Shown here in pieces: positions 1 to 64,000 of a stretch of 64,000 bases of DNA. The stretch spans positions 1 through 64,000 of the forward strand of contig NZ_JACSRD010000138.1 in NCBI RefSeq assembly GCF_014879935.1, read 5' to 3'. Made by a program: the position numbers and the translations under genes. The DNA comes from Prosthecobacter sp. (lineage in GTDB: Bacteria > Verrucomicrobiota > Verrucomicrobiia > Verrucomicrobiales > Verrucomicrobiaceae). Below the pieces are notes generated by a model, which had not been told where the DNA came from, did not search any database, and was given only the letters and a program-made list of their open reading frames with translations. Numbering within the stretch: the stretch's first letter is position 1; every line of letters begins with the position of its first letter.

Positions 1-1787
1 TCCTCCATCCGGGCGGTGCGGGCGACGAGGTCTTCCTGCCGGGTGATGTAGCCGGCGTATTTGACGTCGTTTTCGACGAGGGTCCAGACCTCGGGCATGA
101 AACGGTCGCGCAGCTCGGAGGGCAGGGAAGCGGGGGTGTTTTCGGGCCGTTTGAGCCACTGGACGGCGGAAATGCCGTCGAGGCGGGTTTCCGAAAGCAG
201 GGTCTTGGCGGCCGAGACGGCGTCGATTTTGGCCTGGGTGTGCTGTTTCCGGAAGTCGGAGACGAGGCCGATCTGGGCGGCGAGGGGGGTCAGGCGGAGG
301 TCGCAGTTGTCTTGGCGGAGGAGGAGGCGGTATTCGGCGCGGGAGGTGAAGAGGCGGTAGGGCTCGGTGGTGCCCTTCGTGACGAGGTCGTCGATCATGA
401 CGGCGAGGTAGGCCTGGCTGCGCTGGAGGAGGAAGGGGGGGCGGCCCTGGACCTTGAGGGCGGCATTGGCCCCGGCGATGAGGCCCTGGCCGGCGGCTTC
501 TTCATAGCCGGAGGTGCCATTGATCTGCCCGGCGAAGTAGAGGCCGGAGACACGCTTCGTTTCCAAGGTGGGGTGGAGCTGGGTGGGCGGGCAGTAGTCG
601 TATTCGACGGCGTAACCGGGGCGGATGATCTCGGCCTGCTCCAGGCCGGGGATGGACCGGATGAAGTCATACTGGACCTCGAAGGGCAGGGAGGTGGAGA
701 CGCCGTTGACGTAGAATTCGCGGGTGTGGCGGCCCTCGGGCTCCAGGAAGATCTGGTGGCGCTCCTTCTCGGCAAAGCGGACCACCTTGTCCTCCACAGA
801 GGGGCAGTAGCGCGGGCCAACGCCCTCGATTTTGCCCGAATACATGGCCGATTTGTGGATATTGGCCCGGATGATGTCGTGCGTCTGGGGGGTCGTGTAG
901 GTGATCCAGCAGGGAATTTGTTCCACGTGGAACGTTACATCGCGCCAGGAGTTGAGGGTGAAGCGATGAAATGCGGAGTTTGGAATGCGGAATTCGGAAT
1001 GCGCAGAGGAATCGGCGGGCGCGTTTGGGGATTCCGCACCCCGCATTTCGCATTCCGCATTCTCGCTCTCGTCTTCCCCCAGCACGCCCGAGAGGTAGCT
1101 AAACCGCGGTGCCGGCTCATCACCGGGCTGGAGGTCGCACTTGGAGAAGTCGATGCTGCGGCTGTTGAGGCGGCAGGGGGTGCCTGTTTTGAAGCGCTGG
1201 ACGTCGAAGCCGAGCTGGCGGAGGCTGTCGGACAGGGTGGAGATGCTGTCGCCCATGCGGCCGCCGGCCTGGTTTTGCTGGCCGACATGGAGGAGGCCGC
1301 GCATGAAGGTGCCGGAGGAAATGACGACCGCTTTGGCCCGGTAGATCATGCCGAGGGAGGTGCGCACGCCGGTGATGGCATCGTTTTCGACGAGGATCTC
1401 GGCGGCGTTGCCCTGGTGGAGGTCGAGGTTGGGCTGGTTCTCGATGAGCCACTTCATGCGGAACTGGTAGGCCTTCTTGTCGCACTGGGCGCGGGGGGCC
1501 TGGACGCTGGGGCCCTTGCGGGCGTTCAGCATGCGGAACTGGATGCCGGTGGCGTCCGTGTTCCGGCCCATGACGCCGCCGAGGGCGTCGATCTCCCGCA
1601 CGACATGCCCTTTGGCCAGACCGCCGATGGCGGGGTTGCACGACATCTGCGAGATGGTGTCGAGATTCTGGGTGAGGATGGCCGTCTGGCAGCCCATGCG
1701 TGCCGCCGCCATCGCGGCCTCCACCCCGGCGTGACCGGCTCCGCAGACGATGACATCGTAGTGCTTGGGGAAGGTGTAGAGAGACAT
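1..1787 (-). CDS. mnmG: MnmG (GidA), tRNA uridine-5-carboxymethylaminomethyl modification enzyme, 3' end cut by window edge
   Basis: FAD-dependent subunit of the MnmE-MnmG complex that makes cmnm5U34 in the wobble position of tRNAs. The reverse strand opens with [20 protein letters not shown], which contains the N-terminal FAD-binding motif [10 protein letters not shown]. It continues with family landmarks such as [61 protein letters not shown] and [16 protein letters not shown]. The gene runs off the left edge, so the C-terminal helical domain is not seen. Between FSY and IPCWITY there are about 59 residues, where E. coli MnmG has about 10. The extra stretch coincides with a palindromic DNA repeat that is read through in frame. 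A parS-like site also lies inside the coding region. The start ATG at 1785-1787 fits the family N-terminus. Identity is certain; whether the insertion affects activity cannot be told. Confidence 0.96.
919..934. other. parS-like centromere site (ParB binding) inside mnmG
   Basis: TGTTCCACGTGGAACG matches the widespread chromosomal parS consensus TGTTNCACGTGNAACA at every position except the last. The inner 14 bases, GTTCCACGTGGAAC, are a perfect palindrome. parS sites in many bacteria cluster around gidA/gidB-parAB near oriC, which fits the location inside mnmG. No parA or parB is in this window. Confidence 0.75.
966..1064. repeat. Palindromic repeat element inserted in frame in mnmG
   Basis: Two arms built from iterations of an AATGCGGAATTCGG-like word (about 968-1002 and 1030-1062) are imperfect inverted repeats of each other around a GC-rich loop. 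The element is about 99 bases, a multiple of three, and is translated as an extra segment of MnmG that normal family members lack. The overall style resembles the protein-coding palindromic elements known from Rickettsia. Its mobility is inferred only. Confidence 0.7.
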
Positions 1788-1816
1788 GGAATGACGAATG
1801 ATGAATGCGGAATGAC
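1788..1816. repeat. Single-arm iterated repeat upstream of mnmG
   Basis: A run of GAATGACGAATGATGAATGC-like words directly precedes the mnmG start codon. It is related in style to the repeat inside mnmG but has a different word (AATGACG/AATGATG). No opposing arm is visible nearby. It occupies the place where a ribosome binding site for mnmG should be. Confidence 0.5.
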
Positions 1817-1867
1817 GAACTGGCCGGGAAGGGCAGGGGACCGCGAGGATAGCATGCGGGATTCGAT

Positions 1868-1883
1868 TGTTCCATGTGGAACG
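1868..1883. other. Second, weaker parS-like site upstream of mnmG
   Basis: TGTTCCATGTGGAACG matches the parS consensus with a C-to-T change at the central CACGTG and a non-consensus last base (14 of 16). It lies about 950 bases from the better site and 81 bases upstream of the mnmG start. Two such sites close together are much less likely by chance than one. Confidence 0.55.
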
Positions 1884-1904
1884 TGGGCGGGCGGAGTCCG
1901 GCTG

Positions 1905-2046
1905 GGTTTCAAGTTTCAGGTTTCAGGTTCCAAGATGGCGGACACGGAGCTTGGTCGGGTGCCTCTCGTGCTCGAAAAGTGGAGGAGTGAGCAGGCGTGC
2001 GGAGGTGGTTTTCCAGACCTGAAACTTGGAACGTGAAACTTGAAAC
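1905..2046. repeat. Inverted-repeat element between mnmG and pdhA
   Basis: The left arm at 1905-1934 (words of GTTTCAAGTTTCAGG type) and the right arm at about 2018-2046 (GAAACTTGGAACGTGAAACTTG) are reverse complements, apart from one 7-base indel. They enclose about 83 unique bases. This fills most of the 327-base gap between mnmG and pdhA. The rest of that gap holds the second parS-like site, the single-arm repeat and the presumed promoters. Confidence 0.6.
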
Positions 2047-2114
2047 TGGCGTCCCGCCGCAGCGAACGCCCGCTTGCCTTTGGCACCCTTCCCGCTAGTA
2101 TCGCGGCTCCCCAC

Positions 2115-3200
2115 ATGGCCCAGATCCAAGACTCCTCCGCCTCCCTTGCCGCGCATGCTTCGGCACCGATCAACCAGAAGCTGACGGCGGCTGACAAAGT
2201 GAACCTGTATCGCCAGATGGTGCGCATTCGCCGCTTTGAGCAGGTGTCGCTCCAGCACTACCAGGCGGGTCGCATGGGCGGCTTCCTCCACCTTTACATC
2301 GGCCAGGAATCGGTGGCGGTCGGCACGGTTTCGGTGATGGGACCGAACGATCACGTCATCACCGCTTACCGCGACCACGGCCACGCTTTGGCGGTCGGCA
2401 TGGGCATGAACGAGTGCATGGCCGAGCTCTTCGGCAAGGCCACCGGCTGCTCCCGCGGCAAGGGCGGCTCGATGCATTACTTCGCGCCGGAAAAGAATTA
2501 CTGGGGCGGCCACGGCATCGTCGCCGGCCAGACCCCGCTTGGCCTCGGGCTGGCGTATGGTTTGAAGTATCGCGGCATCAAAGGCGCGGCTCTGTGCTTC
2601 CTCGGCGATGGGGCGGTGAACCAGGGTGCCTTCCACGAGTCGCTCAATCTGGCCGAGCTTTGGGACCTGCCGGTCATTTATGTGATCGAGAACAACGGCT
2701 ACTCGATGGGCACCAGCCAGAAGCGCTCCTCCGCGTATCAGGATTTCCTCGCCAAACGGGCCGAAGGCTACGGCATGGCGTGGGAGCAGTTCAACGGCGA
2801 GGACGTCTATGAAGTGCGTGCCGGCGTGGGCAAAGCGATCGAGCGTGCGCACAACGAATCAAAGCCGAGCATTCTCGAAATCGCCACCTACCGGTGGGAA
2901 GGCCATTCCGTGGCCGACGCGAACAAGTTCAAATACCGCACGAAGGAAGAGGTCGAGAAGTTCCAGAGCGACCATGACCCGATCCAGGTGTGGAAGCGCA
3001 ACCTGCTCAACGAAGGCGTCGCCACAGAGGAAGACTTGAAGAAGATCGACAAAGAGGCCCAGAAGGAAGCGGAGGATTCGGCCGAATTCGCCAAATCCAG
3101 TCCTTATCCCGAGCCGGAGACGATCTTCGAAGATGTGTATTGGGAAGTGGACAACAAGACCGAAGCCGGTCAGACCGGACGTCACTTCTTCAACGACTGA
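2115..3200 (+). CDS. pdhA: Pyruvate dehydrogenase E1 component, alpha subunit
   Basis: Thiamine-diphosphate subunit of the pyruvate dehydrogenase E1 heterotetramer, which decarboxylates pyruvate for acetyl-CoA formation. Visible hallmarks are MVRIRRFEQ, GFLHLYIGQE, TAYRDHGHA, SRGKGGSMHYF and the ThDP-binding motif GDGAVNQGAFHESLN ending in ENN. The phosphorylation-loop-like region GTSQKRSS and the C-terminal YRWEGHSVAD follow. The open frame extends upstream, but the ATG at 2115 (MAQIQDSS) gives about 361 residues, the family size, and avoids translating the inverted repeat. The next gene lies on the other strand, so pdhB and the E2/E3 genes are not adjacent, which is somewhat unusual. A different 2-oxoacid dehydrogenase E1 alpha (acetoin or branched chain) is possible but less likely. 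Confidence 0.92.
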   Translation: MAQIQDSSASLAAHASAPINQKLTAADKVNLYRQMVRIRRFEQVSLQHYQAGRMGGFLHLYIGQESVAVGTVSVMGPNDHVITAYRDHGHALAVGMGMNECMAELFGKATGCSRGKGGSMHYFAPEKNYWGGHGIVAGQTPLGLGLAYGLKYRGIKGAALCFLGDGAVNQGAFHESLNLAELWDLPVIYVIENNGYSMGTSQKRSSAYQDFLAKRAEGYGMAWEQFNGEDVYEVRAGVGKAIERAHNESKPSILEIATYRWEGHSVADANKFKYRTKEEVEKFQSDHDPIQVWKRNLLNEGVATEEDLKKIDKEAQKEAEDSAEFAKSSPYPEPETIFEDVYWEVDNKTEAGQTGRHFFND

Positions 3201-3247
3201 GTTGCGGGCCAAGGTGGCTTAACTCATTCAGAATCAACACTTTACGG

Positions 3248-3811
3248 CTACTTCGTCGCCGCCGTGGAGCCGGTCGAGTCGGCTTGGCTGCTGAGGATCA
3301 CGGCATGCTTGTCATACGTGGCCTTGGCATCCACAAGCTGGGTCACGTAGTTCAAGGCCTCGGTCAGCGGGACGTTTGCGAGCGTCAGACTGAGCTTCCG
3401 CTGGCCCAGTTCCTCGCCTTTCACGATCACATTAGGAGTGACCTTGCCGCCCGAGGCATTCTTTGACAGTGCACGCAGGGCTTCGACCGCTTCCGTGAGA
3501 CTGACGTCCGCCATCTCGACCTTCGGCAGGATCACGGTCGCGTATTGGTTCTTGAGTGTGTTCTCCGCCGGTTTGTGATTGGCGCGGATGAATCCCAGCA
3601 TGCGCTGGGTTTCGACATGCTTCGGATTCGCCGCCGCCACCTGCGACAGGAGCGCCTGGGCGGTCGCCATGTCGCCCCGATAGAAGGCAGCGCGTCCCTG
3701 CTGATACACCGCGTTCAGATCCTCCGCCTGAACCGGAGCCGTGGCAAAAAAGAAGGCCGCGATGAAGGCGGCCGCTGCTGAAACCTGGGTCCCAATCGTG
3801 ATTGCTTTCAT
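3248..3811 (-). CDS. Secreted TPR / secretin-N-like protein of unknown function
   Basis: A 187-residue exported protein. The N-terminus MKAITIGTQVSAAAAFIAAF followed by a VQA-ED boundary looks like a Sec signal peptide. Residues about 33-75 (NAVYQQGRAAFYRGDMATAQ) form a TPR-like helix pair. The C-terminal 90 residues (TEAVEALRALSK, NVIVKGEE, LSLTLANVPLTEALNYVTQL, KATYDKHAVIL) have the pattern of the short STN/secretin N-terminal domain seen in many planctomycete and verrucomicrobial envelope proteins. The start at 3809-3811 was chosen because upstream codons would precede the signal peptide. It stands alone, convergent with pdhA and divergent from holA. The function is unknown; a cell-envelope role is inferred. 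Confidence 0.75.
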   Translation of the reverse strand: MKAITIGTQVSAAAAFIAAFFFATAPVQAEDLNAVYQQGRAAFYRGDMATAQALLSQVAAANPKHVETQRMLGFIRANHKPAENTLKNQYATVILPKVEMADVSLTEAVEALRALSKNASGGKVTPNVIVKGEELGQRKLSLTLANVPLTEALNYVTQLVDAKATYDKHAVILSSQADSTGSTAATK

Positions 3812-3919
3812 AGGATGGTCTGGATTTGCGCTGATTTCACCAAATCGCGCGCCGCATGTCAAGACTGCGGCTGCCGCGTGAAACTTGATGCTGCCCGCAT
3901 CTTGTTCCATCGGTGAACG

Positions 3920-5041
3920 ATGCCGCCGCCGAAGAAACCCACCGCCAGCCAGGTCACTGTGATCCTGGGCAGCGACGAGGCGCGTGTGAAGGAAGCCGCG
4001 CTCATGCTGGTGCGCAGCCTCACGCCGCCGGACGCGGGCGACTTTAGCAACGACATCATCGACGGCACCGCCGACAACGCCGATCACGCCGGCACGATCT
4101 GCTCGAACGTGTGCATGGCGTTGCAGACGCTGCCGTTCTTCGGCGGGACCAAGGTCGTGTGGCTGAAGAACGCCAACTTCCTCGGCGACTCCGGCCCGGG
4201 TCGTGGGCAGGATGCGGTGAACGGCTTTGAGCGCATCCTCAATGTGGTCGAAGGCGGGCTCGGCACCGATGTGCGCTTCGTCATCAGCGCCAACACGATC
4301 GATAAACGACGCAGCTCCTACAAACGCATCTCCAAGATCGCGAACATCGAGGTCTTCGACAAGCCGGACACCTCAAAGGCCGGTTGGGAGCAGGCGGTGC
4401 TCGCCGATGCCTCGCGCAAAGTGAAGGCGATGGGCATCACCTTTGAAACCGGTGCGCTCGAACTGCTGGTGCAGATGGCGGGCGATGACACGCGGCAGAT
4501 GGAGAACGAACTCGAAAAGATCGATCTCTACCTCGGCGAACGCCGCCGCGCCGGATTGAAAACCGTGCAAGGCCTCGTCTCCATGAGCCGCGCCGGCGTG
4601 CTGTGGGATCTCGGCAATGCGATTGGCAAACGCGACCTGCCGCGTGCGCTCGATCTGCTCGGCACGCTCATGTATCAGGGTCAGAACGCGATTGGATTGC
4701 TCCTCGCCGCGATTGTTCCGCGTGTGCGCAGCCTTCTGCTCATCAAGGATCTCGGTTCACGCTACAAGCTGAACAAATTCAATTACGCCGGCTTCTGCAC
4801 CTCGCTCGAAGGCCTGCCATCGACGGCCACCGGACATCTGCCGCGCAAGAAGGACGGCAGCGGCTTCAACGCCTATCCGCTCTTCCTCGCCTTGCCGGAG
4901 ACCGGCAACTTCACGCTCGAAGAACTGCACGCCGCCTACAAAGCCTGCCTCGCGGCGAACGTGAAGCTTGTCACTTCCTCGCTCGATCCCAAGCTGGTGC
5001 TGGAGCGGCTTCTCGTCGGCATGCTTTCACGATCCCGCTGA
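3920..5041 (+). CDS. holA: DNA polymerase III subunit delta
   Basis: Clamp-loader delta subunit that opens the beta sliding clamp. The 373 residues start MPPPKKPTASQVTVILGSDE, with the family opening strand (VILGSDEARVKEAA). The delta-type landmarks FFGGTKVVWLKNANF, DVRFVISANTIDKR, GITFETGALELLVQMAGDDT, RQMENELEKIDLYLG and a C-terminal all-alpha collar (DLPRALDLLGTLMYQGQNAIGLL) follow in order. As in other delta subunits there is no functional Walker A motif. It is divergent from the upstream exported protein, with about 108 bases between them for both promoters. The TauE-like gene follows 23 bases downstream and may be co-transcribed. Confidence 0.88.
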   Translation: MPPPKKPTASQVTVILGSDEARVKEAALMLVRSLTPPDAGDFSNDIIDGTADNADHAGTICSNVCMALQTLPFFGGTKVVWLKNANFLGDSGPGRGQDAVNGFERILNVVEGGLGTDVRFVISANTIDKRRSSYKRISKIANIEVFDKPDTSKAGWEQAVLADASRKVKAMGITFETGALELLVQMAGDDTRQMENELEKIDLYLGERRRAGLKTVQGLVSMSRAGVLWDLGNAIGKRDLPRALDLLGTLMYQGQNAIGLLLAAIVPRVRSLLLIKDLGSRYKLNKFNYAGFCTSLEGLPSTATGHLPRKKDGSGFNAYPLFLALPETGNFTLEELHAAYKACLAANVKLVTSSLDPKLVLERLLVGMLSRSR

Positions 5042-5064
5042 ACCCGCGTCCAGACTTCCGCATC

Positions 5065-5436
5065 ATGTCCACGTCCTTCGTCATCACCTGTCTCGGCATC
5101 GGCGTTCTCAGCGGTGTCATCGCCGCGCTCTGCGGAGTCGGCGGCGGAGTCGTGATGGTGCCCGCCTTTGTCATGCTCTTGAAGCTGCCGCAGAAGACCG
5201 CGGTCGCCACCTCGCTCGCCATCATCATTCCCACGGCGTTGATGGCCACGACGCAGAACGCGCGTTCGGGCTACGTCGATTGGAAAGTCGCCGTCATCAC
5301 CGCGATCTCCGCGTCGATCTTCGCCTACTTCGGCGCTGGCTGGTTGAAAACGATGAGCAACGAGACGCTCACGCGCATCTTCGGCACTGTGCTCGTTGTC
5401 TTCGGCCTGCGCATGCTGTTGCAGGGCAAGGCGTGA
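5065..5436 (+). CDS. Half-length TauE/SafE-family membrane protein
   Basis: A 123-residue hydrophobic protein starting MSTSFVITCLGIGVLSGVIA. It contains the TauE/SafE signature GxLSGVIAALCGVGGGVVMVP and a repeat-like second half (TSLAIIIPTALMATTQNARSGYVDW ... RIFGTVLVVFGLRML). Canonical TauE/SafE sulfite/organosulfonate exporters have about 250 residues made of two inverted repeats. This protein has a single repeat of about four membrane segments, so it probably works as a homodimer. No substrate can be named. It sits close behind holA and is convergent with the DUF456 gene. Confidence 0.8.
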   Translation: MSTSFVITCLGIGVLSGVIAALCGVGGGVVMVPAFVMLLKLPQKTAVATSLAIIIPTALMATTQNARSGYVDWKVAVITAISASIFAYFGAGWLKTMSNETLTRIFGTVLVVFGLRMLLQGKA

Positions 5437-5446
5437 GCTTTTCACC

Positions 5447-5995
5447 TCACCACACGAGCACGTCGAGGAAGAACACGGCCACCATTCCGACCGCCACGAT
5501 CAGTCGCAGCACCAAACCGACGCCGGTGCCGAGCAATGAACCCCACGCCGACTTCGCGGCGGGTTGGAGTCGTTTTTTCGCGAAGATCAGCTCAAACCCC
5601 ACACCACCGATCAGCGGTCCCAGCACCCAGCCCACGGGACCGAAGAACATGCCGACAATGCCTCCGACAAAGACGCCCGCGATGCCCCAGCGACTGGCAC
5701 CGAACCACCGCGCACCCACAGCTCCGCTGGCAAAATCAACGACGTAGGACAGCCCTACTCCCAACGTCAGCGCCACAAAACCCCACACACTCATCCCGGC
5801 CTCCGGCAGCAACAGCGTGTGCACGACGCCAGCGATGAAAATCAGCACAGGCCCGGGCAGAAACGGCACCACGGAACCGACAAGGCCGACGATCAGCAGA
5901 CAAATCGTCAACGACCACACACCGAGCACGTCCCACGGCATCGAGGTGAAGAAGTGGGACGTCGCGTTCCACGTGTTGGTGAGCCATTCCATCAT
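5447..5995 (-). CDS. DUF456 family membrane protein
   Basis: A membrane protein of about 182 residues with the DUF456 pattern: a first helix LTICLLIVGLVGSVVPFLPG ending in PGP, then LTLGVGLSYVVDFASGAVGA, a characteristic glycine-rich stretch (GASRWGIAGVFVGGIVGMFF, then GPVGWVLGPLIGGVGFEL) and a C-terminal helix. The family has no established biochemical function. The ATG at 5993-5995 (or the next, at 5990-5992) is preferred over the in-frame GTG at 6020-6022, because that GTG falls inside one arm of a perfect inverted repeat. It is downstream of the nitroreductase gene on the same strand. Confidence 0.8.
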   Translation of the reverse strand: MMEWLTNTWNATSHFFTSMPWDVLGVWSLTICLLIVGLVGSVVPFLPGPVLIFIAGVVHTLLLPEAGMSVWGFVALTLGVGLSYVVDFASGAVGARWFGASRWGIAGVFVGGIVGMFFGPVGWVLGPLIGGVGFELIFAKKRLQPAAKSAWGSLLGTGVGLVLRLIVAVGMVAVFFLDVLVW

Positions 5996-6009
5996 GATCG
6001 CGTTAATGA

Positions 6010-6071
6010 GTACGTTGTTCACCTTTAGCGTGTCCGGACATGAAAATCACGCGCAAGCGTGAACAACGTAC
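6010..6071. repeat. 13-bp perfect inverted repeat between two minus-strand genes
   Basis: GTACGTTGTTCAC (6010-6022) and GTGAACAACGTAC (6059-6071) are exact reverse complements separated by 36 bases. The spacer contains a smaller GCGTG/CACGC pair. The structure fills the gap between the nitroreductase stop and the DUF456 start. It may be a processing hairpin, a terminator without a U-tract, or an intergenic repeat. Confidence 0.6.
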
Positions 6072-6081
6072 ACGCCAGACA

Positions 6082-6684
6082 TCACGCTTCACGCCACACC
6101 GTTTTCGATTCCACCGGCTGGCGCACACTGCGCGGCCAGTTCAGGCCTGATTTGGGCCAGCCGAGATAGATCAATCCCACGCAACGATCCTCAGCGCCGA
6201 TTTGCAGCCACTCCGCAAACTCATGTGTGCCGAGAATCGGTGGGGATGACCAGTAGCAGCCCAAACCCGCCGCCGTGGCCGAGAGCTGCAAATTTTGCAG
6301 CGCACAGGCCACCGCCTCGATCTCTTCGATCTCCGGGATCTTCGCTCCACCGCGACGTTCCATCACACACGCGATCACCACCGGCGCGAGCACCGGGTTC
6401 TCGCCCATCTTCTTCATCTTGTCCTCGCGAAACTCATTGGCCGGCGTCGTCGCCTGATAAACACGCTGCATCGTCTCGGCGAGTCGCTGCCGCGCCGCAC
6501 CTTGATGCACAATGAACTTCCACGGTTCCGTCAATCCATGCGTCGGCGCCCATGTTGCGTCTTCGAGGATCGTCATCAGCAACGCACGCTCCACCCCACG
6601 CGACGAATCCAGATCCACCGGCTTGATCGAACGCCGGTGGCGGATGAGAGCGCTGAGTTGTTCATGAGTGGCAATGATGGTCAT
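6082..6684 (-). CDS. Nitroreductase family flavoprotein
   Basis: A 200-residue FMN-dependent oxidoreductase of the nitroreductase fold. The N-terminal HRRSIKPVD carries the arginine/serine FMN-phosphate contact. DATWAPTHGLTEPWKFIVHQ is the usual substrate/FMN region (APTHGLTEPWKF). EAVACALQNLQLSATAAGLG and the closing WYS-like/GLIYLGWP strand are typical of the YdjA-like subgroup. Reduction of small nitro or enone compounds with NAD(P)H is the family activity; the physiological substrate is unknown. Only 3 bases separate it from the upstream GntP-type permease, so the two are probably co-transcribed. Confidence 0.88.
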   Translation of the reverse strand: MTIIATHEQLSALIRHRRSIKPVDLDSSRGVERALLMTILEDATWAPTHGLTEPWKFIVHQGAARQRLAETMQRVYQATTPANEFREDKMKKMGENPVLAPVVIACVMERRGGAKIPEIEEIEAVACALQNLQLSATAAGLGCYWSSPPILGTHEFAEWLQIGAEDRCVGLIYLGWPKSGLNWPRSVRQPVESKTVWREA

Positions 6685-6687
6685 GGA

Positions 6688-8208
6688 TCAAACCATCGGC
6701 AGCACCTTGCTCAGCACAAGCGTCACGAGCAGACCGATGACCGCGTCGGCTGTGACGAGCAGGGACCAGGTGCGCAGCGTTTCTTTCTCCGTCATGCCGC
6801 TGAGGCGGTTCACCACCCAGAAGCCGCTGTCGTTCATCCAGGAGCAGAACATCGCACCAAAACCAATCGCAGTGAAAAGATAGATCGGATGACAGCCGAG
6901 TTTTCCGTCGGCGAGCATGGGGGCCATGATCGATGCCGCGGTGAGCATCGCCACGGTGGCGGAGCCTTGGGCCACACGCACGACGGCGGCCACGACCCAG
7001 CCCAGCAGGATCAGATTGAGGCTGTAAGTCTTCGCCAGATCAGCCACCGCCGTGCCCACGCCCGCGCTGCGCAACGCATAACCGAACGCACCGCCCGCGC
7101 TGGTGATGAGAATGATCATGCACGCTGTTTCAAGAGGCGGACCCATGAGCGACTCGATCTTCTTGAGGCCAAAACCACGCTGCTTCGCCAGCACCCCGAC
7201 GGAAATCAAAGCACCAATGATGAGAGCGATGTTTTTGTGCCCGATGAAGTCCACCCAGCCACGCACCGCATCGAATCCCTGCTGGCCGCCGAACGCGTTC
7301 ACCGTTGCCACGCCCCACGCCGCGCCACTTTTCGCGCCGGAGTTGGCCAGTTCAAAGACGGTCGTCAAACTGATCAAGATGATCGGCAGCAGCACCGGCG
7401 TGATGCTCCAGAAGAACGATGGCAGCTCGCTCTCCGCCTTGCCGCTGATGCCCTTCAGATCATCGAGCGACACACCGCCGGACGCACGCAGCGGCACCTC
7501 CGTGCGCGCATTGAGCCACTTGCTGAACAGGAAGCCGAAGAAACAGGTGATCGCGCCGATGACCATGCCACCGACGAGCGACTCGCCCACATTGAGATGC
7601 AGGCTGTCCACCACGGCGACCGGACCTGGATGCGGCACGGTCATGGAGTGCGTCACCGTGCCGCCGCAGCAGATCGCCATGAGATAGAGCGTGTAATCCT
7701 TCCCAGTACGCATGCGCAGCGCCATCGCCAGCGGCACCATCAGCATGAACATCGTGTCGAAGAAGATCGGCGCGCTCAGGATGAACGTGCTCCACAGCAG
7801 CGCCCAGCCCGCGCGCTTCTCACCGAAGAACGCGAGGAAGCGCCGCACCACCTTGTCCGCGCCACCGCTTTCCATCAGGCACATGCCGATGATCGCCGCC
7901 AGGGCGATTGAAATGGCGATGTCACGCGCCGAGTCGCCCAGTCCCTTCGACACCATCTCCACCGCGCCCACCAGGGCAGGCATCGCCTTCACCTTGCCAT
8001 CCTTCTGCACCACATCCCACGATTGATTCCCCGCCAGCAGGCACGCCAGCAACGCCGCGAGCACCAGTGCCAGAAAGGCATGCATGCGCAGCACACTGAT
8101 TGCCACGATGATGAAGGCGACGCTGACAGCGAGAACGACAAAGGGCCAGTAGCTGGCCGTGGTGGCGGCGAGAAGAAACATGGCCGCGATGCTGGCGGGT
8201 CTTCGCAA
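6688..8208 (-). CDS. GntP-family gluconate/organic acid permease
   Basis: A 506-residue integral membrane symporter with about 12 predicted helices. GntP signatures include RMHAFLALVLAALLACLLAG, ISIALAAIIGMCLMESGGAD, IFFDTMFMLMVPLA, CGGTVTHSMTVPHPGPVAV and the C-terminal RVAQGSATVAMLTAAS with WMNDSGFWVVNRLSGMTEKE. Relatives take up gluconate, glycerate or other hydroxy acids with protons; no substrate can be fixed from sequence alone. The start could also be the internal Met at residue 10. It follows the TOPRIM-like gene by 34 bases on the same strand but is unlikely to be functionally related to it. Confidence 0.88.
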   Translation of the reverse strand: MRRPASIAAMFLLAATTASYWPFVVLAVSVAFIIVAISVLRMHAFLALVLAALLACLLAGNQSWDVVQKDGKVKAMPALVGAVEMVSKGLGDSARDIAISIALAAIIGMCLMESGGADKVVRRFLAFFGEKRAGWALLWSTFILSAPIFFDTMFMLMVPLAMALRMRTGKDYTLYLMAICCGGTVTHSMTVPHPGPVAVVDSLHLNVGESLVGGMVIGAITCFFGFLFSKWLNARTEVPLRASGGVSLDDLKGISGKAESELPSFFWSITPVLLPIILISLTTVFELANSGAKSGAAWGVATVNAFGGQQGFDAVRGWVDFIGHKNIALIIGALISVGVLAKQRGFGLKKIESLMGPPLETACMIILITSAGGAFGYALRSAGVGTAVADLAKTYSLNLILLGWVVAAVVRVAQGSATVAMLTAASIMAPMLADGKLGCHPIYLFTAIGFGAMFCSWMNDSGFWVVNRLSGMTEKETLRTWSLLVTADAVIGLLVTLVLSKVLPMV

Positions 8209-8242
8209 AATGATCCAGCCGAAAATGCGGCTGAGCCGGGCT

Positions 8243-8902
8243 TTATCGCCAGCCCTGCAACTGCTCCACGAACATCCTCAGGCTCTCAGAGGCCGCCATG
8301 GCTGGTTCCAGCGGTTGCTCCGCCGCGTCCCAGAACAACTGCATGCGATCCACACCCCGCGCCTTCACCTCCTCGTCGCGCAGATCCTTGAGCTGCGGCG
8401 GTGGCACTTTGCCATAGTAAAGTCTGGCAAGACCCTGCGAAGCCTGGCTGAAAGGCGGCAGTTCTTCGCGTTGCGGATTCAGCAGCAGGAGCACCCAGCT
8501 CTCGATCATCTCCACCGGCACCGCCAAAGCCACCTTCACAGGCCAGCGCGATGGATCAGACCCGAGTGCCGCGAAGAGCATCTGTTGCAGCGCCTCATAT
8601 CGTGGAGCCTTGGATTGATCCGGCTTCGGCAAAGGTTTGGGATAGGAGCGCCCGCCGGGATGCCCGGAAGCGCGATCATTGTCCACGGCGACGATCACCG
8701 CGATGTCCTGCTTCTCTTGCCAGTGTTTGAAGCGACTGATCAGCAGCCTTGCGGATGCCATCGCAGTCTTCCAGTTCGCCCCATGCCGCAGACGAAACTC
8801 CTCATCCTGCATGAAAGTGAAGCCCGTCACCCGCTCCGCAAGACGTTCATAGAACATCTCATCCAGCTCACCTTCGCTGAGGATGTACAAGTGTTTCGTC
8901 AT
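8243..8902 (-). CDS. TOPRIM-like (DUF4276/RloB/AbiLii-type) putative nuclease of a two-gene defence module
   Basis: 219 residues starting MTKHLYILSEGELDEMFYER. The opening strand ending in SEGE-L-D, the later VIVAVDNDR and the VPVEMIESWVLLLL segment reproduce the E...DxD...E/W layout of TOPRIM-like proteins that accompany AAA ATPases (DUF4276, RloB, AbiLii, AriB). The ATG at 8900-8902 lies one base after the stop of the ATPase gene, so the two are translationally linked. By analogy with ABC-ATPase/TOPRIM systems (PARIS, AbiL, RloAB), the ATPase would sense invasion and release or activate this effector. The family assignment comes from motif reading only and is moderately certain; the target (DNA or tRNA) is unknown. 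Confidence 0.65.
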   Translation of the reverse strand: MTKHLYILSEGELDEMFYERLAERVTGFTFMQDEEFRLRHGANWKTAMASARLLISRFKHWQEKQDIAVIVAVDNDRASGHPGGRSYPKPLPKPDQSKAPRYEALQQMLFAALGSDPSRWPVKVALAVPVEMIESWVLLLLNPQREELPPFSQASQGLARLYYGKVPPPQLKDLRDEEVKARGVDRMQLFWDAAEQPLEPAMAASESLRMFVEQLQGWR

Positions 8903-8903
8903 C

Positions 8904-9914
8904 TCAAGCATGCGGGCGAAGCTTGATCGGACGCGGCACTCCGCCCACCAGGCCGGAGAACCACAGGTTGCCCAGCGGCATGTCATCAGGATCGACCTTG
9001 TCGTAATCCAAGTCCTTCAGCCGGTCCGCCAGCGTGCTCAGTGTGCTGGCCCCGTCCTTCTTCTCCACGATGATCACCGCTTCCTTATCGTCCTGGAAGC
9101 AGTCCACGAGGTAGGGATTGTGCGTTGTCGCCAGAATGTTGACGTTATGGCGCTCGGCGATGTCCTTCATAAGCGGAGCCATGTACTCGAACAATCGAGG
9201 ATGCAAACCACGGTCAATGTCTTCAAGCAGTATGACTGGTGCCGGCTTCTCTTGATGGATGATCGTCAAAATAGAGAGCACTAGTCGTGTACCTTCTGAT
9301 AACTCGGTTGCAGGAAGAACCGCGTTCCCCAGCCCTTTTTCACGAACTTGAATCTGCTTCTTCCCTTGTTGAACAGTGCGCAAGCTCAATTTCTCGACCT
9401 CTGGTACATAGCGGCAAAAATGCTCCTCAATGCTATCGAAAAGATCCTCTCGATCTCCATTTTTAAGCATCTCTAACACTTGTGCCGTACCCGAGCCGTC
9501 TGCACGAACTCCCGCTGATGCAACGACATCCTCAATGCCAGATATTTTCCCAGGATCTAAGTTAAAAATTGGAAATGGAGATTTCCACGGTGCATTGTCC
9601 TCATGTGCGAAGCAGGATGTCCCAATGCCGGGTGGTACTGTGCAATCAATGGGCTTGATGTCGTCTCCTTCCAATTTGATATGCGCTGGCTTGCCGATGT
9701 GTCGCGCATGGGGGCTCCATCCGGCATCAAGAATTGTCCAATAACGATCTTTATCCTTATGCCTGCTTATTCCCTTGGCGCTTGTTCCTGCGATTGCCGA
9801 TAAGACATTACTCTTCCCCGACCCATTCGCACCCACGACCAACGAGAAGGGTCGCAAGTTCACTTCGGCATCGACGAAGGAACGGTAGTTCTGGATTTTG
9901 ATCCGAGTGATCAT
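8904..9914 (-). CDS. ABC/RecF-type AAA ATPase (AAA_21/AAA_15), sensor partner of the TOPRIM-like protein
   Basis: 336 residues beginning MITRIKIQNYRSFVDAEVNL, the standard opening of SMC/RecF-like ATPases. Walker A is VVGANGSGKSN, near residue 33. The signature LSEGTRLVLS, Walker B VILLEDIDRGLHP and H-loop ATTHNPYLVD follow in order, so all ATPase elements are intact. The coiled-coil insertion is short. Two 60-base rows inside the gene (9421-9480 and 9541-9600) have about 24 and 23 G+C by hand count, whereas a sampled row of the neighbouring MMPL gene has 34. This suggests recent acquisition. It overlaps functionally with the TOPRIM-like gene one base downstream and is divergent from the MMPL gene. 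Confidence 0.82.
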   Translation of the reverse strand: MITRIKIQNYRSFVDAEVNLRPFSLVVGANGSGKSNVLSAIAGTSAKGISRHKDKDRYWTILDAGWSPHARHIGKPAHIKLEGDDIKPIDCTVPPGIGTSCFAHEDNAPWKSPFPIFNLDPGKISGIEDVVASAGVRADGSGTAQVLEMLKNGDREDLFDSIEEHFCRYVPEVEKLSLRTVQQGKKQIQVREKGLGNAVLPATELSEGTRLVLSILTIIHQEKPAPVILLEDIDRGLHPRLFEYMAPLMKDIAERHNVNILATTHNPYLVDCFQDDKEAVIIVEKKDGASTLSTLADRLKDLDYDKVDPDDMPLGNLWFSGLVGGVPRPIKLRPHA

Positions 9915-10030
9915 CTTGGCGTTGAGCCTACGCTGTGGCCTATGGAAGCGCAACAGGGCAGCTTTTGGCAGCGGCTTCAACTTCTTTGCCGTTGGACATC
10001 CCGCATCGCTCCGCTTCTTTCCGCCGCCGC

Positions 10031-12418
10031 ATGAAACCCGCCGCCCTTCGCCTGCTTTTTCTGCTTCTCGTCATCGCGGCGGGATGGTTTGGCGTCTCGC
10101 GGCTGGATTTCGATGTGGATCCGCTCAGCCTGCTGCCGCAGGAGCTTCCGGGCTTGCAGGGAACACGCCTGTTGCGTGAGCAGAAGCGTGATCTGCTCCT
10201 CATTTCGGTTCAGGCCGACGATCCCGCGCTCGTGGAAGTCGCAGCCGATGCGTTGGCGGAGCATCTCACGGCAAAACCGGAGCTCTGTGCCAGCGTGCGC
10301 AGCAAATCCCTGCTGCAATCCGATCCCGCCATCATCGCCGAAGTGGTCGCGTATCTTTGGCTGAATGCTTCGCCGCAAGAAGTGGCGAAACTCACGGCCT
10401 CGCTCGATCCTGCGGCGCTCAACGCTGTGTTGCAGAAAGCGAAGGACACCGCGGGCACCTCGCTCGACCTGCAAAGCGCCACGCTCAGCGGTTACGATCC
10501 CTTCGGGCTCGCGAAAGGAGCGCTGCAATTCCTCAGCAACGGCCAGGACATGAGCAGCATGATGAGTGATGAGTTCACCAGCGCCGACGGCACGTTGCGT
10601 TTGCTGTTTGTCACGCCGCCAGGGCAGGCGCTGGCCGATTATCGGGCCGCGAACGCCTGGCTCACGCAGATCAAGAGCGAGGTGCGTGAGAAGTGGCTGC
10701 CGCAGCAAGGCGAACTGACCCATGTGAAGATCGGCTTCACCGGCGATCCGGCGTTTCAGGCGGAAATCGCCACCGGAATGGAAGGCGACATGCGCCAGTC
10801 CATCGGTGCGGTGACGTTCATCGTCGGCTTCCTCTTCTGGCTGCTGCATCGCAGTGTGAAGCCGTTGTTCTGGCTGCTGCTGGCGATCCTTTGCGCGAAT
10901 CTGCTCACCCTCGGCACCGCAGGTGTGATCTACGGTTCGCTCAATGTCATGTCGATGGGCTTCGCGGCCATTCTCACCGGCTTGATCGAGGATTTCGGCG
11001 TCGTCGGCCTTCACATCGCCCGTGAGCATCCTGGCGAAGGATTCGCGGGCATTCGTCGGCGTGCGCTGCCGGGTGTCGCATGGTCGGCCATCAGCATCGC
11101 GGGTGTGTTTGCCATGCTTGGACTGAGCCAGCTTCCAGGCGTTGCGCAGCTCGGCCTTTTGTCCGCGCTCGGCGTTTTGATCGGCGCGGCCGTCATGCTG
11201 TTTGGCTTTCTGCCGCTGGGCATGAAAGCCGGCCGGTTGGAGGAACATCACGGCACAACACGTGTCGCGATGAGGCTGCAAGGTGTCATGGGCTTCCTCG
11301 TCATGGCCGCTTTGATCGCGGCGACGGTTGTTCTGATGGCGAAAGGCCTGCCGCGCATGGATTTCGGCTCCGCCGTGCTGCGTCCGGACAAGAGCGAGGC
11401 CTTTGATGTGTTCGAGGTGATCGAGAAACGCATGATGGACGTGAACGCCGAGCCCGGACGCAATGTCCCCGTCATCTTCGCCGCGCCTGACGCCGCAGCT
11501 TTGCGTCAAAGCATGCTCGCCACGCAAAAGGCGCTGATAAACGATGACGTCGAGGCGCAGGTGCTGCCTCTCGCGCTGGTTCCAGATGCAGACGCCCAAC
11601 GAGCCAATCTGCAAACCCTGCAAACTGTCGCTCAACGCGAAGAAGAGCTGCGCAAAGCCGTCGATGCGGCCGGATTCACGGATGTGGCGTTTTCGCTGAC
11701 GCAGAAGGTGCTCCAGCAATGGCGCGACTGGTCAGCAGCGAACGCAGTGACGCCGTTGTGGCCAAAACCCGTCGTGCTGGAAAACCTCGGCGGCATCGTC
11801 TCCCAACACAATGAGCATGGTTTGATGGCCGTGGGCACGGTGAGGCTGGCAAAAGGCCGCACTTTGGAAAACGCGGCCATTCTGCATGCCGTGGAGCAGA
11901 TTCCGCACGCGCATCCCGCCGGGTGGGCGTTTCTGCGCACGTCCTTGGAGCCGCTGTTGAAGCGGGAGATCCTGCGCGTCTGCGTTCCCACGGTCGCCAT
12001 CGCGCTGATCCTGTTCTTCCTCGTGTTCCGTGGCTGGCATGAGCGTTGGTTCGCGTTCCTCGTGCTCGCCGCCAGCGCCTGGATTTTGCTTGGCGGCATG
12101 ACCTTGTTCGATTTGCAGTGGAACCTCATGAGCGTCGGCGCGGTGCCGCTTTGCCTCGGTCTCGGCCTCGATTTCACGATCCACATGATGCACGCATTGC
12201 GCGAATCCGGGGCCACGCGTCAAAGCGCCGCCTCGCTCGGCCGTTCGCTGGCCTACTGTGGTCTCAGCACCGGCCTGGCTTTCGGAGCGCTCGCCACTGG
12301 CAGCAATCGCGGACTCATCACACTGGGCATGACGGCGATGATTGGTGTGCTCACAGTCCTGATCACAGCGGCGTTCGCCTTGCCCTGGCTGTGGTTTCGT
12401 CGTCCACAGACCCGCTGA
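10031..12418 (+). CDS. MMPL/RND-superfamily exporter
   Basis: 795 residues with the RND layout of two repeats: one helix, a large periplasmic domain, then five helices. TM1 is LRLLFLLLVIAAGWFGVSRL, followed by DVDPLSLLPQELPG, which is typical of MMPL proteins. The first helical block contains LLTLGTAGVIYGSLNVMSMG and the second LGLGLDFTIHMMHALRESG. Proton-relay-like acidic residues sit in both TM4-like segments (GLIEDFG, GLDFTIH). Relatives export lipids or hopanoids (HpnN). The cargo here is unknown and no lipid-biosynthesis gene is adjacent. The start ATG at 10031 is chosen because the upstream in-frame extension is poor coding sequence. Confidence 0.85.
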   Translation: MKPAALRLLFLLLVIAAGWFGVSRLDFDVDPLSLLPQELPGLQGTRLLREQKRDLLLISVQADDPALVEVAADALAEHLTAKPELCASVRSKSLLQSDPAIIAEVVAYLWLNASPQEVAKLTASLDPAALNAVLQKAKDTAGTSLDLQSATLSGYDPFGLAKGALQFLSNGQDMSSMMSDEFTSADGTLRLLFVTPPGQALADYRAANAWLTQIKSEVREKWLPQQGELTHVKIGFTGDPAFQAEIATGMEGDMRQSIGAVTFIVGFLFWLLHRSVKPLFWLLLAILCANLLTLGTAGVIYGSLNVMSMGFAAILTGLIEDFGVVGLHIAREHPGEGFAGIRRRALPGVAWSAISIAGVFAMLGLSQLPGVAQLGLLSALGVLIGAAVMLFGFLPLGMKAGRLEEHHGTTRVAMRLQGVMGFLVMAALIAATVVLMAKGLPRMDFGSAVLRPDKSEAFDVFEVIEKRMMDVNAEPGRNVPVIFAAPDAAALRQSMLATQKALINDDVEAQVLPLALVPDADAQRANLQTLQTVAQREEELRKAVDAAGFTDVAFSLTQKVLQQWRDWSAANAVTPLWPKPVVLENLGGIVSQHNEHGLMAVGTVRLAKGRTLENAAILHAVEQIPHAHPAGWAFLRTSLEPLLKREILRVCVPTVAIALILFFLVFRGWHERWFAFLVLAASAWILLGGMTLFDLQWNLMSVGAVPLCLGLGLDFTIHMMHALRESGATRQSAASLGRSLAYCGLSTGLAFGALATGSNRGLITLGMTAMIGVLTVLITAAFALPWLWFRRPQTR

Positions 12419-12619
12419 TCAATCCCAAGGATGTTCTCCGGGCCTGCGAACGCGTCTCCACGGCCCGTTTGCGGCGACGCCAGCGACGATCACGGCCAGA
12501 ATGATCATGGCCGCCACGGCTTCGACTGTTCCGAGCGGCTTCGCCAGATTGGAGACAAAGCGGCCGGCATCGTGGAAGAATCCGATCCCGTCGGTCAGCA
12601 CAGAAATGAGCGTTTCCAT
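12419..12619 (-). CDS. Small hypothetical membrane protein
   Basis: 66 residues, METLISVLTDGIGFFHDAGR onward, with one strongly hydrophobic segment (VEAVAAMIILAVIVAGVAAN) and a short basic tail. Its stop abuts the MMPL stop codon convergently. No clear Shine-Dalgarno sequence is visible. No family is recognised. It may be a genuine small membrane protein or a chance frame. Confidence 0.4.
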   Translation of the reverse strand: METLISVLTDGIGFFHDAGRFVSNLAKPLGTVEAVAAMIILAVIVAGVAANGPWRRVRRPGEHPWD

Positions 12620-12789
12620 GCCCGCAGGGTGCTACGCGGCCGCCGTCAGCTCAAAATTTCCGCGGTCACAGTTCAATCACTGACTTTTCGGTCACATTCC
12701 CCGGTCGGCAGGCAGGACCGGCCGCCCCCTGAATTTTCGCTGGCGTTACCGTCCCGGGCGATTACTATCCGCGCACTCTCGCCCGAGAT

Positions 12790-12865
12790 GGTGACCGTAG
12801 TTCAAAGGTAGAGCCCCAGATTGTGATTCTGGTTGTTGCGGGTTCGAATCCCGTCGGTCACCCCA
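12790..12865 (+). tRNA. tRNA-His (anticodon GTG), CCA encoded
   Basis: Acceptor arms GTGACCG and CGGTCAC pair over seven positions. The anticodon stem CCAGA/TCTGG encloses loop TTGTGAT, giving anticodon GTG, and the T arm is GCGGG-TTCGAAT-CCCGT. An extra 5' G at 12790 can face the discriminator C at 12862, the hallmark of tRNA-His, and CCA is encoded at 12863-12865. A TACTAT -10-like box at 12763-12768 with a GC-rich discriminator precedes it. Confidence 0.97.
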
Positions 12866-12914
12866 CTTTTTCGCTGGAGCGTGCGTTCAGCAGCGGCTTG
12901 AATCGCGGCACGTC

Positions 12915-13646
12915 ATGGACACGCTGGAAAACATCCTCGGGCACACTTTTCGCGATCCCGCGCTGCTCCAGCTCGCCCTCACCCACGGCAGCGTGGGCTA
13001 TGAGAATCAGCGGCCGCAGCCGGATAACCAGCGTCTGGAGTTCCTCGGAGACGCCGTGCTGCAACTGGCCTTGTCCGATCTGCTCTACCGAAAGTTCCCC
13101 CACGCCGATGAAGGCGTCCTGACCAAAGCCAGAGCCCAGCTCGTCTCCACCAAAGCCCTCGCACGCATTGGCCGGCGCATCGGTCTCGGCGGCCACCTGC
13201 GCATGGGCCGCGGCGAGGAGGCGAATGGTGGTCGCGATCGTGATTCATCGCTGGCGGATGCCCTGGAGGCCATCGCCGGTGCCGTTCACCTCGATGCCGG
13301 CACCCAGGCAGCCCATCAGTTCGCCGCGCGAGTCTTTGCGGAGGATCTGGCCGCCCTGCACCAAGGCCAGCTCGACAACAACCCCAAGGGCCACCTCCAG
13401 GAACTCATCCAATCCGTCGGCATCACGCCCCTGGTGTATCAGATCATCGGCGAGGAGGGCCCTGACCACGCGAAGCAGTTCATCGCCACGGTCTCCTGGC
13501 ACTCAGCGGAGCTCGGCCGCGGCCATGGCCGCAGCAAAAAGGAGGCGGAAGTCCACGCCGCCCAGTCGGCGCTCGACAATCCGGCGCTGCACGAGCAACT
13601 GCGAACAGCCTGTGAAGAATCCGGCCAACAACCGGCCTGCCGTTGA
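12915..13646 (+). CDS. rnc: Ribonuclease III
   Basis: 243-residue double-strand-specific endoribonuclease acting in rRNA and mRNA processing. The RNase III signature NQRLEFLGDAVLQLALS (near residue 38) carries the first acidic residues, and SLADALEAIAGAVHLDAG carries the second catalytic Asp/Glu pair. The C-terminal double-stranded-RNA-binding domain is seen from NPKGHLQELIQSVG to RGHGRSKKEAEVHAAQSALD. Its length matches the family. It starts 49 bases after tRNA-His and may share its transcript. The 200 bases after the stop, before the convergent SLC13 gene, hold nothing recognisable. Confidence 0.96.
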   Translation: MDTLENILGHTFRDPALLQLALTHGSVGYENQRPQPDNQRLEFLGDAVLQLALSDLLYRKFPHADEGVLTKARAQLVSTKALARIGRRIGLGGHLRMGRGEEANGGRDRDSSLADALEAIAGAVHLDAGTQAAHQFAARVFAEDLAALHQGQLDNNPKGHLQELIQSVGITPLVYQIIGEEGPDHAKQFIATVSWHSAELGRGHGRSKKEAEVHAAQSALDNPALHEQLRTACEESGQQPACR

Positions 13647-13846
13647 GGACAATGCGGAAAAACCCTGGTTGTTCCATCAGGCTCACAATTTCTGCCGGAT
13701 TGATTCACAAACCGCATGCGCGTGGAACCCGCATGATTGCAGGGCGGAACGCGCTTGTTGCAGTTGTTCGCATCACTTACGGATAGGATGGTTCAGGACA
13801 CCTCACATCCTCCAATCATAAGCGCTGGGAACAACTCTCCCCCGAG

Positions 13847-15610
13847 CTACTTCAACGGCCAGAACAGCGGCACCAGCGTCAGGACGACGAGCAGAATGAC
13901 GAACGTGAGACCACCACCCGCCTTGATGAAATCGGCGAAGCGATACTTGCCGGGGCCATAGACCAGAATGCAGCTCGGTTCGAACGGCGTGAGAACCGAC
14001 GCGGACGCGCTGATCATGACCCCGACCGCGAACGAGCGCTGATCCGCGCCGAGCTGGGCCGCGGCTTGCATGGCGACTGGCAGCACGACCAGTGCCGCGG
14101 CTGCGTTCGACATCGGCTGCGTCAGCATCATCGTCAGCACGCAGAACCCGGCGAAGACGGCAAACACGCCCATGGGCGCGAGCCAGGACGTGAGAGTATC
14201 CGCCACCATCGACGCCGCTCCGGAGGTCTTCATCGCCTCGCCAAAGGCCATCATGCCGCCAATGAGGATGAGCAACCGCCAGTCGATGTTCGCGTAGGCG
14301 TTCTCCAGTTTGATGCAGCGGGTGAAGACGGCCAGCATCGCCACGAGCACGAAGCCCACGGTATCCGGCACCCAGTCGAGGCTGCTCGCGATCACAGCGA
14401 ACGCAAATGCGCCCAGCAGCGTGAGCCCACGGCGGCGCATCTCGCTGCTGAATTGATGCTGTGCCATCACGATCATCTCGCTGCCTTCCTCCAGGGCGCG
14501 GAAGCGCTCGTTCGGCCCTTGCAGCAGCAGCACGTCCCCGGCGTGAAGGCGTTCGTCCGCCATGTGATGGAGCAACGACCGCCCGCCACGGGTCAATGCC
14601 AGCACGGAGAGGCCCGTGCGCTGCCGGAACTTGCTGTTGCGCAACGATCTGCCGACAAGGCTGGACCGCGGCGCGATGACCACCTCCGCCACCTGCGCAT
14701 CCCGCATGTCGATGCCTGAGCTGCGCAGCGTCACATCCTCCAGGATGTCGATTCCCTCGATCTTTTTCACCTTGATGAGGTTTTCCACCTTCCCGGCCAC
14801 CAGCACCACGTCTCCTTCCTCGAACTGCACGGCTGGTCCCGCATCGAGTGTGCGGTCATGGCGGCGGATCTTGAGCACTTGGAACTCCAGGGCCGAAAAG
14901 TCCGACTCGTACGCCGCCTGCCCGATCAAGGGTGAGCTCGGCAGCACCACCACCTCCGCCAGATATTCACGTACACTGTCACCGCCGCCCATCAGGTCCT
15001 GATCTCGCTCCGGCACCAGGCGTTTGCCGATGAAGACCATGTAGGCGATGCCTGTGATCACGATCACCATCCCGATGAAGGCGAATTCGAACATGCTGAA
15101 CGGCTTGAAGCCCATCTTCGTGATCGCCCCGCTCACCGCCACGTTCGTGGAGGTGCCGATCAAAGTGCAGGTGCCTCCCATCAGCGAGGCAAACGCCAGC
15201 GGCATCAGCAGCCGTGAGGGCGGGATGCCAAGCGTGCGGCACAGGCCGATCACCGGCCCGATGAACACGGCGGTGACGGTGGTGTTGTTCATGAACGCGG
15301 AGATTCCTGCCACCACGGCCATCATGAACGCCATCAGCCGCTTTGGCTGCTTGCCAAAGGTCTGCGCCAGAAAGCCGCCCATCATGTCCAGCACGCCGGT
15401 CTCGCGAAGGGCGGCGCCGATCACAAAGATCGCGGCCAGCAGCACGATCACGCGGTCGCCAAAGGCTGCGAAGGCCTTCTCCGCGCTCAGGATCCCGCAC
15501 ATCACGAGCACGCACAGCATCGACAGGGTCACCAGATCCACGGAGATCTTCTCCGTCGAAAAGGCGATGACGACCGCGATGAGCAGTCCGATGACAATCC
15601 AGGCTTCCAT
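13847..15610 (-). CDS. SLC13/DASS-type anion transporter with two RCK_C (TrkA-C) domains
   Basis: 587 residues. The N-terminal helices (IVIGLLIAVVIAFSTEKISV, VIVLLAAIFVIGAALRETG, AFMNNTTVTAVFIGPVIGL, GGTCTLIGTSTNVAVSGAI) and C-terminal helices (MLTQPMSNAAAALVVLPVAM, SVLTPFEPSCILVYGPGKYR) carry the paired SNT/SNA-like motifs of divalent anion/sodium symporters. Between them, about residues 205-385, lie two RCK_C regulatory domains (EVVVLPSSPLIG..., VIAPRSSLVGRSLRNSKFRQ). Such SLC13-RCK proteins transport sulfate, phosphate or dicarboxylates, with ligand control through the RCK domains. It stands alone, convergent with rnc and divergent from the phosphodiesterase gene. Confidence 0.88.
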   Translation of the reverse strand: MEAWIVIGLLIAVVIAFSTEKISVDLVTLSMLCVLVMCGILSAEKAFAAFGDRVIVLLAAIFVIGAALRETGVLDMMGGFLAQTFGKQPKRLMAFMMAVVAGISAFMNNTTVTAVFIGPVIGLCRTLGIPPSRLLMPLAFASLMGGTCTLIGTSTNVAVSGAITKMGFKPFSMFEFAFIGMVIVITGIAYMVFIGKRLVPERDQDLMGGGDSVREYLAEVVVLPSSPLIGQAAYESDFSALEFQVLKIRRHDRTLDAGPAVQFEEGDVVLVAGKVENLIKVKKIEGIDILEDVTLRSSGIDMRDAQVAEVVIAPRSSLVGRSLRNSKFRQRTGLSVLALTRGGRSLLHHMADERLHAGDVLLLQGPNERFRALEEGSEMIVMAQHQFSSEMRRRGLTLLGAFAFAVIASSLDWVPDTVGFVLVAMLAVFTRCIKLENAYANIDWRLLILIGGMMAFGEAMKTSGAASMVADTLTSWLAPMGVFAVFAGFCVLTMMLTQPMSNAAAALVVLPVAMQAAAQLGADQRSFAVGVMISASASVLTPFEPSCILVYGPGKYRFADFIKAGGGLTFVILLVVLTLVPLFWPLK

Positions 15611-15729
15611 GTGGGGGTCGGTACTTCTGGCGCAAGTCGTTCAATGGCTCAACAAGCAAGCGCTCAAACTCGGGCACCGCAAAGTTTTGGAAGCATGACA
15701 GCGTCAGCACCGTTATCTCGCGCCCCACC

Positions 15730-16647
15730 ATGATGCGTTCCTGTTTCTGCACCTTTGTTTCTTTTGCCACCCTCAGTCTGACCGCCATCGCCGCCCCGCG
15801 TGCCGATCATGTCTTCATCGTCAGCATCGATGGCGGCAAGCCCGCCGTGATCGCCGAAAGCGAGGCTCCGACGCTGAAGCAGATCGCCGCTGAAGGTGCC
15901 GTGACCTGGCAGGCCAGCACGATCTTTCCTTCCATCACCCTTCCTTCGCACACTTCCATGCTCACGGGCGTGGGTCCGGACAAGCATCAGATCTTGTGGA
16001 ACAACTTCACGCCGATCAAAGGCTTCGTGAAGGTCCCCACCGTCTTCTCGTTGCTGAAGGCCGCCGATCCCATGGCAGTGGATGGCATGTTCGTCGGCAA
16101 GGTGAAGTTCCGGCACCTGTGGCTGAAGGACTCCGTGGATGTGTTCGATTTCGGCGGCCCGCAGGACTCCGCGCCCGTGGCTGGCACTCCCGAGATCGAA
16201 AAGGACAAAAAGCCTTCGCAGATGGTCGCCAAACAAGCCTCTGCCTGGATCAAGGAACACAAACCGAAGCTCGCCTTCATCCACTTCCCGGATGTGGACA
16301 GCGCCGGCCACAAGAGCGGCTGGGGCTCGCCAGAACAGAAGGAAGCGATCAAAGTGACCGATCAGGCCTTGTGGCAGGTGTGGCAGGCCATCAAGGACGC
16401 AGGCATCGCTGATTCGAGCGTGATGCTCATCAGCGCCGACCACGGCGGCCACGACAAGACGCATGGCCTGAACATTCCTGACGACATGATCATTCCCTGG
16501 GTCGCCTGGGGGAAAGGCGTGAAGAAAAACTTCACCATCACCGACAAGGTCACCACCTACGACACCGCCGCCACCGCCTTGTGGCTGCTGGATGTGCCCG
16601 TGCCTGCCGAATTCGACGGCAAACCGGTGACCAGTGCGTTCGAGTGA
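15730..16647 (+). CDS. Secreted type I phosphodiesterase / nucleotide pyrophosphatase (alkaline-phosphatase superfamily)
   Basis: 305 residues with a signal peptide (MMRSCFCTFVSFATLSLTAI, AA-AP boundary). The metal-binding SIDGGKP replaces the usual D-G. The nucleophile region TIFPSITLPSHTSMLTG contains the catalytic Thr. HFPDVDSAGHKSGWGS and ADHGGHDKTHG supply the second set of zinc ligands. This is the arrangement of NPP-type phosphodiesterases, which hydrolyse nucleotide or lipid phosphodiesters outside the cytoplasm. It is shorter than many family members. The exact substrate is unknown. It is followed by the DUF485-ActP pair on the same strand after a 78-base gap. Confidence 0.85.
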   Translation: MMRSCFCTFVSFATLSLTAIAAPRADHVFIVSIDGGKPAVIAESEAPTLKQIAAEGAVTWQASTIFPSITLPSHTSMLTGVGPDKHQILWNNFTPIKGFVKVPTVFSLLKAADPMAVDGMFVGKVKFRHLWLKDSVDVFDFGGPQDSAPVAGTPEIEKDKKPSQMVAKQASAWIKEHKPKLAFIHFPDVDSAGHKSGWGSPEQKEAIKVTDQALWQVWQAIKDAGIADSSVMLISADHGGHDKTHGLNIPDDMIIPWVAWGKGVKKNFTITDKVTTYDTAATALWLLDVPVPAEFDGKPVTSAFE

Positions 16648-16725
16648 TCGTCGCGAAAGAAAAACCCCCGAGCCGGACGCTTGGCCTTGCCAAACGAGGA
16701 CCGGTTTTCTAACCTCGCGCCCTCT

Positions 16726-17034
16726 ATGAGCCAAAAATCACCTGTGAACTGGGAACAAATCGAAGCGAAGCCGGAGTTCCGCGCGCTTCTGGGCCGCAAG
16801 TCCAAGTTCATCGTCAGCGCCACCATCTTCTTCATGGCCTATTACCTGGCGCTGCCTGTGCTCGTCGGCTACTTCCCTGACTTGATGAAGACGAAGGTGT
16901 GGGGAGAAGTCAATCTGGCCTACGTCTTCGCCTTGTCCCAATTCTTCATGGCCTGGATCATGGCCTTCATCTACGTCCGCGTCGCATCGAAGTGGGACAA
17001 GGAAGTCGCCGCTGTCATCGAGGGGCATCATTGA
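16726..17034 (+). CDS. DUF485 membrane protein, partner of ActP
   Basis: 102 residues with two membrane helices (IVSATIFFMAYYLALPVLVG and VFALSQFFMAWIMAFIYVRV), the DUF485 pattern of E. coli YjcH. In many genomes this small protein is encoded directly before the acetate symporter and is thought to be its accessory subunit, as here (54 bases before actP). The start at 16726 (MSQKSPVNWEQIEA) is chosen over an upstream in-frame TTG. Ends in EGHH. Confidence 0.88.
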   Translation: MSQKSPVNWEQIEAKPEFRALLGRKSKFIVSATIFFMAYYLALPVLVGYFPDLMKTKVWGEVNLAYVFALSQFFMAWIMAFIYVRVASKWDKEVAAVIEGHH

Positions 17035-17088
17035 TGATCGCTTTGTCGTTCGCCGCCTGATCCGCTGATTTTCACCTCTCCCGATTTC

Positions 17089-18660
17089 ATGTCCACGTCC
17101 CTCATCATGTTCCTGGCCTTTGTGGGCCTCACGCTGCTCATCACCTTCTGGGCGGCGAAGAAAAACACCGGCGCCAGCGCCTACTTCGCCGCCGGGCGCA
17201 GCATCACCGGCTGGCAGAACGGCCTCGCCGTCGCAGGCGACTACATGAGCGCCGCGAGCTTCCTCGGCATCTCCGGCATGATCTGCTTTTCAGGCTACGA
17301 CGGCTTCATGTACTCCGTCGGCTTCCTCGTCGCCTACATCACCGTGCTGCTGGTCGTCGCCGAGCCGCTGCGCAACGCCGGCAAGTACACGATGGCCGAC
17401 CTGCTCGCATATCGCCTCAAACCACGTCCCGTGCGTGCGCTTGCCTCGCTGAGCACCCTGGTCGTCTCCACCTTCTACATGATCGCGCAGATGGTCGGCG
17501 CCGGTGCGGTGATCAAGGAGCTCATCCACATCGAATTCGCGCCGGCAGTGATCGGCGTGGGGATCCTGATGCTCGTCTATGTCGTCTTCGGCGGCATGCT
17601 GGCCACCACCTGGGTGCAGATCATCAAGGCGCTGCTGCTCATGGTCGGCGCGTTGCTCTTGAGCTACCTCGTTCTGCAGCATCATGGCTTCAGCTTCGCC
17701 AACTTCTTCGAGGCCGTCTCCAAAGCCGACTACGCCGGCACGGCTCCGCCCAAAAACCTGCTCGAACCCGGCCTGAAGTACGGTGCCGCCGCTGGAGCGT
17801 GGGGCCACATTGATCTCATTTCCCTCTGTCTCGGCTTGGTGCTCGGCACCGCCGGCCTGCCACACATTCTGGTGCGCTTCTACACCGTCCCAGACGCCAA
17901 GACCGCCCGCTCCAGCGTCGTGTGGGCCATGGCCATCATCGGCCTGTTCTACATCATGACCACCTTCTTCGGCTTTGGCGCTGCCACGATCCTGGAAAAG
18001 GCCAAAATCCTCACCGCTGCTGGCAAACCGAACACCAACATGGTCGCGCCGATCCTCGCGCAGCACCTCGGCGGGGAGTTGTTCTTTGCCTTCATCAGCG
18101 CCGTGGCCTTCGCGACCATTCTCGCCGTCGTCGCCGGCCTCACCATGAGCGCCAGCGCCAGTTTCGCGCACGACTTCTACACCAACGTCATCCATCACGA
18201 CAAGGAGCATCGCCCCGGCGACGAAATCCGCGTCGCGCGCATCACCGCCTTCGTCGTCGGTGCCGCCAGCATCGGTCTGGCCATCTATTTGGGCCCCAGC
18301 GTGAACGCTGCGTTCCTCGTCGGCCTCGCCTTCTCCGTCGCTGCCTCGGCAAACCTGCCGGTCATCGTGCTCAGCGTGTTCTGGAAGCGTTTCAACACCA
18401 CGGGAGCGGTCGCAGGCCTCGGCGGCGGACTGATCGTCTCGATCGTTCTCATCCTGCTCAGCCCGAACGGCATGTTTGGCAAGGAAGGCGCTATCTTCCC
18501 GCTCGAAAACCCCGGCATCGTCAGCATTCCCATCGGCTTCCTCGCCGCCTGGCTGGGCACCATCCTCACCGCCCGCGATCCGCAGGCCGAGTCCAAGTTC
18601 ATCGAACTCAAAGTCCGTGCCCACACCGGCCTTGGTGCTGAGAAGGCGACGGCGCATTGA
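17089..18660 (+). CDS. actP: Cation/acetate symporter ActP (sodium:solute symporter family)
   Basis: 523-residue sodium/solute symporter with about 13 helices. Landmarks are TFWAAKKNTGASAYFAAGRS, GDYMSAASFLGISGMI (the conserved core of helix 2), GGMLATTWVQIIKALLLMVG, GLPHILVRFYTVPDAKTARS and ATILAVVAGLTMSASASFAHDF. GLPHILVRFYTV and the DUF485 partner mark the acetate/glycolate (ActP) subgroup. Import of acetate or another short-chain carboxylate with a cation is expected. The gene ends 13 bases before the convergent Hsp100-like gene. Confidence 0.92.
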   Translation: MSTSLIMFLAFVGLTLLITFWAAKKNTGASAYFAAGRSITGWQNGLAVAGDYMSAASFLGISGMICFSGYDGFMYSVGFLVAYITVLLVVAEPLRNAGKYTMADLLAYRLKPRPVRALASLSTLVVSTFYMIAQMVGAGAVIKELIHIEFAPAVIGVGILMLVYVVFGGMLATTWVQIIKALLLMVGALLLSYLVLQHHGFSFANFFEAVSKADYAGTAPPKNLLEPGLKYGAAAGAWGHIDLISLCLGLVLGTAGLPHILVRFYTVPDAKTARSSVVWAMAIIGLFYIMTTFFGFGAATILEKAKILTAAGKPNTNMVAPILAQHLGGELFFAFISAVAFATILAVVAGLTMSASASFAHDFYTNVIHHDKEHRPGDEIRVARITAFVVGAASIGLAIYLGPSVNAAFLVGLAFSVAASANLPVIVLSVFWKRFNTTGAVAGLGGGLIVSIVLILLSPNGMFGKEGAIFPLENPGIVSIPIGFLAAWLGTILTARDPQAESKFIELKVRAHTGLGAEKATAH

Positions 18661-18673
18661 TCGAAACGGGCCG

Positions 18674-20953
18674 TCATGCGGCCTGGATCCGCGTGCCGCC
18701 ATCTTCCAGCGAGATCGAGAGTGTCGCATCTCGCTGGGCGGCGTTTTCCAGCCGCCATTTTGCCAGCGGAGTGACCACGAGGCGTTCCAAGGCCCGCTGG
18801 AGGGGCCTGGCACCGAAACGGTGGTCGTAACCGTCCCGCACGAGCGTGGCGAGCAGCTCTTCGGACCAGCTCAGGGTCAGCCCGCTGGCGGCCAGGCCCT
18901 CGCGCTGGTTGAGGTCGTGGAGTTCCTTGAGGGCAATGTCACGCACATGCGTCTGCGCCAGTGAATCGAAGGTGACGACCGCATCGAGGCGGTTGAAGAA
19001 CTCGGGACGGAAGAATTTCTTCACGGCCGTTTCAAACGCGGGCGGAACCTGGTCCGCTCCAAAGCCCATCGCACCGCGTGAAGTGGCCCCCAGGTTGGAA
19101 GTCATCACGATGATGGCGCTGCGAAAGTCGGTCACCCGGCCAAAACGGTCTGTCAGACGGCCTTCATCCAGCAGACCCAGCAGCGCGTCATAGACTTCAG
19201 CAGCCGCTTTTTCGATCTCGTCAAAAAGCAGCACGCTGAAGGGCTGGCGGCGCAGTTTTTGGATCCACGCAGCCGCGTCGCCATCCGGCGCATGCAGCAG
19301 GCGATGCGCCGCGCCCCAGCTTCCGTATTCGCTCATGTCCAGGCGCACGAGACGCTCCTTTTCCGTCCCGGAGCCGAAACAGAACTCGGACATCGCCCTG
19401 GCCAGCGCGGTCTTGCCCACGCCCGTCGGCCCGCAGAACAGCATCACGCCCTGAGGCCGCCCAGGATCGGTCATCCCGGCTTTGATGCCCGTGATGACGC
19501 GTGCGGCGGCCTCCACGGCCGCGGGCTGGCCGATGATCTGTGCGGCGAGCGATTCGCGCACCTCGTCGAAAGGAAGCGGCCATTCATCCCGCAACAGGAG
19601 TTCAGGCAAACCGGTCTGCTGGACGAACAAGGCCAGCACATCGTCGGCATCGACGCGGCGGGAGTCCAACGTCTGGCGCCCTGCCCTCTCGGCGAGTTTC
19701 CGAATGAAGGCTGACGCCGGGCCTGGAAAAGCAGCGCAGGGCTGGAAGCGCCGAAACAGCCGGTGAACGAGTGTCACGCTTCCGGGAGCGAATTCGAGCC
19801 TTCCAGAGGTCGCGCAGGCATGCGCGACTCGTTCCAGCACATTGCGTGCTTCATTGTCACCGAAGGCAGGCACGTGGACGATTTGAAAAACGTCCAGCAG
19901 GCCTGGCATGAGTCTTCGGCAGGCATCCACCTCTGCTGGCGAGGCTTCCGCGATCATGTGCAGCTCGCGGCGTTGTAAAAACGGCAGCAAAAAGGCGCCC
20001 ACGCTGTCATTGGCCTCCGCACCTCCCACGCGTAGCAGCTCGAGCAGGTTCTCCGCGCAGAAGACGCCTTCGATCTCGCTCAGTTTCTGGATGAACTCCT
20101 CGCAGCGCTCCTCCCACTGACCGAGGTACTTCATTCCCGCGATCATGCGTGCGCCGCTGCCACGCCAGCAGCGCCAGGTGCGCATGGAGTTGTCACTCTC
20201 GTCATCAGCAGTGAGTCGCGCCATGCGGCGGGCGGCGTCGGTGATGATGGTGCTTTTGCCGCAACCTGGCTCACCCACGAGCAAAACGTGGACGCGTTCC
20301 GTCGTGAGCTTGCGCAGTACCGTCATCACCTGTGCGTCGCGACCATAGGCGGCCGAACTCGGCCCACGATCATGCAGCAGCGGATCCGCCACGGTGAAAA
20401 GCACCTGCATGTCCTCGCGTTCGCGCATCGGCGTCTGTCGCGTGGAGCCTGCCACCTCGCGCACACTCACCTGTTCGAGCCATGCGTTGCGTGGCGGCAG
20501 TTTCAGCGCCAGATCCGCGGGTGTCATGCCGGTGAGGTGGTCTTTCACGTAGTGGCGCACCAGTTCTTTGAGCTGTGCCTCGTTGTGAAAGTGAAACCGC
20601 AGTTCCAGCACCGGGACTTCGCATACCGGCAGGCCGTTCTCTGCTTTTCCGGTCACACACGGCACGCGCAGCGTCACCGTTTCCGGACTGGGGATGAGAC
20701 GGTGGCCGGTCTCGTCTTTGTATTGCGCACGCACCTCCACCTTCACCTCTCGCAGCTGTGGCTCCAGCAGTTCAGGGTCGATGCTCCAGGATTCATGCTC
20801 GGCACGCCAGGCCAGTGCCTCACTGAGCTGCCTCAGCACCTCCTGCGGCGTGGCCCCGCAGGCAGATGCGTTGCGGTAGTCTCCCACCAGCAAGCCGGTG
20901 ACACCACCGCTGGCATCACGCCAGAGCAGGACGGGGAAAACATGCGTCGCCAT
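18674..20953 (-). CDS. Divergent Hsp100/Clp-like ATPase, paralogue 3 of a three-gene array
   Basis: 759 residues, two AAA+ modules. The N-terminal about 190 residues are not Clp_N but a beta-rich domain shared loosely with the two neighbours. D1 has an intact Walker A (GEPGCGKS, residues 227-234) and a ClpB-like pore-loop segment MIAGMKYLGQWEERC. Its Walker B position reads GVFCAENLL, lacking the Asp-Glu pair. D2 has Walker A GPTGVGKT, Walker B LLFDEIEKA, sensor 1 MTSNLGA and sensor 2 FGARPLQRALER, all intact. The GYVG pore-loop residues of normal Clp D2 are replaced (HAPDGDAAAW). Unlike its paralogues it ends soon after the D2-small domain. It starts 9 bases after the upstream paralogue's stop. 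It is likely part of a mixed complex; the substrate is unknown. Confidence 0.85.
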   Translation of the reverse strand: MATHVFPVLLWRDASGGVTGLLVGDYRNASACGATPQEVLRQLSEALAWRAEHESWSIDPELLEPQLREVKVEVRAQYKDETGHRLIPSPETVTLRVPCVTGKAENGLPVCEVPVLELRFHFHNEAQLKELVRHYVKDHLTGMTPADLALKLPPRNAWLEQVSVREVAGSTRQTPMREREDMQVLFTVADPLLHDRGPSSAAYGRDAQVMTVLRKLTTERVHVLLVGEPGCGKSTIITDAARRMARLTADDESDNSMRTWRCWRGSGARMIAGMKYLGQWEERCEEFIQKLSEIEGVFCAENLLELLRVGGAEANDSVGAFLLPFLQRRELHMIAEASPAEVDACRRLMPGLLDVFQIVHVPAFGDNEARNVLERVAHACATSGRLEFAPGSVTLVHRLFRRFQPCAAFPGPASAFIRKLAERAGRQTLDSRRVDADDVLALFVQQTGLPELLLRDEWPLPFDEVRESLAAQIIGQPAAVEAAARVITGIKAGMTDPGRPQGVMLFCGPTGVGKTALARAMSEFCFGSGTEKERLVRLDMSEYGSWGAAHRLLHAPDGDAAAWIQKLRRQPFSVLLFDEIEKAAAEVYDALLGLLDEGRLTDRFGRVTDFRSAIIVMTSNLGATSRGAMGFGADQVPPAFETAVKKFFRPEFFNRLDAVVTFDSLAQTHVRDIALKELHDLNQREGLAASGLTLSWSEELLATLVRDGYDHRFGARPLQRALERLVVTPLAKWRLENAAQRDATLSISLEDGGTRIQAA

Positions 20954-20962
20954 GGTCAGGAA

Positions 20963-23900
20963 TCAGTTCGGAGATTGAAACAGCGCGTCCAGTTCTTCCG
21001 GGAGTGGCAGAGCGGAGAGGTGAAAGGCGCGGAATCCGTCTTCGTCCGCGTCTTCTTGCACAGCCAGGCCGGTGTGATGGCTGAGGATCTGGTGATTGGA
21101 ACGCGCCGTCATCACCACGGGTGCTTCTTCCACCGGGATGGACTGCGCGAGGCGCTGAGCCAGCTCGTTGGCGGTCGCGCAGGTGAGCCTCTGCACCTCC
21201 AGCGTCTGCAGGGAACCGTCGTCTTCCAGCAGCCAGCAACCCCGCAGCGGTTCCAGCAAACGCGCGACATTCAACCCCGCCGTCCAGATGCCGGTCTGGA
21301 ACGGCCGCAAAGAGTCAGCCAGTGCGCCGACCGGCTTCACTTCGCAGCCCCAATGGCTGCTCAAGAGCCTCAGCACTCTTTCCTGAAGCGCTTTGGCATG
21401 GCCCATGGCACGCGGCCCCTTCCCGCGAATGACCAGGCCAACCGCCGCATAGTCATGGGGTTCACCTGTCATCAACTCCAGCAGTGAAAGCTCCCGCACA
21501 CATGCGAAGACGGGCGTCTCGGCGATTTCGAGGCTCGTCGCGTCGAGGTCGGCGAGTTCGCTTTGATGCAGCTCGGCTTCGCGTGCGCGGTCAAAGCGTG
21601 GATTGCCGGAAAGGTACTGGCGGACGACGATTTTCACCGGACGTGCACGGGAAACGGAAAGCACACGGCTGCTGCTGACGGGGCGGGCCTTCAGGCTGTT
21701 CTCCGCTGCCTGCAACACGCGCTCCACACGGCGCACCTGTTCACGACAATGGTAGTAGCGTTCCTGGGCCTGGGTGAGCGCATCGAGCTCGACCTTGCCG
21801 CCCGGTGCATGCGCTTCGATGCTGTCGGTCAGTCGGCCCAGCGCGTCATAGGCCGCATCCAGCACCGCTGTCGCAGGAACGCCGCCCCGAGAGAGTTGTT
21901 CAGGCCAAAACACGGTGCGTTCCACCGGGCGCAGCTCCCGAGTGTGCAGCGTGAACTGTTGATCAGCGCAACGCAGCTCAATCCGCAGCGGAATGCCCGG
22001 TGTGCGTGCCGCGAGATCGGCGGCGAGCGGTTGCGCCACTTCCCGCTCGATCACGCGTTTCAAAGCGCGTGCGCCGAGCTGCGGATGATGCCCCAGCTCC
22101 ACGAGCCGTTCGGCCGCCGCCGCCGTGAAGTCAAAGAGGCACTGGCGTTGCCGCAAACCATCGCGCTTCAACACATCGGCCAGCAGCCGGTTGGCGATCT
22201 CCGCCAGATGTTCACGTTTCAGTTCGCGGAACGGCAGCACGCGGTCCAGCCGGTTGAAAAACTCCGGTCGGAAGAACTTTTCCGCCGCCTTGACATACGC
22301 CGCCTCCATTTCGGTCTCCTGAACGCCACCGAAACCGATGCGCGAGCCCGCCTCGCGAACGCCGAGATTTGAGGTGAGCAGGATCACGCAGCTCGTGAAG
22401 TCCGCCACGCGACCGAGCGCATCGCTGAGCCGTCCTTCGTCCAGAACGCCCAGCAGCATGTCAAAAACCTCGGGGGCGGCCTTTTCGATCTCGTCAAACA
22501 GCACCACGGAGAAGGGCTGCCTGCGCACCGCGCCTGTGAGCAGCCCGTCTGGCTGCCCCGGCGTCCCGGTGAGCCGCGGCACGGCAGTCGAATCCACCAT
22601 TTCGTTCATGTCGAAGCGCAGCAGACGGTCCGCGCTGCCGAACAAATGCTGCGCCAGCGCCTTCGCGCACTGCGTTTTGCCCACACCCGTCGGTCCCAGC
22701 AGCAAAAAGGCCGCCAGGGGCCGGCGCGGATCGTTCAACCGTGCCTTGAGCTTGATGAGCACATCCGCAAAGGCATGCAGCACCTCGTCCTGACCGCTGA
22801 CATGTTTCAGGAGGTCGTTCACGATGCTCTCACGGCTGAGCGCCTGCGTGCTGTCGAGCATCGACAAGTGCAGGCCGCTGCGCTCGCGAAACTCTTCCAG
22901 TGCGGCGTGACGGTCACAGGTCCCGCCTGCATGCTTGACTGAAAGACGTTGGAGGAAGCCCGCCGCCTTGCCTGGAAACGCCGCATCGCTCGCGAAGCGG
23001 CGATGCAGTTCATACACGGCCGGCACCACTTCGATGGAAAACGCACAGTCATGCTGCCGCTCCATTTCACGCGCGGCGCTCACCAGAATGCGCAGCGTGT
23101 CCGCCTCTCCCGGCTCCGTCACCGGCACCACATGAAAGAGGTCGGCGAAGGTGCGGTCACGCTCACGCAGCACCCGCCATGATTCGGGCGTGATCTCCGC
23201 CAGCAGGCGCAGGCTGCGCTTTTCAAGACGCGGCTTCAGAAGTTGCGCCACGCTCAAATCGCTGTTCGCGCTCTGTCCGGCGGTGAAGAGACCGGGCAGG
23301 TCGTCCAGATAAAGCACCGCGTCGTTCTTTTCGACGTGCTCGCAGATCGCCTGCACGCGATTCTGCCACTGGCCCACGTAGCTCATGCCGCTGATCAGCC
23401 GCATCGGTGAGACGAGCCACACATTCCGCCTCTTGGTCCACGCCTTGTCCGCCATCATGCGCCAGACGAACTCCTGCACGAGGGCGCTTTTCCCGACCTG
23501 ACGCGGTCCGACGAGCAAAAGGGCACGCTTGTCCGGCAGGCGCAGCCAGCGCTCCAGATCCGCCACTTCCGTCTCACGGCCGGTCGCTCGTGGCAGATCA
23601 TCGGGATACATCGAGTTCAGCAGCCGGCCCACTTTGCGCAGTTCGGCCTCGCCATCGGGCTTTTTGTCGCTGCCGCCGAAAATGGAGGCCCGTCTGGCTG
23701 GTTTCGCCTTCAGCGCATTGAGGGCCGGCTTGATCTTCACCTCCAGCACGGTCAGCCGGGCCTTGCCTTCCTGCGGCAGCGCGTAGTCATCGAGATCGAC
23801 GCCGTCTCCCTTCTTTTCCATCTCGCGAAAATGCTGGGTCAGCACCTCCACCGCGCGTTCGTTGAGCCGCTGATCCTTCAGCACCTCAAAATGCACGTTG

Positions 23901-24241
23901 GACAGCCTGGGTGTGAACCAGAGCTTGCGCCCCAAGGCCTCGTAACCTGCCAGAAAGAAGCGTCGAAGATGCGGGCCGCTCTTCAACTCGATGCGCAGGT
24001 CCAGCGTCCTCGTGTCATAGTCCGGCAGCAGAGACCAGTGGGCCAGCTCGTCATGCCGGGTGTCTTGCGAAAGCTCCAGCAGCTTCGTCTGCAGGTCGGA
24101 TTGCATCTGCGCGAGAGCACGCGAGAGCTTTTCCGACTTCCGCATGGGCTCATCACGATGCAGGGGCCTCAGCACAAACAGCGGCGCCTCCCCCGCTCCG
24201 CGTGAGTGCTCCTCGATGTAAATGGGCAGCGTGATCGTCAT
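20963..24241 (-). CDS. Divergent Hsp100/Clp-like ATPase, paralogue 2, with release-factor-like C-terminal domain
   Basis: 1092 residues from the ATG that overlaps the upstream stop (ATGA at 24238-24241). The N-domain is novel (residues 1-200). D1 has Walker A GPRQVGKS (245-252), pore-loop MRLISGMSYVGQWQNR and Walker B AVLYLDD, with Asp instead of the catalytic Glu. D2 has intact GPTGVGKT, VVLFDEIEKAAPEVF, LLTSNLG and LGARALKRVIER, but GTPGQPDGLL instead of the aromatic GYVG pore loop. After D2-small come a coiled coil (about 840-900) and residues 933-1020 (AVGLVIRGKG, then LQERVLRLLSSHWGCEV, then LLEDDGSLQTLEVQRL). These follow the spacing of the PCRF domain of peptide-chain release factors, without any GGQ domain. 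The PCRF resemblance is by eye and needs profile confirmation. Confidence 0.82.
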   Translation of the reverse strand: MTITLPIYIEEHSRGAGEAPLFVLRPLHRDEPMRKSEKLSRALAQMQSDLQTKLLELSQDTRHDELAHWSLLPDYDTRTLDLRIELKSGPHLRRFFLAGYEALGRKLWFTPRLSNVHFEVLKDQRLNERAVEVLTQHFREMEKKGDGVDLDDYALPQEGKARLTVLEVKIKPALNALKAKPARRASIFGGSDKKPDGEAELRKVGRLLNSMYPDDLPRATGRETEVADLERWLRLPDKRALLLVGPRQVGKSALVQEFVWRMMADKAWTKRRNVWLVSPMRLISGMSYVGQWQNRVQAICEHVEKNDAVLYLDDLPGLFTAGQSANSDLSVAQLLKPRLEKRSLRLLAEITPESWRVLRERDRTFADLFHVVPVTEPGEADTLRILVSAAREMERQHDCAFSIEVVPAVYELHRRFASDAAFPGKAAGFLQRLSVKHAGGTCDRHAALEEFRERSGLHLSMLDSTQALSRESIVNDLLKHVSGQDEVLHAFADVLIKLKARLNDPRRPLAAFLLLGPTGVGKTQCAKALAQHLFGSADRLLRFDMNEMVDSTAVPRLTGTPGQPDGLLTGAVRRQPFSVVLFDEIEKAAPEVFDMLLGVLDEGRLSDALGRVADFTSCVILLTSNLGVREAGSRIGFGGVQETEMEAAYVKAAEKFFRPEFFNRLDRVLPFRELKREHLAEIANRLLADVLKRDGLRQRQCLFDFTAAAAERLVELGHHPQLGARALKRVIEREVAQPLAADLAARTPGIPLRIELRCADQQFTLHTRELRPVERTVFWPEQLSRGGVPATAVLDAAYDALGRLTDSIEAHAPGGKVELDALTQAQERYYHCREQVRRVERVLQAAENSLKARPVSSSRVLSVSRARPVKIVVRQYLSGNPRFDRAREAELHQSELADLDATSLEIAETPVFACVRELSLLELMTGEPHDYAAVGLVIRGKGPRAMGHAKALQERVLRLLSSHWGCEVKPVGALADSLRPFQTGIWTAGLNVARLLEPLRGCWLLEDDGSLQTLEVQRLTCATANELAQRLAQSIPVEEAPVVMTARSNHQILSHHTGLAVQEDADEDGFRAFHLSALPLPEELDALFQSPN

Positions 24242-27200
24242 GACAGCTCCTCCACGGCCTTCGCCAGTCGTGCCTCGATCAGGCGTCGCATCGCCGCATC
24301 CGGCTCCGAACGTGCCCACTCAGACTCGGCAAGGATGCTGTCGGAGATCTTGTTTTCGTCAGCGTTGAAAAGCCGGCGCGGTTTGCTGGACTTGTCGGTG
24401 ATGAATCCAGCGCGGTGGACGCCAGCCGGAGGCACGTAATCGGCGAGCTGCGTCGCTCCCGCCTCCACCAGGCAGATCCGGTGCACGCCGTTGCTGACGT
24501 GCTTGTGCAGGCCCGCCTCATGAAGGAAGCGCGGATGAAACAACTCGCCGCGCAGATGCAGCAGGGCTCCCACCCAGCCGCCCGGCGGTCTGGCCATTGG
24601 TTCGTTCACATTCTTCGGAGGTTCGCGGCGCGGCTTGCTCTCCGGCGCATCCCGGCCTGCGGGTGGCAGCACAAATTCGAAGCCCAGGAGCTTTCCACCC
24701 AGAGCAGCGGCGTGGTCGAGGTAAATGCGAATCATCTGCTGCATCCAGCCGCGCTCTTCGCTGTAGATGGCGACCACGACGTCATCCGGCTGCGTGAAGC
24801 TCAGGCGGAAAAAGTCACGCTGAAGCTGCTGACGGTCGTTTTGAATCTCTGACAGGCATTGGTGCAGTGCAGCGGCGTCAAAACCGCCTGCCAGATGAAA
24901 GGTGCCGAGCGTGTCCGTTTCCAGACCGTCCATGCGCTGAGTGAGCCTGGCCAGGTCTCCCAGCAAGCGGCGCAAATGCCCCAGCCGCGCCATGCGCTCC
25001 TGTTCGTCGCTGCTGAGCCAGCCGCGTTTTGCGCTTCGTCGTTCCAACACGGCCAGGATGGGTACTTCATTCTCCAGCGCACTCACGGTCGAGCTTCGTG
25101 CCAGCTTTGACAAACGGCGGCGGAGCGTCACCACCTCGTCGGCGAGTTTCAGCGCTTGCTGCGTGGCTGCGGCGTCCTCTTTGGCCTGATGCTGGCGTAC
25201 TTCGATCACCAGCGCCTGCTTCACGACATTCACCGTGGCCACGAGCGGCTGGCGATGCCGCACGTCGTTCAGCGCCTCGGCCAGCGGCACCATCAGCTCG
25301 CGCTCCAGCACACGTTTCAGCGGTCGTGCGCCATACTTTGGGTCGTGCCCGCGATCTGCCAGATGCTCCTCCACTCCGGGACCGAGTCGCAGATCCACAG
25401 CGCGCAGGCGGAGGCCGTCACGCTGTCTGAGAAGGTCCAGATGACGCCGGGTGACACGTAGCATGAGGTCGCGACTCAGGGCCCGGAATCGCAAAATGGC
25501 GCCGAGGCGATTGTAAATCTCCGGCCGCAGAAACTGGCGTGCCGCTTCCTCAAAATGGCCGCTGCTGTCACTTGCCGCACCGCCGGGAAATCCCACGGCG
25601 CCACGCTGAAAATCCCGCGCACCGAGGTTGGAGGTCATGATGACCACCGTGTTGCAAAAGTCTGCCACCCGCCCCGCGGCGTCGGTGAGGCGTCCATCTC
25701 CGAGGATCTGCAGCAGCAGGTCAAAAAACGCCGGATCGGCCTTTTCGAACTCGTCCAGCAGCAGCACGCTGAACGGCTGCTCGCGCACTCGGGAGGTCAG
25801 AAGCCCCTCGGGCTGACCTGCACCGCCGATCAACCGCTGAACCGACGCCGCATCACTGAACTCGCTCAAGTCGAAGCGTGCCAGCCGGTTCGCGCTGCCA
25901 AAAAGGAACTCCGCGAGAGACTTCGCCAGCTCCGTCTTGCCCGTGCCCGTCGGTCCCACGAACAAAAACGACGCCAGCGGCTGCTTGGGACGGTTCAGGC
26001 GGGCTTTCACCGTCACCAGCAGATCCAGCACCGCCTCCACCGCCTGCGGCTGGCCGATCACCCGCTGCGTGAACCACTGCCGTGTGGCATCCAGGTCGAG
26101 CGGAAGATCATCCTTCAAAAGCACCTCTGGGAGCCCTGTCTCCCGGGTGAAAGCGGCGGTGACCTGCGCCACGCTCAGCAGCGTCTTTTGTTCCACCGGC
26201 TGCTCCGTGACCAGCGTCGTGAGAAACCGGACCGGACGTCCCGGGTTGGCTGAATACGTGGCGTAACGGCGATGGAGCTGGTGCAGCCAGTCGAGCGCCG
26301 CGTCCGACCGTGCGTGGTCGCTGTCCTTCCGTGCCAGATGCAGAAACACCTGGTCCAAAATGCGCCGCGTGACCTCTGGAGCCGGCTCCGGCACGCGAAC
26401 GTGCAGAAATGCGCCCGCGATGTGCGGATCACGCCGCTCAATGACCGCCAGTTGCTCCGGCGTGCATTCCGCGATGGCGAGAAGCTCGCCGCGAGCGATC
26501 CATGGCCGCAAAAAACTGGCGATGCTCTGTGCATTCGCGCTGTGCTGGCCGACCTCCATCAGTTCGACCAGATTTCCCAGATGCAGCACCGATTTTGTCT
26601 TCGAAGCCTCGCGGCACAGGTCCCGGCAGCGCTCCTGCCACTGCCCGAATCCTGACTGGCCGGCGATGAGCTGCGCGCCGCTGGTGCTCCAGACACTTTT
26701 TCCAGTCATGCGTGCCAGTTCCCGCACGGCAGCCGTCTTTCCCACACCTGGCGGCCCCACGAGCAGCACGCTGGCAGGCTGTCTTGACTCCAGCGCCTCG
26801 CGCAACAGATGCAGCGTGGCTTCCATCTCGAACGCGGGCGCCGTGTTCTGCCGCGTGAGTTTCACCGCCACCCGGCGCAGCACCGACTTCTCCTTTTTCT
26901 CCCCGTCCTTCTGTTCCTCCAGCTCACGCGGTGTCTTGATCTCGGCCGTGACGCTGAGCTCATCCACCCGCAACTCACGCACAATCTGCGTCTTCGCCAG
27001 GCGCTCCAGGGAAACGCGTTTCACACGATCCACGAGTGCCAGCCGCACATGAGCCTCCACGCGTTCGGCGATCTGCTCCGCCTTTGCAGCGATCACCTGC
27101 ACACCAAGCGCCGGAATGAACGCCAGATGCAGATCGTCGGCCTCCGACCATGCGAGATAATCAAAACGCAACTCCACCGGCGTCCGCCAGTCGGCGCGCT

Positions 27201-27456
27201 TCTTCGGCGCTTCCAGGGTGATCGTGATCTGTTCCACGCGGCCGTCCCTGCCCGTGACCCGACGATGCAACGTCGGCACCGGCACGGCTTCAGGGTCTTT
27301 CAGCAGCGCCGTGATCTTTGAGCGCAACCCCACCGTCGCGCGTCCGGCTTTGTCGCCCAGGCTCGAGACCTCGGGAAACCCATGACACTCCACCAACTCC
27401 AGGTCATCGCCCAGGCCGAGCGTGACGGCTTGCACATGGATCGTTCGTTCAGGCAT
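24238..27456 (-). CDS. Divergent Hsp100/Clp-like ATPase, paralogue 1, with release-factor-like C-terminal domain
   Basis: 1072 residues. A novel N-domain (1-150) is followed by a charged linker (EEQKDGEKKEKS). D1 has Walker A GPPGVGKT (234-241) and pore-loop LIAGQSGFGQWQERC; Walker B is lost (VLHLGNLVEL, about 290-299). D2 has Walker A GPTGTGKT (501-508), Walker B VLLLDEFEKA (568-569 DE), VIMTSNLGA and YGARPLKRVLEREL; the GYVG loop is replaced by GGAGQPEGLL. A coiled coil (about 740-890) leads to residues 891-990. There WMQQMIRIYLDHAA, then VGALLHLRGEL, then FLHEAGLHKHV mirror WAEMLLRMYLRWAE / ATLLIKGE / YLKSEAGVHRL of release factor 2. No GGQ motif is present. It is the first of the three paralogues, 51 bases after oppF on the same strand, so it may be transcribed with the peptide importer. 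Confidence 0.83.
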   Translation of the reverse strand: MPERTIHVQAVTLGLGDDLELVECHGFPEVSSLGDKAGRATVGLRSKITALLKDPEAVPVPTLHRRVTGRDGRVEQITITLEAPKKRADWRTPVELRFDYLAWSEADDLHLAFIPALGVQVIAAKAEQIAERVEAHVRLALVDRVKRVSLERLAKTQIVRELRVDELSVTAEIKTPRELEEQKDGEKKEKSVLRRVAVKLTRQNTAPAFEMEATLHLLREALESRQPASVLLVGPPGVGKTAAVRELARMTGKSVWSTSGAQLIAGQSGFGQWQERCRDLCREASKTKSVLHLGNLVELMEVGQHSANAQSIASFLRPWIARGELLAIAECTPEQLAVIERRDPHIAGAFLHVRVPEPAPEVTRRILDQVFLHLARKDSDHARSDAALDWLHQLHRRYATYSANPGRPVRFLTTLVTEQPVEQKTLLSVAQVTAAFTRETGLPEVLLKDDLPLDLDATRQWFTQRVIGQPQAVEAVLDLLVTVKARLNRPKQPLASFLFVGPTGTGKTELAKSLAEFLFGSANRLARFDLSEFSDAASVQRLIGGAGQPEGLLTSRVREQPFSVLLLDEFEKADPAFFDLLLQILGDGRLTDAAGRVADFCNTVVIMTSNLGARDFQRGAVGFPGGAASDSSGHFEEAARQFLRPEIYNRLGAILRFRALSRDLMLRVTRRHLDLLRQRDGLRLRAVDLRLGPGVEEHLADRGHDPKYGARPLKRVLERELMVPLAEALNDVRHRQPLVATVNVVKQALVIEVRQHQAKEDAAATQQALKLADEVVTLRRRLSKLARSSTVSALENEVPILAVLERRSAKRGWLSSDEQERMARLGHLRRLLGDLARLTQRMDGLETDTLGTFHLAGGFDAAALHQCLSEIQNDRQQLQRDFFRLSFTQPDDVVVAIYSEERGWMQQMIRIYLDHAAALGGKLLGFEFVLPPAGRDAPESKPRREPPKNVNEPMARPPGGWVGALLHLRGELFHPRFLHEAGLHKHVSNGVHRICLVEAGATQLADYVPPAGVHRAGFITDKSSKPRRLFNADENKISDSILAESEWARSEPDAAMRRLIEARLAKAVEELS

Positions 27457-27507
27457 TCAAAAACGGGACGACCATGCTCCCGAAAGCGCGGCAGGAGGCA
27501 AGCATCA

Positions 27508-28476
27508 TCACGTGCAGCACGGACACGCCTGCACCCAGTGTCCCGGCGACACCTCTTTGAGGCGCAGGTCCATCTTTGTGCTCTCTTCCCACTTCGGATG
27601 CTTCATGCGATGCCCAAAAGCGCAACCGGCCGGCGGATTGATCGGCGAAGGCACATCACCACGCAGCAATTGACGCTCGCGACGCTTCGTCGGGTCCGCG
27701 ATGGGGATCGCATCGAGCAAAGCCTTCGTGTAGGCATGCCGCGGATTCTTATAAAGCTCCGCCGCAGGTGCCATCTCGACGATTTTGCCAAGGTACATCA
27801 CCGCCACGCGATCGCTCATGTGCTGCACGACGCTCAAATCATGCGCGATGAACAGATACGCGAGCCCAAAGTCCCGCTGAAGCTCCAGCAGCAGGTTCAA
27901 GACCTGCGCCTGAACACTCACGTCGAGCGCGGAGACCGGTTCGTCGCACACGATGAGCTTCGGCTTCAACGCGAGCGCTCTCGCAATGCCGATGCGCTGC
28001 CGCTGACCGCCGCTGAACTCGAAGGGATACTTGTGCACGCCATCTGCCGGCAAGCCGACGCGTTTCAGCAGCTCCGCCGCCCATTCGCTGCGCTCGGCTC
28101 GCGCACCCATCTTTTGAATGATGAACGGCTCCTCCAAGATCTGCCCGATGGTGTGACGCGGGTTCAGCGACTCCGCCGGATCTTGAAACACCATCTGCAA
28201 CTCCCGCCGCAGCTCGCGAAGCTGCCCCTGCGACTTCGTCGAGATGTCGTGGCCGTTAAACTGGATGCTCCCCGCCGTCGGTTTCAGCAACCGCACAACC
28301 GACTTCGCCACCGTGGACTTCCCGCAGCCGCTTTCACCGACGAGTCCGAGTGTCTCGCCCGGTTGCAGCTCAAAGCTCACACCATCCACCGCCTTGCACG
28401 TCGCCTTCGTCGTGTAAAACACGCCGCCACGCACCGGGAAGTGCATCTTGAGGTTTTGGACGGAGAGGAGACTCAT
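27508..28476 (-). CDS. oppF: Peptide ABC transporter ATP-binding protein (OppF/DppF type)
   Basis: 322 residues starting [20 protein letters not shown]. Walker [11 protein letters not shown]-loop [13 protein letters not shown], signature [15 protein letters not shown], Walker [13 protein letters not shown] and H-loop FIAHDLSVV are all intact. The C-terminal extension has the oligopeptide-transporter Cys-containing region ([20 protein letters not shown]). The start overlaps the oppD stop by 4 bases (ATGA), indicating coupled translation. It energises the YejBE-like permease with OppD. E. coli YejF is a fusion of two such ATPases, whereas here they are separate. Confidence 0.93.
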
Positions 28477-29471
28477 GAAGCAGACAGTTGTTGGGCAAAG
28501 CACGCGCAGGCCTCGACGCCATGGCCGCTGCCGCATTCCTTCCAGGGCTGGCGTTGGCTCAAAACGTCATCGCTGTGCTTGTTGGGGCAGCGTGGGGCGA
28601 AGCGGCAGCCTTTGGGCATGTCTGCTAGGCTCGGGACCATGCCGGGGATGACCGGAAGCGGGGTCTTCGGCGGATGATCGAGCTTCGGCAGACACTGGAT
28701 GAGGCCTTGAGTGTAAGGATGGAGCGGCTTGGCGAAGATTTCGCTCACGGGGCCGCGCTCGACGATGCGGCCGGCATACATGACGATGACTTCATCGCAC
28801 ACCTCGGCGATCACACCGAGGTCGTGCGTGATCAAAATGACGCTCATGCCGAGGTCTTGCTGCATGTCACGGATCAGCTCGAGAATTTGAGCCTGCACGG
28901 TCACATCGAGCGCGGTGGTCGGTTCGTCGGCGATAAGGAGCTTCGGCGTGTTGATGAGCGCCATCGCGATCATCACGCGCTGACGCATGCCGCCGCTGAG
29001 TTGATGCGGATACTCGTTCAGACGCTGCTCCGCGGCCGGAATGCGCACTTTGTTCAGCATGTCGAGGCTACGCGACAAAGCCTCACGCGGCTCGATTCCG
29101 GGCTCGTGGAGCAAAACGGCCTCGCAGAGCTGTTTGCCGATGGTTTGCACCGGATTGAGCGCGGTCATCGGCTCCTGGAAAATCATCGAGATGTCGTTCC
29201 CACGCACTTTTCGCATGTCCTCGGGCGAAAGCGTGACCAGATCGCGATTTTCGAAGCGGATGCTGCCGCCGAGAATTTTGCCGTGCGGTTGAGGAAGCAG
29301 TCGCGTGATCGAAAACGCCGTCACGCTCTTCCCGCAGCCGCTTTCGCCGACAATGCCGAGCGTTTTGCCTTTCGGCACCGTGAAGCTCACGCCATCGACA
29401 GCCACCACACGTCCGGCGTCGGTATCGAAGCCGGTGACGAGATTTTCGACCTGGAGGATGGGTTCGCTCAT
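28473..29471 (-). CDS. oppD: Peptide ABC transporter ATP-binding protein (OppD/DppD type)
   Basis: 332 residues. Walker [15 protein letters not shown]-loop [15 protein letters not shown], signature [15 protein letters not shown], Walker [14 protein letters not shown] and H-loop [12 protein letters not shown] are intact. The C-terminal [13 protein letters not shown] cluster is typical of OppD/DppD proteins. It overlaps the upstream substrate-binding-protein gene and the downstream oppF by 4 bases each. It forms the ATPase heterodimer with OppF. Confidence 0.93.
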
Positions 29472-31423
29472 TTGATCTGATACTGGTCAAAGATTCGATA
29501 CACCTCGCCGAAGGAGCGGCCGTCGCGGATCGCCTGCTGCGTCTCCTTGCGGGCATCCTCGTCGATCCAGTGCACATGCGTGTCGAGCGGGAGCTGGCTC
29601 TTCTTGAGGTTGCCGTCGCGCGGCCATTTGATCCAGCGCCAGTGGCCGAAGCGGTAGGCGGGGCTTTCCCATGCGGGGATGGAGATGCATTTGTCCTCGA
29701 CCATTTGCTGGAGTTGCCAGCCGAGGCGCTGAACCTCGTCCTCCGTCTGTGCCTTGCGATACTGGTCGATGAGCGGGTCCATGGCCGGATCAGCGTTCAT
29801 CGTGACGTTGTTGGTGTCCGGCACGAGCTTGCGGGTGCCATCGGGCTGCACCTTCCACGCGTTGTCGCTGTGATAGTATTCCCACAGGCGTGGAAATGGC
29901 GGCTGCGCGGCCCAGCCGGCCATGACCATCTCGTGGTTCTTCTGGTCCATCTTCTTGAAGAGCACGGTCATGTCGAGCTCTTCCAGGTTGATCTCCAGAC
30001 CTGCCTTCATCGCCTCCTCCTTGAGGCGCAGCGCCATCGGCACAAACGGGCCCTGCGGCAAGGAAAGGGTGACCGAGAGACGCTTGCCGGCCGCGTTGAC
30101 GAGCACGCCGTCCTTGCCGGCGGTGCTGAAGCCCGCCTTGGCGAAATGCTCGCGCGCCTTCGGCACATCAAAGGGCCGCGCTTTGACATTCGGGTTCGTG
30201 AAGCGTCCGAAGCCCGCGAAGGTGCTCTGCATGCGCGTGTAGTCGCCGCGGAAGTCCACATCGATCACTTTTTGGAAGTTCAGGGCGTGCGCGATGCCGA
30301 TGCGCACGTCGAGACTATCGAGCAGCGGCTTGCTCTGGTTGATGTAGATGCCGCGCGAGATGCGGGGGAAGTCATTGAAGAACTTCTGCCGCTCGATGTA
30401 GCCGTTGTAGAACTCCGGCACCTCGGACTTGTCATACCAGTAACGCGGCAGACCGAGCGCAAACCAGTCAATCTGGCCCTGGCGGAACATCTCCCAGGTC
30501 TTGTCCATGCTGCCGACGACTTTGTACTCGATGAAGTCGGGATTGAAGCGGTAGCGGTAGTGCTTCTTGTCGCGTGCCCACCAGTTCTTCAGGCGAGTGA
30601 GCGTGATGGAGCGGCCTTTTTTGATGCCTTCGGGGAAAATGTCATACGCGCCCGTGGTCGGAAATTTCCGCCACTGGTAGCGGGCGGGATAGTCATCGGT
30701 GAACTCCTTGAAGAAGTGCCGCGCGAGCGGCTGGAGGTCATAAACGATGTACATGCGGTCTGGTTTGCTCTCCGGCATGTGGAAGGCAAATGTGCGCTCG
30801 TCATAGCGGGTGATGCCGGTGAACTCCTTCGTGTAGTAGTCGTTGTACCACGGGTCCTTCAAATAGGGCGACTGCATGACGTAGAAGGTCATGAAGTAGT
30901 CGTCGCTTTCGATCTTCACGCCGTCGGAGAAGGTGGCGTCTGGATCGATGCGGAAGTACATCGTCTTGCCGTCTGGTGAGACCGCCCACTCCTTCGCGAT
31001 GCCCGGTGCCCAGCCGTCCACATTGAGATGCGGCTGGATGAGGTTCACATTGATGTGATCCCAATGTTCCGAGCGGAAGGAGCCGTTCGCATCCGGGCCG
31101 ACAAAGCGGAACGTGGCGGGAAACGAGTCGATTTGATCGTGGAAGACGCCGCCCTTCTTCGCATCGGGATCGCCCATTTCCGGCAGATCGCCGCCGTTTT
31201 CCCATTTCAGGTCCGCCGGCAGATCCGCAGGCGTTTTGAAGCGGAAGAAGTCCGGCTTCGACTTGTAGTAGGCCTGCACCTCCGCGGTGTTGTCATAGGG
31301 CGGAAAGCGGTCGTCGGCCTCGCAGGGAAGAACGGTGAGCCAAGAGCAGAGCGTCAGTAGCGCCGCGAAGGTGCTTCGCGTGCGGGTTGGCTCTTGGCGC
31401 TTGGCTCTCGGATCTCGGCTCAT
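29468..31423 (-). CDS. yejA: Extracellular peptide-binding protein (YejA-like, SBP_bac_5)
   Basis: 651 residues with an N-terminal signal segment ([20 protein letters not shown]). The YejA-type opening is [60 protein letters not shown] and [19 protein letters not shown] follow, all typical of family-5 solute-binding proteins of the YejA subgroup. E. coli YejA belongs to a peptide/microcin C importer. The ATG overlaps the yejE stop (ATGA), and the signal peptide starts about 15 residues in. The cargo is probably medium-length peptides; specificity is not visible. Confidence 0.9.
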
Positions 31424-32937
31424 TTGTAAGTGGTGAACTTTTTCGGATCAAAGGCCTCGCGCACGGCCTCGCCCACGAAGGTGACGAGCACGAGCACGAT
31501 GACCATGGCGGCGAACGCTCCGCTGACGATCCAGGGGTAATTGAAATTTTCCGTGCCTTCGTGCAGTAGGCGGCCCCAGCTCGGCTCCGCGGGCGGCAGG
31601 CCAAAGCCGAGGAAGTCCAGCGAGGCGAGCGCGGTGATGATGCCGGCCACTTTGAACGGCGCGAGCGTGACGAGGATGGCGATCGTGTTCGGCAGGATGT
31701 GCTTGAACATGACACGCAGCGGCCCAGCGCCGAGCAGGCGGGCGGCGGAGACGTAGTCGCGCTCCTTTTCGCGATAGGTCGCCGTACGCAGGTAGGTGGC
31801 GGTCTCCATCCAGCCAAACACGCCGATGATGCCGACGAGGATAATCATCGTCGGCTCGACCAGCGAGCTCACGATCATCACGACAAAAAGGAATGGCAGC
31901 ACCGACCAGATTTCGATCAAACGCTGGCCCAGCAGGTCAGCCAGGCCGCCGAAGTAGCCGAGCACGCCGCCGATGGTCACGCCCGCGGCGAAGACGAAGG
32001 TCAAAAACAGCACGGAGGCAATCAGCGCCTGCTGCCAGCCGCCGTAGAGCACGGCGAGGATGTCACCGCCCTGCGAGTTCGTGCCCAGCCAGTGCCCCTG
32101 ACGCCACGACGGCGGCGAGGGAGGGTAAATCACCGTGAAAAGCTGCTCACCGCCCGCCGCTTGGAGCGCCGCGGCCTTACCACCGGTGAAGTCATCATAT
32201 TTCACCCGCCCGCCCTCTTTGAAGGTGGCCTTCTCCACCTGCTCGCCATTCACATCCCAGCCCATCATGTCGCCATTGAGCACGCCGTGACGGAAGGTGA
32301 ACTCCTGGCGCTTCTGCACCGGCTTCTCGCGAAAGACCGTGTAAGCGCGACCATTGAAAAGCTGCGTGCCGCCGGGAGCGAGGAGCTTGCCGGAGGCATC
32401 GCGCTCGAGCTGTTCGATGATCTCGTCGGAGTCGAGCTTCGGCGCGTACGGAACGAGCGGCATGAGCACCCAATCGCCCCTGCTGGCTTCGCGGAACTTC
32501 TTTTGCAGCTCGCGGTAGTTCGTCTCGCTCTCGTAATCGAGGCCGAAGGCCTTGCCAGGGATCACATCGCCACGCAGAAAGGGAAACGACCACTTTCCAT
32601 CATGGCTGACCATGAGCGCCTGCTTGCCGACGAGCAGATTGTCCAGCATGGCGAGGCCCGCGAGGCCCAGCAGAATCAAAAAGGACAACCAGCCGCGCTT
32701 GAGCGAGCGGAACCGGCGGAGCTGCTTCAAGGTGAGCGGGCTGAACTGCCACTCGCGTTTGCCACGCAGCTGCAAAGACACGCCGCAGGCCAGAAACACC
32801 GCCAGCAGCACCCAGCCGGGCCATACCCCGGCGAGAAACGGAATCTTCAGCACCGGCACACGCAGCCCCGCGAGCTGCTGCGCACCGGCGAGCAGCGTGA
32901 AAAACGTGAGCGTGTGACCGAGAGCGCGAGGTGACAT
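31420..32937 (-). CDS. yejE: Peptide ABC transporter permease (YejE/OppC type) with enlarged extracytoplasmic loop
   Basis: 505 residues, against 341 in E. coli YejE. Extra N-terminal helices (about 1-58) precede the YejE-like opening (FRSLKRGWLSFLILLGLAGL, then ALMVSHDGKWSFPFLRGD). A loop of about 180 residues before the core (to about residue 280) is longer than usual. The binding-protein-dependent transport core follows: HWLGTNSQGGDILAVLYGGW, RDYVSAARLLGAGPLRVMFK (EAA-type loop) and SLDFLGFGLPPAEPSWGRLL, ending GEAVREAFDPKKF. It begins 3 bases after yejB and overlaps yejA. Forms the channel with YejB. Confidence 0.91.
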   Translation of the reverse strand: MSPRALGHTLTFFTLLAGAQQLAGLRVPVLKIPFLAGVWPGWVLLAVFLACGVSLQLRGKREWQFSPLTLKQLRRFRSLKRGWLSFLILLGLAGLAMLDNLLVGKQALMVSHDGKWSFPFLRGDVIPGKAFGLDYESETNYRELQKKFREASRGDWVLMPLVPYAPKLDSDEIIEQLERDASGKLLAPGGTQLFNGRAYTVFREKPVQKRQEFTFRHGVLNGDMMGWDVNGEQVEKATFKEGGRVKYDDFTGGKAAALQAAGGEQLFTVIYPPSPPSWRQGHWLGTNSQGGDILAVLYGGWQQALIASVLFLTFVFAAGVTIGGVLGYFGGLADLLGQRLIEIWSVLPFLFVVMIVSSLVEPTMIILVGIIGVFGWMETATYLRTATYREKERDYVSAARLLGAGPLRVMFKHILPNTIAILVTLAPFKVAGIITALASLDFLGFGLPPAEPSWGRLLHEGTENFNYPWIVSGAFAAMVIVLVLVTFVGEAVREAFDPKKFTTYK

Positions 32938-32940
32938 GGT

Positions 32941-34197
32941 TTATTCAAATCGAATGCGCGGGTCCATGCAGGCCACGAGGTAGTCGGAGAGGATGTTTCC
33001 CAGCATGATGAGAAACACATCGATGGTCAGGATGCCCATCATCAGCGGCACATCGCGGTCCAGCACGGCCTGGAAGCTCAGCATGCCGAAGCCGTTGATG
33101 TCGAACACACGCTCCACGAGGATGGAACCGGCCACAAAGATGGTCACGATGCCGCCAAGCGTGGTGGCGATGGGGATGAGCGAATTGCGCAGCGCATGGC
33201 CCACGACGGCGAGGCGGAAGCTCGCTCCCTTTGCCACCGCGGTGCGCACGTAGTCGGAGGCCAGGTTGTCCATGAGGTTGTTCTTCATCAGCATGGTGAT
33301 GAAGGCGAAGCTGCCCACCATGTAGCACACCAGCGGCAGCGCCCCGTGATGCACGAGGTCCCAGGCTTTTTCGAGAAAGCCCATGTCGGCAAAGTTTTCG
33401 CTCGTGAAGCCTCCGGTGGGGAACCAGCCCATGCGGGCGGCCAGGTACACCACCAGAATACTGCCCAGCACGAACCCCGGCACCGCGTAGCCAATGAAAA
33501 TCAGGATCGAGCTCGCATTGTCGAGGAAGCTGCGATGCTTGATGGCCTTCACCACGCCCAGCGGGATGCAGATGATGTAAGTGAGCACAAACGAGATCAG
33601 CCCGTAGAAGATCGAAACCGGCATGCGCTCCAGCATCATGCCGCCCACCGGGTCATTGTAGCGGGTGGAGATGCCCAGATTGCCCTGCAGCAGCCCGTTG
33701 AACTCCGGGCGGAAAACCACGAAACGCTGTTTCTCCGGCTCAAAGCGGGCTTTCCAACCGGGGACGAGGTTTCCAGACTTGTCACGCACCTCGCCTTTCT
33801 CATTCAGCACGGCCTCGATGAGCTCGTAGGCGTTGTTGGGCTTCCATTCAGCTTTGGGCAGCAGACGCTTCAGCGTGCCGCTCGCCTCTTTTTTGCCATC
33901 CTCGACTTTGATCACCTGCCGGCTCTCCTCGCTCGGCAGTGCACCGAGCCACATGAGGTAGCCGATGAGGTAGGGCTTATCGAATTTGAAGTGAACGAGG
34001 AGCTGCTCCTTCTGCTCCTCGCTCAGCGATCCACCGGCGTCACGCTGGCTGCTTTTGGCGTTCAAAGCCATCGCCTGCCGCATCATCGCCTCCACCGGCC
34101 CGCCCGGTGCCATGCGGACGATAAAATACACCGCCATCGTCGCCCCGACGAGCGTCGGCAGGATGAGCAAAAAGCGGCGGATGAAGTAGGCGGTCAT
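32941..34197 (-). CDS. yejB: Peptide ABC transporter permease (YejB/OppB type)
   Basis: 418 residues, first gene of the importer operon. The opening MTAYFIRRFLLILPTLVGAT, the motif RMAPGGPVEAMM, the EAA loop region DYVRTAVAKGASFRLAVVGH and the end DYLVACMDPRIRFE match YejB. A periplasmic stretch of about 110 residues (GGSLSEEQKEQ to NLGISTRYNDP) is typical of the subgroup. It is divergent from the aspartyl-protease gene, with 159 bases between; the operon promoter should lie there, but none was clear enough to list. Confidence 0.92.
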   Translation of the reverse strand: MTAYFIRRFLLILPTLVGATMAVYFIVRMAPGGPVEAMMRQAMALNAKSSQRDAGGSLSEEQKEQLLVHFKFDKPYLIGYLMWLGALPSEESRQVIKVEDGKKEASGTLKRLLPKAEWKPNNAYELIEAVLNEKGEVRDKSGNLVPGWKARFEPEKQRFVVFRPEFNGLLQGNLGISTRYNDPVGGMMLERMPVSIFYGLISFVLTYIICIPLGVVKAIKHRSFLDNASSILIFIGYAVPGFVLGSILVVYLAARMGWFPTGGFTSENFADMGFLEKAWDLVHHGALPLVCYMVGSFAFITMLMKNNLMDNLASDYVRTAVAKGASFRLAVVGHALRNSLIPIATTLGGIVTIFVAGSILVERVFDINGFGMLSFQAVLDRDVPLMMGILTIDVFLIMLGNILSDYLVACMDPRIRFE

Positions 34198-34356
34198 TCA
34201 GCGGGTATCGGACGGAGAAAGTGAAAAATCTCTGACATTACGGCCGTGAGCACAAGGATTTGTGTGCGATTTGCACCAGAACACACGCTGTCGGCCTCTG
34301 ATCGCGGGAACCGCAAGCGCGGACGGCTGCGTATTCGTTCGTGCCACGCTTGTCCG

Positions 34357-35253
34357 ATGAAAAAACTCACCGCACTTCTGATTTCAGCCCTGCTTTCATC
34401 CTGCGCGGTGCCTTACCTGCCTTTCAGGGCGGGAAGTTCCGCCGCGGACATCGTGGTGCCGGCTCACTTTCGCTCCGCTGCACCGCATGTCATGGCCAGC
34501 ATCAACGACCGGGCGCCCATCGCGCTGCTGTTCGACACGGGCGCTGTGACCAGCGTGTTCGAACCCGACATCGCGACCGCCACCGGGCTGCTGCCTGCCA
34601 GCGGCCAGTCCGTGACGATTCGGGGGGTGCACGGCAGCACCTCGGCCACACAGGCGATGATGCAGACGCTGAAGATCGGCTCGTGGCGCGCAGACCATGT
34701 CCCCTGCCTCGTGCGCAGCCGCTCCGCTTTCCGTGTTGGTGGTTTGGGCAGCGCGATCCTCGGCATCGATCACTTTCGCCGCCACTGCACTTTTGTGACC
34801 ATCGATTACCGTCGTGGTGGCCTCGAAGCTGGTTTCTCACGCCCGTTTCAGCCGGGAGGCTCACATGCGACGCGTGCTCCGTTTCGATGGGTCAACGGTT
34901 TGCCGGTCATCCGCGTGAATTCCGGCGGTGATTCGTGGGACGCGGTGGTCGATACGGGTTCATCGTGGGGGATTGTCATCGATCAGGACACCGCATCGCG
35001 GCTGGGACACGCGCGTGGCGGCTTCAGCATGGGAGAAGGCCTCATTCTCAGTGGTGTCGGCGGCAGTGTGAGCGCAGACAAGGCGGGCGCACGCGTGGTG
35101 CGTGGAACCGGAGGCGTGAGCCTCTGCGGTGAGACCCATGCGGCGGCGGCATTTTATGTCATGCCAGGGCCGAAACGCGTCGGCTCGCGCTATTGGGCGG
35201 GTTCGCGTCTGACACTCGACTTTGTCACCAAAACCCTGTGGCTGGAAAGATGA
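34357..35253 (+). CDS. Bilobal retropepsin/pepsin-like aspartyl protease, lipoprotein
   Basis: 298 residues. The N-terminus MKKLTALLISALLSSCAVP ends in a lipobox (LSSC), so it is probably a lipoprotein. There are two catalytic motifs: LLFDTGAVTSVFE in lobe 1 and AVVDTGSSWGIVI in lobe 2. Each is followed by the closing retropepsin pattern (ILGIDHF...VTIDY; VGSRYWAGSRLTLDF). Two DTG lobes in one chain give a pepsin-like arrangement that is uncommon in bacteria, where most such proteins have one lobe. The start at 34357 gives a perfect signal peptide. It overlaps the next gene, a paralogue, by 4 bases. Confidence 0.8.
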   Translation: MKKLTALLISALLSSCAVPYLPFRAGSSAADIVVPAHFRSAAPHVMASINDRAPIALLFDTGAVTSVFEPDIATATGLLPASGQSVTIRGVHGSTSATQAMMQTLKIGSWRADHVPCLVRSRSAFRVGGLGSAILGIDHFRRHCTFVTIDYRRGGLEAGFSRPFQPGGSHATRAPFRWVNGLPVIRVNSGGDSWDAVVDTGSSWGIVIDQDTASRLGHARGGFSMGEGLILSGVGGSVSADKAGARVVRGTGGVSLCGETHAAAAFYVMPGPKRVGSRYWAGSRLTLDFVTKTLWLER

Positions 35254-36344
35254 TGGCGGCTGCGGTTGACAGCGGGAGTGCCCCGACGAATGGCTTGCGC
35301 TGCATGAACTGGCCGCCCCTGCTCGTGATCTCGCGCATGCTGCAATTGACCGGCTTCCTGCTGGGCGCGACAGGCTGCGCGGAGTCTTTTGCCGTCAAAA
35401 ACGAGGCGGTGTCCGCCGGCATGCAGCAGCAACTCCAGGCGCAGGCCGTGCCCGCCTCCGAGCTGAAGGTCAACAAGGACGGCCTTCGCGTGCGTTCCGT
35501 CAGCACGCCGCCTGCGGAGGGGGTGCTGAAGGTGCCGATGTACTATGAGAACGGGGTGCCCTACCTCAAGCTGAGCCTCAACGGGCGCAAACCAAAGAAG
35601 TTCATGTTCGACACAGGCGCGACTTTCAGCGTGTTCGACGCGGAACAGGCGGTGGAGTATGGGTTCAGGACAGTTCCGCAGGTGCGGCCGACGATGTCGG
35701 GTGTCCTCGGCAAGGAACCTGGGATGGCCGCCATCATTCCCACGCTGCAAATCGGCTCCTGGAAGGTGCAAAACCTGCCCTGCATCATCCGCATGCAACG
35801 CACGGCCTGGGGCACCAGCATTCTGAAGGAGCATCTTGGCATTTCGGTCATCGGCGTCCATCTGGCCGCCCAGCACTGCAAATACGTGACGCTCGATTTC
35901 CTGAAGGAGCAGTTCGAGTTCGGCTTCACTCGCAGCTTTCCGGGCCAGACCCGGAAGCGCATGCACAAGACAAACCTCAGCATGGCTCAAGGCGTGCCGA
36001 CGACGCATTTGAAATATGGCAAAATATCGTGGGATGCCGTGGTGGATTCAGGCTCGATTTTCGGCGTCCAACTCGATCAAAACATCGCCCGGGTGCTCGG
36101 TTACCGCGATGGCGGCTGGCACGTGGGAGGAAACTATCTCATCACCGGTGTCGGAGGTGCCCAGACGCCCAAGGACGCCCAAGTGCGCGTGCTTGAGTTC
36201 AACGCATTGGGGTTGTTCGGTTCCTACTACCCGTTCGCCGAAGTGGACGTCATGCCCGGCCCATCGCGTCTCGGCACCTACCTGCTCGAAGACTACCGCA
36301 TCACCCTCGATTTCGAGCACAAGGTGCTCTGGGTGGAGTGGTGA
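35250..36344 (+). CDS. Second bilobal aspartyl-protease-like lipoprotein
   Basis: Up to 364 residues. ATGA overlap with the preceding paralogue suggests coupling at 35250, but an internal ATG at 35304 (MNWPPLLVISRMLQLTGFLL, then GATGC) gives the better lipoprotein signal. Lobe 1 has FMFDTGATFSVFD and lobe 2 has AVVDSGSIFGVQL; both can supply a catalytic Asp. Lobe ends ISVIGVHL...KYVTLDF and RLGTYLLEDYRITLDF are retropepsin-like. An extra segment of about 100 residues precedes lobe 1. It pairs with the upstream gene as an outer-membrane or periplasmic protease pair; the substrate is unknown. Its 3' end is duplicated as a remnant at 39.5 kb. Confidence 0.78.
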   Translation: MMAAAVDSGSAPTNGLRCMNWPPLLVISRMLQLTGFLLGATGCAESFAVKNEAVSAGMQQQLQAQAVPASELKVNKDGLRVRSVSTPPAEGVLKVPMYYENGVPYLKLSLNGRKPKKFMFDTGATFSVFDAEQAVEYGFRTVPQVRPTMSGVLGKEPGMAAIIPTLQIGSWKVQNLPCIIRMQRTAWGTSILKEHLGISVIGVHLAAQHCKYVTLDFLKEQFEFGFTRSFPGQTRKRMHKTNLSMAQGVPTTHLKYGKISWDAVVDSGSIFGVQLDQNIARVLGYRDGGWHVGGNYLITGVGGAQTPKDAQVRVLEFNALGLFGSYYPFAEVDVMPGPSRLGTYLLEDYRITLDFEHKVLWVEW

Positions 36345-36530
36345 TCTCAGCGGGCGCTTGGAGGGCAGGCGTTTCGGCTCCGTGCCGACGTGTGCGGGGG
36401 ACCTCGCGCCTGGATCGTTGGCGAACTTCCCGTTTCCACACTTGCCCCGGCCGTTTCCATCAGCAATTCAAGCGTCGGATCGAGCTGCGAGCGCCCTCCA
36501 ACAGAACAACACCTGTCGATCAGCAACTAC

Positions 36531-39464
36531 ATGACCTCCACCCGCCTCATTCGCGGCTTTGCCACTTTTTGGATCACGACTTTCTCCGGCGTCCTGCAAG
36601 CCGCGCCGTGGATCGTCGAAAACGGGGAACCGCGGGCCGAGATCGTGATTGCCCAGCAGCCCGCGCGCAGCGTGCGCCTGGCGGCTGCCGACCTGCAAAA
36701 CTACGTTGAGAAGATCAGTGGCGCACGGCTGCCGATCGTCACCGAACCGAGCGGGAAGGCGGTCAAGCTCTTCGTGGGGGACAGCCCGGGCACCGACAAG
36801 CTCAAGATCACCGCCGAAGGGCTGAAATACGGCGCCTATCGTCTCGTCTCGGGCGGCGATTGGCTGGCCTTTGTCGGAGACAACACGGACTTCGTCCCAC
36901 CCAAAATCTGGGCCCGCCGGGGAGGCGACGCCGGCGAATACGCCCGGGTGCAGCAGGAGTGGGAAGCTGCGGCAGGCGGCCCTTGGAACCGACCGAGGAT
37001 TGCCGATTCCGTCTGGAGGGCTCGTCGCCAGATGCCGGCCGATGTCGGCCTGCCCGACGCGGCCCCGCGCCCTGGAAAGAACAATCGTTTCGAAGTGTGG
37101 ACGCATGACGAACGGGGATCGTATAACGCGGTCACCGCCTTTCTGCAGGATCTCGGCGTGCGCTGGCTGCTGCCGGGTGAATTGGGCGAGATCGTGCCGC
37201 GGACGAAATCAATCGCCCTGCCGCAGATCGACCGGACCGTGCATCCCGACTTTGAGATTCGCACCTTCCATCTCAACATGGGCGAATGGGCCTGGCGGCT
37301 GGGGGCGCGTCATCCGTTCAGGCCGTTGACCGAGCACGGCATCACCCTGTTGCAGCGCCAGGAGCTTTTCGACTCCCATCCGGAGTGGTTCGCCCTCTAC
37401 GGAGGCAAGCGGGACATCAAACAATTCTGTTACTCCAGCGAAGGGCTGTTTCAGGAAATGCTGCGCTGTGTCCGGGCTCAGTTCTCTGTTTATGATTTCG
37501 AGGGCGTGTCGGTGATGCCGCCCGACGCCTTCATCGCGATGTGCCAGTGTCCCCTGTGCAAAGGGAAAGATGATCCGGCTCGTCCTCCGGAAGGCAGGCA
37601 CTCGAACTATGTGTGGGGCTTCGTCAACCGCATCGCCAAGGAAGTCGCCAAGACGCACCCGACGAAGCTCATCTATAACGTCGCCTACAATTACTACAGG
37701 CTGCCACCGACGGACATCGCAAAGCTCGAGCCGAACGTGCAGGTGATCCTCTGCAACGGTCGGCTTCCTCCGCACATGCCCGCGGCCAAACAGGACGAAT
37801 TGCAGGCCTGGCGCGAAAGCTGGCTGTCGAAAACGGACCGCCCGTTCGAGATGTATGAAAACTACCCGTGGACGAGTCGCGACCACTACAAGCCCAGCTT
37901 CGCCGCGGGGGCGATCGGCCACGACATCAACGCGACCAAGGGAGTTTCGCGCGGCGAAAGCATTTATCTGAACGCCCTCGGGACAAAGTTCGACGCCCGC
38001 GCTGCCTTCAATGCGTTCCAGATCTACTTCACGGCGCGGATGTATTGGGGCGGCAAGCAGCAAGACGCGGAGGCCTTGTTGGACGAATATTGCCGCCTGC
38101 TCTACGGCCCTGCCGGCGACGCCATGAAGGCGTTTTTTCGCTATTGCGATGCCAACTCGTCGGACATGGAGAATGAAAAGTCGAAGGTCGATGCGGCGCT
38201 GGCCCTGTTCGATGGAGCGAAGGCGAAACTGGAGCCATCAAGCATCGAGGCGCGGCGTCTCGCAGCTCTGGACGAGTTCCTCAACGGCTTGCGGGCGAAA
38301 GCGGCGCAGCTCGGGCAGAAGCGCGGCCTCGTGCCAAAGCTGCGCCTGGTGGGCGACGCCAAGGGCATCGTCATCGATGGCCGCCTTGACGAGCCTTTCT
38401 GGCAAAAGATCAACCCCGGATCCGTGGGCCGCCTGCGGGAGGTGCAAACCGGCCGGTGGCCATCCCTGGGGACCACCGTGAAGGCCGGTTGGGACGACAA
38501 CAACCTCTACTTCGCCGTGCGCTGCGAGGAGACGCCCGGTGGGAAGCTGAACGTCACGGCGGCCAAGCGCGACGACATGGCGATCTTCCTCGGCGACACC
38601 GTTGAAATCCTGTTGGAAACGCCCAACCACTCCTTTTATCAAATCGCCGTCAATCCTGCCGGAGTTGTTTGCGATCTCGATCGAGCTGGAAAGGGAATCT
38701 CTGATTGGGACTCCGAAGCCGAGGTCGCCACGCACGTCGATGACGACCAATGGACGGTCGAAATCCGCATTCCCGTCACCAGTAATACGGAGGACCCGCT
38801 GCACCAAGTCGTGGGCCGCACGCCGTCGATCAGCCTGCCGTGGTTCGTCAACGTCTGCCGGCAGCGGGTGCGAGGGAACGAGGCCGAGCATTCGGCCTTC
38901 TCACCTACAGGACACAAAGGCTTCAATCATCCCTTGAGCTTCGGGCACCTCTACGCCGGATTGTCGCACACCTTTGAGGCCGATCCGACGGCGACGAATT
39001 TTCTGACGGCAGTCAGCGCGGCGGCCAGCCTGCCGAAGGCCGAGGCGATGGCAGCGCTGGTTGCCTTGGCGGACGGGTCCCAGGGCAAACTGACCGACCT
39101 CCAACAATCCCAGGCGCTGAAACAAGCGGCCGCTGCGGCCAGCTCATTGAAAGATCATGCCCGCGCCGAAAAATTGGCCGCCCGCATTCCCATCGAAGCC
39201 GAGCGGAAGAATGCCCAGATGGTCAGTCTGCTCTCCCAGCGAAAGCCGAAGGAAGTCATCGAACGCTTTGGCAACGAAGACCTGACCCTTTGGCCCTTCT
39301 GGGCGGCCGGAGAAGGCTGCTTCGCCCGCGGCCAAGCTTATGCCGCCGTCGGTCAACGGGTCGAGGCCCAGGCCGACTTCAAGGCTGCGCTCCCGCTCAC
39401 CAGCGATCCTCGCGTTCGCGACAGCGTGCTCAAAGCCCTGCAGAAATTGACCGGCGGGAAATAG
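36531..39464 (+). CDS. Secreted DUF4838 protein with C-terminal CBM9-like domain
   Basis: 977 residues, signal peptide within MTSTRLIRGFATFWITTFSG (cleavage near LQA-APW). The early segment ARSVRLAAADLQNYVEKISG, GARLPIV and YGAYRLVSGGDWL is the alpha-glucuronidase-like N-domain pattern (glycosyl hydrolase accessory). DUF4838 proper follows (LGVRWLLPGELGEIVPRTKS, HPEWFALYGGKRD, SVMPPDAFIAMCQCPLCKGK, YEYENYPWT-like MYENYPWTSRDHY). Residues about 620-800 (AKGIVIDGRLDEPFWQKIN, AGWDDNNLYFAVRCEE) are a carbohydrate-binding family 9-like domain. A helical tail follows. It probably acts on complex polysaccharide outside the cell; the activity of DUF4838 is not established. The start at 36531 gives the signal peptide. 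The 186 bases upstream hold nothing clear. Confidence 0.82.
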   Translation: MTSTRLIRGFATFWITTFSGVLQAAPWIVENGEPRAEIVIAQQPARSVRLAAADLQNYVEKISGARLPIVTEPSGKAVKLFVGDSPGTDKLKITAEGLKYGAYRLVSGGDWLAFVGDNTDFVPPKIWARRGGDAGEYARVQQEWEAAAGGPWNRPRIADSVWRARRQMPADVGLPDAAPRPGKNNRFEVWTHDERGSYNAVTAFLQDLGVRWLLPGELGEIVPRTKSIALPQIDRTVHPDFEIRTFHLNMGEWAWRLGARHPFRPLTEHGITLLQRQELFDSHPEWFALYGGKRDIKQFCYSSEGLFQEMLRCVRAQFSVYDFEGVSVMPPDAFIAMCQCPLCKGKDDPARPPEGRHSNYVWGFVNRIAKEVAKTHPTKLIYNVAYNYYRLPPTDIAKLEPNVQVILCNGRLPPHMPAAKQDELQAWRESWLSKTDRPFEMYENYPWTSRDHYKPSFAAGAIGHDINATKGVSRGESIYLNALGTKFDARAAFNAFQIYFTARMYWGGKQQDAEALLDEYCRLLYGPAGDAMKAFFRYCDANSSDMENEKSKVDAALALFDGAKAKLEPSSIEARRLAALDEFLNGLRAKAAQLGQKRGLVPKLRLVGDAKGIVIDGRLDEPFWQKINPGSVGRLREVQTGRWPSLGTTVKAGWDDNNLYFAVRCEETPGGKLNVTAAKRDDMAIFLGDTVEILLETPNHSFYQIAVNPAGVVCDLDRAGKGISDWDSEAEVATHVDDDQWTVEIRIPVTSNTEDPLHQVVGRTPSISLPWFVNVCRQRVRGNEAEHSAFSPTGHKGFNHPLSFGHLYAGLSHTFEADPTATNFLTAVSAAASLPKAEAMAALVALADGSQGKLTDLQQSQALKQAAAAASSLKDHARAEKLAARIPIEAERKNAQMVSLLSQRKPKEVIERFGNEDLTLWPFWAAGEGCFARGQAYAAVGQRVEAQADFKAALPLTSDPRVRDSVLKALQKLTGGK

Positions 39465-39525
39465 CCCGTGAGACAAAAGGAATGCTCACGCGCAGCACCT
39501 TGAGGTTAGGCTCGTCTGCGAACTT

Positions 39526-39592
39526 ATTGCTCGAAGACTACCGCATCACCCTCGACTTCGAGCAAGGTGCCCTGGGGTCGAGTGGTTCAATC
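39526..39592 (+). pseudogene. Remnant of an aspartyl-protease gene 3' end
   Basis: Bases 39528-39555 are identical over 28 positions to 36283-36310, the 3' end of the second aspartyl-protease gene. Similarity continues with small changes and indels to about 39592, encoding a decayed version of LLEDYRITLDFE. No open frame with a start leads into it. It lies 62 bases after the DUF4838 stop, so that gene is bracketed by the intact gene end and this fragment. The other parts of the 217-base gap 39465-39681 are without recognisable features. Confidence 0.75.
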
Positions 39593-39681
39593 TCGCCCTC
39601 GTTCGGAGGCAAGGAGAGTGAAAGAACGGCGAGGAGAATTATAATTTCCAGAACATGGATTTCCGGTAGCGTGTGGCCGAA

Positions 39682-40398
39682 ATGAACATGTTGCCGGTTC
39701 CAGCTCACGGTTTGGTGGATCTCAAGTGCCCGAACTGCGCTTCGCCGATGCCTGAAGGCACCTGGGACACGAAATATGGCGTCGCCCACTGCGGTTACTG
39801 CGGATCTGCCGTGTCTCTTCCCCGGAACTTCAGGCCCCGCCTCCGCATGCCGATGCCTCCTGGGATTGGAGTTTCACATGAAGATGGCGGTCTCCTCATC
39901 ACGCATCGCTGGCTGTCGAAGAATGGCCTGATTGGATTTCTGGCGACAGCCGTGGCGTTGATTCTGTTGTACGCACCAGACGCTTCGGGCCGGTCGCTGT
40001 CAGAGTCAGGTGATGTCATGCTGGCGCATGTCGTCAGGCTCGTTGCCCTCGGCTCCGCATATTATAGCTTCGCCTACTTGGTCAATCGTAGCTGGGTTCG
40101 CATCCGCAACGGTGTGGTGGCTGTTTGCCATGGCCCTCTCCCGTGGTGGGGCACACGGTGCATGCCCTGCTGCGAGGTGGACCAGTGCTTCAGCCGGTCC
40201 CGCGTCGTGGAAACGAAGAACGGCAGCATCGAGTACTTTGAGCTGTGGGTGGCCAGCACGAACGGAACCGCATCGAAACTGCTCGCCACCGGCTCTCTGA
40301 CGCTGGATCAAGTGCTGTACATGGAACAGCAGATCGAACAAGCGCTCGGCATTGAGGACCGCCCGATGCCTGGGGAGATTTCTCGGGGCATTGTTTGA
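39682..40398 (+). CDS. Zinc-ribbon membrane protein of unknown function
   Basis: About 238 residues (start ATG 39682, or 39688). The N-terminus has a treble-clef zinc ribbon, CPNCASPMP followed by HCGYCGSAV, then two hydrophobic helices (LIGFLATAVALILLYAPDAS and LVALGSAYYSFAYLVN). After a strand rich in aromatic and charged residues (VVAVCHGPLPWWGTRCMPCC) comes a soluble C-terminal domain ending in a predicted helix (DQVLYMEQQIEQALGIED). No family beyond the ribbon was recognised. It stands alone on the plus strand after the aspartyl-protease remnant. Confidence 0.65.
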   Translation: MNMLPVPAHGLVDLKCPNCASPMPEGTWDTKYGVAHCGYCGSAVSLPRNFRPRLRMPMPPGIGVSHEDGGLLITHRWLSKNGLIGFLATAVALILLYAPDASGRSLSESGDVMLAHVVRLVALGSAYYSFAYLVNRSWVRIRNGVVAVCHGPLPWWGTRCMPCCEVDQCFSRSRVVETKNGSIEYFELWVASTNGTASKLLATGSLTLDQVLYMEQQIEQALGIEDRPMPGEISRGIV

Positions 40399-40487
40399 AG
40401 AATGAAGACCTTGGCTTCTGGTCCCGGTCCGTCGGTCCCGGACGAGGGAACACATCCGTCGCGACGACCATGCCGCAGTGGGTTCCG

Positions 40488-40595
40488 TCAGTTCATAAAC
40501 AGACGACGAAGCACCAGGGCTCCGATGATGATGCCCAGAAGAGGTAGGAGAACATGGGACGCATAGGTATCGGCATCGTTCTGCGGGCCGGACAT
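40488..40595 (-). CDS. Possible very small membrane protein
   Basis: 35 residues, MSGPQNDADTYASHVLLPLL, then a hydrophobic helix and a basic end. A GGAG-like ribosome binding site lies about 7 bases before the ATG. An in-frame longer start exists but adds an unlikely Pro-rich leader. It is the only candidate found in the 448-base stretch 40399-40846; the rest of that stretch shows nothing recognisable. Confidence 0.25.
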   Translation of the reverse strand: MSGPQNDADTYASHVLLPLLGIIIGALVLRRLFMN

Positions 40596-40846
40596 GAGGC
40601 GCTCCCACCAGCTCGGGTCACCGCGCCCACCTGGCAGGATGGCGATTATTAAAGCGCGCGGTGGTGCTTCGAGCGGGATGAGGAACGACAGTGGGGGCAA
40701 TGCTCGGACGATTCTCCGTGGTGAGCAGCGTGTGAGGTAGCGACTCCTGGTAAGCTGTCGTTGTTCAAATGGCCGAGCTTCGGAGCCAAAAGAGGGCCAG
40801 GATAAGGCGAGGAAGGTATGACGCGTGCGGGACTCACCGGCAAGCT

Positions 40847-41520
40847 TTAACGCTTGTCACGAGGACACCGGCGGCGGACGCTGAGGACGCCCGCGAGCCC
40901 TGCCATGAGCAGCAGCGCACGGGATGGCTCAGGTGCGACGGTACCTTCGAGGGCGAAAATACTGTTTCCGTTGCGGGTGAAGTCCCAGTTGGATGTACCG
41001 TCCACGCTCAGCGCGCGCAGCGGTGGAGAGCCATTCGTGAAGAGGCTGCCCGCATCTTCCGCGTCCGAGGCGGTGTCGCGCCACGCGTAGGAACTCGAAG
41101 AGGCGTTCTCGAGGCCGGCCAAGGCGATCCAGTACCTGGTGTCGGCGGCCAGACTGATGCCTGGGTGGCTGAACGTGATATCCTTGGAGAAGACACCCGC
41201 CGATCAAGTTGTCCACAGCCATAAATGTGGCGAGCAGGGTGCCCGGTGTATTCGATCCGCTGTCGGCGTAAAGGTAAGCCGCAAAGGTGTGGGATGCGGC
41301 GTCGCCGTTGTACACGCGTGCGGTCAATGCGGTGATGGTGCTGGCGAGGGCTCCCGTCTGAAACTCCGATGCCTCGACGTGGGAGGTGCTGCTCATGCCA
41401 TTGATCGCCGTCATCGGTCTGACCGAGATTGCTGAAGAGCGTCGCGGCTCGTAAAGGCGAGAGAGTGCCAAAGGCAGCGCACAACACCAGGACCAGAGTG
41501 AAGAGAGGAAACTGCTTCAT
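40847..41520 (-). pseudogene. Frameshifted PEP-CTERM protein with choice-of-anchor R-type domain
   Basis: The start at 41518-41520 gives a signal peptide (MKQFPLFTLVLVLCAAFGTL) and ATLFSNLGQT. Near 41405-41420 the frame is lost and continues as INGMSSTSHVEASEFQTGAL ... FAAYLYADSGSNTPGTLLAT in another frame. Near 41200 a second shift leads to VFSKDITFSHPGISLAADTR, YWIALAGLENASSSSYAWRD and the end. The end, APEPSRALLLMAGLAGVLSV then RRR, is a PEP-CTERM exosortase signal. The concatenated product resembles choice-of-anchor R proteins of Verrucomicrobiota. Two frameshifts make it a pseudogene unless they are sequencing errors. Confidence 0.75.
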
Positions 41521-41682
41521 GGCATTTAGAAATGACAGAGGCGGTTTTAACCTGGACCATTCGCGCAACACAAGCCTTAAAGCCTGGGACTGCAGGACAG
41601 CGCCGCCACGGGCAATTTTTTGCGACGGAATCGCAACAGCACAAGCGAGGCGCACAAAAGTTCAAAAAAAATAACATGCCTG

Positions 41683-41710
41683 TTGAAAGCTGCTTTTGGC
41701 TTTCTATTCT
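41683..41710 (+). promoter_or_regulatory. Candidate sigma-70 promoter of the respiratory operon
   Basis: TTGAAA (41683-41688) and TATTCT (41705-41710) are separated by 16 bases. The region 41660-41740 is AT-rich in contrast to the surroundings. Transcription would start near 41717, just at the CRP/FNR-like palindrome and about 40 bases before actA. Nothing else was seen in the 237-base gap 41521-41757. Confidence 0.45.
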
Positions 41711-41717
41711 GACCTAC

Positions 41718-41737
41718 CTTGTGAAATTTTTCACAAG
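41718..41737. promoter_or_regulatory. CRP/FNR-family operator-like palindrome upstream of actA
   Basis: Arms CTTGTGAAA and TTTCACAAG around two central bases form a 20-base inverted repeat. It contains TGTGA-N6-TCACA exactly, the core consensus of CRP-type regulators. It ends 20 bases before the actA start codon and lies at or just after the predicted transcription start. That position would fit repression better than activation if the promoter call is right. Confidence 0.6.
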
Positions 41738-41757
41738 CTCATCCGACGCTCTTTTCT

Positions 41758-42564
41758 ATGGGTAACTTTTTTCCGCGCTGGTCCAACTGGCTTCCTCTCA
41801 AGCTGGCCATTGCCGTCGTGTTCATTGCCTTCGGCGTGAGTGTCGGCGTCGCCTATTACTTCACACCGAAATACACCCGTGTGGGCTACGAACCGACGCA
41901 GCCGGTGCCGTTCTCGCATCAGATTCATGCCGGGCAGCTCGCACTTGACTGCCGTTACTGCCATAGCTTCGCGGAAAATTCCGGTCATTCGAACGTTCCG
42001 ACGAATCAGACCTGCTTCAACTGCCATGGCCAGGGCAAAGGCGGCATCCGCGCCGCTTCTCCGAAGCTGGAGCTGGTGCAGAAGGCGAACGAGTCCGGCC
42101 AGTCCATCCCGTGGGTCAAAGTCCACAAGGCGCCGGACTATGTTTACTTCAATCACAGCGCCCACTTGAACCGGGGCATCTCGTGCGTGTCCTGCCACGG
42201 CAAGATCAACGAGATGGAAGTGGTGCGGCATGACCAGCCACAGTCGATGGGCTGGTGCCTCGACTGCCATCGCGAGCCTGAGAAAAATCTGCGGCCGCTC
42301 GAGTTTGTGACGAATCTCAATTACAAGGCGGGAGATCTGAAACGCGCTGATTTCTACCAGGGACTGCTCGACAAAAAGGTGGCGGCGAAGGACATCGCGA
42401 ACGTGATTGGTGGCGAAGGTGCCAAGGCGGATGACCTCGGACAGCTCATCGCCCTTGCTGAGAAGACTTACGGCAAGGAAGTGACCCAGACGGAAGTGGG
42501 CACGCAATTGAAGAAGCACTGGCAGATTCAGCCGCCGGAATCCTGCACCGCCTGCCATCGCTAA
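41758..42564 (+). CDS. actA: Alternative complex III subunit ActA, pentaheme cytochrome c
   Basis: 268 residues. One N-terminal membrane anchor (LPLKLAIAVVFIAFGVSVGV) and five CxxCH heme sites: CRYCH, CFNCH, CVSCH, CLDCH and CTACH (at the very C-terminus). This is the ActA pattern of alternative complex III (quinol:electron-acceptor oxidoreductase), which replaces the bc1 complex. The periplasmic hemes relay electrons from ActB towards ActE and soluble carriers. First gene of an operon of about 19 kb, preceded by the CRP/FNR-like palindrome. 23 bases separate it from actB. Confidence 0.95.
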   Translation: MGNFFPRWSNWLPLKLAIAVVFIAFGVSVGVAYYFTPKYTRVGYEPTQPVPFSHQIHAGQLALDCRYCHSFAENSGHSNVPTNQTCFNCHGQGKGGIRAASPKLELVQKANESGQSIPWVKVHKAPDYVYFNHSAHLNRGISCVSCHGKINEMEVVRHDQPQSMGWCLDCHREPEKNLRPLEFVTNLNYKAGDLKRADFYQGLLDKKVAAKDIANVIGGEGAKADDLGQLIALAEKTYGKEVTQTEVGTQLKKHWQIQPPESCTACHR

Positions 42565-42587
42565 ACCCGCGCCCCCTTTCCTGACAC

Positions 42588-45500
42588 ATGAAACGCATTT
42601 GGAAGCATCCCGAGGAGCCGCAGAACGCCAAGCGCTACTGGCGCAGTGTCTCCGAGCTGGAGCGTCGTGAGAATTTCCTCAAGGATCTGGGCCAGGAGTT
42701 CCCGGCCGGTGACACTCTGTCCGAAGAAGAGCGTGAGAACGGCCGCCGTGACTTTTTGAAAATCATGGGAGCCAGCGTGGGTCTGATGGGCCTCGCGAGC
42801 TGCCGCCGTCCGCTGACCACCATCCTGCCTTACACCCAGCACATCGAGTGGATGGTGCCGGGCAAGCCTCTCCTCTATGCCACGACAATGCCGCGTGGTG
42901 CCGCTGGTGCGACGCCTCTGGTGGTGACGACGCATGAAGGCCGTCCGACTCACGTGACGGGCAATCCGCTGCACCCGCTTGGTGGGGGCGTTGACAGCTT
43001 CGCGCAGGCCTCGGTGCTGGACCTTTATGATCCTGAGCGCTCGCAGAAGCCGCTTGGCAAGGGCAAGGAACTTTCCTGGGCGAAGGCGAATGAACTGATC
43101 GCTGGAGCTGCGGAAGAGGCGAAAAAGACCGGCGGCGCCAGCCTTGGCATCGTCACAGGCTCGTCGCTCTGCCCCAGCTATCTTCGCATCCTCGGCGAAT
43201 TGAAGACGACTTTTCCGCAGGTGAAGCTGTTCGCCTATGACGCAGTGGGTGGTGAAGGCCGCTCTTCTGCGAACAAGGAGATCTTCGGCGCGGGCGTGAA
43301 GCCCTTCGTGAAGCTCGGCTCCGCCATGCGCATCCTGTCACTGGACTGCGATTTCCTCGGCGTGGACCCCGTCTCGGGCGAACCAATCGCCGCTTTCACC
43401 AAACATCGTGCGAAGGATGCCAAGGCGGCGGACATGAACCGCCTCTACGTGCTCGAAAACCGTTACACGATCACCGGCGGCATGGCGGATCATCGCAAAG
43501 CCCTGCCCGCGAGCCTTATCCCGGCGGCTGCAGCTTTGATCGCCTCCGAGCTGGGAGACGCCTCCGCCAAGGCGCTTGCCGACACGGCTCCTGCAGGTCT
43601 CAAAGAGTGGATCGCGCCTGCCATTCGCGATTTGATCGACAACAAGGGCAAATCGCTCGTTGTCGCTGGTTCCCGCTACGGCGCGGAAGTGCATGCGCTG
43701 GTCGCCTCGATCAACAATGCTCTGGGAGCTTACGGTTCGACCATCGAACTGCTTCAAGACGCGGCCGGACCCGAGTTGGGCACGTTTGCGGACCTGCAAA
43801 GCGCGATTTCCGCCGGTCAGCTCAAGACGCTGGTGTCCCTGACGCCTTCGGACCTGTTCTACGACGCTCCGGATGCCGGAGCGTTTGCCAAGCTCGTCGC
43901 CGACAAAGGCGTGAAGGTGATCCACGCCAGCCTGCTGAAGAACGCCACGGCGCGTGAGGCTGCGCTTCATCTTCCGGCCGCTCATTATCTCGAAGCCTGG
44001 AGCGATGCGCGTGCTGCGGACGGCACCTACTCGATTGTCCAGCCGATGATCGCTCCGCTGTATGATGGAGCGAGCCGTCTGGAAGTGCTGCTGGCCCTCC
44101 TGGGTCGCAAAAAGCTCGGTCCGGCGGAAGTCGCAACCCCTGCGGCCGCTGGTGCTGCGCCGGCAGCTCCCGCCGAAGACGCCGCTTATGTGGCCGTGCG
44201 CGACACCTTTGCCGCAGTGGCGGGCGGGCTCGATGAATCGAAGTGGAATTTCACTTTGCGCGACGGGTTCCTCAAGGGTTCCGCCTTCGCCAAGGCCACG
44301 GCTACCCCGAACGTCGCTGCGGTGGCTGGAATCGTGGCCAAGGCCAAACCTGCCGCTGCTCCGAGTGATGATGCGGTCGAAGTGGTGCTCGTGCCGAGTT
44401 CCAGCGTGTTCGATGGTCGCTACGTGAACAACGCCTGGCTCCAGGAAGCGCCCGATCCGGTGACGAAGCTTACTTGGGAAAATGCCGCCTGGGTTGGCTC
44501 CATCACGTTCCGCCGCCTGGGCCTCAAGGAAGGCCAGCTCGTCAAAATCACCGTCGGTGACACCAGCGTCGAGATCCCTGCGATCGAAGCACCGGGCCAT
44601 GCGACGAACTCGATCACTCTCACGCTTGGTTACGGCCAGAAAGACATCGGCGTCGTCGGCAGCGACCGCGGTGTGGATGCCTATGTGCTGCGCAAACAGC
44701 CTGACGTGTTCGTTTTGAACGGTGCGAAGGTCGAAGCGCTCAGCACAGTCGCGGAACTTGCGATCACGCAGGACCAGAACACGATGGAAGGCCGCGCGGT
44801 GTATCGCGAGGGCACGCTCGACACCTTCAACAAGGACGTCCACTTCGCCCAGAAGACGGGGATGGACTCCCACATCCCGGAGAACATCTCCTTCTACAAA
44901 GGCCAGGTCGGAGAGAAGAAGGACTACAACGATCCTCACGACGAAGGCTTCGACTACAAGACCCAGCACCAGTGGGGCATGGTCATCGATCTCAGCAAGT
45001 GCATCGGCTGCACCGCTTGCGTCGTCGCCTGCCAGAGCGAGAACAACATCCCTGTCGTCGGCAAGGATCAGGTGCGCAAAGGCCGTCTCATGCAGTGGAT
45101 CCGCATGGATCGCTACTTCGCCGTCCCGAAGTGGGGCAAGAACGAAGTCGAACAGGAAAGCACCTGGGCCGAGGACAATCCGACGCCCGAGCAGCTTGAA
45201 AACGCCGAGATGGTCACCCAGCCGATGGCCTGCCAGCAGTGCGAGGCCGCCCCGTGCGAAACGGTCTGCCCGGTGAACGCCACCGTTCACACGCCCGATG
45301 GCTTGAACGCCATGGCCTACAACCGCTGCATCGGCACGCGCTACTGCGCGAACAACTGCCCTTACACCGCCCGTCGCTTCAACTGGTTCGACTACAACAA
45401 GCGCAACCCGCTGATCGAGACCAAGGTCGCTGGCATCACGATGAACAATCTTTACGCCGGCCCGCTCGGCGAGAAGAGGGAGGACGAAAGCCTCCGCCTG

Positions 45501-45869
45501 CAGCGCAATCCGAACGTCACCGTCCGCATGCGTGGTGTCATCGAGAAGTGCACCTACTGCGTGCAGCGTCTCGAAAGCGCCAAGATCCTGCAGAAACAGG
45601 TGCAGCGTGACTCGAAGAACTTCCGCGTGCCCACTGACAGCGTCAAAACCGCCTGCCAGCAGTCCTGTCCGGCTGATGCCATCATCTTCGGCGACCTGGC
45701 TGACAAGAAGTCCGCCGTGGTCAAAGCCAAGGCCTCCCCGCGTGACTACCAGGTGCTCAAATACATCGGCACCCGCCCGCGCACCAGCTACCTCGCCCGC
45801 CTGCGCAATCCGAACCCGAAAATGCCCGGCGCGGAAAACATCGCCGTGTGGAGCAAAAACCAATTCTAA
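42588..45869 (+). CDS. actB: Alternative complex III subunit ActB, molybdopterin-like plus iron-sulfur protein
   Basis: 1093 residues. The twin-arginine-like RRDFLKIMGASVGLMGLASC, near residue 53, marks export. The first about 780 residues follow the molybdopterin-oxidoreductase fold that is cofactor-free in known ActB (PLLYATTMPRGAAGATPLVV). From residue 805 the ferredoxin-like half carries CIGCTACVVAC, CQQCEAAPCETVCP (from 882), CIGTRYCANNCP and CTYC...CQQSCP, matching three [4Fe-4S] and one [3Fe-4S] clusters in the family. Electrons from quinol oxidised at ActC pass through these clusters to ActA and ActE. It lies between actA and actC, with 9 bases to the latter. Confidence 0.95.
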   Translation: MKRIWKHPEEPQNAKRYWRSVSELERRENFLKDLGQEFPAGDTLSEEERENGRRDFLKIMGASVGLMGLASCRRPLTTILPYTQHIEWMVPGKPLLYATTMPRGAAGATPLVVTTHEGRPTHVTGNPLHPLGGGVDSFAQASVLDLYDPERSQKPLGKGKELSWAKANELIAGAAEEAKKTGGASLGIVTGSSLCPSYLRILGELKTTFPQVKLFAYDAVGGEGRSSANKEIFGAGVKPFVKLGSAMRILSLDCDFLGVDPVSGEPIAAFTKHRAKDAKAADMNRLYVLENRYTITGGMADHRKALPASLIPAAAALIASELGDASAKALADTAPAGLKEWIAPAIRDLIDNKGKSLVVAGSRYGAEVHALVASINNALGAYGSTIELLQDAAGPELGTFADLQSAISAGQLKTLVSLTPSDLFYDAPDAGAFAKLVADKGVKVIHASLLKNATAREAALHLPAAHYLEAWSDARAADGTYSIVQPMIAPLYDGASRLEVLLALLGRKKLGPAEVATPAAAGAAPAAPAEDAAYVAVRDTFAAVAGGLDESKWNFTLRDGFLKGSAFAKATATPNVAAVAGIVAKAKPAAAPSDDAVEVVLVPSSSVFDGRYVNNAWLQEAPDPVTKLTWENAAWVGSITFRRLGLKEGQLVKITVGDTSVEIPAIEAPGHATNSITLTLGYGQKDIGVVGSDRGVDAYVLRKQPDVFVLNGAKVEALSTVAELAITQDQNTMEGRAVYREGTLDTFNKDVHFAQKTGMDSHIPENISFYKGQVGEKKDYNDPHDEGFDYKTQHQWGMVIDLSKCIGCTACVVACQSENNIPVVGKDQVRKGRLMQWIRMDRYFAVPKWGKNEVEQESTWAEDNPTPEQLENAEMVTQPMACQQCEAAPCETVCPVNATVHTPDGLNAMAYNRCIGTRYCANNCPYTARRFNWFDYNKRNPLIETKVAGITMNNLYAGPLGEKREDESLRLQRNPNVTVRMRGVIEKCTYCVQRLESAKILQKQVQRDSKNFRVPTDSVKTACQQSCPADAIIFGDLADKKSAVVKAKASPRDYQVLKYIGTRPRTSYLARLRNPNPKMPGAENIAVWSKNQF

Positions 45870-45878
45870 TCCGGACAC

Positions 45879-47342
45879 ATGGACGCTTCCGCCACAGCCT
45901 CTAACACACCGCGCATCCTCGAACGCGAGCCGCTGGTCCTGAACAACCGCTCGTACTCCTGGATCACGAACCGCATCTGCGGCATCGTCGAGAACAAGCA
46001 GCCCACGCTTTGGTGGATCCTGATGGTCCCTTCCGTGCTGCTCACCGGCCTGATGGTGTTCTGCTTCGCCTACCTCATCTCCACCGGCGTCGGTGTCTGG
46101 GGTCAGAAGCAGCCGGTCGCATGGGCTTGGGACATCACGAACTTCGTCTTCTGGATCGGTATCGGCCACGCCGGCACGCTGATCTCCGCCATTCTCTTCC
46201 TCACCCGTCAGAAATGGCGCACGTCGGTGAACCGCGCCGCGGAAGCCATGACGATCTTCGCCGTGATGTGCGCCGGTCTCTTCCCGGCCTTCCACGTCGG
46301 TCGTGTGTGGATGGTGTGGTTCCTGGCCCCGATTCCGAACGCCAATGCCATCTGGCAGAACTTCAAATCGCCGCTGCTGTGGGACGTGTTCGCGGTTTCG
46401 ACCTACTTCAGCGTCTCTGCCGTGTTCTGGTTCCTCGGTCTCGTGCCCGATCTCGCCACGCTGCGTGATCGCTGCCGCCCGGGCCTGAAAAAGTTCCTCT
46501 ACGGCCTGTTCGCCCTCGGCTGGCGCGGTGGAAACCGTCATTGGAGCCACTACGAGACGGCCTACATGCTGCTGGCCGCCCTCTCGACGCCACTGGTGCT
46601 CTCCGTGCACTCCGTCGTGTCCTTCGACTTCGCCACCTCCGTCGTTCCTGGCTGGCACACCACGATCTTCCCGCCCTACTTCGTCGCAGGTGCCATTTTT
46701 GGTGGGTTCGCGATGGTGCTGACCCTCATGCTCCCGGTGCGCCGCATCTACGGCCTGGATGACCTCATCACGCCCAAGCACGTGGACAACATGGCGAAGA
46801 TCATCCTGCTCACGGGCACGATCGTCGGTTACGCCTACTGCATGGAGTTGTTCGTGGCCTACTACTCTGGCAACCCGTATGAAGCCGCCGCCTTCACCCT
46901 GCGCGGTCTCACCGGTCCGTCCACCTGGGCCTACTACTGGATGTTCGGCTGCAACGTGTTCGCCCCGCAGTTGTTCTGGTCCCGCTGGTGCCGTCACAAC
47001 GTCTGGATCGTGATGATCGTCTGCATGTTCGTGAACGCCGGCATGTGGTTCGAGCGCTACGTCATCATCGCCACCACGCTGGAGCGCCACATGATTCCAG
47101 GCTCCTGGCGCGTGTATGAGGCCACCTGGGTCGATAAGTACACCTTCCTGGGCACCTTCGGCTTCTTCATGATGTTGTTCCTGTTGTTCCTGCGCTTCCT
47201 GCCAGTCATCGCCATCGGTGAGGTGAAGGGCGTCCTGCCGCAGTCGAACCCGCACCACGACGACCACGCCGAGCCCGGCATCCAGGAGGAGGACCTCATG
47301 GACTATGCCGACCGTCACGTCCCGAAACCCGCTGCCGCCTGA
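45879..47342 (+). CDS. actC: Alternative complex III subunit ActC (NrfD/PsrC-type quinol site)
   Basis: 487-residue polytopic membrane protein with about ten helices. Family motifs are [80 protein letters not shown] and [10 protein letters not shown]-like [15 protein letters not shown]. The acidic/histidine residues in the first four-helix bundle correspond to the quinol site and proposed proton path of ActC. It acts with ActB. The gene is followed 42 bases later by actD with a GTG start. Confidence 0.95.
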
Positions 47343-47384
47343 CCGGATTTCAAATCACTCACTTTCAATTTCAAATTCATCATC

Positions 47385-47984
47385 GTGAGCACCACCCTCA
47401 AACGAGTCCACGGATACCTCGCTGAATTCGACAGCGTGAAGGATCTGTATCACGCCGCCGAACAGGTGCGTGACGCAGGTTACAGCCGCTGGGACGTGCA
47501 TTCCCCGTTCCCGATCCACGGCATGGACGATGCCATGGGCAATCCGCGCTCCCGGCTGCCCTACCTCGTGTTCTGCGGCGGCATCACCGGCACCACCGTC
47601 GCTTTCGTGCTCGAAACGATCACACAAACGAACTTCTGGAGCCACATCGGCCTCGGTTTCCTGCAAAAGATCGTCGAAACCTATCCGACCGTCGTGCAGG
47701 CCAAACCGACCGACATCTGGACGCTGCCGGCGTTTTTCCCGGTGATGTTCGAACTGACGATTCTCTTCAGCGCGTTCACCACCCTGTTCGGTTTGCTCGC
47801 CTTGATCGGACTCCCGCGTTGGAACCACCCTCTGTTCGCGTCCAGGAACTTTCCGAAGTTCTCCGATGACGGCTTCTTCGTGTGCATCGAGGCCCGCGAC
47901 CCCAAATTCTCCCAGGAAGGCACCAAGTCCCTGCTCGAAAAAGCTGGCGGCAAGAACATCGAACTCGTGGAGGACGAAATCTAA
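47385..47984 (+). CDS. actD: Alternative complex III subunit ActD (DUF3341)
   Basis: 199 residues, GTG start at 47385 (first residues MSTTLKRVHGYLAEFDSVKD). The DUF3341 pattern is AAEQVRDAGYSRWDVHSPFP, IHGMDDAMG, two helices (LVFCGGITGTTVAFVLETIT and FPVMFELTILFSAFTTLFGL) and a soluble tail with the metal-transport-like fold (DGFFVCIEARDPKFSQEG). ActD is a scaffold subunit without cofactors. 12 bases to actE. Confidence 0.94.
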   Translation: MSTTLKRVHGYLAEFDSVKDLYHAAEQVRDAGYSRWDVHSPFPIHGMDDAMGNPRSRLPYLVFCGGITGTTVAFVLETITQTNFWSHIGLGFLQKIVETYPTVVQAKPTDIWTLPAFFPVMFELTILFSAFTTLFGLLALIGLPRWNHPLFASRNFPKFSDDGFFVCIEARDPKFSQEGTKSLLEKAGGKNIELVEDEI

Positions 47985-47996
47985 GCCGCGCGAACC

Positions 47997-48674
47997 ATGA
48001 AATACTTCTTCCTCAGTTACATCTTCGTCGGCGCGATCATCGTGAGCGCGTTCGGCTTCCGTGGCAGCAAGTCCGAACTGCCGCCGATCGAAGTCTTCCC
48101 CGACATGGACCACCAGGCCAAAGTCAAGTATCAGGCCTCGAGCGATTTCTTCGCCGATGGCCGTGGGGCGCGTCTTCCAGTGAAGAACACCGTCCCGATG
48201 GGATTCGAGATTCCCGCCAAAGCAGCCGCGAATGGCGCGAAACCCGCTCGTTTTGGATTCACCAACGGCCTGGACTACTACAACACCGGCAAGATGGGTG
48301 ATTTCTATGGTGACGGCCTCCCAGTCGAGATCACCAGTGATGCGTCGGTCTTTAACGAAGCCTTCCTGAAGCGCGGTGAGCAACGCTACAACATCCATTG
48401 TGCGATCTGTCACGGCACTTCCGGCAACGGCAAGGGAGTTACCTCCAAGTATGGCATCCTGACCGCCTTCAACTTCCAGCAGCCGGGCAACACCGACCCG
48501 GCCAACGCAGCCGCCTTCCGCGCGGATGGTGCCATCTTTGATGTCATCACCAACGGCAAGGGCCTCATGGGCAGCTACGGCGGCAACATCACCGTGCGCG
48601 ATCGTTGGGCCATCGTGGCCTACATCCGCGCCCTGCAACTCGCCGCCAAAGAGTCCGGCGCCACCCTCCAGTAA
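47997..48674 (+). CDS. actE: Alternative complex III subunit ActE, monoheme cytochrome c
   Basis: 225 residues. N-terminal hydrophobic anchor (YFFLSYIFVGAIIVSAFGFR), no clear lipobox Cys. The single heme site CAICH, near residue 134, lies in the family context RYNIHCAICHGTSGNGKG. A Met ligand candidate follows in GKGLMGSYGG before VRDRWAIVAYIRALQ. It takes electrons from ActA for the downstream acceptor. It lies between actD and actF. Confidence 0.94.
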   Translation: MKYFFLSYIFVGAIIVSAFGFRGSKSELPPIEVFPDMDHQAKVKYQASSDFFADGRGARLPVKNTVPMGFEIPAKAAANGAKPARFGFTNGLDYYNTGKMGDFYGDGLPVEITSDASVFNEAFLKRGEQRYNIHCAICHGTSGNGKGVTSKYGILTAFNFQQPGNTDPANAAAFRADGAIFDVITNGKGLMGSYGGNITVRDRWAIVAYIRALQLAAKESGATLQ

Positions 48675-48698
48675 CGGCACGATCACGCGAATCACGGC

Positions 48699-50012
48699 AT
48701 GAGTCACCACGTCACCTTCAACGATCTGCCCCAGGGCGGAGAAAAATTCGAACCGGCCAAGGGCGGCAAGCTCATCGGCGCGCTTGGGCTGTTTGGCCTG
48801 CTGGGCCTCGTCGCTTCCGCCTGGTTCTTCTTCAACAACACGGACACTTTCGCCTACTCCTGGCTGTTCGCGGTCTTCTTCACCTTCACCTTCGTGGTGG
48901 GTGGCTGCTTCTGGATCCTACTTCACAGCGTGTCGAATTCCGGCTGGGGCGTCTCCGTGCGCCGCATCTGGGAAAACTTGGCGAACATGATCCTGGCGCT
49001 GGCCATCTTCGCCTCGCCGCTGCTCCTTCCAGCCGTGCAGAAGCCGCTTTACGAGTGGATGAATCATCACCGTGAGGCTGCGGAACACGCGCACCACGAC
49101 CATGTCTCCGTCAAAGAGGCCTTGCATCACATGGCGGAGGCGAATCCACACCTTCACGTGCTGGTCACCAAGTTCGGCTACATGAACCTGAACCCAGTGG
49201 GATTCTCCTGGTACACCCGCTTCGTTGCCTACTTCCTCATCCTCTGGGGCATCGCCCGCTACCTGCGTGGCAAATCACTGCAGCAGGATCAGGATGGTGA
49301 CATCAAGCACACCGTCCGTGCGCGTCAGTTCTCCAGCATCGTGCTGCTGTTTTACGCACTCACGGTGACCTTCGCCGCCTACGACTGGCTCGTGGGTCTG
49401 GACTACACCTGGTTCTCCACCATGTGGGGCGTGTACATCTTCGCTGGCTGTGCGTGGGCCTCCATGGCGCTCTCCATCCTTGTCATCACCTGGCTGCGCA
49501 GCCTTGGCTACCTGCAGAAGGTCGTCACCGACGAGCACTACCACTTGATGGGCAAGCTGCTCTTCGCCTTCACGGTGTTCTGGGCTTACATCGCCTTCTC
49601 CCAGTATTTCCTGATCTGGTATGCCAACGTGACGGAAGAAACCCGCTTCTACCTGACCCGTAACACGGAAGGCTGGCGTGGAGTTTCGATCTTCATCGTC
49701 GTCGGTCACTTCGTCGGCCCGTTCCTCCTGCTGCTCTCGCAGCCGCGGAAGAAGAATCCGGTCGTGGTCAGCATGGTCTGCATCTGGATCCTGTTCATGC
49801 ATCTTGTGGACATCTACTGGATTGTCATTCCAGAGCGCGGCCCGTCGCTCGGCCTGGGAGTTTTCGCTCCAGGAGCCTGGGTGCAGGACATCGCAGCCCT
49901 GTGTGCCGTGTTTGGCACGATGGGCTTCCTCTACCTGCGCGGCCTGGCCAAATACAGCCTCTATCCGTGGCGTGATCCGCGCCTCATCGAGTCCGTGAAC
50001 GTCGTCAACTGA
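48699..50012 (+). CDS. actF: Alternative complex III subunit ActF (NrfD-like)
   Basis: 437 residues, about ten helices. Landmarks are LLGLVASAWFFFNNTDTFAY, SWLFAVFFTFTFVVGGCFW, SNSGWGVSVRRIWENLA, YDWLVGLDYTWFSTMWGVYI, HYHLMGKLLFAFTVFWAYIA and FSQYFLIWYANVTEETRFYL. A His-rich soluble loop (HHREAAEHAHHDHVS) follows the third helix. It is the second NrfD-like subunit of the complex and is thought to take part in proton translocation. Last act gene; a 133-residue membrane protein follows after 19 bases. Confidence 0.95.
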   Translation: MSHHVTFNDLPQGGEKFEPAKGGKLIGALGLFGLLGLVASAWFFFNNTDTFAYSWLFAVFFTFTFVVGGCFWILLHSVSNSGWGVSVRRIWENLANMILALAIFASPLLLPAVQKPLYEWMNHHREAAEHAHHDHVSVKEALHHMAEANPHLHVLVTKFGYMNLNPVGFSWYTRFVAYFLILWGIARYLRGKSLQQDQDGDIKHTVRARQFSSIVLLFYALTVTFAAYDWLVGLDYTWFSTMWGVYIFAGCAWASMALSILVITWLRSLGYLQKVVTDEHYHLMGKLLFAFTVFWAYIAFSQYFLIWYANVTEETRFYLTRNTEGWRGVSIFIVVGHFVGPFLLLLSQPRKKNPVVVSMVCIWILFMHLVDIYWIVIPERGPSLGLGVFAPGAWVQDIAALCAVFGTMGFLYLRGLAKYSLYPWRDPRLIESVNVVN

Positions 50013-50031
50013 CCCGCATCTCCTCATTTCC

Positions 50032-50433
50032 ATGTCGCAGCCCGAACCATCCAAAAAAGCCGGCGCCACCTTCCTGTGGGTGCTCGGAGCCTTCGCAGGC
50101 TTCGCCGTGCTGTTCACTCTCATCCAGTCCGGTGTCGATTCGAAGCTGGGCCAGGATCCGCGTGCGTCCGAACGTGCCGCCAACACGGCCGAGATCGCCA
50201 AGACGCAGAACGAGAATCTGGCGAAGATCGGCATGACCGACGCCGCCAAGCAGAAGGCTGTGTATCAAAAGGCGCTTTCCTCTCTCGGCGTGAGAAAACC
50301 GGCCGCCAGCACCCAGGTCGTGCCAGGATCGCCCACCCAGCTCAAACAAGCTGCGGCCGCCGCGACCGCCCCGGCTCCGGCTGCACCCGCAGCTCCTGCA
50401 CCCGCCCCTGCCGCACCCGCTCCGCCCAAGTAA
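50032..50433 (+). CDS. Small single-helix membrane protein with Ala/Pro tail
   Basis: 133 residues. A helix at about 11-31 (ATFLWVLGAFAGFAVLFTLI) is followed by a charged helical region (DPRASERAANTAEIAKTQNE, then NLAKIGMTDAAKQKAVYQKA) and a tail of about 50 residues made almost only of Ala and Pro (APAPAAPAAPAPAPAAPAPP). No family is recognised. The Ala/Pro tail resembles tails on the CcoO-like, CcoP-like and CtaC proteins nearby. Position between actF and ccoN suggests a linker or assembly role. Confidence 0.7.
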   Translation: MSQPEPSKKAGATFLWVLGAFAGFAVLFTLIQSGVDSKLGQDPRASERAANTAEIAKTQNENLAKIGMTDAAKQKAVYQKALSSLGVRKPAASTQVVPGSPTQLKQAAAAATAPAPAAPAAPAPAPAAPAPPK

Positions 50434-50436
50434 GTC

Positions 50437-51918
50437 ATGCAGACCAATCCCTCCACCCCTGACACGGAACTTCAGGCCGACAACCTTCGCCGTGCGGCGA
50501 TCGACAAGTCGGTGAAAGGCCCCGTCCTGTTCCTGTTCACGAACGGAGCCTTCTGGCTCATGCTCTCCACGATCCTCGGCGTTCTCTCCGCGATCAAGCT
50601 GGTGGAGCCGGGCTTCCTCGACGGTTGCCCCTACATCACGTACGGCCGCCTCCAGCCCGCTCACATCAATGCGCTGGTCTATGGCTGGGGCCTTCAGGCC
50701 GCCCTCGGCGTGATGCTTTGGATCATGGCCCGCCGCTCCGGCCAGGAACTCAAAACCGGCAAGAGCCTGATGATCACCGCCGGCGTGTTCTGGAACATCA
50801 CCATCACCATTGGCATCCTGGCCATCCTGATGGGCAAGAGCACCTCCATCGAGTGGCTGGAAATGCCGAAGTTTGTCTGGCCGGTGCTGCTGGTCTGCTT
50901 CCTGTGCTTCGCCTGGCCGATCGCCCGCATGTTTGGCCGTGCGTTCCGTCCGGAAGGCTTCATGGTCAGCACCTGGTACATCCTGGGAGCCTGCTTCTGG
51001 TTCACTTGGATCTTCATCACGGCAAACGTCACGCTTCACTGCCTGCCAAACCTCGGAGCGCTCGGCGCTGGCATTGATGCCTGGTACATCCACGGCGTGA
51101 TCCTGCTGTTCTTCGTCCCCGTCGGTGTCGGCTCGGCCTATTACTTCATTCCGAAGATCACGGGCCAGCCCATCGCTTCCGCCCAGCTTGCTTCGGCCGG
51201 ATTCTGGACGCTGGCTGTCCTTGGCGGCTGGACGGGCATGCAGAAATACATGGGCGGCCCCCTTCCCGCCTGGATGTCGGCCGTCGGTGCCTGTGCTGGT
51301 GTGCTTCTGCTCATTCCGGTGGGTCTTGTCGGCCTCAACCACCACCTGACCACCATCGGCAAGCACAACGCTGTCGCTGCCAGCCCGACGCTGCGTTTCG
51401 TCTTCTTTGGAGCCCTGTTTTACCCGATCTCCGGCCTCGTTCTCGCGCTTAACTCCGCCTTCTGGACCGGTGCCAGCCTCCAGTTCACGCAGTCCTGGTA
51501 TTCCTTCCAGATGGTGAGCGTGTACGGTTTCTTCAGCATGAGCGTCTTCGGCGCGATCTACTACATCGTGCCGCGCCTCTCCGGCTGTGAATGGCTCAGT
51601 GTGCGCCTGATCCGCAACCACTTCTGGTTCTCCGTCTATGGCGTGGGCACCATTGTCATCATGAGCCTGGTCGCCGGTTTGCAGCAGGGCGCCGATCTCA
51701 ATGATCCGGGCCATTGGGACCAGTCTTTCATGAACCACGTCATCAACTCACGCCCCTACGTCGTCTCGCGTGCGGTGGCCTGGGCCTTGATCAGCTTCTC
51801 GAACTTCATGTTCCTTTTCCACCTGCTGCTCATGGTTGCCGGTCTCGGCCGCCGCAGCACCGCTCCGACGCTGCTGCACCGCGAGCATGACGAACACGCT
51901 CTTCCCGCCCACGCATGA
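50437..51918 (+). CDS. CcoN-like heme-copper oxidase subunit I lacking most metal ligands
   Basis: 493 residues, aligned by eye with cbb3 subunit CcoN over the whole length. The first low-spin heme His is kept (GRLQPAHINALVYGW, H76), as is the first CuB-type His (DAWYIHG, H219). In helix VII the CuB pair of WAGPHHLHYTALPDW reads WTGMQKYMGGPLPAW (Q269-K270), and the cross-link Tyr is also lost. In helix X the HVH heme ligands read FQM (F357, M359) before FGAIYYIVPRLSG. A His pair at 302-303 lies in another loop. Oxygen reduction is therefore not expected; at most one heme, perhaps His/Met, could bind. The gene begins 3 bases after the small membrane protein and overlaps ccoO by 4 bases. Confidence 0.82.
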   Translation: MQTNPSTPDTELQADNLRRAAIDKSVKGPVLFLFTNGAFWLMLSTILGVLSAIKLVEPGFLDGCPYITYGRLQPAHINALVYGWGLQAALGVMLWIMARRSGQELKTGKSLMITAGVFWNITITIGILAILMGKSTSIEWLEMPKFVWPVLLVCFLCFAWPIARMFGRAFRPEGFMVSTWYILGACFWFTWIFITANVTLHCLPNLGALGAGIDAWYIHGVILLFFVPVGVGSAYYFIPKITGQPIASAQLASAGFWTLAVLGGWTGMQKYMGGPLPAWMSAVGACAGVLLLIPVGLVGLNHHLTTIGKHNAVAASPTLRFVFFGALFYPISGLVLALNSAFWTGASLQFTQSWYSFQMVSVYGFFSMSVFGAIYYIVPRLSGCEWLSVRLIRNHFWFSVYGVGTIVIMSLVAGLQQGADLNDPGHWDQSFMNHVINSRPYVVSRAVAWALISFSNFMFLFHLLLMVAGLGRRSTAPTLLHREHDEHALPAHA

Positions 51919-52601
51919 TGAACTTCCGCACTTTCATTCTTGGCCTTGCCGCCTCTTTCGGCCTGCCCTGGCTGTGCCTCATCGTCATTCCGACGGTGCA
52001 GTACCAGCATCTGGCCCCCATCGCCTATGACAAGGAGAAGGACGGCGTGGACTTCACTTCGTATCCGCCCGCCAACATCAACGGCCAGGGACAGCTCGTT
52101 TACATCCGCGAAGGCTGCAACCAGTGCCACACGCAGATGATCCGCCCGGTCCAGCTCGGACTTGATGGCTGGTACAAAGGCTGGGGAGAAGATCAGGAAG
52201 CCCGTCCGTCGGCTCCTGTGCGCCCGAATGTCCTGCGCGACTACCTGGGTGAGAAATACGCCCTGCTCGGAGTCCAGCGTGTCGGTCCGGACCTCGCCAA
52301 CTACGGCTGGCGTGCCCCGGACGCCAATGCGCTCCATCAGCACCTCTATGCTCCCCGTTCTGTGCATGAGTGGAGCAACATGCCGGCCTACCCCGGCCTC
52401 TACAAAGTGCAGAAGATCCAGGGCCAGGTTTCCAATCGGGCACTGAAGCTGCCGAAGAAGTTCGCCCCGCCTGCCGGATACGAAGTCGTTCCGACCCCTG
52501 AAGCCGACCGTCTCGTCGAATACCTTCTCTCCTTGAAGAAAGCCTACCCCGTCCCCGGCCAGTCCGCCGTCGCCGCTGCTCCCGCCCCGGCCAGCAAGTA
52601 A
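51915..52601 (+). CDS. CcoO-like monoheme cytochrome c (cbb3 subunit II type)
   Basis: 228 residues starting MNFRTFILGLAASFGLPWLC, ATGA overlap with the CcoN-like gene. The N-terminal anchor is followed by GQLVYIREGCNQCHTQMIRP, where CNQCH binds heme c and QMIRP is the CcoO signature. RVGPDLANYGWR and SNMPAYPGLY supply the distal Met region. The C-terminus has an Ala/Pro tail. All heme-binding features are intact, in contrast to its CcoN-like partner, so it can still carry electrons. Probably membrane-bound with its soluble domain in the periplasm. Confidence 0.9.
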   Translation: MMNFRTFILGLAASFGLPWLCLIVIPTVQYQHLAPIAYDKEKDGVDFTSYPPANINGQGQLVYIREGCNQCHTQMIRPVQLGLDGWYKGWGEDQEARPSAPVRPNVLRDYLGEKYALLGVQRVGPDLANYGWRAPDANALHQHLYAPRSVHEWSNMPAYPGLYKVQKIQGQVSNRALKLPKKFAPPAGYEVVPTPEADRLVEYLLSLKKAYPVPGQSAVAAAPAPASK

Positions 52602-52633
52602 CTTTTGTCCCCTGCCCTTAGCTCTCCGCACCA

Positions 52634-53362
52634 ATGAGCGCCCCCGCAAATCCCGACAGCACCGATCTTGACCGCCTGCACGCCGCTGTGAAGCGTGAGA
52701 AGGAAGATCTTGCGCCCGAAAGCCAGCCTGCGCCCCTTTGGGCCATCTTCCTGCTCATGCTCGTCGCCATCGTGGCTGGCGGCCAGATCGGTCAGATGAC
52801 CGGCGGCTGGAGCTTCGATGTCAGCAACCCGTTCTCCGTCGCAGGCACTGGCGGTGACCCTCGTCCAGGTGGTGGTGCGGCCGGTGACGCGCTCGATCCA
52901 TTCGCTCTGGCGATGAAAAAAGGCGCGAGCGGCTACTCCGTCTGCGGCGGCTGCCATCAGGGAAATGGCGCTGGAATTCCCGGCCAGTTCCCGCCGCTCG
53001 CAGGCTCTGAGTGGGTGAATGGCGGCACCGAGCGACTCATCCGCGTCGTGCAGCATGGCCTGACCGGCCCCATCACTGTCAAAGGCGCGGGCTTCAACAC
53101 CCCCGGCGGCATGATGCCCTTCGGCGCGGCCATGTCCTCCCAGGATCTGGCCAACGTGCTGACCTTCGTCCGCAATTCCTGGGGCAACGAGGGCACCATG
53201 GTCACCAAGGAGATGGTGCAGAAAGTGCGTGACGAGGAAAAACGCGCCACGCAGTGGACTGCGGCTGACCTTGAGCCTTTCGCTGAGAAAAATGTGCCTG
53301 GCGACATTCCCGCCGGACCTGGAGCCACCGCAGCCGCAGCGCCTGCTCCCGCAGCCAAGTAA
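52634..53362 (+). CDS. Monoheme cytochrome c, CcoP-like
   Basis: 242 residues. A cytosolic N-terminus (DRLHAAVKREKEDLAPESQP) precedes one helix (WAIFLLMLVAIVAGGQIGQM). A single cytochrome c domain follows, with CGGCH in SGYSVCGGCHQGNGAGIPGQ and a Met ligand in GGMMPFGAAMSS; a tail rich in Ala/Pro ends the protein. True CcoP has two hemes; this protein has one, so it is at best a reduced CcoP. It lies between ccoO and the cupredoxin gene (12 bases). Confidence 0.85.
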   Translation: MSAPANPDSTDLDRLHAAVKREKEDLAPESQPAPLWAIFLLMLVAIVAGGQIGQMTGGWSFDVSNPFSVAGTGGDPRPGGGAAGDALDPFALAMKKGASGYSVCGGCHQGNGAGIPGQFPPLAGSEWVNGGTERLIRVVQHGLTGPITVKGAGFNTPGGMMPFGAAMSSQDLANVLTFVRNSWGNEGTMVTKEMVQKVRDEEKRATQWTAADLEPFAEKNVPGDIPAGPGATAAAAPAPAAK

Positions 53363-53374
53363 TTCTATCATTCG

Positions 53375-54184
53375 ATGATCCGTGTGAAGCATGCCGTCTC
53401 CCGCCAGGCACCTTGGGCTGCCTTCGGAGCCGTCATGCTGATCGCCAACGTGAGTTGCGGCAAAGCGCCTGAGGCCGTTGCAGAGGCAAATCTCGCCCCA
53501 GCCATCGAAATCGCCGAGAAGCCCAGCATCAGCGGCAAGGTGACGCTCAAAGGAGCCGATTCGACCGCCCTGCGCAAAGTGGTCGATGTAAGTGGGAATC
53601 CGTTTTGCAGCGGCCACGGTGAGATCATTGACCCTGCGTGGAAAGTCGGCCCCGATGGTGCCCTGGCCGACGCCGTGATCACGGTGCGTGGCAGTCAGCG
53701 GGCCAGCAACGCCATCGGTTCCCCGCTGATCGATCAGACGAATTGCGAGTTCGTGCCGCATGCCGTGGCGATCCAGCCTGGCCAGGCCGTTCGCTTCCAC
53801 AACAGCGACCTGACTTTCCACAACATCCGCGTCGCCCGTCACCAATCCGGGACTTCGGGGAAGGGGGAGAACATCGACAACTTCGGCCAGCCCTCGCGCG
53901 GCGACGAAAACGTCAAAACTTTCAACACCCCCGGCCTCTACCGGCTGGAATGTGACGTACATCGTTGGATGAGCGCCTGGGTTGTCGTGCACGAAGGCGT
54001 TCACGCCGCCGTTTCCGCCGCCGATGGCCGATTCGGCATCAACCGGGCCCTCGATGATGGTGAGTATGTCATCGAAGCTTGGCATCCGCAGTTTCCGCAA
54101 CGGTTGTCACAGACCGTCACCGTCCGCGATGGCAAGGCCACCGCAGACTTCACCTTCGACTTCGCGCAAGCCATCCAACTCTGA
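53375..54184 (+). CDS. Cupredoxin-fold lipoprotein
   Basis: 269 residues. Lipoprotein signal (GAVMLIANVSC). After a Gly-Lys-Val strand (ISGKVTLKGADS) comes a blue-copper-like domain: VPHAVAIQPGQAVRFHNSDL, TFHNIRVARHQSG and LYRLECDVHRWMSAW. H (TFHN), C and H (ECDVH) and M (RWM) form a plausible copper site. The C-terminal strand-rich part (DDGEYVIEAWHPQFPQRLSQ) resembles carboxypeptidase-regulatory-like/cupredoxin-associated domains. Sits between the cytochromes and the aa3 oxidase genes, so it may carry electrons from complex III to the oxidase. Whether copper binds is not shown. Confidence 0.75.
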   Translation: MIRVKHAVSRQAPWAAFGAVMLIANVSCGKAPEAVAEANLAPAIEIAEKPSISGKVTLKGADSTALRKVVDVSGNPFCSGHGEIIDPAWKVGPDGALADAVITVRGSQRASNAIGSPLIDQTNCEFVPHAVAIQPGQAVRFHNSDLTFHNIRVARHQSGTSGKGENIDNFGQPSRGDENVKTFNTPGLYRLECDVHRWMSAWVVVHEGVHAAVSAADGRFGINRALDDGEYVIEAWHPQFPQRLSQTVTVRDGKATADFTFDFAQAIQL

Positions 54185-54213
54185 AACCCAACCTGGATTC
54201 CTGATCTTTCTCC

Positions 54214-56169
54214 ATGAGCGCCGCCGCCACCACCCATGACCACGCCCACGATCACGCGCATGACCATGCGCACGATCACCACGAGCCGGGCTTCCTGCGC
54301 AAATATGTCTGGTCCACCGATCACAAGGTCATCGGCGTGCAGTATGCGGTCAGCGGGCTGCTGTTCCTGCTGTTCGGCTTCTTCCTGATGCTGCTGATGC
54401 GCTGGAGCATCGCCTATCCGAACCTGCCGGTTCCGGCTGTCGATGCGATCCGCTCGATCCCCATCATCAAGGACCTGTTTGAGAGCATGTTCGGCCGCTG
54501 GTTGAATCCCGACGGCTCCCTCAATGGCGAGCTCTACAACATGCTCGGTGCCATGCACGGCACGATCATGGTGTTCTTCGGCATTGTGCCGCTTGGTTTC
54601 GCCGGTTTCGTGAATTTCGTCATGCCGCTGCAGATCGGCACGATCGACATGGCCTTCCCGAAGCTGAACATGATGAGCTTCTGGCTGTTCTTCGTCAGCG
54701 GCGTGCTGATGTTCTGGAGCTTCTTCGTCGGAACCGGCCCGGTGCAGACCGGCTGGACGATGTATTCGCCGCTGGCCTCGACCACCGGGATCGGTGTCTC
54801 CAATGTCTGGCAGCACGGTCACACCTGGTGGTTGATGGCGATGGTGTTCAACATCTCCGCCTCGCTCCTCGGCTCCGTCAACGTCATCGCCACGGTCATC
54901 AACCTCCGCGCCAAAGGCATGAGCTGGCTGCGCATGCCCGCCTTCTCCTGGGCCATGTTCGTCACCGCCTTCCTGCTGCTGCTGGCGTTCCCGCCGCTCG
55001 AAGTGGCCGCTCTCCTGCAGCTCTCCGACCGTGTCTTCGGCTCCTCGTTCTACCTGCCGACCGGCCTGATGGAAGGTGGCAAGCACCTGGACATCTCCGG
55101 TGGCGGCTCTCCGCTGCTCTACCAGCACCTGTTCTGGTTCCTGGCGCATCCTGAGGTGTATGTCTTGATCCTTCCCGCCTTCGCCATCCTGACCGACGTC
55201 ATTCCCTGCAACGCCCGCCGTCCGTTGTGGGGCTACAAGCCGATGGTGTACTCGATGCTCACGCTGGGCTTTCTCAGCTTCCTTGTGTGGGCTCACCACA
55301 TGTACCTCACCGGCATGGGCACCATGATGTCCACCTACTTCCAGATCACCACCGTGCTCATCTCGGTGCCTTCCGTGATCTTGCTGACCTGCCTCATGAT
55401 CTCCCTTTGGGGCGGCTCCATCCGCTTCAACACGCAGATGCTCTTCGCCTCCGCCTTCCTGCCGATGTTCGGCATCGGCGGTCTGACGGGTCTGCCGCTG
55501 GCTTTCGCCTTCATCGACCTCGCCCTGCACGACACCTACTACGTGATCGGTCACTTCCACTACGTCGTGGCTCCGGGAACGATCTTTGCCCTGTTCGCGG
55601 GTGTGTATCACTGGTATCCGAAGATCACCGGCCGTTTCATGAGCGACAAGCTCGGGAAGCTCCACTTCTGGCCTTCGCTCATCGGCATGAACCTGCTCTT
55701 CGCGCCGATGTTCATCCAAGGTATGGCCGGCTTCCACCGCCGCTGGTATGACGGCGGCAAATACTTCGAAAACACGGCCTCCATGAGCCATTGGACGACC
55801 AGTCTGACCCACAAGATTGGCGCTTTCTTTGGTCTCGAAATCCCGGACAACATGCTGTCGCTCAACATCGTGATGAGCTTCGGGGCCTTCATCCTCGCCT
55901 TGGGTCAGATCCCGTTCATCATCAACTTCTGGTTCAGCATCAAAGGCGGCAAGAAGATCGAAAGCGACAATCCATGGAACGCCACCACGCTGGAGTGGGC
56001 CACCCCCACACCGCCGCCGCACGGCAACTTCCTCTTCGACGTCAATGCACACCGCGGACCATACGAGTACAGCGTCCCGGGTCACCCCGCCGACTTCTAC
56101 CCGCAGTGGGAATCCGAGCCTGGCAAGCCGGTGCCACCCGCCAAGTCCGAAGCGCACGCGCATCATTGA
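54214..56169 (+). CDS. ctaD: Cytochrome c oxidase subunit I (aa3 type)
   Basis: 651 residues. All ligands are present: low-spin heme a His in NMLGAMHGTIMVFFG; CuB His and cross-linked Tyr in FLAHPEVYVLILP; HH in LVWAHHMYLTGMG; and the heme a3/heme a His pair in YYVIGHFHYVVAPGT. The N-terminus is a metal-binding-like string, HDHAHDHAHDHAHDHHE. The C-terminus is extended past the 12 core helices (to about residue 651) with another His-rich end. This is the catalytic subunit that reduces O2 and pumps protons. Lies downstream of the cupredoxin gene (29 bases). Confidence 0.96.
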   Translation: MSAAATTHDHAHDHAHDHAHDHHEPGFLRKYVWSTDHKVIGVQYAVSGLLFLLFGFFLMLLMRWSIAYPNLPVPAVDAIRSIPIIKDLFESMFGRWLNPDGSLNGELYNMLGAMHGTIMVFFGIVPLGFAGFVNFVMPLQIGTIDMAFPKLNMMSFWLFFVSGVLMFWSFFVGTGPVQTGWTMYSPLASTTGIGVSNVWQHGHTWWLMAMVFNISASLLGSVNVIATVINLRAKGMSWLRMPAFSWAMFVTAFLLLLAFPPLEVAALLQLSDRVFGSSFYLPTGLMEGGKHLDISGGGSPLLYQHLFWFLAHPEVYVLILPAFAILTDVIPCNARRPLWGYKPMVYSMLTLGFLSFLVWAHHMYLTGMGTMMSTYFQITTVLISVPSVILLTCLMISLWGGSIRFNTQMLFASAFLPMFGIGGLTGLPLAFAFIDLALHDTYYVIGHFHYVVAPGTIFALFAGVYHWYPKITGRFMSDKLGKLHFWPSLIGMNLLFAPMFIQGMAGFHRRWYDGGKYFENTASMSHWTTSLTHKIGAFFGLEIPDNMLSLNIVMSFGAFILALGQIPFIINFWFSIKGGKKIESDNPWNATTLEWATPTPPPHGNFLFDVNAHRGPYEYSVPGHPADFYPQWESEPGKPVPPAKSEAHAHH

Positions 56170-56208
56170 TCCCACCGCGAACAGCGAACCGACCAACGCG
56201 AACTTTCC

Positions 56209-57573
56209 ATGGAAATCCCATACACCGTCCACGCCCGGCCTGACACCGGCCTCTACAACGCCAAGATCGGCATCTGGCTCTTCCTCGCATCGGAAGTCAT
56301 GCTCTTCGGCGGCTTGTTCTCCGCTTACATCTTCCTCCGCGTCGGCGCGGACTATCCCTGGCCGGTCTGGGATCTCGATGTCAAGCTTGGCTTGATCAAC
56401 ACCGCCGTGCTCATCGGCTCGTCCGTCACGGTCGTCATGGCCTGGGCATCGCTGAAGCTGCGTCGTTTCGGCCAATACAAGCTCTACATGGCCATCACGG
56501 TTCTTTGTGCCGGTGTGTTCATGTTCAACAAGAGCCTGGAATACAGCGCCAAGTTCAAACACTACGCCGTGAAGCTCACGGACGGCACGATCCTCACCGG
56601 TCACCTGCCGGAGGACGATCACCACAAGACGATCCCGTATCAGGTGAAGTTTGGCGACATCACGGCCCTGTCGTTGACCATTCCGGTCAAAAACAGCGCG
56701 GTCACCGCCGATCCTGCCAGCTATGTCGTGCCTCACCTCGAAGGTGAGCCGAAGTTCAAGACTGCGGATGGCAAAGAGATCGTCCTCAACGCCGCTTCCT
56801 TCGCGGAACTGCGCGCCCAGGCCCTCGCCAAGGCTGCCGCTGACAAAAAGGACAGCGCCAGCGTGCAGCTCACCGCTGTTTCGCCGCTCAAAGCCGCCGC
56901 CAAGCCCGCAGACATCTTCGGTTACACCGAAACCACCATCACCTTCCGCGATGGCACCGTCGCCACCGGCAAATTGATCGACGACAAGATGACGTTGCTG
57001 GTGGACGGCATCGACACCCGCGCAGTCGCCCAGCCGGAGAAGTCCCTGGCCTTCGACCAGCGCTATCTTGCCGCCTGGCAGCCGACGTTCGTGGCCAACC
57101 GTGACCACCACATCGCCGAGTTCGAGAAGCATTTCCCGACCCGCGACAAATCGAAGTCTGCCACGCTCCAGAAGGAGTCGCTCTTCCTGAAGCTGCACTC
57201 CTCCACACCGCCAGCCGCTGGTGAAGCTCATGGCAACAAGCATGGTGCGGAGGCCCACGCTCCGGCCGAAGGCGGCCATGGTCACGGCCATGATTATCCG
57301 ACCGTTGTCCTGGAGAAGAATGACGTCACCTTCTTCTCGAATTTCACGCCGAAGCTGAACACCTACTACGCGATTTACTTCACACTCACGGGCCTTCACG
57401 GCCTTCACGTCATCGCCGGTGCGTTGGTGCTGGGTTACTTCCTGGTCTTCAACGGCCGCATGATGCGTGAGGATCCTGAGCATCTCGCCAATCGCGTCGA
57501 AGTCGGCGGCTTGTTCTGGCACTTCGTCGATCTCGTCTGGATCTTCCTCTTCCCGCTTCTGTATCTCCTCTAA
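56209..57573 (+). CDS. ctaE: Cytochrome c oxidase subunit III with about 250-residue soluble insertion
   Basis: 454 residues, against about 200-270 usual. The N-terminal helices (IWLFLASEVMLFGGLFSAYI, LINTAVLIGSSVTVVMAWAS, MAITVLCAGVFMFNKSLEY) and C-terminal helices (YYAIYFTLTGLHGLHVIAGA, GLFWHFVDLVWIFLFPLLYL) are those of subunit III, including the conserved Glu in KSLEY. Residues about 114-362 between helices III and IV are an extra soluble domain. It has two similar stretches (VKLTDGTILTGHLPEDD and ITFRDGTVATGKLIDDK), an Ala/Lys helix and a His-rich end (HGNKHGAEAHAPAEGGHGHG, HDYP). The location suggests a periplasmic or cytoplasmic appendage on the oxidase. No family for the insertion was recognised. 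Confidence 0.88.
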   Translation: MEIPYTVHARPDTGLYNAKIGIWLFLASEVMLFGGLFSAYIFLRVGADYPWPVWDLDVKLGLINTAVLIGSSVTVVMAWASLKLRRFGQYKLYMAITVLCAGVFMFNKSLEYSAKFKHYAVKLTDGTILTGHLPEDDHHKTIPYQVKFGDITALSLTIPVKNSAVTADPASYVVPHLEGEPKFKTADGKEIVLNAASFAELRAQALAKAAADKKDSASVQLTAVSPLKAAAKPADIFGYTETTITFRDGTVATGKLIDDKMTLLVDGIDTRAVAQPEKSLAFDQRYLAAWQPTFVANRDHHIAEFEKHFPTRDKSKSATLQKESLFLKLHSSTPPAAGEAHGNKHGAEAHAPAEGGHGHGHDYPTVVLEKNDVTFFSNFTPKLNTYYAIYFTLTGLHGLHVIAGALVLGYFLVFNGRMMREDPEHLANRVEVGGLFWHFVDLVWIFLFPLLYLL

Positions 57574-57594
57574 AACTGTTTTCCCTCCACCGTC

Positions 57595-57921
57595 ATGGCC
57601 GACAACGTCGAAGAAATCCAAAAATCCATCAAGAAGTACCTGTGGATCGGTTTGATCCTCATGGTCTTCACCGCCATCACCGTGTGGCTCTCCACCGTGG
57701 AGCTCCCCACCCACGGCCTGAACATCCTGGTCGGCATGATTGTGGCCACGTTCAAAGCAGGGCTCGTCGCGCTCATCTTCATGCATCTCAATCACGAGCG
57801 TCCCATCATCTACAAGGTGCTGGCCTTCACCGCCGTGTTTGCCATCGTGCTTTTCGTTCTTTTCTACTTCAGCAAGCAGGACCCGCTTGTGTTTGAAGGC
57901 TTCTACAGCATTCCCGAGTAA
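57595..57921 (+). CDS. ctaF: Cytochrome c oxidase subunit IV (prokaryotic type, CtaF)
   Basis: 108 residues with three helices (YLWIGLILMVFTAITVWLST, LNILVGMIVATFKAGLVALI, KVLAFTAVFAIVLFVLFYFS) and the COX4-pro motif VATFKAGLVALIFMHLNHER. Small structural subunit of the oxidase, following ctaE by 21 bases. Confidence 0.92.
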   Translation: MADNVEEIQKSIKKYLWIGLILMVFTAITVWLSTVELPTHGLNILVGMIVATFKAGLVALIFMHLNHERPIIYKVLAFTAVFAIVLFVLFYFSKQDPLVFEGFYSIPE

Positions 57922-57941
57922 CCGTCAGCTCGTCGCGTAGC

Positions 57942-58148
57942 ATGTCGCTCAAGCACTTCCACATCGTTTTCCTCGCCTTCGCAGTCCTCTGCGATGCGGG
58001 TATCTGGCTGTGGATTCACCTCGTGCCTGAGGACGCCGCCCGCGCCGGAGCTCTCCCATTGAAGCCCTACGTCGGACTCATCTGTGTGGCCCTGCTCGCC
58101 TACGGCGGCTGGTACATCTTCAAAAAAATGCGCAACATCATCGTCTGA
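57942..58148 (+). CDS. Small two-helix membrane protein of the oxidase cluster
   Basis: 68 residues. Two hydrophobic helices (FHIVFLAFAVLCDAGIWLWI and YVGLICVALLAYGGWYIF) are joined by a short loop with LVPEDAAR. It ends KKMRNIIV. No named family recognised. Sits between ctaF and another small membrane protein, and probably an accessory or assembly subunit. Its tight spacing (20 bases after ctaF, 1 before the next start) and membrane character support a real gene. Confidence 0.75.
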   Translation: MSLKHFHIVFLAFAVLCDAGIWLWIHLVPEDAARAGALPLKPYVGLICVALLAYGGWYIFKKMRNIIV

Positions 58149-58149
58149 C

Positions 58150-58350
58150 ATGATCTCCGCGCCGTCCTCCATTCTCGCCTGCGCCACCTGTCTTGCCGAC
58201 AAAGGCAGTCTCATCGGTCAGGCCCAGGGCTTTGCCATTCTGTTCATGCTCGGCGTGCTCGCCTTCATGTTCGCCTGCGCGGGCGGCATCATCTTTGCCA
58301 TGGTTCGTCAGCAGCGCAAAGCCGCCCGCCAGGAGCTGGCGGCCGCCTGA
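58150..58350 (+). CDS. Small one-helix protein with CxxC motif
   Basis: 66 residues, MISAPSSILACATCLADKGS, then helix FAILFMLGVLAFMFACAGGI and a basic tail (RQQRKAARQELAAA). The CATC motif stands in the extracytoplasmic N-terminus and could bind metal or be redox-active, for example in copper delivery to CuA; this is inference. It begins 1 base after the previous gene and precedes ctaC by 49 bases. Confidence 0.75.
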   Translation: MISAPSSILACATCLADKGSLIGQAQGFAILFMLGVLAFMFACAGGIIFAMVRQQRKAARQELAAA

Positions 58351-58399
58351 AGTCCTCCCTCACTCTTTCCTCAGTCCCGAATTTCCCCCATCTCAACTC

Positions 58400-59254
58400 A
58401 TGAGCGTCTCTCAAATCAACGAATTCTTCGGCCAGACACAGGTTGCCTCCGAACATGGCGGCCTCGTTGACCACATGCTTGGGTTTGTGCACTGGTTCAT
58501 GGTCGTTCTCGCCATCGGCTGGAGCATCTACCTCTGCATCGCCTTCTATCGCTTCCGCCAGAAGAAGACCGCCAATGCTGACTATCATGGCTTCCGCGGT
58601 CACGCCACGACCCACATCGAAATCGGTGTTGTCATTGTCGAAGCCATTCTTCTTCTCGGTTTCGCCTTCCCGCTTTGGTCCCGTCAGGCCGACGAGTATC
58701 CGACTTCGCCGGACACCATCCGCATGCGTGCGCTGGGTGAGAAGTTCCTCTGGAATTTCCAGTATCCAGGCAGCGACGGCATGCTCAGCACCTGGGATCT
58801 TCGCAATGTGACCGGTGCTGACAATCCGACGGGCATTGATCGTCACGACCCGAACAGCAAGGATGACTTCGTCAATCCCGGCACCATGAAGCTGCCGGTG
58901 AATCGCCCGGTGATCGTCGATGTCGCCTCCAAGGACGTCATTCACAACCTCGCCCTCGTGCCGATGCGTGCCGCACAAGACGCCACCCCCGGCGTGAAGT
59001 CCCACATGTGGTTCAAGCCGACCAAAACCGGCACCTGGGACATCATTTGCGGCCAGCTCTGCGGCCCCGGCCACGCCCAGATGAAGGCCATCCTCGAAGT
59101 CATCGATGGCAAGGAGTTTGATGACTGGTCCAAGGAGCAGTCCGCTGGTTCTTTGAAGAACTCCCCGGCTCCTTCGTCCGATGCCGCTCCTGTGGGCGCG
59201 GCTCCCGCCACTCCGACCGGCGCTCCCTCCGGCACCGCACCGCCCGCACGCTGA
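58400..59254 (+). CDS. ctaC: Cytochrome c oxidase subunit II (CuA)
   Basis: 284 residues starting MSVSQINEFFGQTQVASEHG; the start is fixed by the preceding gene and the N-terminal region. Two helices (WFMVVLAIGWSIYLCIAFYR and IGVVIVEAILLLGFAFPLW) lead to the CuA domain: DVIHNLALVPMRAAQDATPG with the first His, and CGQLCGPGHAQM with both Cys, the second His and Met. The C-terminus is an Ala/Pro tail without a cytochrome c domain, so the enzyme is aa3 and not caa3. The gene lies at the end of the cluster rather than before ctaD as usual. Confidence 0.95.
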   Translation: MSVSQINEFFGQTQVASEHGGLVDHMLGFVHWFMVVLAIGWSIYLCIAFYRFRQKKTANADYHGFRGHATTHIEIGVVIVEAILLLGFAFPLWSRQADEYPTSPDTIRMRALGEKFLWNFQYPGSDGMLSTWDLRNVTGADNPTGIDRHDPNSKDDFVNPGTMKLPVNRPVIVDVASKDVIHNLALVPMRAAQDATPGVKSHMWFKPTKTGTWDIICGQLCGPGHAQMKAILEVIDGKEFDDWSKEQSAGSLKNSPAPSSDAAPVGAAPATPTGAPSGTAPPAR

Positions 59255-59391
59255 GCGGATTTGTGCTTCGCTGCTGACGGGATGCGTGGTGGGAAAGACA
59301 ATCTGGGGCGTCTTCACTTCCGAACCGACGCCGTTTGTTTCTGACCCGGGGACAGTGGCGATCTGCATTCCATCCGTTCGCCGCCATCACC

Positions 59392-60474
59392 ATGTCCCGC
59401 GCATTCCACCGCTACTCGCTGCTGACCCTCGCCGTGGGCGTCGTGCTTGTCTGGTGGGGTGCGGCAGTCACCACGGAAGACGTCGGTCTCGCCGTGCCCG
59501 ACTGGCCCTTGTGCTACGGGAAAATCAATCCCGAAGGCTGGTATAAAGTCCCCGCCTTGCTGCTCGAACACGGTCATCGCTGGATCGCCATGACCATCGG
59601 CTGGCTGGTGCTGGGGATGTATTACTGGCAGTTCGCCAAATTCAAACCCGGGCTGCTGGAAGGCGTGGGCATCATCCTCTGCTCCCTCGGTTTTCTCATT
59701 CTTATCTACATGGGGGCCATTCTGGCAGCTTCCATCATCGCCCTGCTCGGTTTCTCCTGGCTTGTTTTGAAGTGGTACAGCCAGCGATGGCCGCTGCTGC
59801 GCGGCTTGACCACCCTGGCCCTGCTGCTTGTCGTGGTGCAGGCCTCCTTGGGTGGTCTCCGTGTGCTCAAAATGTCCGATCCGCTCGGCGTGACCCACGG
59901 CACCCTCGGCCAGGTTTTCTATTGCCTGCTGGTCTTCATCGCTTTCGCCTCTTCCCGCACATGGACGGAAGGAAGATTGATCCTGCCGGCAAAACAGGCG
60001 GCCAAAGCACGATTCTGGACGCTCGCCTTGTTCCTTTGTGTCTTCGGCCAGCTCGTCCTGGGTGCCACGCTACGTCACACGCAGCGCACCCATCTCGCCG
60101 CAGGTGACATCCTCACCACGAAAGGCCACTGGGTGCCACCAGTCTCGCCGCCGGATGTGTTTTTGCTCTTTGCACACAAGTACTGGGGCTTCTTCGTCGC
60201 CATCCTCATTCTCTTCGTCGCTGTCCGGGCACGTTCCTGGCTCGTCACACTGCCCAAGGTGCGTGTGGTCGCCAGTCTGCTCATGATCATGCCCACCATC
60301 CAGGTGGCTCTTGGCATCTTCGTCATTCTCACCGGCAAAAGCTTCTGGGTCACCAATTTCCACGTCCTCAATGGACTCGCCCTCCTCGCGCTCAGCAGCC
60401 TGCTCGTCGCCACCTTTTGGGGTGACACGCTCAGTCGTGACCAGATCGATGACGAGGATGCAGTTGCCGCCTGA
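59392..60474 (+). CDS. ctaA: Heme A synthase (COX15/CtaA family)
   Basis: 360 residues, eight helices. Paired His motifs LLEHGHRWIAMTIGW and TLRHTQRTHLAAG, plus GVTHGTLGQVFYCLLVF and LFAHKYWGFFVAI, supply the heme ligands. The GAAVTTEDVGLAVPDWPLCYG opening is the substrate-site signature of CtaA. It oxidises heme O to heme A for the aa3 oxidase encoded upstream. Heme O synthase (ctaB) is not in the window. The start at 59392 (MSRAFHRYS) is chosen over an earlier in-frame ATG. It ends flush with the convergent kinase-like gene. Confidence 0.93.
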   Translation: MSRAFHRYSLLTLAVGVVLVWWGAAVTTEDVGLAVPDWPLCYGKINPEGWYKVPALLLEHGHRWIAMTIGWLVLGMYYWQFAKFKPGLLEGVGIILCSLGFLILIYMGAILAASIIALLGFSWLVLKWYSQRWPLLRGLTTLALLLVVVQASLGGLRVLKMSDPLGVTHGTLGQVFYCLLVFIAFASSRTWTEGRLILPAKQAAKARFWTLALFLCVFGQLVLGATLRHTQRTHLAAGDILTTKGHWVPPVSPPDVFLLFAHKYWGFFVAILILFVAVRARSWLVTLPKVRVVASLLMIMPTIQVALGIFVILTGKSFWVTNFHVLNGLALLALSSLLVATFWGDTLSRDQIDDEDAVAA

Positions 60475-63400
60475 TCACTGCCCCGCCACTTGCTGACCGC
60501 CCTCGAGTTGCGCCATGCGTTGTTTCAAGAGGACCGTCTCGCTCAAACCTCCGGTCGCTTCCGTGAATTGCGTCATGCGTGCGAGCGCTTCACGCAAATG
60601 CGGCATCGCCTCCCTTGGCAGTTCGGTGCCGAACGCATTCAAGCCCTCGTAGCCTGAGCGCAGCAACGTCCCGGCCTCCGCAAATCTTTTCTGCGCCAGC
60701 AAACTGCCTCCCAGCAGGCTTTCAGTGCTGAAACGCAGCCAGTGGCCGGGATTGTGTTTGCGACGCAGGTCAAGGCACTCCCGCAGTATGGTCTCCGCCT
60801 CCCCAAACCGGCCGTTTTCCAGCCAGAAACGGCCCAGGCTCGCGGTCGCTTCTGCCATTGCGCCGGCATCGCCCCCCGGTTGCGCCCGCAGTGTCGTCAG
60901 CACCTGCTGATGCAGCCTCTCCGCCTCGTCCAGCCGCCCTTGGTGCTGGTAGGTGGATGCCAGCGCGGTCAAAGTCCGCAGCGTTTCCGCATTCGCCGGA
61001 CCGAGTGTGCGCATTTGAATCTGAAGCAGGTCCTGAAACATCGTCTCCGCTTCCGCCAAACGCCCATGACGGTCATGCATCAACGCGATCACATGCATCT
61101 GTCCCAGCACATCAGGATCGCCCGGTCCGTAGGCCGTTCTCATGCTTTCCAAAGTCTGGAGGTGCAGTGTCCGGGCCTCCTCCGCACGACCGGCGGCATC
61201 ATAGGCCATCGCCAGCTCCTGCATGGAGCGCAAGGTCTGCGGATGCGAGCTGCCCAGCCTGCGCTGCCGCGCGGCCAAAGTCTGCCGGCGTAAAGTGCCC
61301 GCCTCCGCTGGCTTCTCGTGCCGTTCATACGTTGCTGCCACCGTGTCCATCTGCTCCAGGATCTCCGCATGCTCCGGCGGGAAGACGGCCTTCAGGCTCT
61401 CCAGCACATCGAGCTGGTGGCTCTCCGCCTCCACCAGTTTCCCCTGCGCCTCATACTCATCCGCCAGATGCCTCATCGACAGCAATGTCTGCGGATGTTC
61501 CGGTCCCAAAACACGCCTCTTCGCCTCCAGACTCTGCCGGTGCAGTTGAATGCCCTCGTTGTGCCTGCCGCGTCTTCCCACCATCAGCGCTGCCTTGTCC
61601 AATTGCTCCAGAGTGTCCGGGTGTTCGACCCCCAATGCCTGCTTCATGATCTCAAGCGCCCCGAAATACAGCTTCTCCGCCTCCGATGGCATGCCGCCTG
61701 CCTCGCAAGCCTCCGCCGTGAGATTCATCGTCACGATCGTTCGCGGATCACGCGCCTTCACCACCTTGCGCGTGCCGGCCAGTTGTTCGTTCCGCAGCCT
61801 CATCGCCTCCGCTGCCTTCCCCTGCGCCGTGCAGCACGACGCCAGATTGCCGATGGTCGCCAGCGTGTCGAGGTGGTCCGGGCCCAGCACGCGTTTCTGC
61901 ACCTGCCAGAGCTGGAGAAAAAGAGTCTCCGCCTCCGCATGCTTCTCCTGCGCGTCACAAACGGCCGCCAGCACCGTGATGGTGACAAACGTGTCCGGAT
62001 GATCCGGGCCCAGCGCACGCTGCTGGCCCGAGAGAGCGCGGCGCAGCATCAGTTCCGAGTCCGCATGCCGTCCCTGCTCCTTCAAAGCCACCGCCAGGTC
62101 CTTCATCGCCCGCAACGTGTCACGATGTGTGCCGCCGAGCGCCAGCTTGCGCTTTTCCAACGCGCCTTGCAGTTGCCGGTGCGCGTCGTCAGGCTGCGAG
62201 ATCGCCAGATAGGTCAATCCGATCGTCTCCTGCGTCCGCGCACCCGCCTCAGGGTTCGACGCCAGCGTGTCGAGGTTCCCGGCGGCTTCATCCAGCATGT
62301 TCTTCAGCAGCGTCGTGTCATGCCCCTCCGCCTTTTCCGCCGTCAGTGTCGCGAACATGTCGTGGAAGAACCGTGCGGTCATCGCACCCGACTCCTCGTT
62401 GCGCTTTCGGGCCGCTTCGGCCGTTTCCTTGCGATCCTTCACGATCAACCAGCCGATGAGCACCATCACCGTCGTCGCCACCAGCACCAGGCAGGCTGCC
62501 AGCGTGCACAGACCCGGATGATCGCGGAAGAAGCTGTTCGTGACTGGCTTCTGATCCTGCGGCTTCTCCTCCACCGCCGCCGCCTCCGTCACGTAACGCT
62601 GAAAATCGTTCACCAGCGCGTTCACCGTGCCGTAGCGTTCCTGCGGCCGCTTGTCGAGCGCTCGCATGACGATCCAGTCAAAGTGCTCCTCCATCAGCCC
62701 GATGATGCCGGCAGGCGCCACCTGGCGGGCCAGCGAGACACCCGTCAACTGGGCCTTCGGCATGGCCGAAAGACAGGTGGAAGGCTTCGGAGGAGGCAGA
62801 TCACACACCCGCTGCCGGATCTCCTCCACATGCTCCTCATCTTCCTTGGGCATCTGGAAGGGCGGCCGGCCCGTGATCAGCTCATACAGCAGCACCCCGA
62901 GCGCATACACATCACTTCGCGCGTCGATCCCCGCTCCGCGCACGTGTTCCGGAGAAAGATAAGCCGCTGGCGTGCGGAACACGCCTTCGGGCGTGAGCAG
63001 CGCATGATTCATCGCCTTCGAGACTCCGAAATCCGTCACCTTCACCACTGGCTTGCCGTTTTCATCCCACCGTGCCAGGAAGTTCGAAGGTTTCAGGCCG
63101 CCATGCACCACGCCGTGCTGATGCGCGTGCTGCACGGCATCACAGGCCTGCGCGAACAGGCGCACGCGTTGCAGCATCGAGAGCTTCTGCTCATCACAGA
63201 ACTGTGTGACCGGCGTCCCATGCACCAGCTCCATCACCAGATAAGGTTTTCCGCCCGCCGTCATGCCGCCGCTGTGCGGCCGGGCGATGCCTGGATGATC
63301 CAGCAGCGCCAGCGAATGCTTCTGCGCTTCGTATCGCATCAGAAAATCGTTCGCGCCTGCATGCACCACCTTGATCGCGACAAAATCCGCCACACGCTGG

Positions 63401-63717
63401 TTTCGCTCCGCCATCCACATCACGCTGCACACGCTTTCGTCGATGACCTGCAGCAGCCGGTAGGGGCCGACCATGTCGCCCGGCTTCTCCAGCGCCATGC
63501 CATTGGGCGGCGTCTTGGCCACCTTGATCCCGCGTGTGCGTCGCTGCCGGCCTCCGGTGGCCTCCGTCACCGGCCGGTTCCGCAGGCGGTCCCACACCTC
63601 GTTCCACAGGGCGGTGTCATTCCCGCACGCCGCCGTCAGAAACACATGCCGTTCGATGTGATTGGCACGTTCCAGTGCTTCGTTGAAGAGTTGCTCGACG
63701 CGGGCGGAGTCGTTCAT
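60475..63717 (-). CDS. Ser/Thr-kinase-like TPR membrane protein, predicted pseudokinase
   Basis: 1080 residues. The N-terminal 90 residues (EQLFNEALERANHIERHVFL) are a common planctomycete/verrucomicrobial leader. In the kinase domain (about 80-390) VAIKVVHAG keeps the ATP Lys, RYEAQKHSLALLDHPGIARP the Glu helix and VTDFGVSKA the DFG. However, the Gly loop reads IDESVCSVMWMAE and the HRDLKPSN motif reads HGGLKPSN, so the catalytic Asp is gone. A helix (LCTLAACLVLVATTVMVLIG) follows. The C-terminal about 600 residues hold at least ten TPR_10/12-type repeats (LGPDHPDTF..., EHPQTLLSM...). Probably membrane-anchored and scaffolding, not phosphorylating. It is convergent with ctaA. Confidence 0.85.
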   Translation of the reverse strand: MNDSARVEQLFNEALERANHIERHVFLTAACGNDTALWNEVWDRLRNRPVTEATGGRQRRTRGIKVAKTPPNGMALEKPGDMVGPYRLLQVIDESVCSVMWMAERNQRVADFVAIKVVHAGANDFLMRYEAQKHSLALLDHPGIARPHSGGMTAGGKPYLVMELVHGTPVTQFCDEQKLSMLQRVRLFAQACDAVQHAHQHGVVHGGLKPSNFLARWDENGKPVVKVTDFGVSKAMNHALLTPEGVFRTPAAYLSPEHVRGAGIDARSDVYALGVLLYELITGRPPFQMPKEDEEHVEEIRQRVCDLPPPKPSTCLSAMPKAQLTGVSLARQVAPAGIIGLMEEHFDWIVMRALDKRPQERYGTVNALVNDFQRYVTEAAAVEEKPQDQKPVTNSFFRDHPGLCTLAACLVLVATTVMVLIGWLIVKDRKETAEAARKRNEESGAMTARFFHDMFATLTAEKAEGHDTTLLKNMLDEAAGNLDTLASNPEAGARTQETIGLTYLAISQPDDAHRQLQGALEKRKLALGGTHRDTLRAMKDLAVALKEQGRHADSELMLRRALSGQQRALGPDHPDTFVTITVLAAVCDAQEKHAEAETLFLQLWQVQKRVLGPDHLDTLATIGNLASCCTAQGKAAEAMRLRNEQLAGTRKVVKARDPRTIVTMNLTAEACEAGGMPSEAEKLYFGALEIMKQALGVEHPDTLEQLDKAALMVGRRGRHNEGIQLHRQSLEAKRRVLGPEHPQTLLSMRHLADEYEAQGKLVEAESHQLDVLESLKAVFPPEHAEILEQMDTVAATYERHEKPAEAGTLRRQTLAARQRRLGSSHPQTLRSMQELAMAYDAAGRAEEARTLHLQTLESMRTAYGPGDPDVLGQMHVIALMHDRHGRLAEAETMFQDLLQIQMRTLGPANAETLRTLTALASTYQHQGRLDEAERLHQQVLTTLRAQPGGDAGAMAEATASLGRFWLENGRFGEAETILRECLDLRRKHNPGHWLRFSTESLLGGSLLAQKRFAEAGTLLRSGYEGLNAFGTELPREAMPHLREALARMTQFTEATGGLSETVLLKQRMAQLEGGQQVAGQ

Positions 63718-63809
63718 GGGGCGGGGAGCGGTGGCTCCGCCGCCATCATAAGATCCTTCACCGTGCCCGGTATTGAATGTGGCCTTAAACCACGCCTAAT
63801 CCCCCGCGC

Positions 63810-64000
63810 TCACTTGATAATCTCGCCCACCAGAAGAATCGCGCCCGGATAAAACGCTGTTCCATCAAAGCGCTCGGGCTTGTCGATCTTGTTGCCGTTC
63901 TTCGCGAGGATCTTCGCCTTGTCGGGAACCTCAGGGCTGATCTCGATCTTCACGGTGTGAATCGCATCCGGCAGTTCGCTGCCGAGCGATAGTGTGGCCA
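63810..64000 (-). CDS. C-terminal end of an unidentified protein, truncated by window edge
   Basis: About 62 residues are readable in the reverse frame: TLSLGSELPDAIHTVKIEIS, then PEVPDKAKILAKNGNKID, KPERFDGTAFYPGAILLVGE and IIK stop. Strand-rich and non-repetitive, it looks like the end of a folded domain, perhaps a secreted hydrolase. No family could be named. The 92 bases between it and the kinase-like gene start hold nothing clear. Confidence 0.55.
   Translation of the reverse strand, partial: ATLSLGSELPDAIHTVKIEISPEVPDKAKILAKNGNKIDKPERFDGTAFYPGAILLVGEIIK

Follow-up and report, generated by a model that had tools for sequence, protein, structure and literature searches.

The window, a stretch of 64,000 nucleotides from Prosthecobacter sp. 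(contig NZ_JACSRD010000138.1 of assembly GCF_014879935.1), carries at 27456-18674 on its minus strand three paralogous open reading frames, here termed A, B and C, that encode double-AAA Hsp100 proteins, in line with the first-pass annotation, which had placed three Hsp100-like ATPases there (all features below lie on the minus strand). Gene A (24238..27456) specifies an Hsp100-like subunit of 1072 residues comprising an N-domain, the AAA modules D1 and D2 and a release-factor-like tail. Gene B (20963..24241) specifies a subunit of 1092 residues when counted from its likely ATG, which overlaps the gene A stop codon as ATGA within a frame that opens at 24319, and gene C (18674..20953) a subunit of 759 residues that has no tail. 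The Pfam families AAA_2 and ClpB_D2-small are matched in all three proteins, D2 in each case, and D1 was identified by alignment, giving A, B and C the two AAA modules of Hsp100/Clp proteins. A promoter scan found none.

Motifs of the two AAA rings

In ClpB-type motors, ATP hydrolysis and pore loops are present in both rings. The D1 Walker A of the window's proteins reads GPPGVGKT in A (26734..26757), GPRQVGKS in B and GEPGCGKS in C, and the aligned D1 pore loop reads GQSGFG (A, 26644..26661), GMSYVG (B, 23372..23389) and GMKYLG (C, 20120..20137). By contrast with the IDEL of Clp proteins, Walker B of D1 is LGNL in A, LDDL in B and AENL in C; by alignment, HLGNL of A (26569..26583) has Asp replaced by Gly and Glu by Asn, YLDDL of B (23297..23311) has the catalytic Glu replaced by Asp, and CAENL of C (20045..20059) has Glu and Asn in place of Asp and Glu. 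Walker B had been described as lost in the LGNL and CAEN paralogues and weakened in the one with DD, and alignment to Clp references bore this out: an unaltered D1 Asp-Glu pair occurs in 0/171 family rows (0/53 A, 0/40 B and 0/28 C; in Myxococcota 0/10 A, 0/9 B and 0/10 C; single-gene cousins 0/21) versus 6/6 reference Clp proteins. These counts, like those for the other motifs, cover only rows complete over the motif (6/7 for the references); four loci that repeat others (L045, L046, L072 and L079, repeats of L039, L038, L040 and L041) were excluded from the motif set, L106 holds no family ORF, and the Myxococcota genes are labelled by gene order, although one gene each in L096, L101, L102 and L103 has a slightly better score under a different label.

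At the arginine-finger position of D1, A reads PHIAGAF (26407..26427) and has lost its arginines. The tandem RR of ClpB is found in 1/150 A, B and C rows versus 6/6 references, and one arginine of the pair, first or second, survives in 6/53 A and, among Myxococcota C, in 4/10 and 5/10. Among the cousins RR is kept in 6/21, which we count against our main reading, and the first arginine in 12/21. The claim that D1 retains Walker A and its pore loop holds for the family in general, the loop being usually aromatic in motif-complete rows, with the exception of Myxococcota B, where GK[ST] is present in 5/9 and an aromatic first pore residue in 4/9. Within each subunit type the D1 loop is nearly fixed; in A, Gly-Phe replaces the Tyr/Phe-Arg of ClpB in 51/53.

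D2 presents the reverse picture. In all three window genes the Asp-Glu pair, TSNLG, the arginine finger and GAR are present and GYVG is absent, as exemplified in A by Walker A (GPTGTGKT, 25933..25956), Walker B (LLLDEFE, 25744..25764) and a pore-loop region without GYVG (25804..25836); Walker B reads VLFDEIE in B (22484..22504) and LLFDEIE in C (19211..19231). The retention of the catalytic motifs in D2, as first annotated, extends to 167/167 motif-complete family rows for Asp-Glu (52/52 A, 40/40 B, 25/25 C and 21/21 cousins; in Myxococcota 10/10 A, 9/9 B and 10/10 C). A GYVG-type D2 loop, likewise reported missing, occurs in 0 rows of each family group versus 6/6 references. Because an aromatic of some kind lies in the shortened loop region in 22/52 A and 20/40 B (1/25 C), D2 is more safely described as lacking the GYVG motif than as lacking any aromatic.

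This D1/D2 pattern is far from chance, and it agrees with the proposal that gripping and hydrolysis are divided between the rings, as D1 has the motifs for grip without those for catalysis and D2 the converse. The accompanying idea of a complementary loss between paralogues fails: A, B, C and the single-gene cousins all lack the D1 Asp-Glu pair, and the loss, being shared by all of them, characterises the family as a whole. Complementary paralogue loss is likewise ruled out as the cause of the split, which the single-gene cousins also display.

Aligned with the D2 loop IGF/LGF that docks ClpP, the window's proteins have AVGF (A, 25588..25599), RIGF (B, 22331..22342) and AMGF (C, 19061..19072), and ClpP is encoded in the same genome. 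Counted over 61/65 A, 47/51 B, 35/38 C and 6/7 reference rows, xGF occurs at this position in 52/61 A (with a hydrophobic residue preceding GF in 35), 30/47 B, 32/35 C and 1/1 cousin versus 0/4 ClpB-like references; its absence from 17/47 B proteins counts against our main reading.

N-terminal domains and release-factor-like tails

The N-domain of A (residues 1-213, 26818..27456) is homologous to those of B (stretch used for alignment, 23570..24238) and C (20336..20953) by hhalign (A/C 98.1%, A/B 97.3%), the alignments comprising 58/62 A, 47/49 B and 36/38 C sequences after exclusion of near-repeats and odd or broken frames. These domains show no sign of Clp_N, in line with the first annotation, though they may still be remote relatives of it: Clp_N is absent among the Pfam matches listed for the whole proteins (best 25 of 35, 15 of 15 and best 25 of 32), and when the N-domains were scanned separately at Pfam E<=5, A matched no family while B and C each matched a single unrelated family weakly. 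PDB profile searches with the A N-domain returned 3nwo (0.038) followed by TTHA1756 (0.085), both weak; TTHA1756, which we take to be HicB-like, appeared in the N-domain searches at 0.054 and 0.085, with none for the B N-domain. The C N-domain model (pLDDT 79.7) is predicted to have a HicB-like fold, its best VIA neighbour being the HicB antitoxin N-terminal domain (Z 8.8; 81 residues superposed at 2.1 A), a Z value little above the tool's background; as points of difference from HicB, Foldseek found no structure for it at E<=0.001 and sequence searches did not recover HicB.

The first-pass annotation overlooked the tail of A, which changes the likely biology of the system: judged by sequence and model comparison, its last ~300 residues represent a class I release factor that lacks the GGQ domain. 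We modelled the tail (residues 723-1072, 24241..25290) with AlphaFold2 (pLDDT 90) and found that residues 46-350 of the model align with release factor domains 1, 2 and 4, GGQ domain 3 having no counterpart in the hhalign alignment. The best Foldseek match is RF2 (5.8e-9), and 41/41 PDB chains at E<=0.001 are release factors; VIA (Z 17.0), hhalign (1.6e-11) and the PDB profile search (RF2, 3e-6) point the same way. Over its whole chain the tail superposes loosely on release factors (Foldseek TM 0.21-0.46 for ranks 1-41; best VIA row 7.1 A over 259 residues), tight agreement being confined to domains 2/4 (2.5 A over 139 residues). Pfam gave no match for the window's A tail. A partial match to Ribosomal_L12 at the C-terminus of 4/54 A tails, which in Myxococcota L102 and L100 spans positions 9-37 and 10-37 of the 67-position model, is a hint only.

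The tail of B (20966..22033) is related, with strong divergence, both to the A tail and to the RF2-like tail of the cousins: hhalign links it to the A tail (96.9%), to cousin tails (98.3%, E 1.3e-14) and to release factors (76.8%, E 2.1e-5), and the best PDB profile match, RF1, is weak (E 0.21). The tail of the single-gene cousins is RF2-like (1.6e-54), nearly of whole RF2 length, and shares domains 1, 2 and 4 with the A tail. GGQ is lost in 19/19 aligned cousin tails, and since most of these retain a degenerate domain 3, the absence of this domain from the A tail looks like a loss; the alternative, descent from a release factor in which GGQ had never been present, is unsupported on the same ground. 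At other places in the tails the string GGQ can be read in 4 A, 1 B and 1 cousin sequence. PxT and SPF are the stop-codon tripeptide motifs of class I release factors, and this tripeptide is unconserved in the 19 cousin tails. Positions of the E-x-G-x-H and R-x-Y types have been retained between the cousins and A, as have domains 1, 2 and 4 in their fold. Release-factor ancestry of the A and cousin tails, with loss of GGQ, can thus be regarded as established at the level of sequence and predicted structure, and these tails differ from RF2 in being fused behind an AAA+ motor, in the lost GGQ and in the unconserved stop-codon loop. The tail alignments comprised 54/58 A and 45/47 B sequences with the same exclusions as above; cousin L194 ends at a contig edge before its tail, and L189 contributes only the last residues of its tail. 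Two genes of release-factor length with strong PCRF matches are encoded in the window's genome.

Conservation of the three-gene set

The A-B-C order recurs in Verrucomicrobiota, Planctomycetota, Acidobacteriota and Myxococcota, so that the conserved operon trio expected from the window is borne out across four phyla. Counting by eye over all of L045-L105, we found A followed by B in 50/61 loci and by B and C in 38/61. The earlier annotation had held that genomes with each gene alone and unlinked would refute it, and this holds by half: the genes are unlinked in five draft genomes (G440, G442, G443, G517 and G568), with A, B and C on three contigs, and the set is complete in each. All three genes were found in 9/10 genomes picked for a locus lacking B or C, one B among the nine complete sets being a fragment at a contig end. 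A further 25 genomes, chosen for at least two matches, were checked closely; 13 were already in the locus set and are not independent, and A, B and C were present in 10 of the other 12. C was not detected in G441 nor B in G511, and G659 has an odd gene pair; we count all three cases against our main reading. In G656 C alone was found, cut by a contig end.

Matches are patchy, with 3/387 genomes in the sample of the window's phylum (its own genome included) and the full trio in 21/43 matching genomes, or 21/294 overall, of the Planctomycetota-phylum sample; absences here are soft, as the best 6 or 8 candidates were scored per genome. In a tree, one branch sets A apart from the rest and another sets C apart, in each case across phyla (support 87 and 94), B falls into two parts with Myxococcota apart, and cousin L043 is isolated at the end of a long branch; a length rule gave all 14 references the label ClpB, though some are ClpC-like. 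Pairwise divergences of A, B and C correlate (r 0.96-0.97 over 25 loci and 0.91-0.93 over 18 loci without Myxococcota; 0/999 shuffles as high).

The idea of a conserved fourth gene found no support. The commonest neighbour clusters (radical-SAM-like in 8 loci and phosphatase-like in 7, the names being our own reading) and most of those in 4-6 loci come from related Planctomycetota loci, many of the clusters being antisense ORFs, and the dehydrogenase-like and response-regulator-like clusters (5 loci each) are more widely spread and have no fixed place. One ORF pair alone recurs around the single-gene cousins, and the conserved neighbours of the trio loci and of the cousins include no gene for translation.

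A possible mixed-ring unfoldase

With the motif pattern and the conservation of the trio established from sequence, the family apparently constitutes a new, undescribed Hsp100 class. We tentatively favour the reading, to which we give nearly an even chance, that A, B and C form one mixed double-ring hexameric unfoldase with a gripping D1, a hydrolysing D2 and ribosome-directed tails. The D1 ring would bind ATP without hydrolysing it and support ring assembly, its pore loops, distinct in each subunit, would hold the polypeptide, and ATP hydrolysis in the D2 ring would drive movement that D1 relays to the substrate. Related, probably HicB-like N-domains would select substrates. The A and B tails, presumably derived from release factor 2 with loss of the GGQ peptide-release chemistry and of the stop-codon loop, would most likely dock the motor on the factor site of the ribosome or on release-factor partners, the motor then acting on stalled or occupied ribosomes or nascent chains, and the IGF-like D2 loop may pass substrate to ClpP. 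Work at the ribosome is suggested because the tails descend from a factor that ends protein synthesis; that C is tailless and that the B tail alone matches release factors weakly argue against the reading. Should it be right, a whole class across phyla would divide gripping from hydrolysis and offer a natural test of force transfer between rings, and the joining of an unfoldase with a dead release factor suggests that protein unfolding and translation are connected in a way not recognised before, in Planctomycetota, Verrucomicrobiota, Acidobacteriota and Myxococcota. The bolder version, in which a three-subunit hetero-hexamer docked in the A site through dead RF2 modules clears stalled ribosomes or nascent chains, possibly into ClpP, is rather unlikely; if the A-site reading is true, the complex would be a functional counterpart, built from Hsp100 and release-factor parts, of Cdc48 on stalled ribosomes.

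The same motor could instead use its tail simply for protein interaction or regulation, without binding the ribosome, the coiled-coil domain 1 taking the part that the middle domain plays in ClpB and the whole being a general or adaptor-driven Clp unfoldase. We regard this as a serious possibility, short of probable, because loss of the stop-codon loop and of GGQ means that ribosome binding by the tail is not required; the A tail is without domain 3, the short spacing between the Walker A motifs (267-281 versus 402) leaves the role of a regulator vacant, and translation neighbours are missing, although retention of domains 1, 2 and 4 with E-x-G-x-H and R-x-Y exceeds the needs of an arbitrary linker. 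As to subunit composition, a hetero-hexamer of A, B and C is probable, being consistent with the conserved order, with a set that is kept when split and with the correlated divergence, although linked genes are expected to show the latter anyway. Separate homo-hexamers that share an operon and act on different substrates are improbable: each subunit has a complete D2 motor, the cousins indicate that the architecture works as one protein and the genes are sometimes unlinked, yet the set is retained in nearly all of the genomes with an incomplete locus and the D1 pore loop scarcely varies per subunit. Least credible, and in our estimate very unlikely, is a patchy, mobile defence or conflict system in place of housekeeping quality control; the sparse distribution and the PADLOC models DolB and PDC-M37B would fit it, but these matches are confined to the AAA region, no conserved defence neighbour was seen at the loci, and neither the window's A tail (in plasmid and phage collections) nor one cousin tail (in viral contigs) was matched.

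Plain membership in ClpB or ClpC is ruled out by spacing, the xGF loop and the losses of D1 Asp-Glu and of GYVG. The Walker A motifs lie 267, 271 and 281 residues apart in A, B and C versus 402 in ClpB, and two references that have IGF loops show 337 and 287. Despite a best NCBIfam score for ClpB (295-326 bits, far under the cut-off of 1232), the proteins depart from ClpB/Hsp104 in their short spacing, in the xGF loop, in the lost D1 Asp-Glu and in their tails. ClpA/ClpC are closer in having double AAA modules, no middle region of ClpB length and an IGF/LGF-like loop in position; they differ in their intact D1, their D2 GYVG and, as far as the Pfam matches listed show, their Clp_N, and in lacking release-factor tails and a three-gene set. 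Targeted full-text literature searches found no description of such an Hsp100 class, and the parts seen of a release-factor survey hold nothing on AAA+/release-factor fusions (PMC6514570). ClpI of Actinomycetota, a Clp class recognised by sequence alone and occurring with and without LGF loops, has intact ATPase modules, and the portions seen of its description mention no release-factor tail or trio (PMC10149685). A parallel for an inactive D1 beside an active D2 lies outside the Clp lineage, in Pex1/Pex6. In this double-ring AAA+ hetero-hexamer, D1 is bound to ATP but catalytically dead and D2 is active, and it differs from A, B and C in gripping with aromatic pore loops in D2 instead of D1 and in being built from two proteins where the present set has three (PMC10518020).

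Gene arrangement and AAA motif pattern

The three ORFs reported by the first-pass annotation were recovered. All are on the minus strand: A (27456-24238) comes first, then B (24241-20963), then C (20953-18674), with the stop codon of A overlapping the start codon of B in an ATGA. Pfam detects AAA_2 and ClpB_D2-small in all three products. Their top NCBIfam model is ClpB, which at 295-326 bits falls far below its cut-off of 1232, and the products are accordingly Hsp100-like rather than ClpB. Upstream, separated from A by 51 bases and reading in the same direction, is an oligopeptide/dipeptide ABC transporter operon (27508-34197), and different genes take its place in another Prosthecobacter genome (G011); a plus-strand retropepsin-like aspartyl protease gene (Pfam Asp_protease_2) is found at 34246-35253.

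We gathered relatives by one scan of genome contigs (62 loci, 61 with family ORFs) and by genome searches, aligned them with reference Clp proteins from the same and related genomes, and counted each motif only in rows complete over it. The division of motifs between the two AAA modules that had been proposed for this locus proved to be family-wide: the Asp-Glu Walker B pair, named beforehand as the sign that would speak against it, was absent from D1 in every family group (A 0/53, B 0/40, C 0/28, Myxococcota rows 0/29, single-gene cousins 0/21) versus 6/6 Clp references, and was present in D2 in 167/167 rows. Outside Myxococcota, the D1 Walker B residues are mostly Gly-Asn in A, Asp-Asp in B, and Glu-Asn or Glu-Ser in C. 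The D1 arginine pair occurs in 1 of 150 A/B/C rows compared to all six references, and Walker A of D1 is kept in nearly every row, the exception being Myxococcota B (5/9). Nearly all rows retain the D2 sensors and arginine finger, and none of the aligned family rows has a GYVG-type D2 loop.

Release factor-like tails and N-domains

X_G038 (locus L043) and locus L168 pointed to a second, single-gene form of the family, in which D1 lacks and D2 has Asp-Glu, as in the trio. PCRF scored above the Pfam cut-off in 7/7 scanned cousins (best 1e-15), five of which also have HEAT repeats. A profile of 19 cousin tails matched RF2 at 1.6e-54 over almost its full length and RF1 at 1.7e-35; GGQ was aligned in none of these tails and the stop-codon tripeptide was not conserved across them.

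Counted from the D2 sensor-2 motif, tails measure ~347-445 residues in complete A, ~340-430 in B and ~44-66 in C (locus L096 being odd). Pfam PCRF was detected at E<=0.1 in 10 of 54 A tails (best 8.5e-5), the window's own A tail giving no match at this threshold. A model of the latter (pLDDT 90.0, pTM 0.79) retrieved 41 PDB chains with Foldseek at E<=0.001 (best 5.8e-9), and the matches listed were all release factors (RF1, RF2, mitochondrial RF1). Whole-chain TM-scores against release factors were low (0.21-0.46), reflecting the missing domain 3 and a different domain arrangement; VIA superposed the model on RF2 with Z 17.0 (7.1 Å over 259 residues), and domains 2/4 at 2.5 Å over 139 residues. 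A PDB profile search with the 54 A tails found RF2 at 3e-6, and profile alignment to 30 release factors of related genomes (E 1.6e-11) extended over the regions flanking the GGQ domain, for which the A tail has no equivalent. By profile alignment, the B tail is related to the A tail (96.9%) and to cousin tails (E 1.3e-14); alone, it matched release factors in the PDB weakly (E 0.21). Release-factor ancestry is nearly certain for the A and cousin tails and likely for the B tail. As the cousins share the RF2 tail, the loss of GGQ and the D1/D2 pattern, a dead RF2 following an Hsp100 motor characterises the family at large, and the A tail is a more reduced form of it. Full-text searches of open-licence papers returned no description of a release-factor/Hsp100 fusion or of the trio, and excerpts of a release-factor survey (PMC6514570) contain nothing on either.

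In two Myxococcota A genes (L100:1271-4756 and L102:2488-6006) the C-terminus matches half the length of the C-terminal domain of ribosomal L7/L12, scoring above the Pfam cut-off.

By hhalign (94-98%), the three proteins have homologous N-domains. The top VIA neighbours of the modelled C N-domain were HicB antitoxin domains (Z 8.8), and Foldseek gave no match for this model at E<=0.001. Sequence support for a HicB relation is weak, and we take a HicB-like fold as likely.

Conservation of the trio

The three-gene order on which the first-pass annotation had drawn recurs: by hand count, B follows A in 50 of 61 loci, and C comes after the two of them in 38, several of the remaining loci stopping at a contig edge. 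We searched 12 genomes whole: 10 in which B or C was missing from the locus, and two with the full trio. At family-level scores, B was detected in 11/12 and C in 11/12. The B missing from G444 was recovered next to C, truncated to a fragment where the contig ends, leaving only G441 incomplete, without C. Each of the three genes has a contig to itself in G440, G442 and G443. Among 294 sampled genomes of Planctomycetota, the phylum of Zavarzinella formosa (G438, L061), 43 matched, many being the same records as loci from the contig scan: 21 have A, B and C, and 19 have a cousin alone (19 of the 20 genomes with one match). Of the other three, G511 has A and C, G659 an odd gene pair plus a cousin, and G656 a C truncated by a contig end. 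G527 has both trio and cousin, and the trio of G517 and of G568 is spread over three contigs. Sampling of 387 genomes from the phylum to which the window belongs detected the trio in 3, one of them the window's genome. In a tree, one branch sets A apart across phyla (support 87) and another does so for C (support 94), neither starred, and B falls into two parts; divergences of the three correlate strongly, as linked genes are expected to do anyway.

The G659 pair (L227:1-7221) consists of adjoining family genes. The first has nearly the same score for the single-gene type (656) as for another type (644), the second 654 for B versus 596; it is perhaps intermediate between single gene and trio. 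In one Verrucomicrobia assembly (L104:9431-12990), A is split over several frames, with B and a split C downstream, reflecting decay or assembly error.

Proposed working of the trio

Read from the motifs, D1 would bind ATP without hydrolysing it and D2 would drive the machine; since D2 lacks GYVG and the D1 loops are kept, substrate would be gripped in the D1 ring. For grip, this is the reverse of Pex1/Pex6, in which D1 is dead and hydrolysis and grip both reside in D2 (PMC10518020). On the basis that the D1 loops are subunit-specific and the genes jointly retained, we favour a mixed hexamer of A, B and C, as suspected in the first-pass annotation, as the probable assembly. An xGF tripeptide at the position of the LGF loop, which tells ClpC from ClpB (PMC10149685), tentatively suggests that the trio might hand substrates to ClpP. 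Besides ClpP, the window's genome encodes, elsewhere, two proteins that match PCRF strongly and are as long as release factors.

Domain 1 of release factors sits on the factor-entry side of the ribosome, and an N-terminal motor there is therefore sterically conceivable. The codon-reading and peptide-cutting parts are gone from the tails, which counts against docking. We regard ribosome docking by the tails as a possibility somewhat short of even. We place the trio family within Hsp100 as a variant class with a function proposed from sequence; should docking at the ribosome be demonstrated, it would amount to more.

The window's genome carries a further Hsp100-like gene (804 aa), in the region L044:961-9999 (G000 contig 147), with an IGF loop and intact Walker motifs in both D1 and D2. 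It comes shortly after a gene resembling DnaK, and upstream there is a kinase-like gene (names other than Hsp100 read from sequence); this may be a second Hsp70-Hsp100 cluster.

Follow-up and report, generated by a model that had tools for sequence, protein, structure and literature searches.

The locus raises the question of which regulator reads the palindrome directly before actA, and how much of the respiratory chain that regulator controls. We analyzed the window (the whole stretch of 64,000 nucleotides) together with the source genome and the genomes of its relatives. An earlier note, made from the sequence of the window, had described a perfect TGTGA-N6-TCACA within a longer palindrome just before actA and had read it as a CRP/FNR-type site. 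The palindrome was confirmed. TGTGA-N6-TCACA (TGTGAAATTTTTCACA) occupies positions 41720-41735, and a 20-bp near-palindrome around it (CTTGTGAAATTTTTCACAAG, 41718-41737, one central mismatch) ends 21 nt 5' of the actA ATG at 41758. Nested in this near-palindrome is an 18-mer, TTGTGAAATTTTTCACAA, that matches the Rex operator TTGTGAA-N4-TTCACAA exactly, and the CRP-like core is only the inner part of that operator. The features we assigned are collected in Table 1.

Table 1. Features of the actA promoter, the genes that follow it, and separated nuo and atp genes in relatives.
Feature	Position or locus	Strand	Remarks
-35 element TTGAAA	41683..41688	+	In relatives, TTGCAA or similar; location conserved across the genus
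-10 element TATTCT	41705..41710	+	16-nt spacer; TATTCT/TATCCT in nearly all of the 28 genus upstream regions that reach it
Probable Rex operator TTGTGAAATTTTTCACAA	41719..41736	.	Within the palindrome 41718-41737
actA, multihaem cytochrome c subunit of alternative complex III	41758..42564	+	Pfam Cytochrome_C7, 50 bits
actB-actF block	42588..50012	+	Pfam Fer4_7 58, NrfD 82, ActD 190, Cytochrome_CBB3 50 bits
133-aa ORF	50032-50433		Between the act genes and the oxidase genes
Two haem-copper oxidases and assembly genes	50437..60474	+	Pfam matches
Split-off nuoE, nuoM, atpG, atpD, atpA, each with its own operator-promoter module	L264, L282, L287, L289, L294, L327, L330, L331, L335, L337		Order-level relatives

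As the earlier note had proposed, the palindrome heads an operon for an alternative complex III and terminal oxidases. The nearest NCBIfam model to the ActA protein is QrcA (90 bits, below the cut-off). In the block that follows, actB codes for an iron-sulfur protein, actC for an NrfD protein, actD for a PF11821 protein and actE for a cytochrome c; actF, which has no Pfam match, is a probable assignment by position. The oxidase segment continues in the order COX1, FixO, cytochrome c, Copper-bind protein, COX1, COX3, COX4, COX2 and CtaA. Within this gene run, one alternative complex III is followed by two different haem-copper oxidases (COX1+FixO and COX1/COX3/COX4/COX2; 50437-59254). The gene order suggests that the run from actA to CtaA forms a single transcript. 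The co-directional run stops at 60474. It is followed by an oppositely oriented gene (60475-63717) that converges on the operon's end and codes for a protein kinase with a long tail of tetratricopeptide repeats.

We examined where the palindrome lies relative to the promoter. TTGAAA-16-TATTCT (41683-41710) is the sole sigma-70-like promoter in 41500-41800, where shuffled sequences give 0.1, and its position predicts a transcription start for actA at about 41717. In the genus, actA is preceded by TTGCAA-N16/17-TATTCT, with the operator 8-9 nt further on. At that distance the operator would cover about +3 to +20 of the predicted start. More distant relatives show a different arrangement: the operator's own TTGTGA takes the place of the -35 element, and in 10 of 13 genomes the best -10-like hexamer comes 16-17 nt later. 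Judged by predicted starts, the operator at actA thus overlaps either the core promoter or the early transcribed region, and both arrangements are predicted blocking positions, as expected of a repressor. The proposal that the palindrome sits just downstream of a -10 element, placed as a repressor site, is therefore supported.

The actA site has counterparts elsewhere in the genome. The operator 18-mer has a single copy in the window, where 0.02 would be expected at up to three mismatches. TGTGA-N6-TCACA alone is weak evidence, with about 3.5 copies expected by chance and 14 observed per genome; eight of the 14 have the longer Rex form, and the remaining six have unrelated spacers. A genome-wide search with TTGTGAAANNTTTCACAA returned six exact matches, two with one mismatch and none with two (exact matches expected by chance, 0.0002; reversed control, 0). 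In all, the source genome (7.7 Mb) has exactly eight Rex-type sites against about 0.005 expected, again with none in the reversed control. Every one of them precedes an oxidative-phosphorylation unit: actA, nuoB, nuoD, nuoF (the site on contig C7, on the minus strand), nuoG, nuoH, nuoI or atpB. nuoB is followed by nuoC, nuoD by nuoE, nuoI by nuoJ-M and atpB by further atp genes, these partners being named by eye from their sequences. Complex I is thereby divided into six separate units, each with its own operator; nuoA was not located. The search for the same palindrome before other respiratory genes, which the earlier note had suggested, thus added seven sites, all before nuo or atp units. 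Its view that one site could govern all terminal electron flow was too small in scope, since the actA site is one of eight that also take in complex I and ATP synthase. The eight target units span the pathway from NADH and quinol oxidation through oxygen reduction to ATP synthesis. With the same site before complex I and ATP synthase genes that are dispersed through the genome, it is probable that a single redox sensor sets the level of the entire oxygen-respiration chain in these bacteria.

The source genome encodes one Rex protein, on another contig (G000:C217:40217). It matches nine NCBIfam Rex models (best, NF003995 at 241 bits) and carries both Pfam domains, PF06971 and PF02629. It aligns with solved Rex structures almost from end to end (E=3e-44 for one of them). 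Its DNA- and NAD-binding residues are conserved: the DNA contacts of Thermotoga Rex (Arg48, Lys49, Arg60 and Gly61; PMC8836258) are kept here as Arg50, Lys51, Arg62 and Gly63, and GVGNLG is also kept. No canonical Rex site was found before rex. Upstream of this gene (L023:1463-1485) we observed a palindrome, GTGAAWWTTCAC(A), that is 2 bp shorter than the canonical site. It also occurs in relatives (L061-L090), and in most genus members it follows a TTGAC-like -35 element just before the rex start codon; it is possibly an autoregulatory variant or a half-site. In other classes of the phylum exact sites are rare, and they lie right beside rex (G105:C11:308351, G211:C22:135142 and G292:C312:27449), which suggests autoregulation there.

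Conservation of the sites, which the earlier note had set as a check, extends across the genus, more distant genomes and a further family. Nearly all of the complete genomes among 34 others of the genus have 8-9 sites. In 29 of the 30 genus loci examined, the distance from the actA site to the start codon is 36-40 nt, and the thirtieth (L105) also has the site. It recurs in 13 more distant genomes and, 51-61 nt before the start codon, in three Rex-containing genomes of a further family. Over these families the actA operator is conserved to the base while its flanks diverge. One relative has a tandem pair of Rex operators 7 bp apart (G288:C11:117122-117164). Among sampled Verrucomicrobiales genomes of at least 97% completeness, all 15 with Rex have 5-11 sites and none of the 23 without Rex has any. 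The Rex-less genomes comprise 22 from one small-genome genus, probably Akkermansia, plus G262; the joint absence counts as about two independent losses. The two sampled congeners of G262 have Rex and 5-6 sites. G262 itself has lost the actA site, and its nuoD site departs from the consensus by one base, as though the operators were in decay. Four incomplete genomes (G009, G025, G034 and G038; 81-90%) have sites with no Rex detected, which may reflect assembly gaps.

We consider it very likely that the actA palindrome is the operator of a Rex protein that represses the respiratory chain at low NADH and releases it when NADH accumulates. The sites, the genes they precede, the Rex protein, the conservation and the joint absence of sites and Rex were observed directly; from these we infer Rex binding, its response to NADH and the sign of control. 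Rex would act as an NADH/NAD+-sensing winged-helix repressor, encoded once and away from this operon. At low NADH, Rex-NAD+ bound at about +3 to +20 would prevent initiation at the actA promoter. Accumulation of NADH, through excess substrate or restricted oxygen, would release Rex and allow the alternative complex III/oxidase operon to be made. Through the seven further copies, this sensor would also govern the six complex I units and ATP synthase, so that the NADH-oxidizing, ATP-making chain would be adjusted as one set.

The suggestion that a CRP/FNR-family regulator binds the actA site draws on the TGTGA-N6-TCACA core, which is the CRP consensus. Of that earlier reading, the redox-type site and the repressor position stand; the CRP/FNR identity does not, because the bases follow the Rex operator and Rex is present. 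In the real sites the outer TT/AA and most of the inner A/T are as conserved as TGTGA/TCACA, so conservation is not limited to TGTGA/TCACA, as for CRP, or to TTGAT/ATCAA, as for FNR. The six TGTGA-N6-TCACA sites that lack the Rex extension are near chance level. A search of the 97.3%-complete genome with one model of the CRP/FNR DNA-binding domain, HTH_Crp_2 (PF13545), gave no match above the cut-off; the only match, below threshold, was to a GntR-family regulator, and the same search was positive in 14 of 14 control genomes. We regard CRP/FNR binding as highly improbable. An inverted repeat in an intergenic region might also be a chance or structural sequence with no regulator, but this is less credible still. 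The genome-wide and window match expectations rule out a chance origin, and a terminator or hairpin was ruled out because no terminator-like site is present in 41500-41800. Base-exact conservation over families, the placement before eight genes of one pathway and the absence of the sites where Rex is absent also speak against it.

A further alternative concerns the sign of control at the nuo and atp genes, where the promoter geometry differs. There the operator lies upstream of a conserved TTGCCG-N16-GATAAT promoter, centered at about -50 and spanning about -59 to -42 by prediction, a position less typical of a simple blocking repressor. In at least 115 stretches from the genome collection (those listed are all from Verrucomicrobiota), which were selected for TTGCCG, operator-N7-TTGCCG is followed by a conserved -10 element at a fixed place. 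Among 67 nuo/atp sites not selected in this way, 49 have a gap of 7 bp between operator and -35 element and 17 a gap of 5-6 bp; of 12 nuoB sites, 11 have 5 bp. The score of the -10 element has a sharp maximum at spacer 16. This near-fixed spacing would suit a Rex with two signs: a repressor at actA, where it would bind within the promoter or directly after it, and an activator at nuo and atp, where it would contact RNA polymerase from about -50. If that were so in Verrucomicrobiales, the NADH level would shift the ratio of NADH-oxidizing to oxygen-reducing complexes. However, four Akkermansia-type genomes with neither Rex nor the nuoD operator keep an equivalent core promoter, TTGCCC-N16-CATAAT, so the nuoD promoter does not need Rex. 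In Listeria, Rex-activated genes lack sites, the literature we searched contained no case of direct activation by Rex, and opposite signs inside one pathway make little physiological sense. Streptomyces avermitilis Rex gives footprints of 23-29 nt (PMC5355995); a footprint of that size at nuo and atp would reach the edge of the -35 element. Repression at all sites is most likely and is the reading we prefer; activation at nuo and atp is a minority view that we hold to be unlikely.

The operator-promoter module also appears before nuoE, nuoJ, nuoL, nuoM, atpA, atpG and atpD where the gene clusters break elsewhere, both in the order and in the genus. In one genome it precedes a type-2 NADH-dehydrogenase-like flavoprotein. 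Control therefore appears to follow the enzyme set, not the operon: split nuo and atp fragments carry the same module, and sites are missing where Rex is missing. Beyond the assigned targets, relatives have a site near a homocysteine methyltransferase (L272) and at L249, L270, L285, L291, L297, L302, L342 and L344. The proposed circuit is testable, would cover oxidative phosphorylation in Verrucomicrobiales and would link alternative complex III with NADH sensing. It also offers a natural setting in which to ask how regulons persist when operons come apart.

The core TGTGA-N6-TCACA is shared with enterobacterial CRP sites. Here it is extended to TTGTGAAA..TTTCACAA and no CRP-family protein was detected, so this is a resemblance only. 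The operator TTGTGAA-N4-TTCACAA has been described for Rex in Streptomyces (PMC5355995) and Staphylococcus (PMC2883068). Staphylococcus aureus Rex is likewise a redox-sensing repressor with an operator TTGTGAAW4TTCACAA and sites in or near promoters, but its mapped targets include the fermentation genes ldh1, pflB and adhE (PMC2883068), and no such target was found in the source genome. No earlier report linking Rex to alternative complex III, Verrucomicrobia or Prosthecobacter was found in a search that did not include Ravcheev 2012, the main comparative Rex paper. The closest parallel is S. avermitilis, whose Rex uses this motif to repress nuo, atp and cyd (PMC5355995). Both systems use the operator motif TTGTGAANNNNTTCACAA, target complex I and ATP synthase, and have an oxidase-gene site just downstream of the start, as at cydA1 (footprint -3 to +25; PMC5355995). 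The S. avermitilis regulon comprises atpIBEFHAGDC, cydA1B1CD, nuoA1-N1, rex-hem, ndh2 and hppA (PMC5355995), whereas all targets found here belong to oxidative phosphorylation and rex has no canonical site. The oxidase target is alternative complex III with haem-copper oxidases instead of cytochrome bd, and complex I falls into six units that each have a separate site. The nuo/atp sites, predicted at about -59 to -42, also lie further upstream than the S. avermitilis footprints over the -35 element (-50 to -22 and -42 to -16). Rex control of nuo and atp is thus already known from Streptomyces; what is new in the predicted regulon is the lineage, the alternative complex III target, the restriction to one pathway and the fixed upstream placement at nuo and atp.
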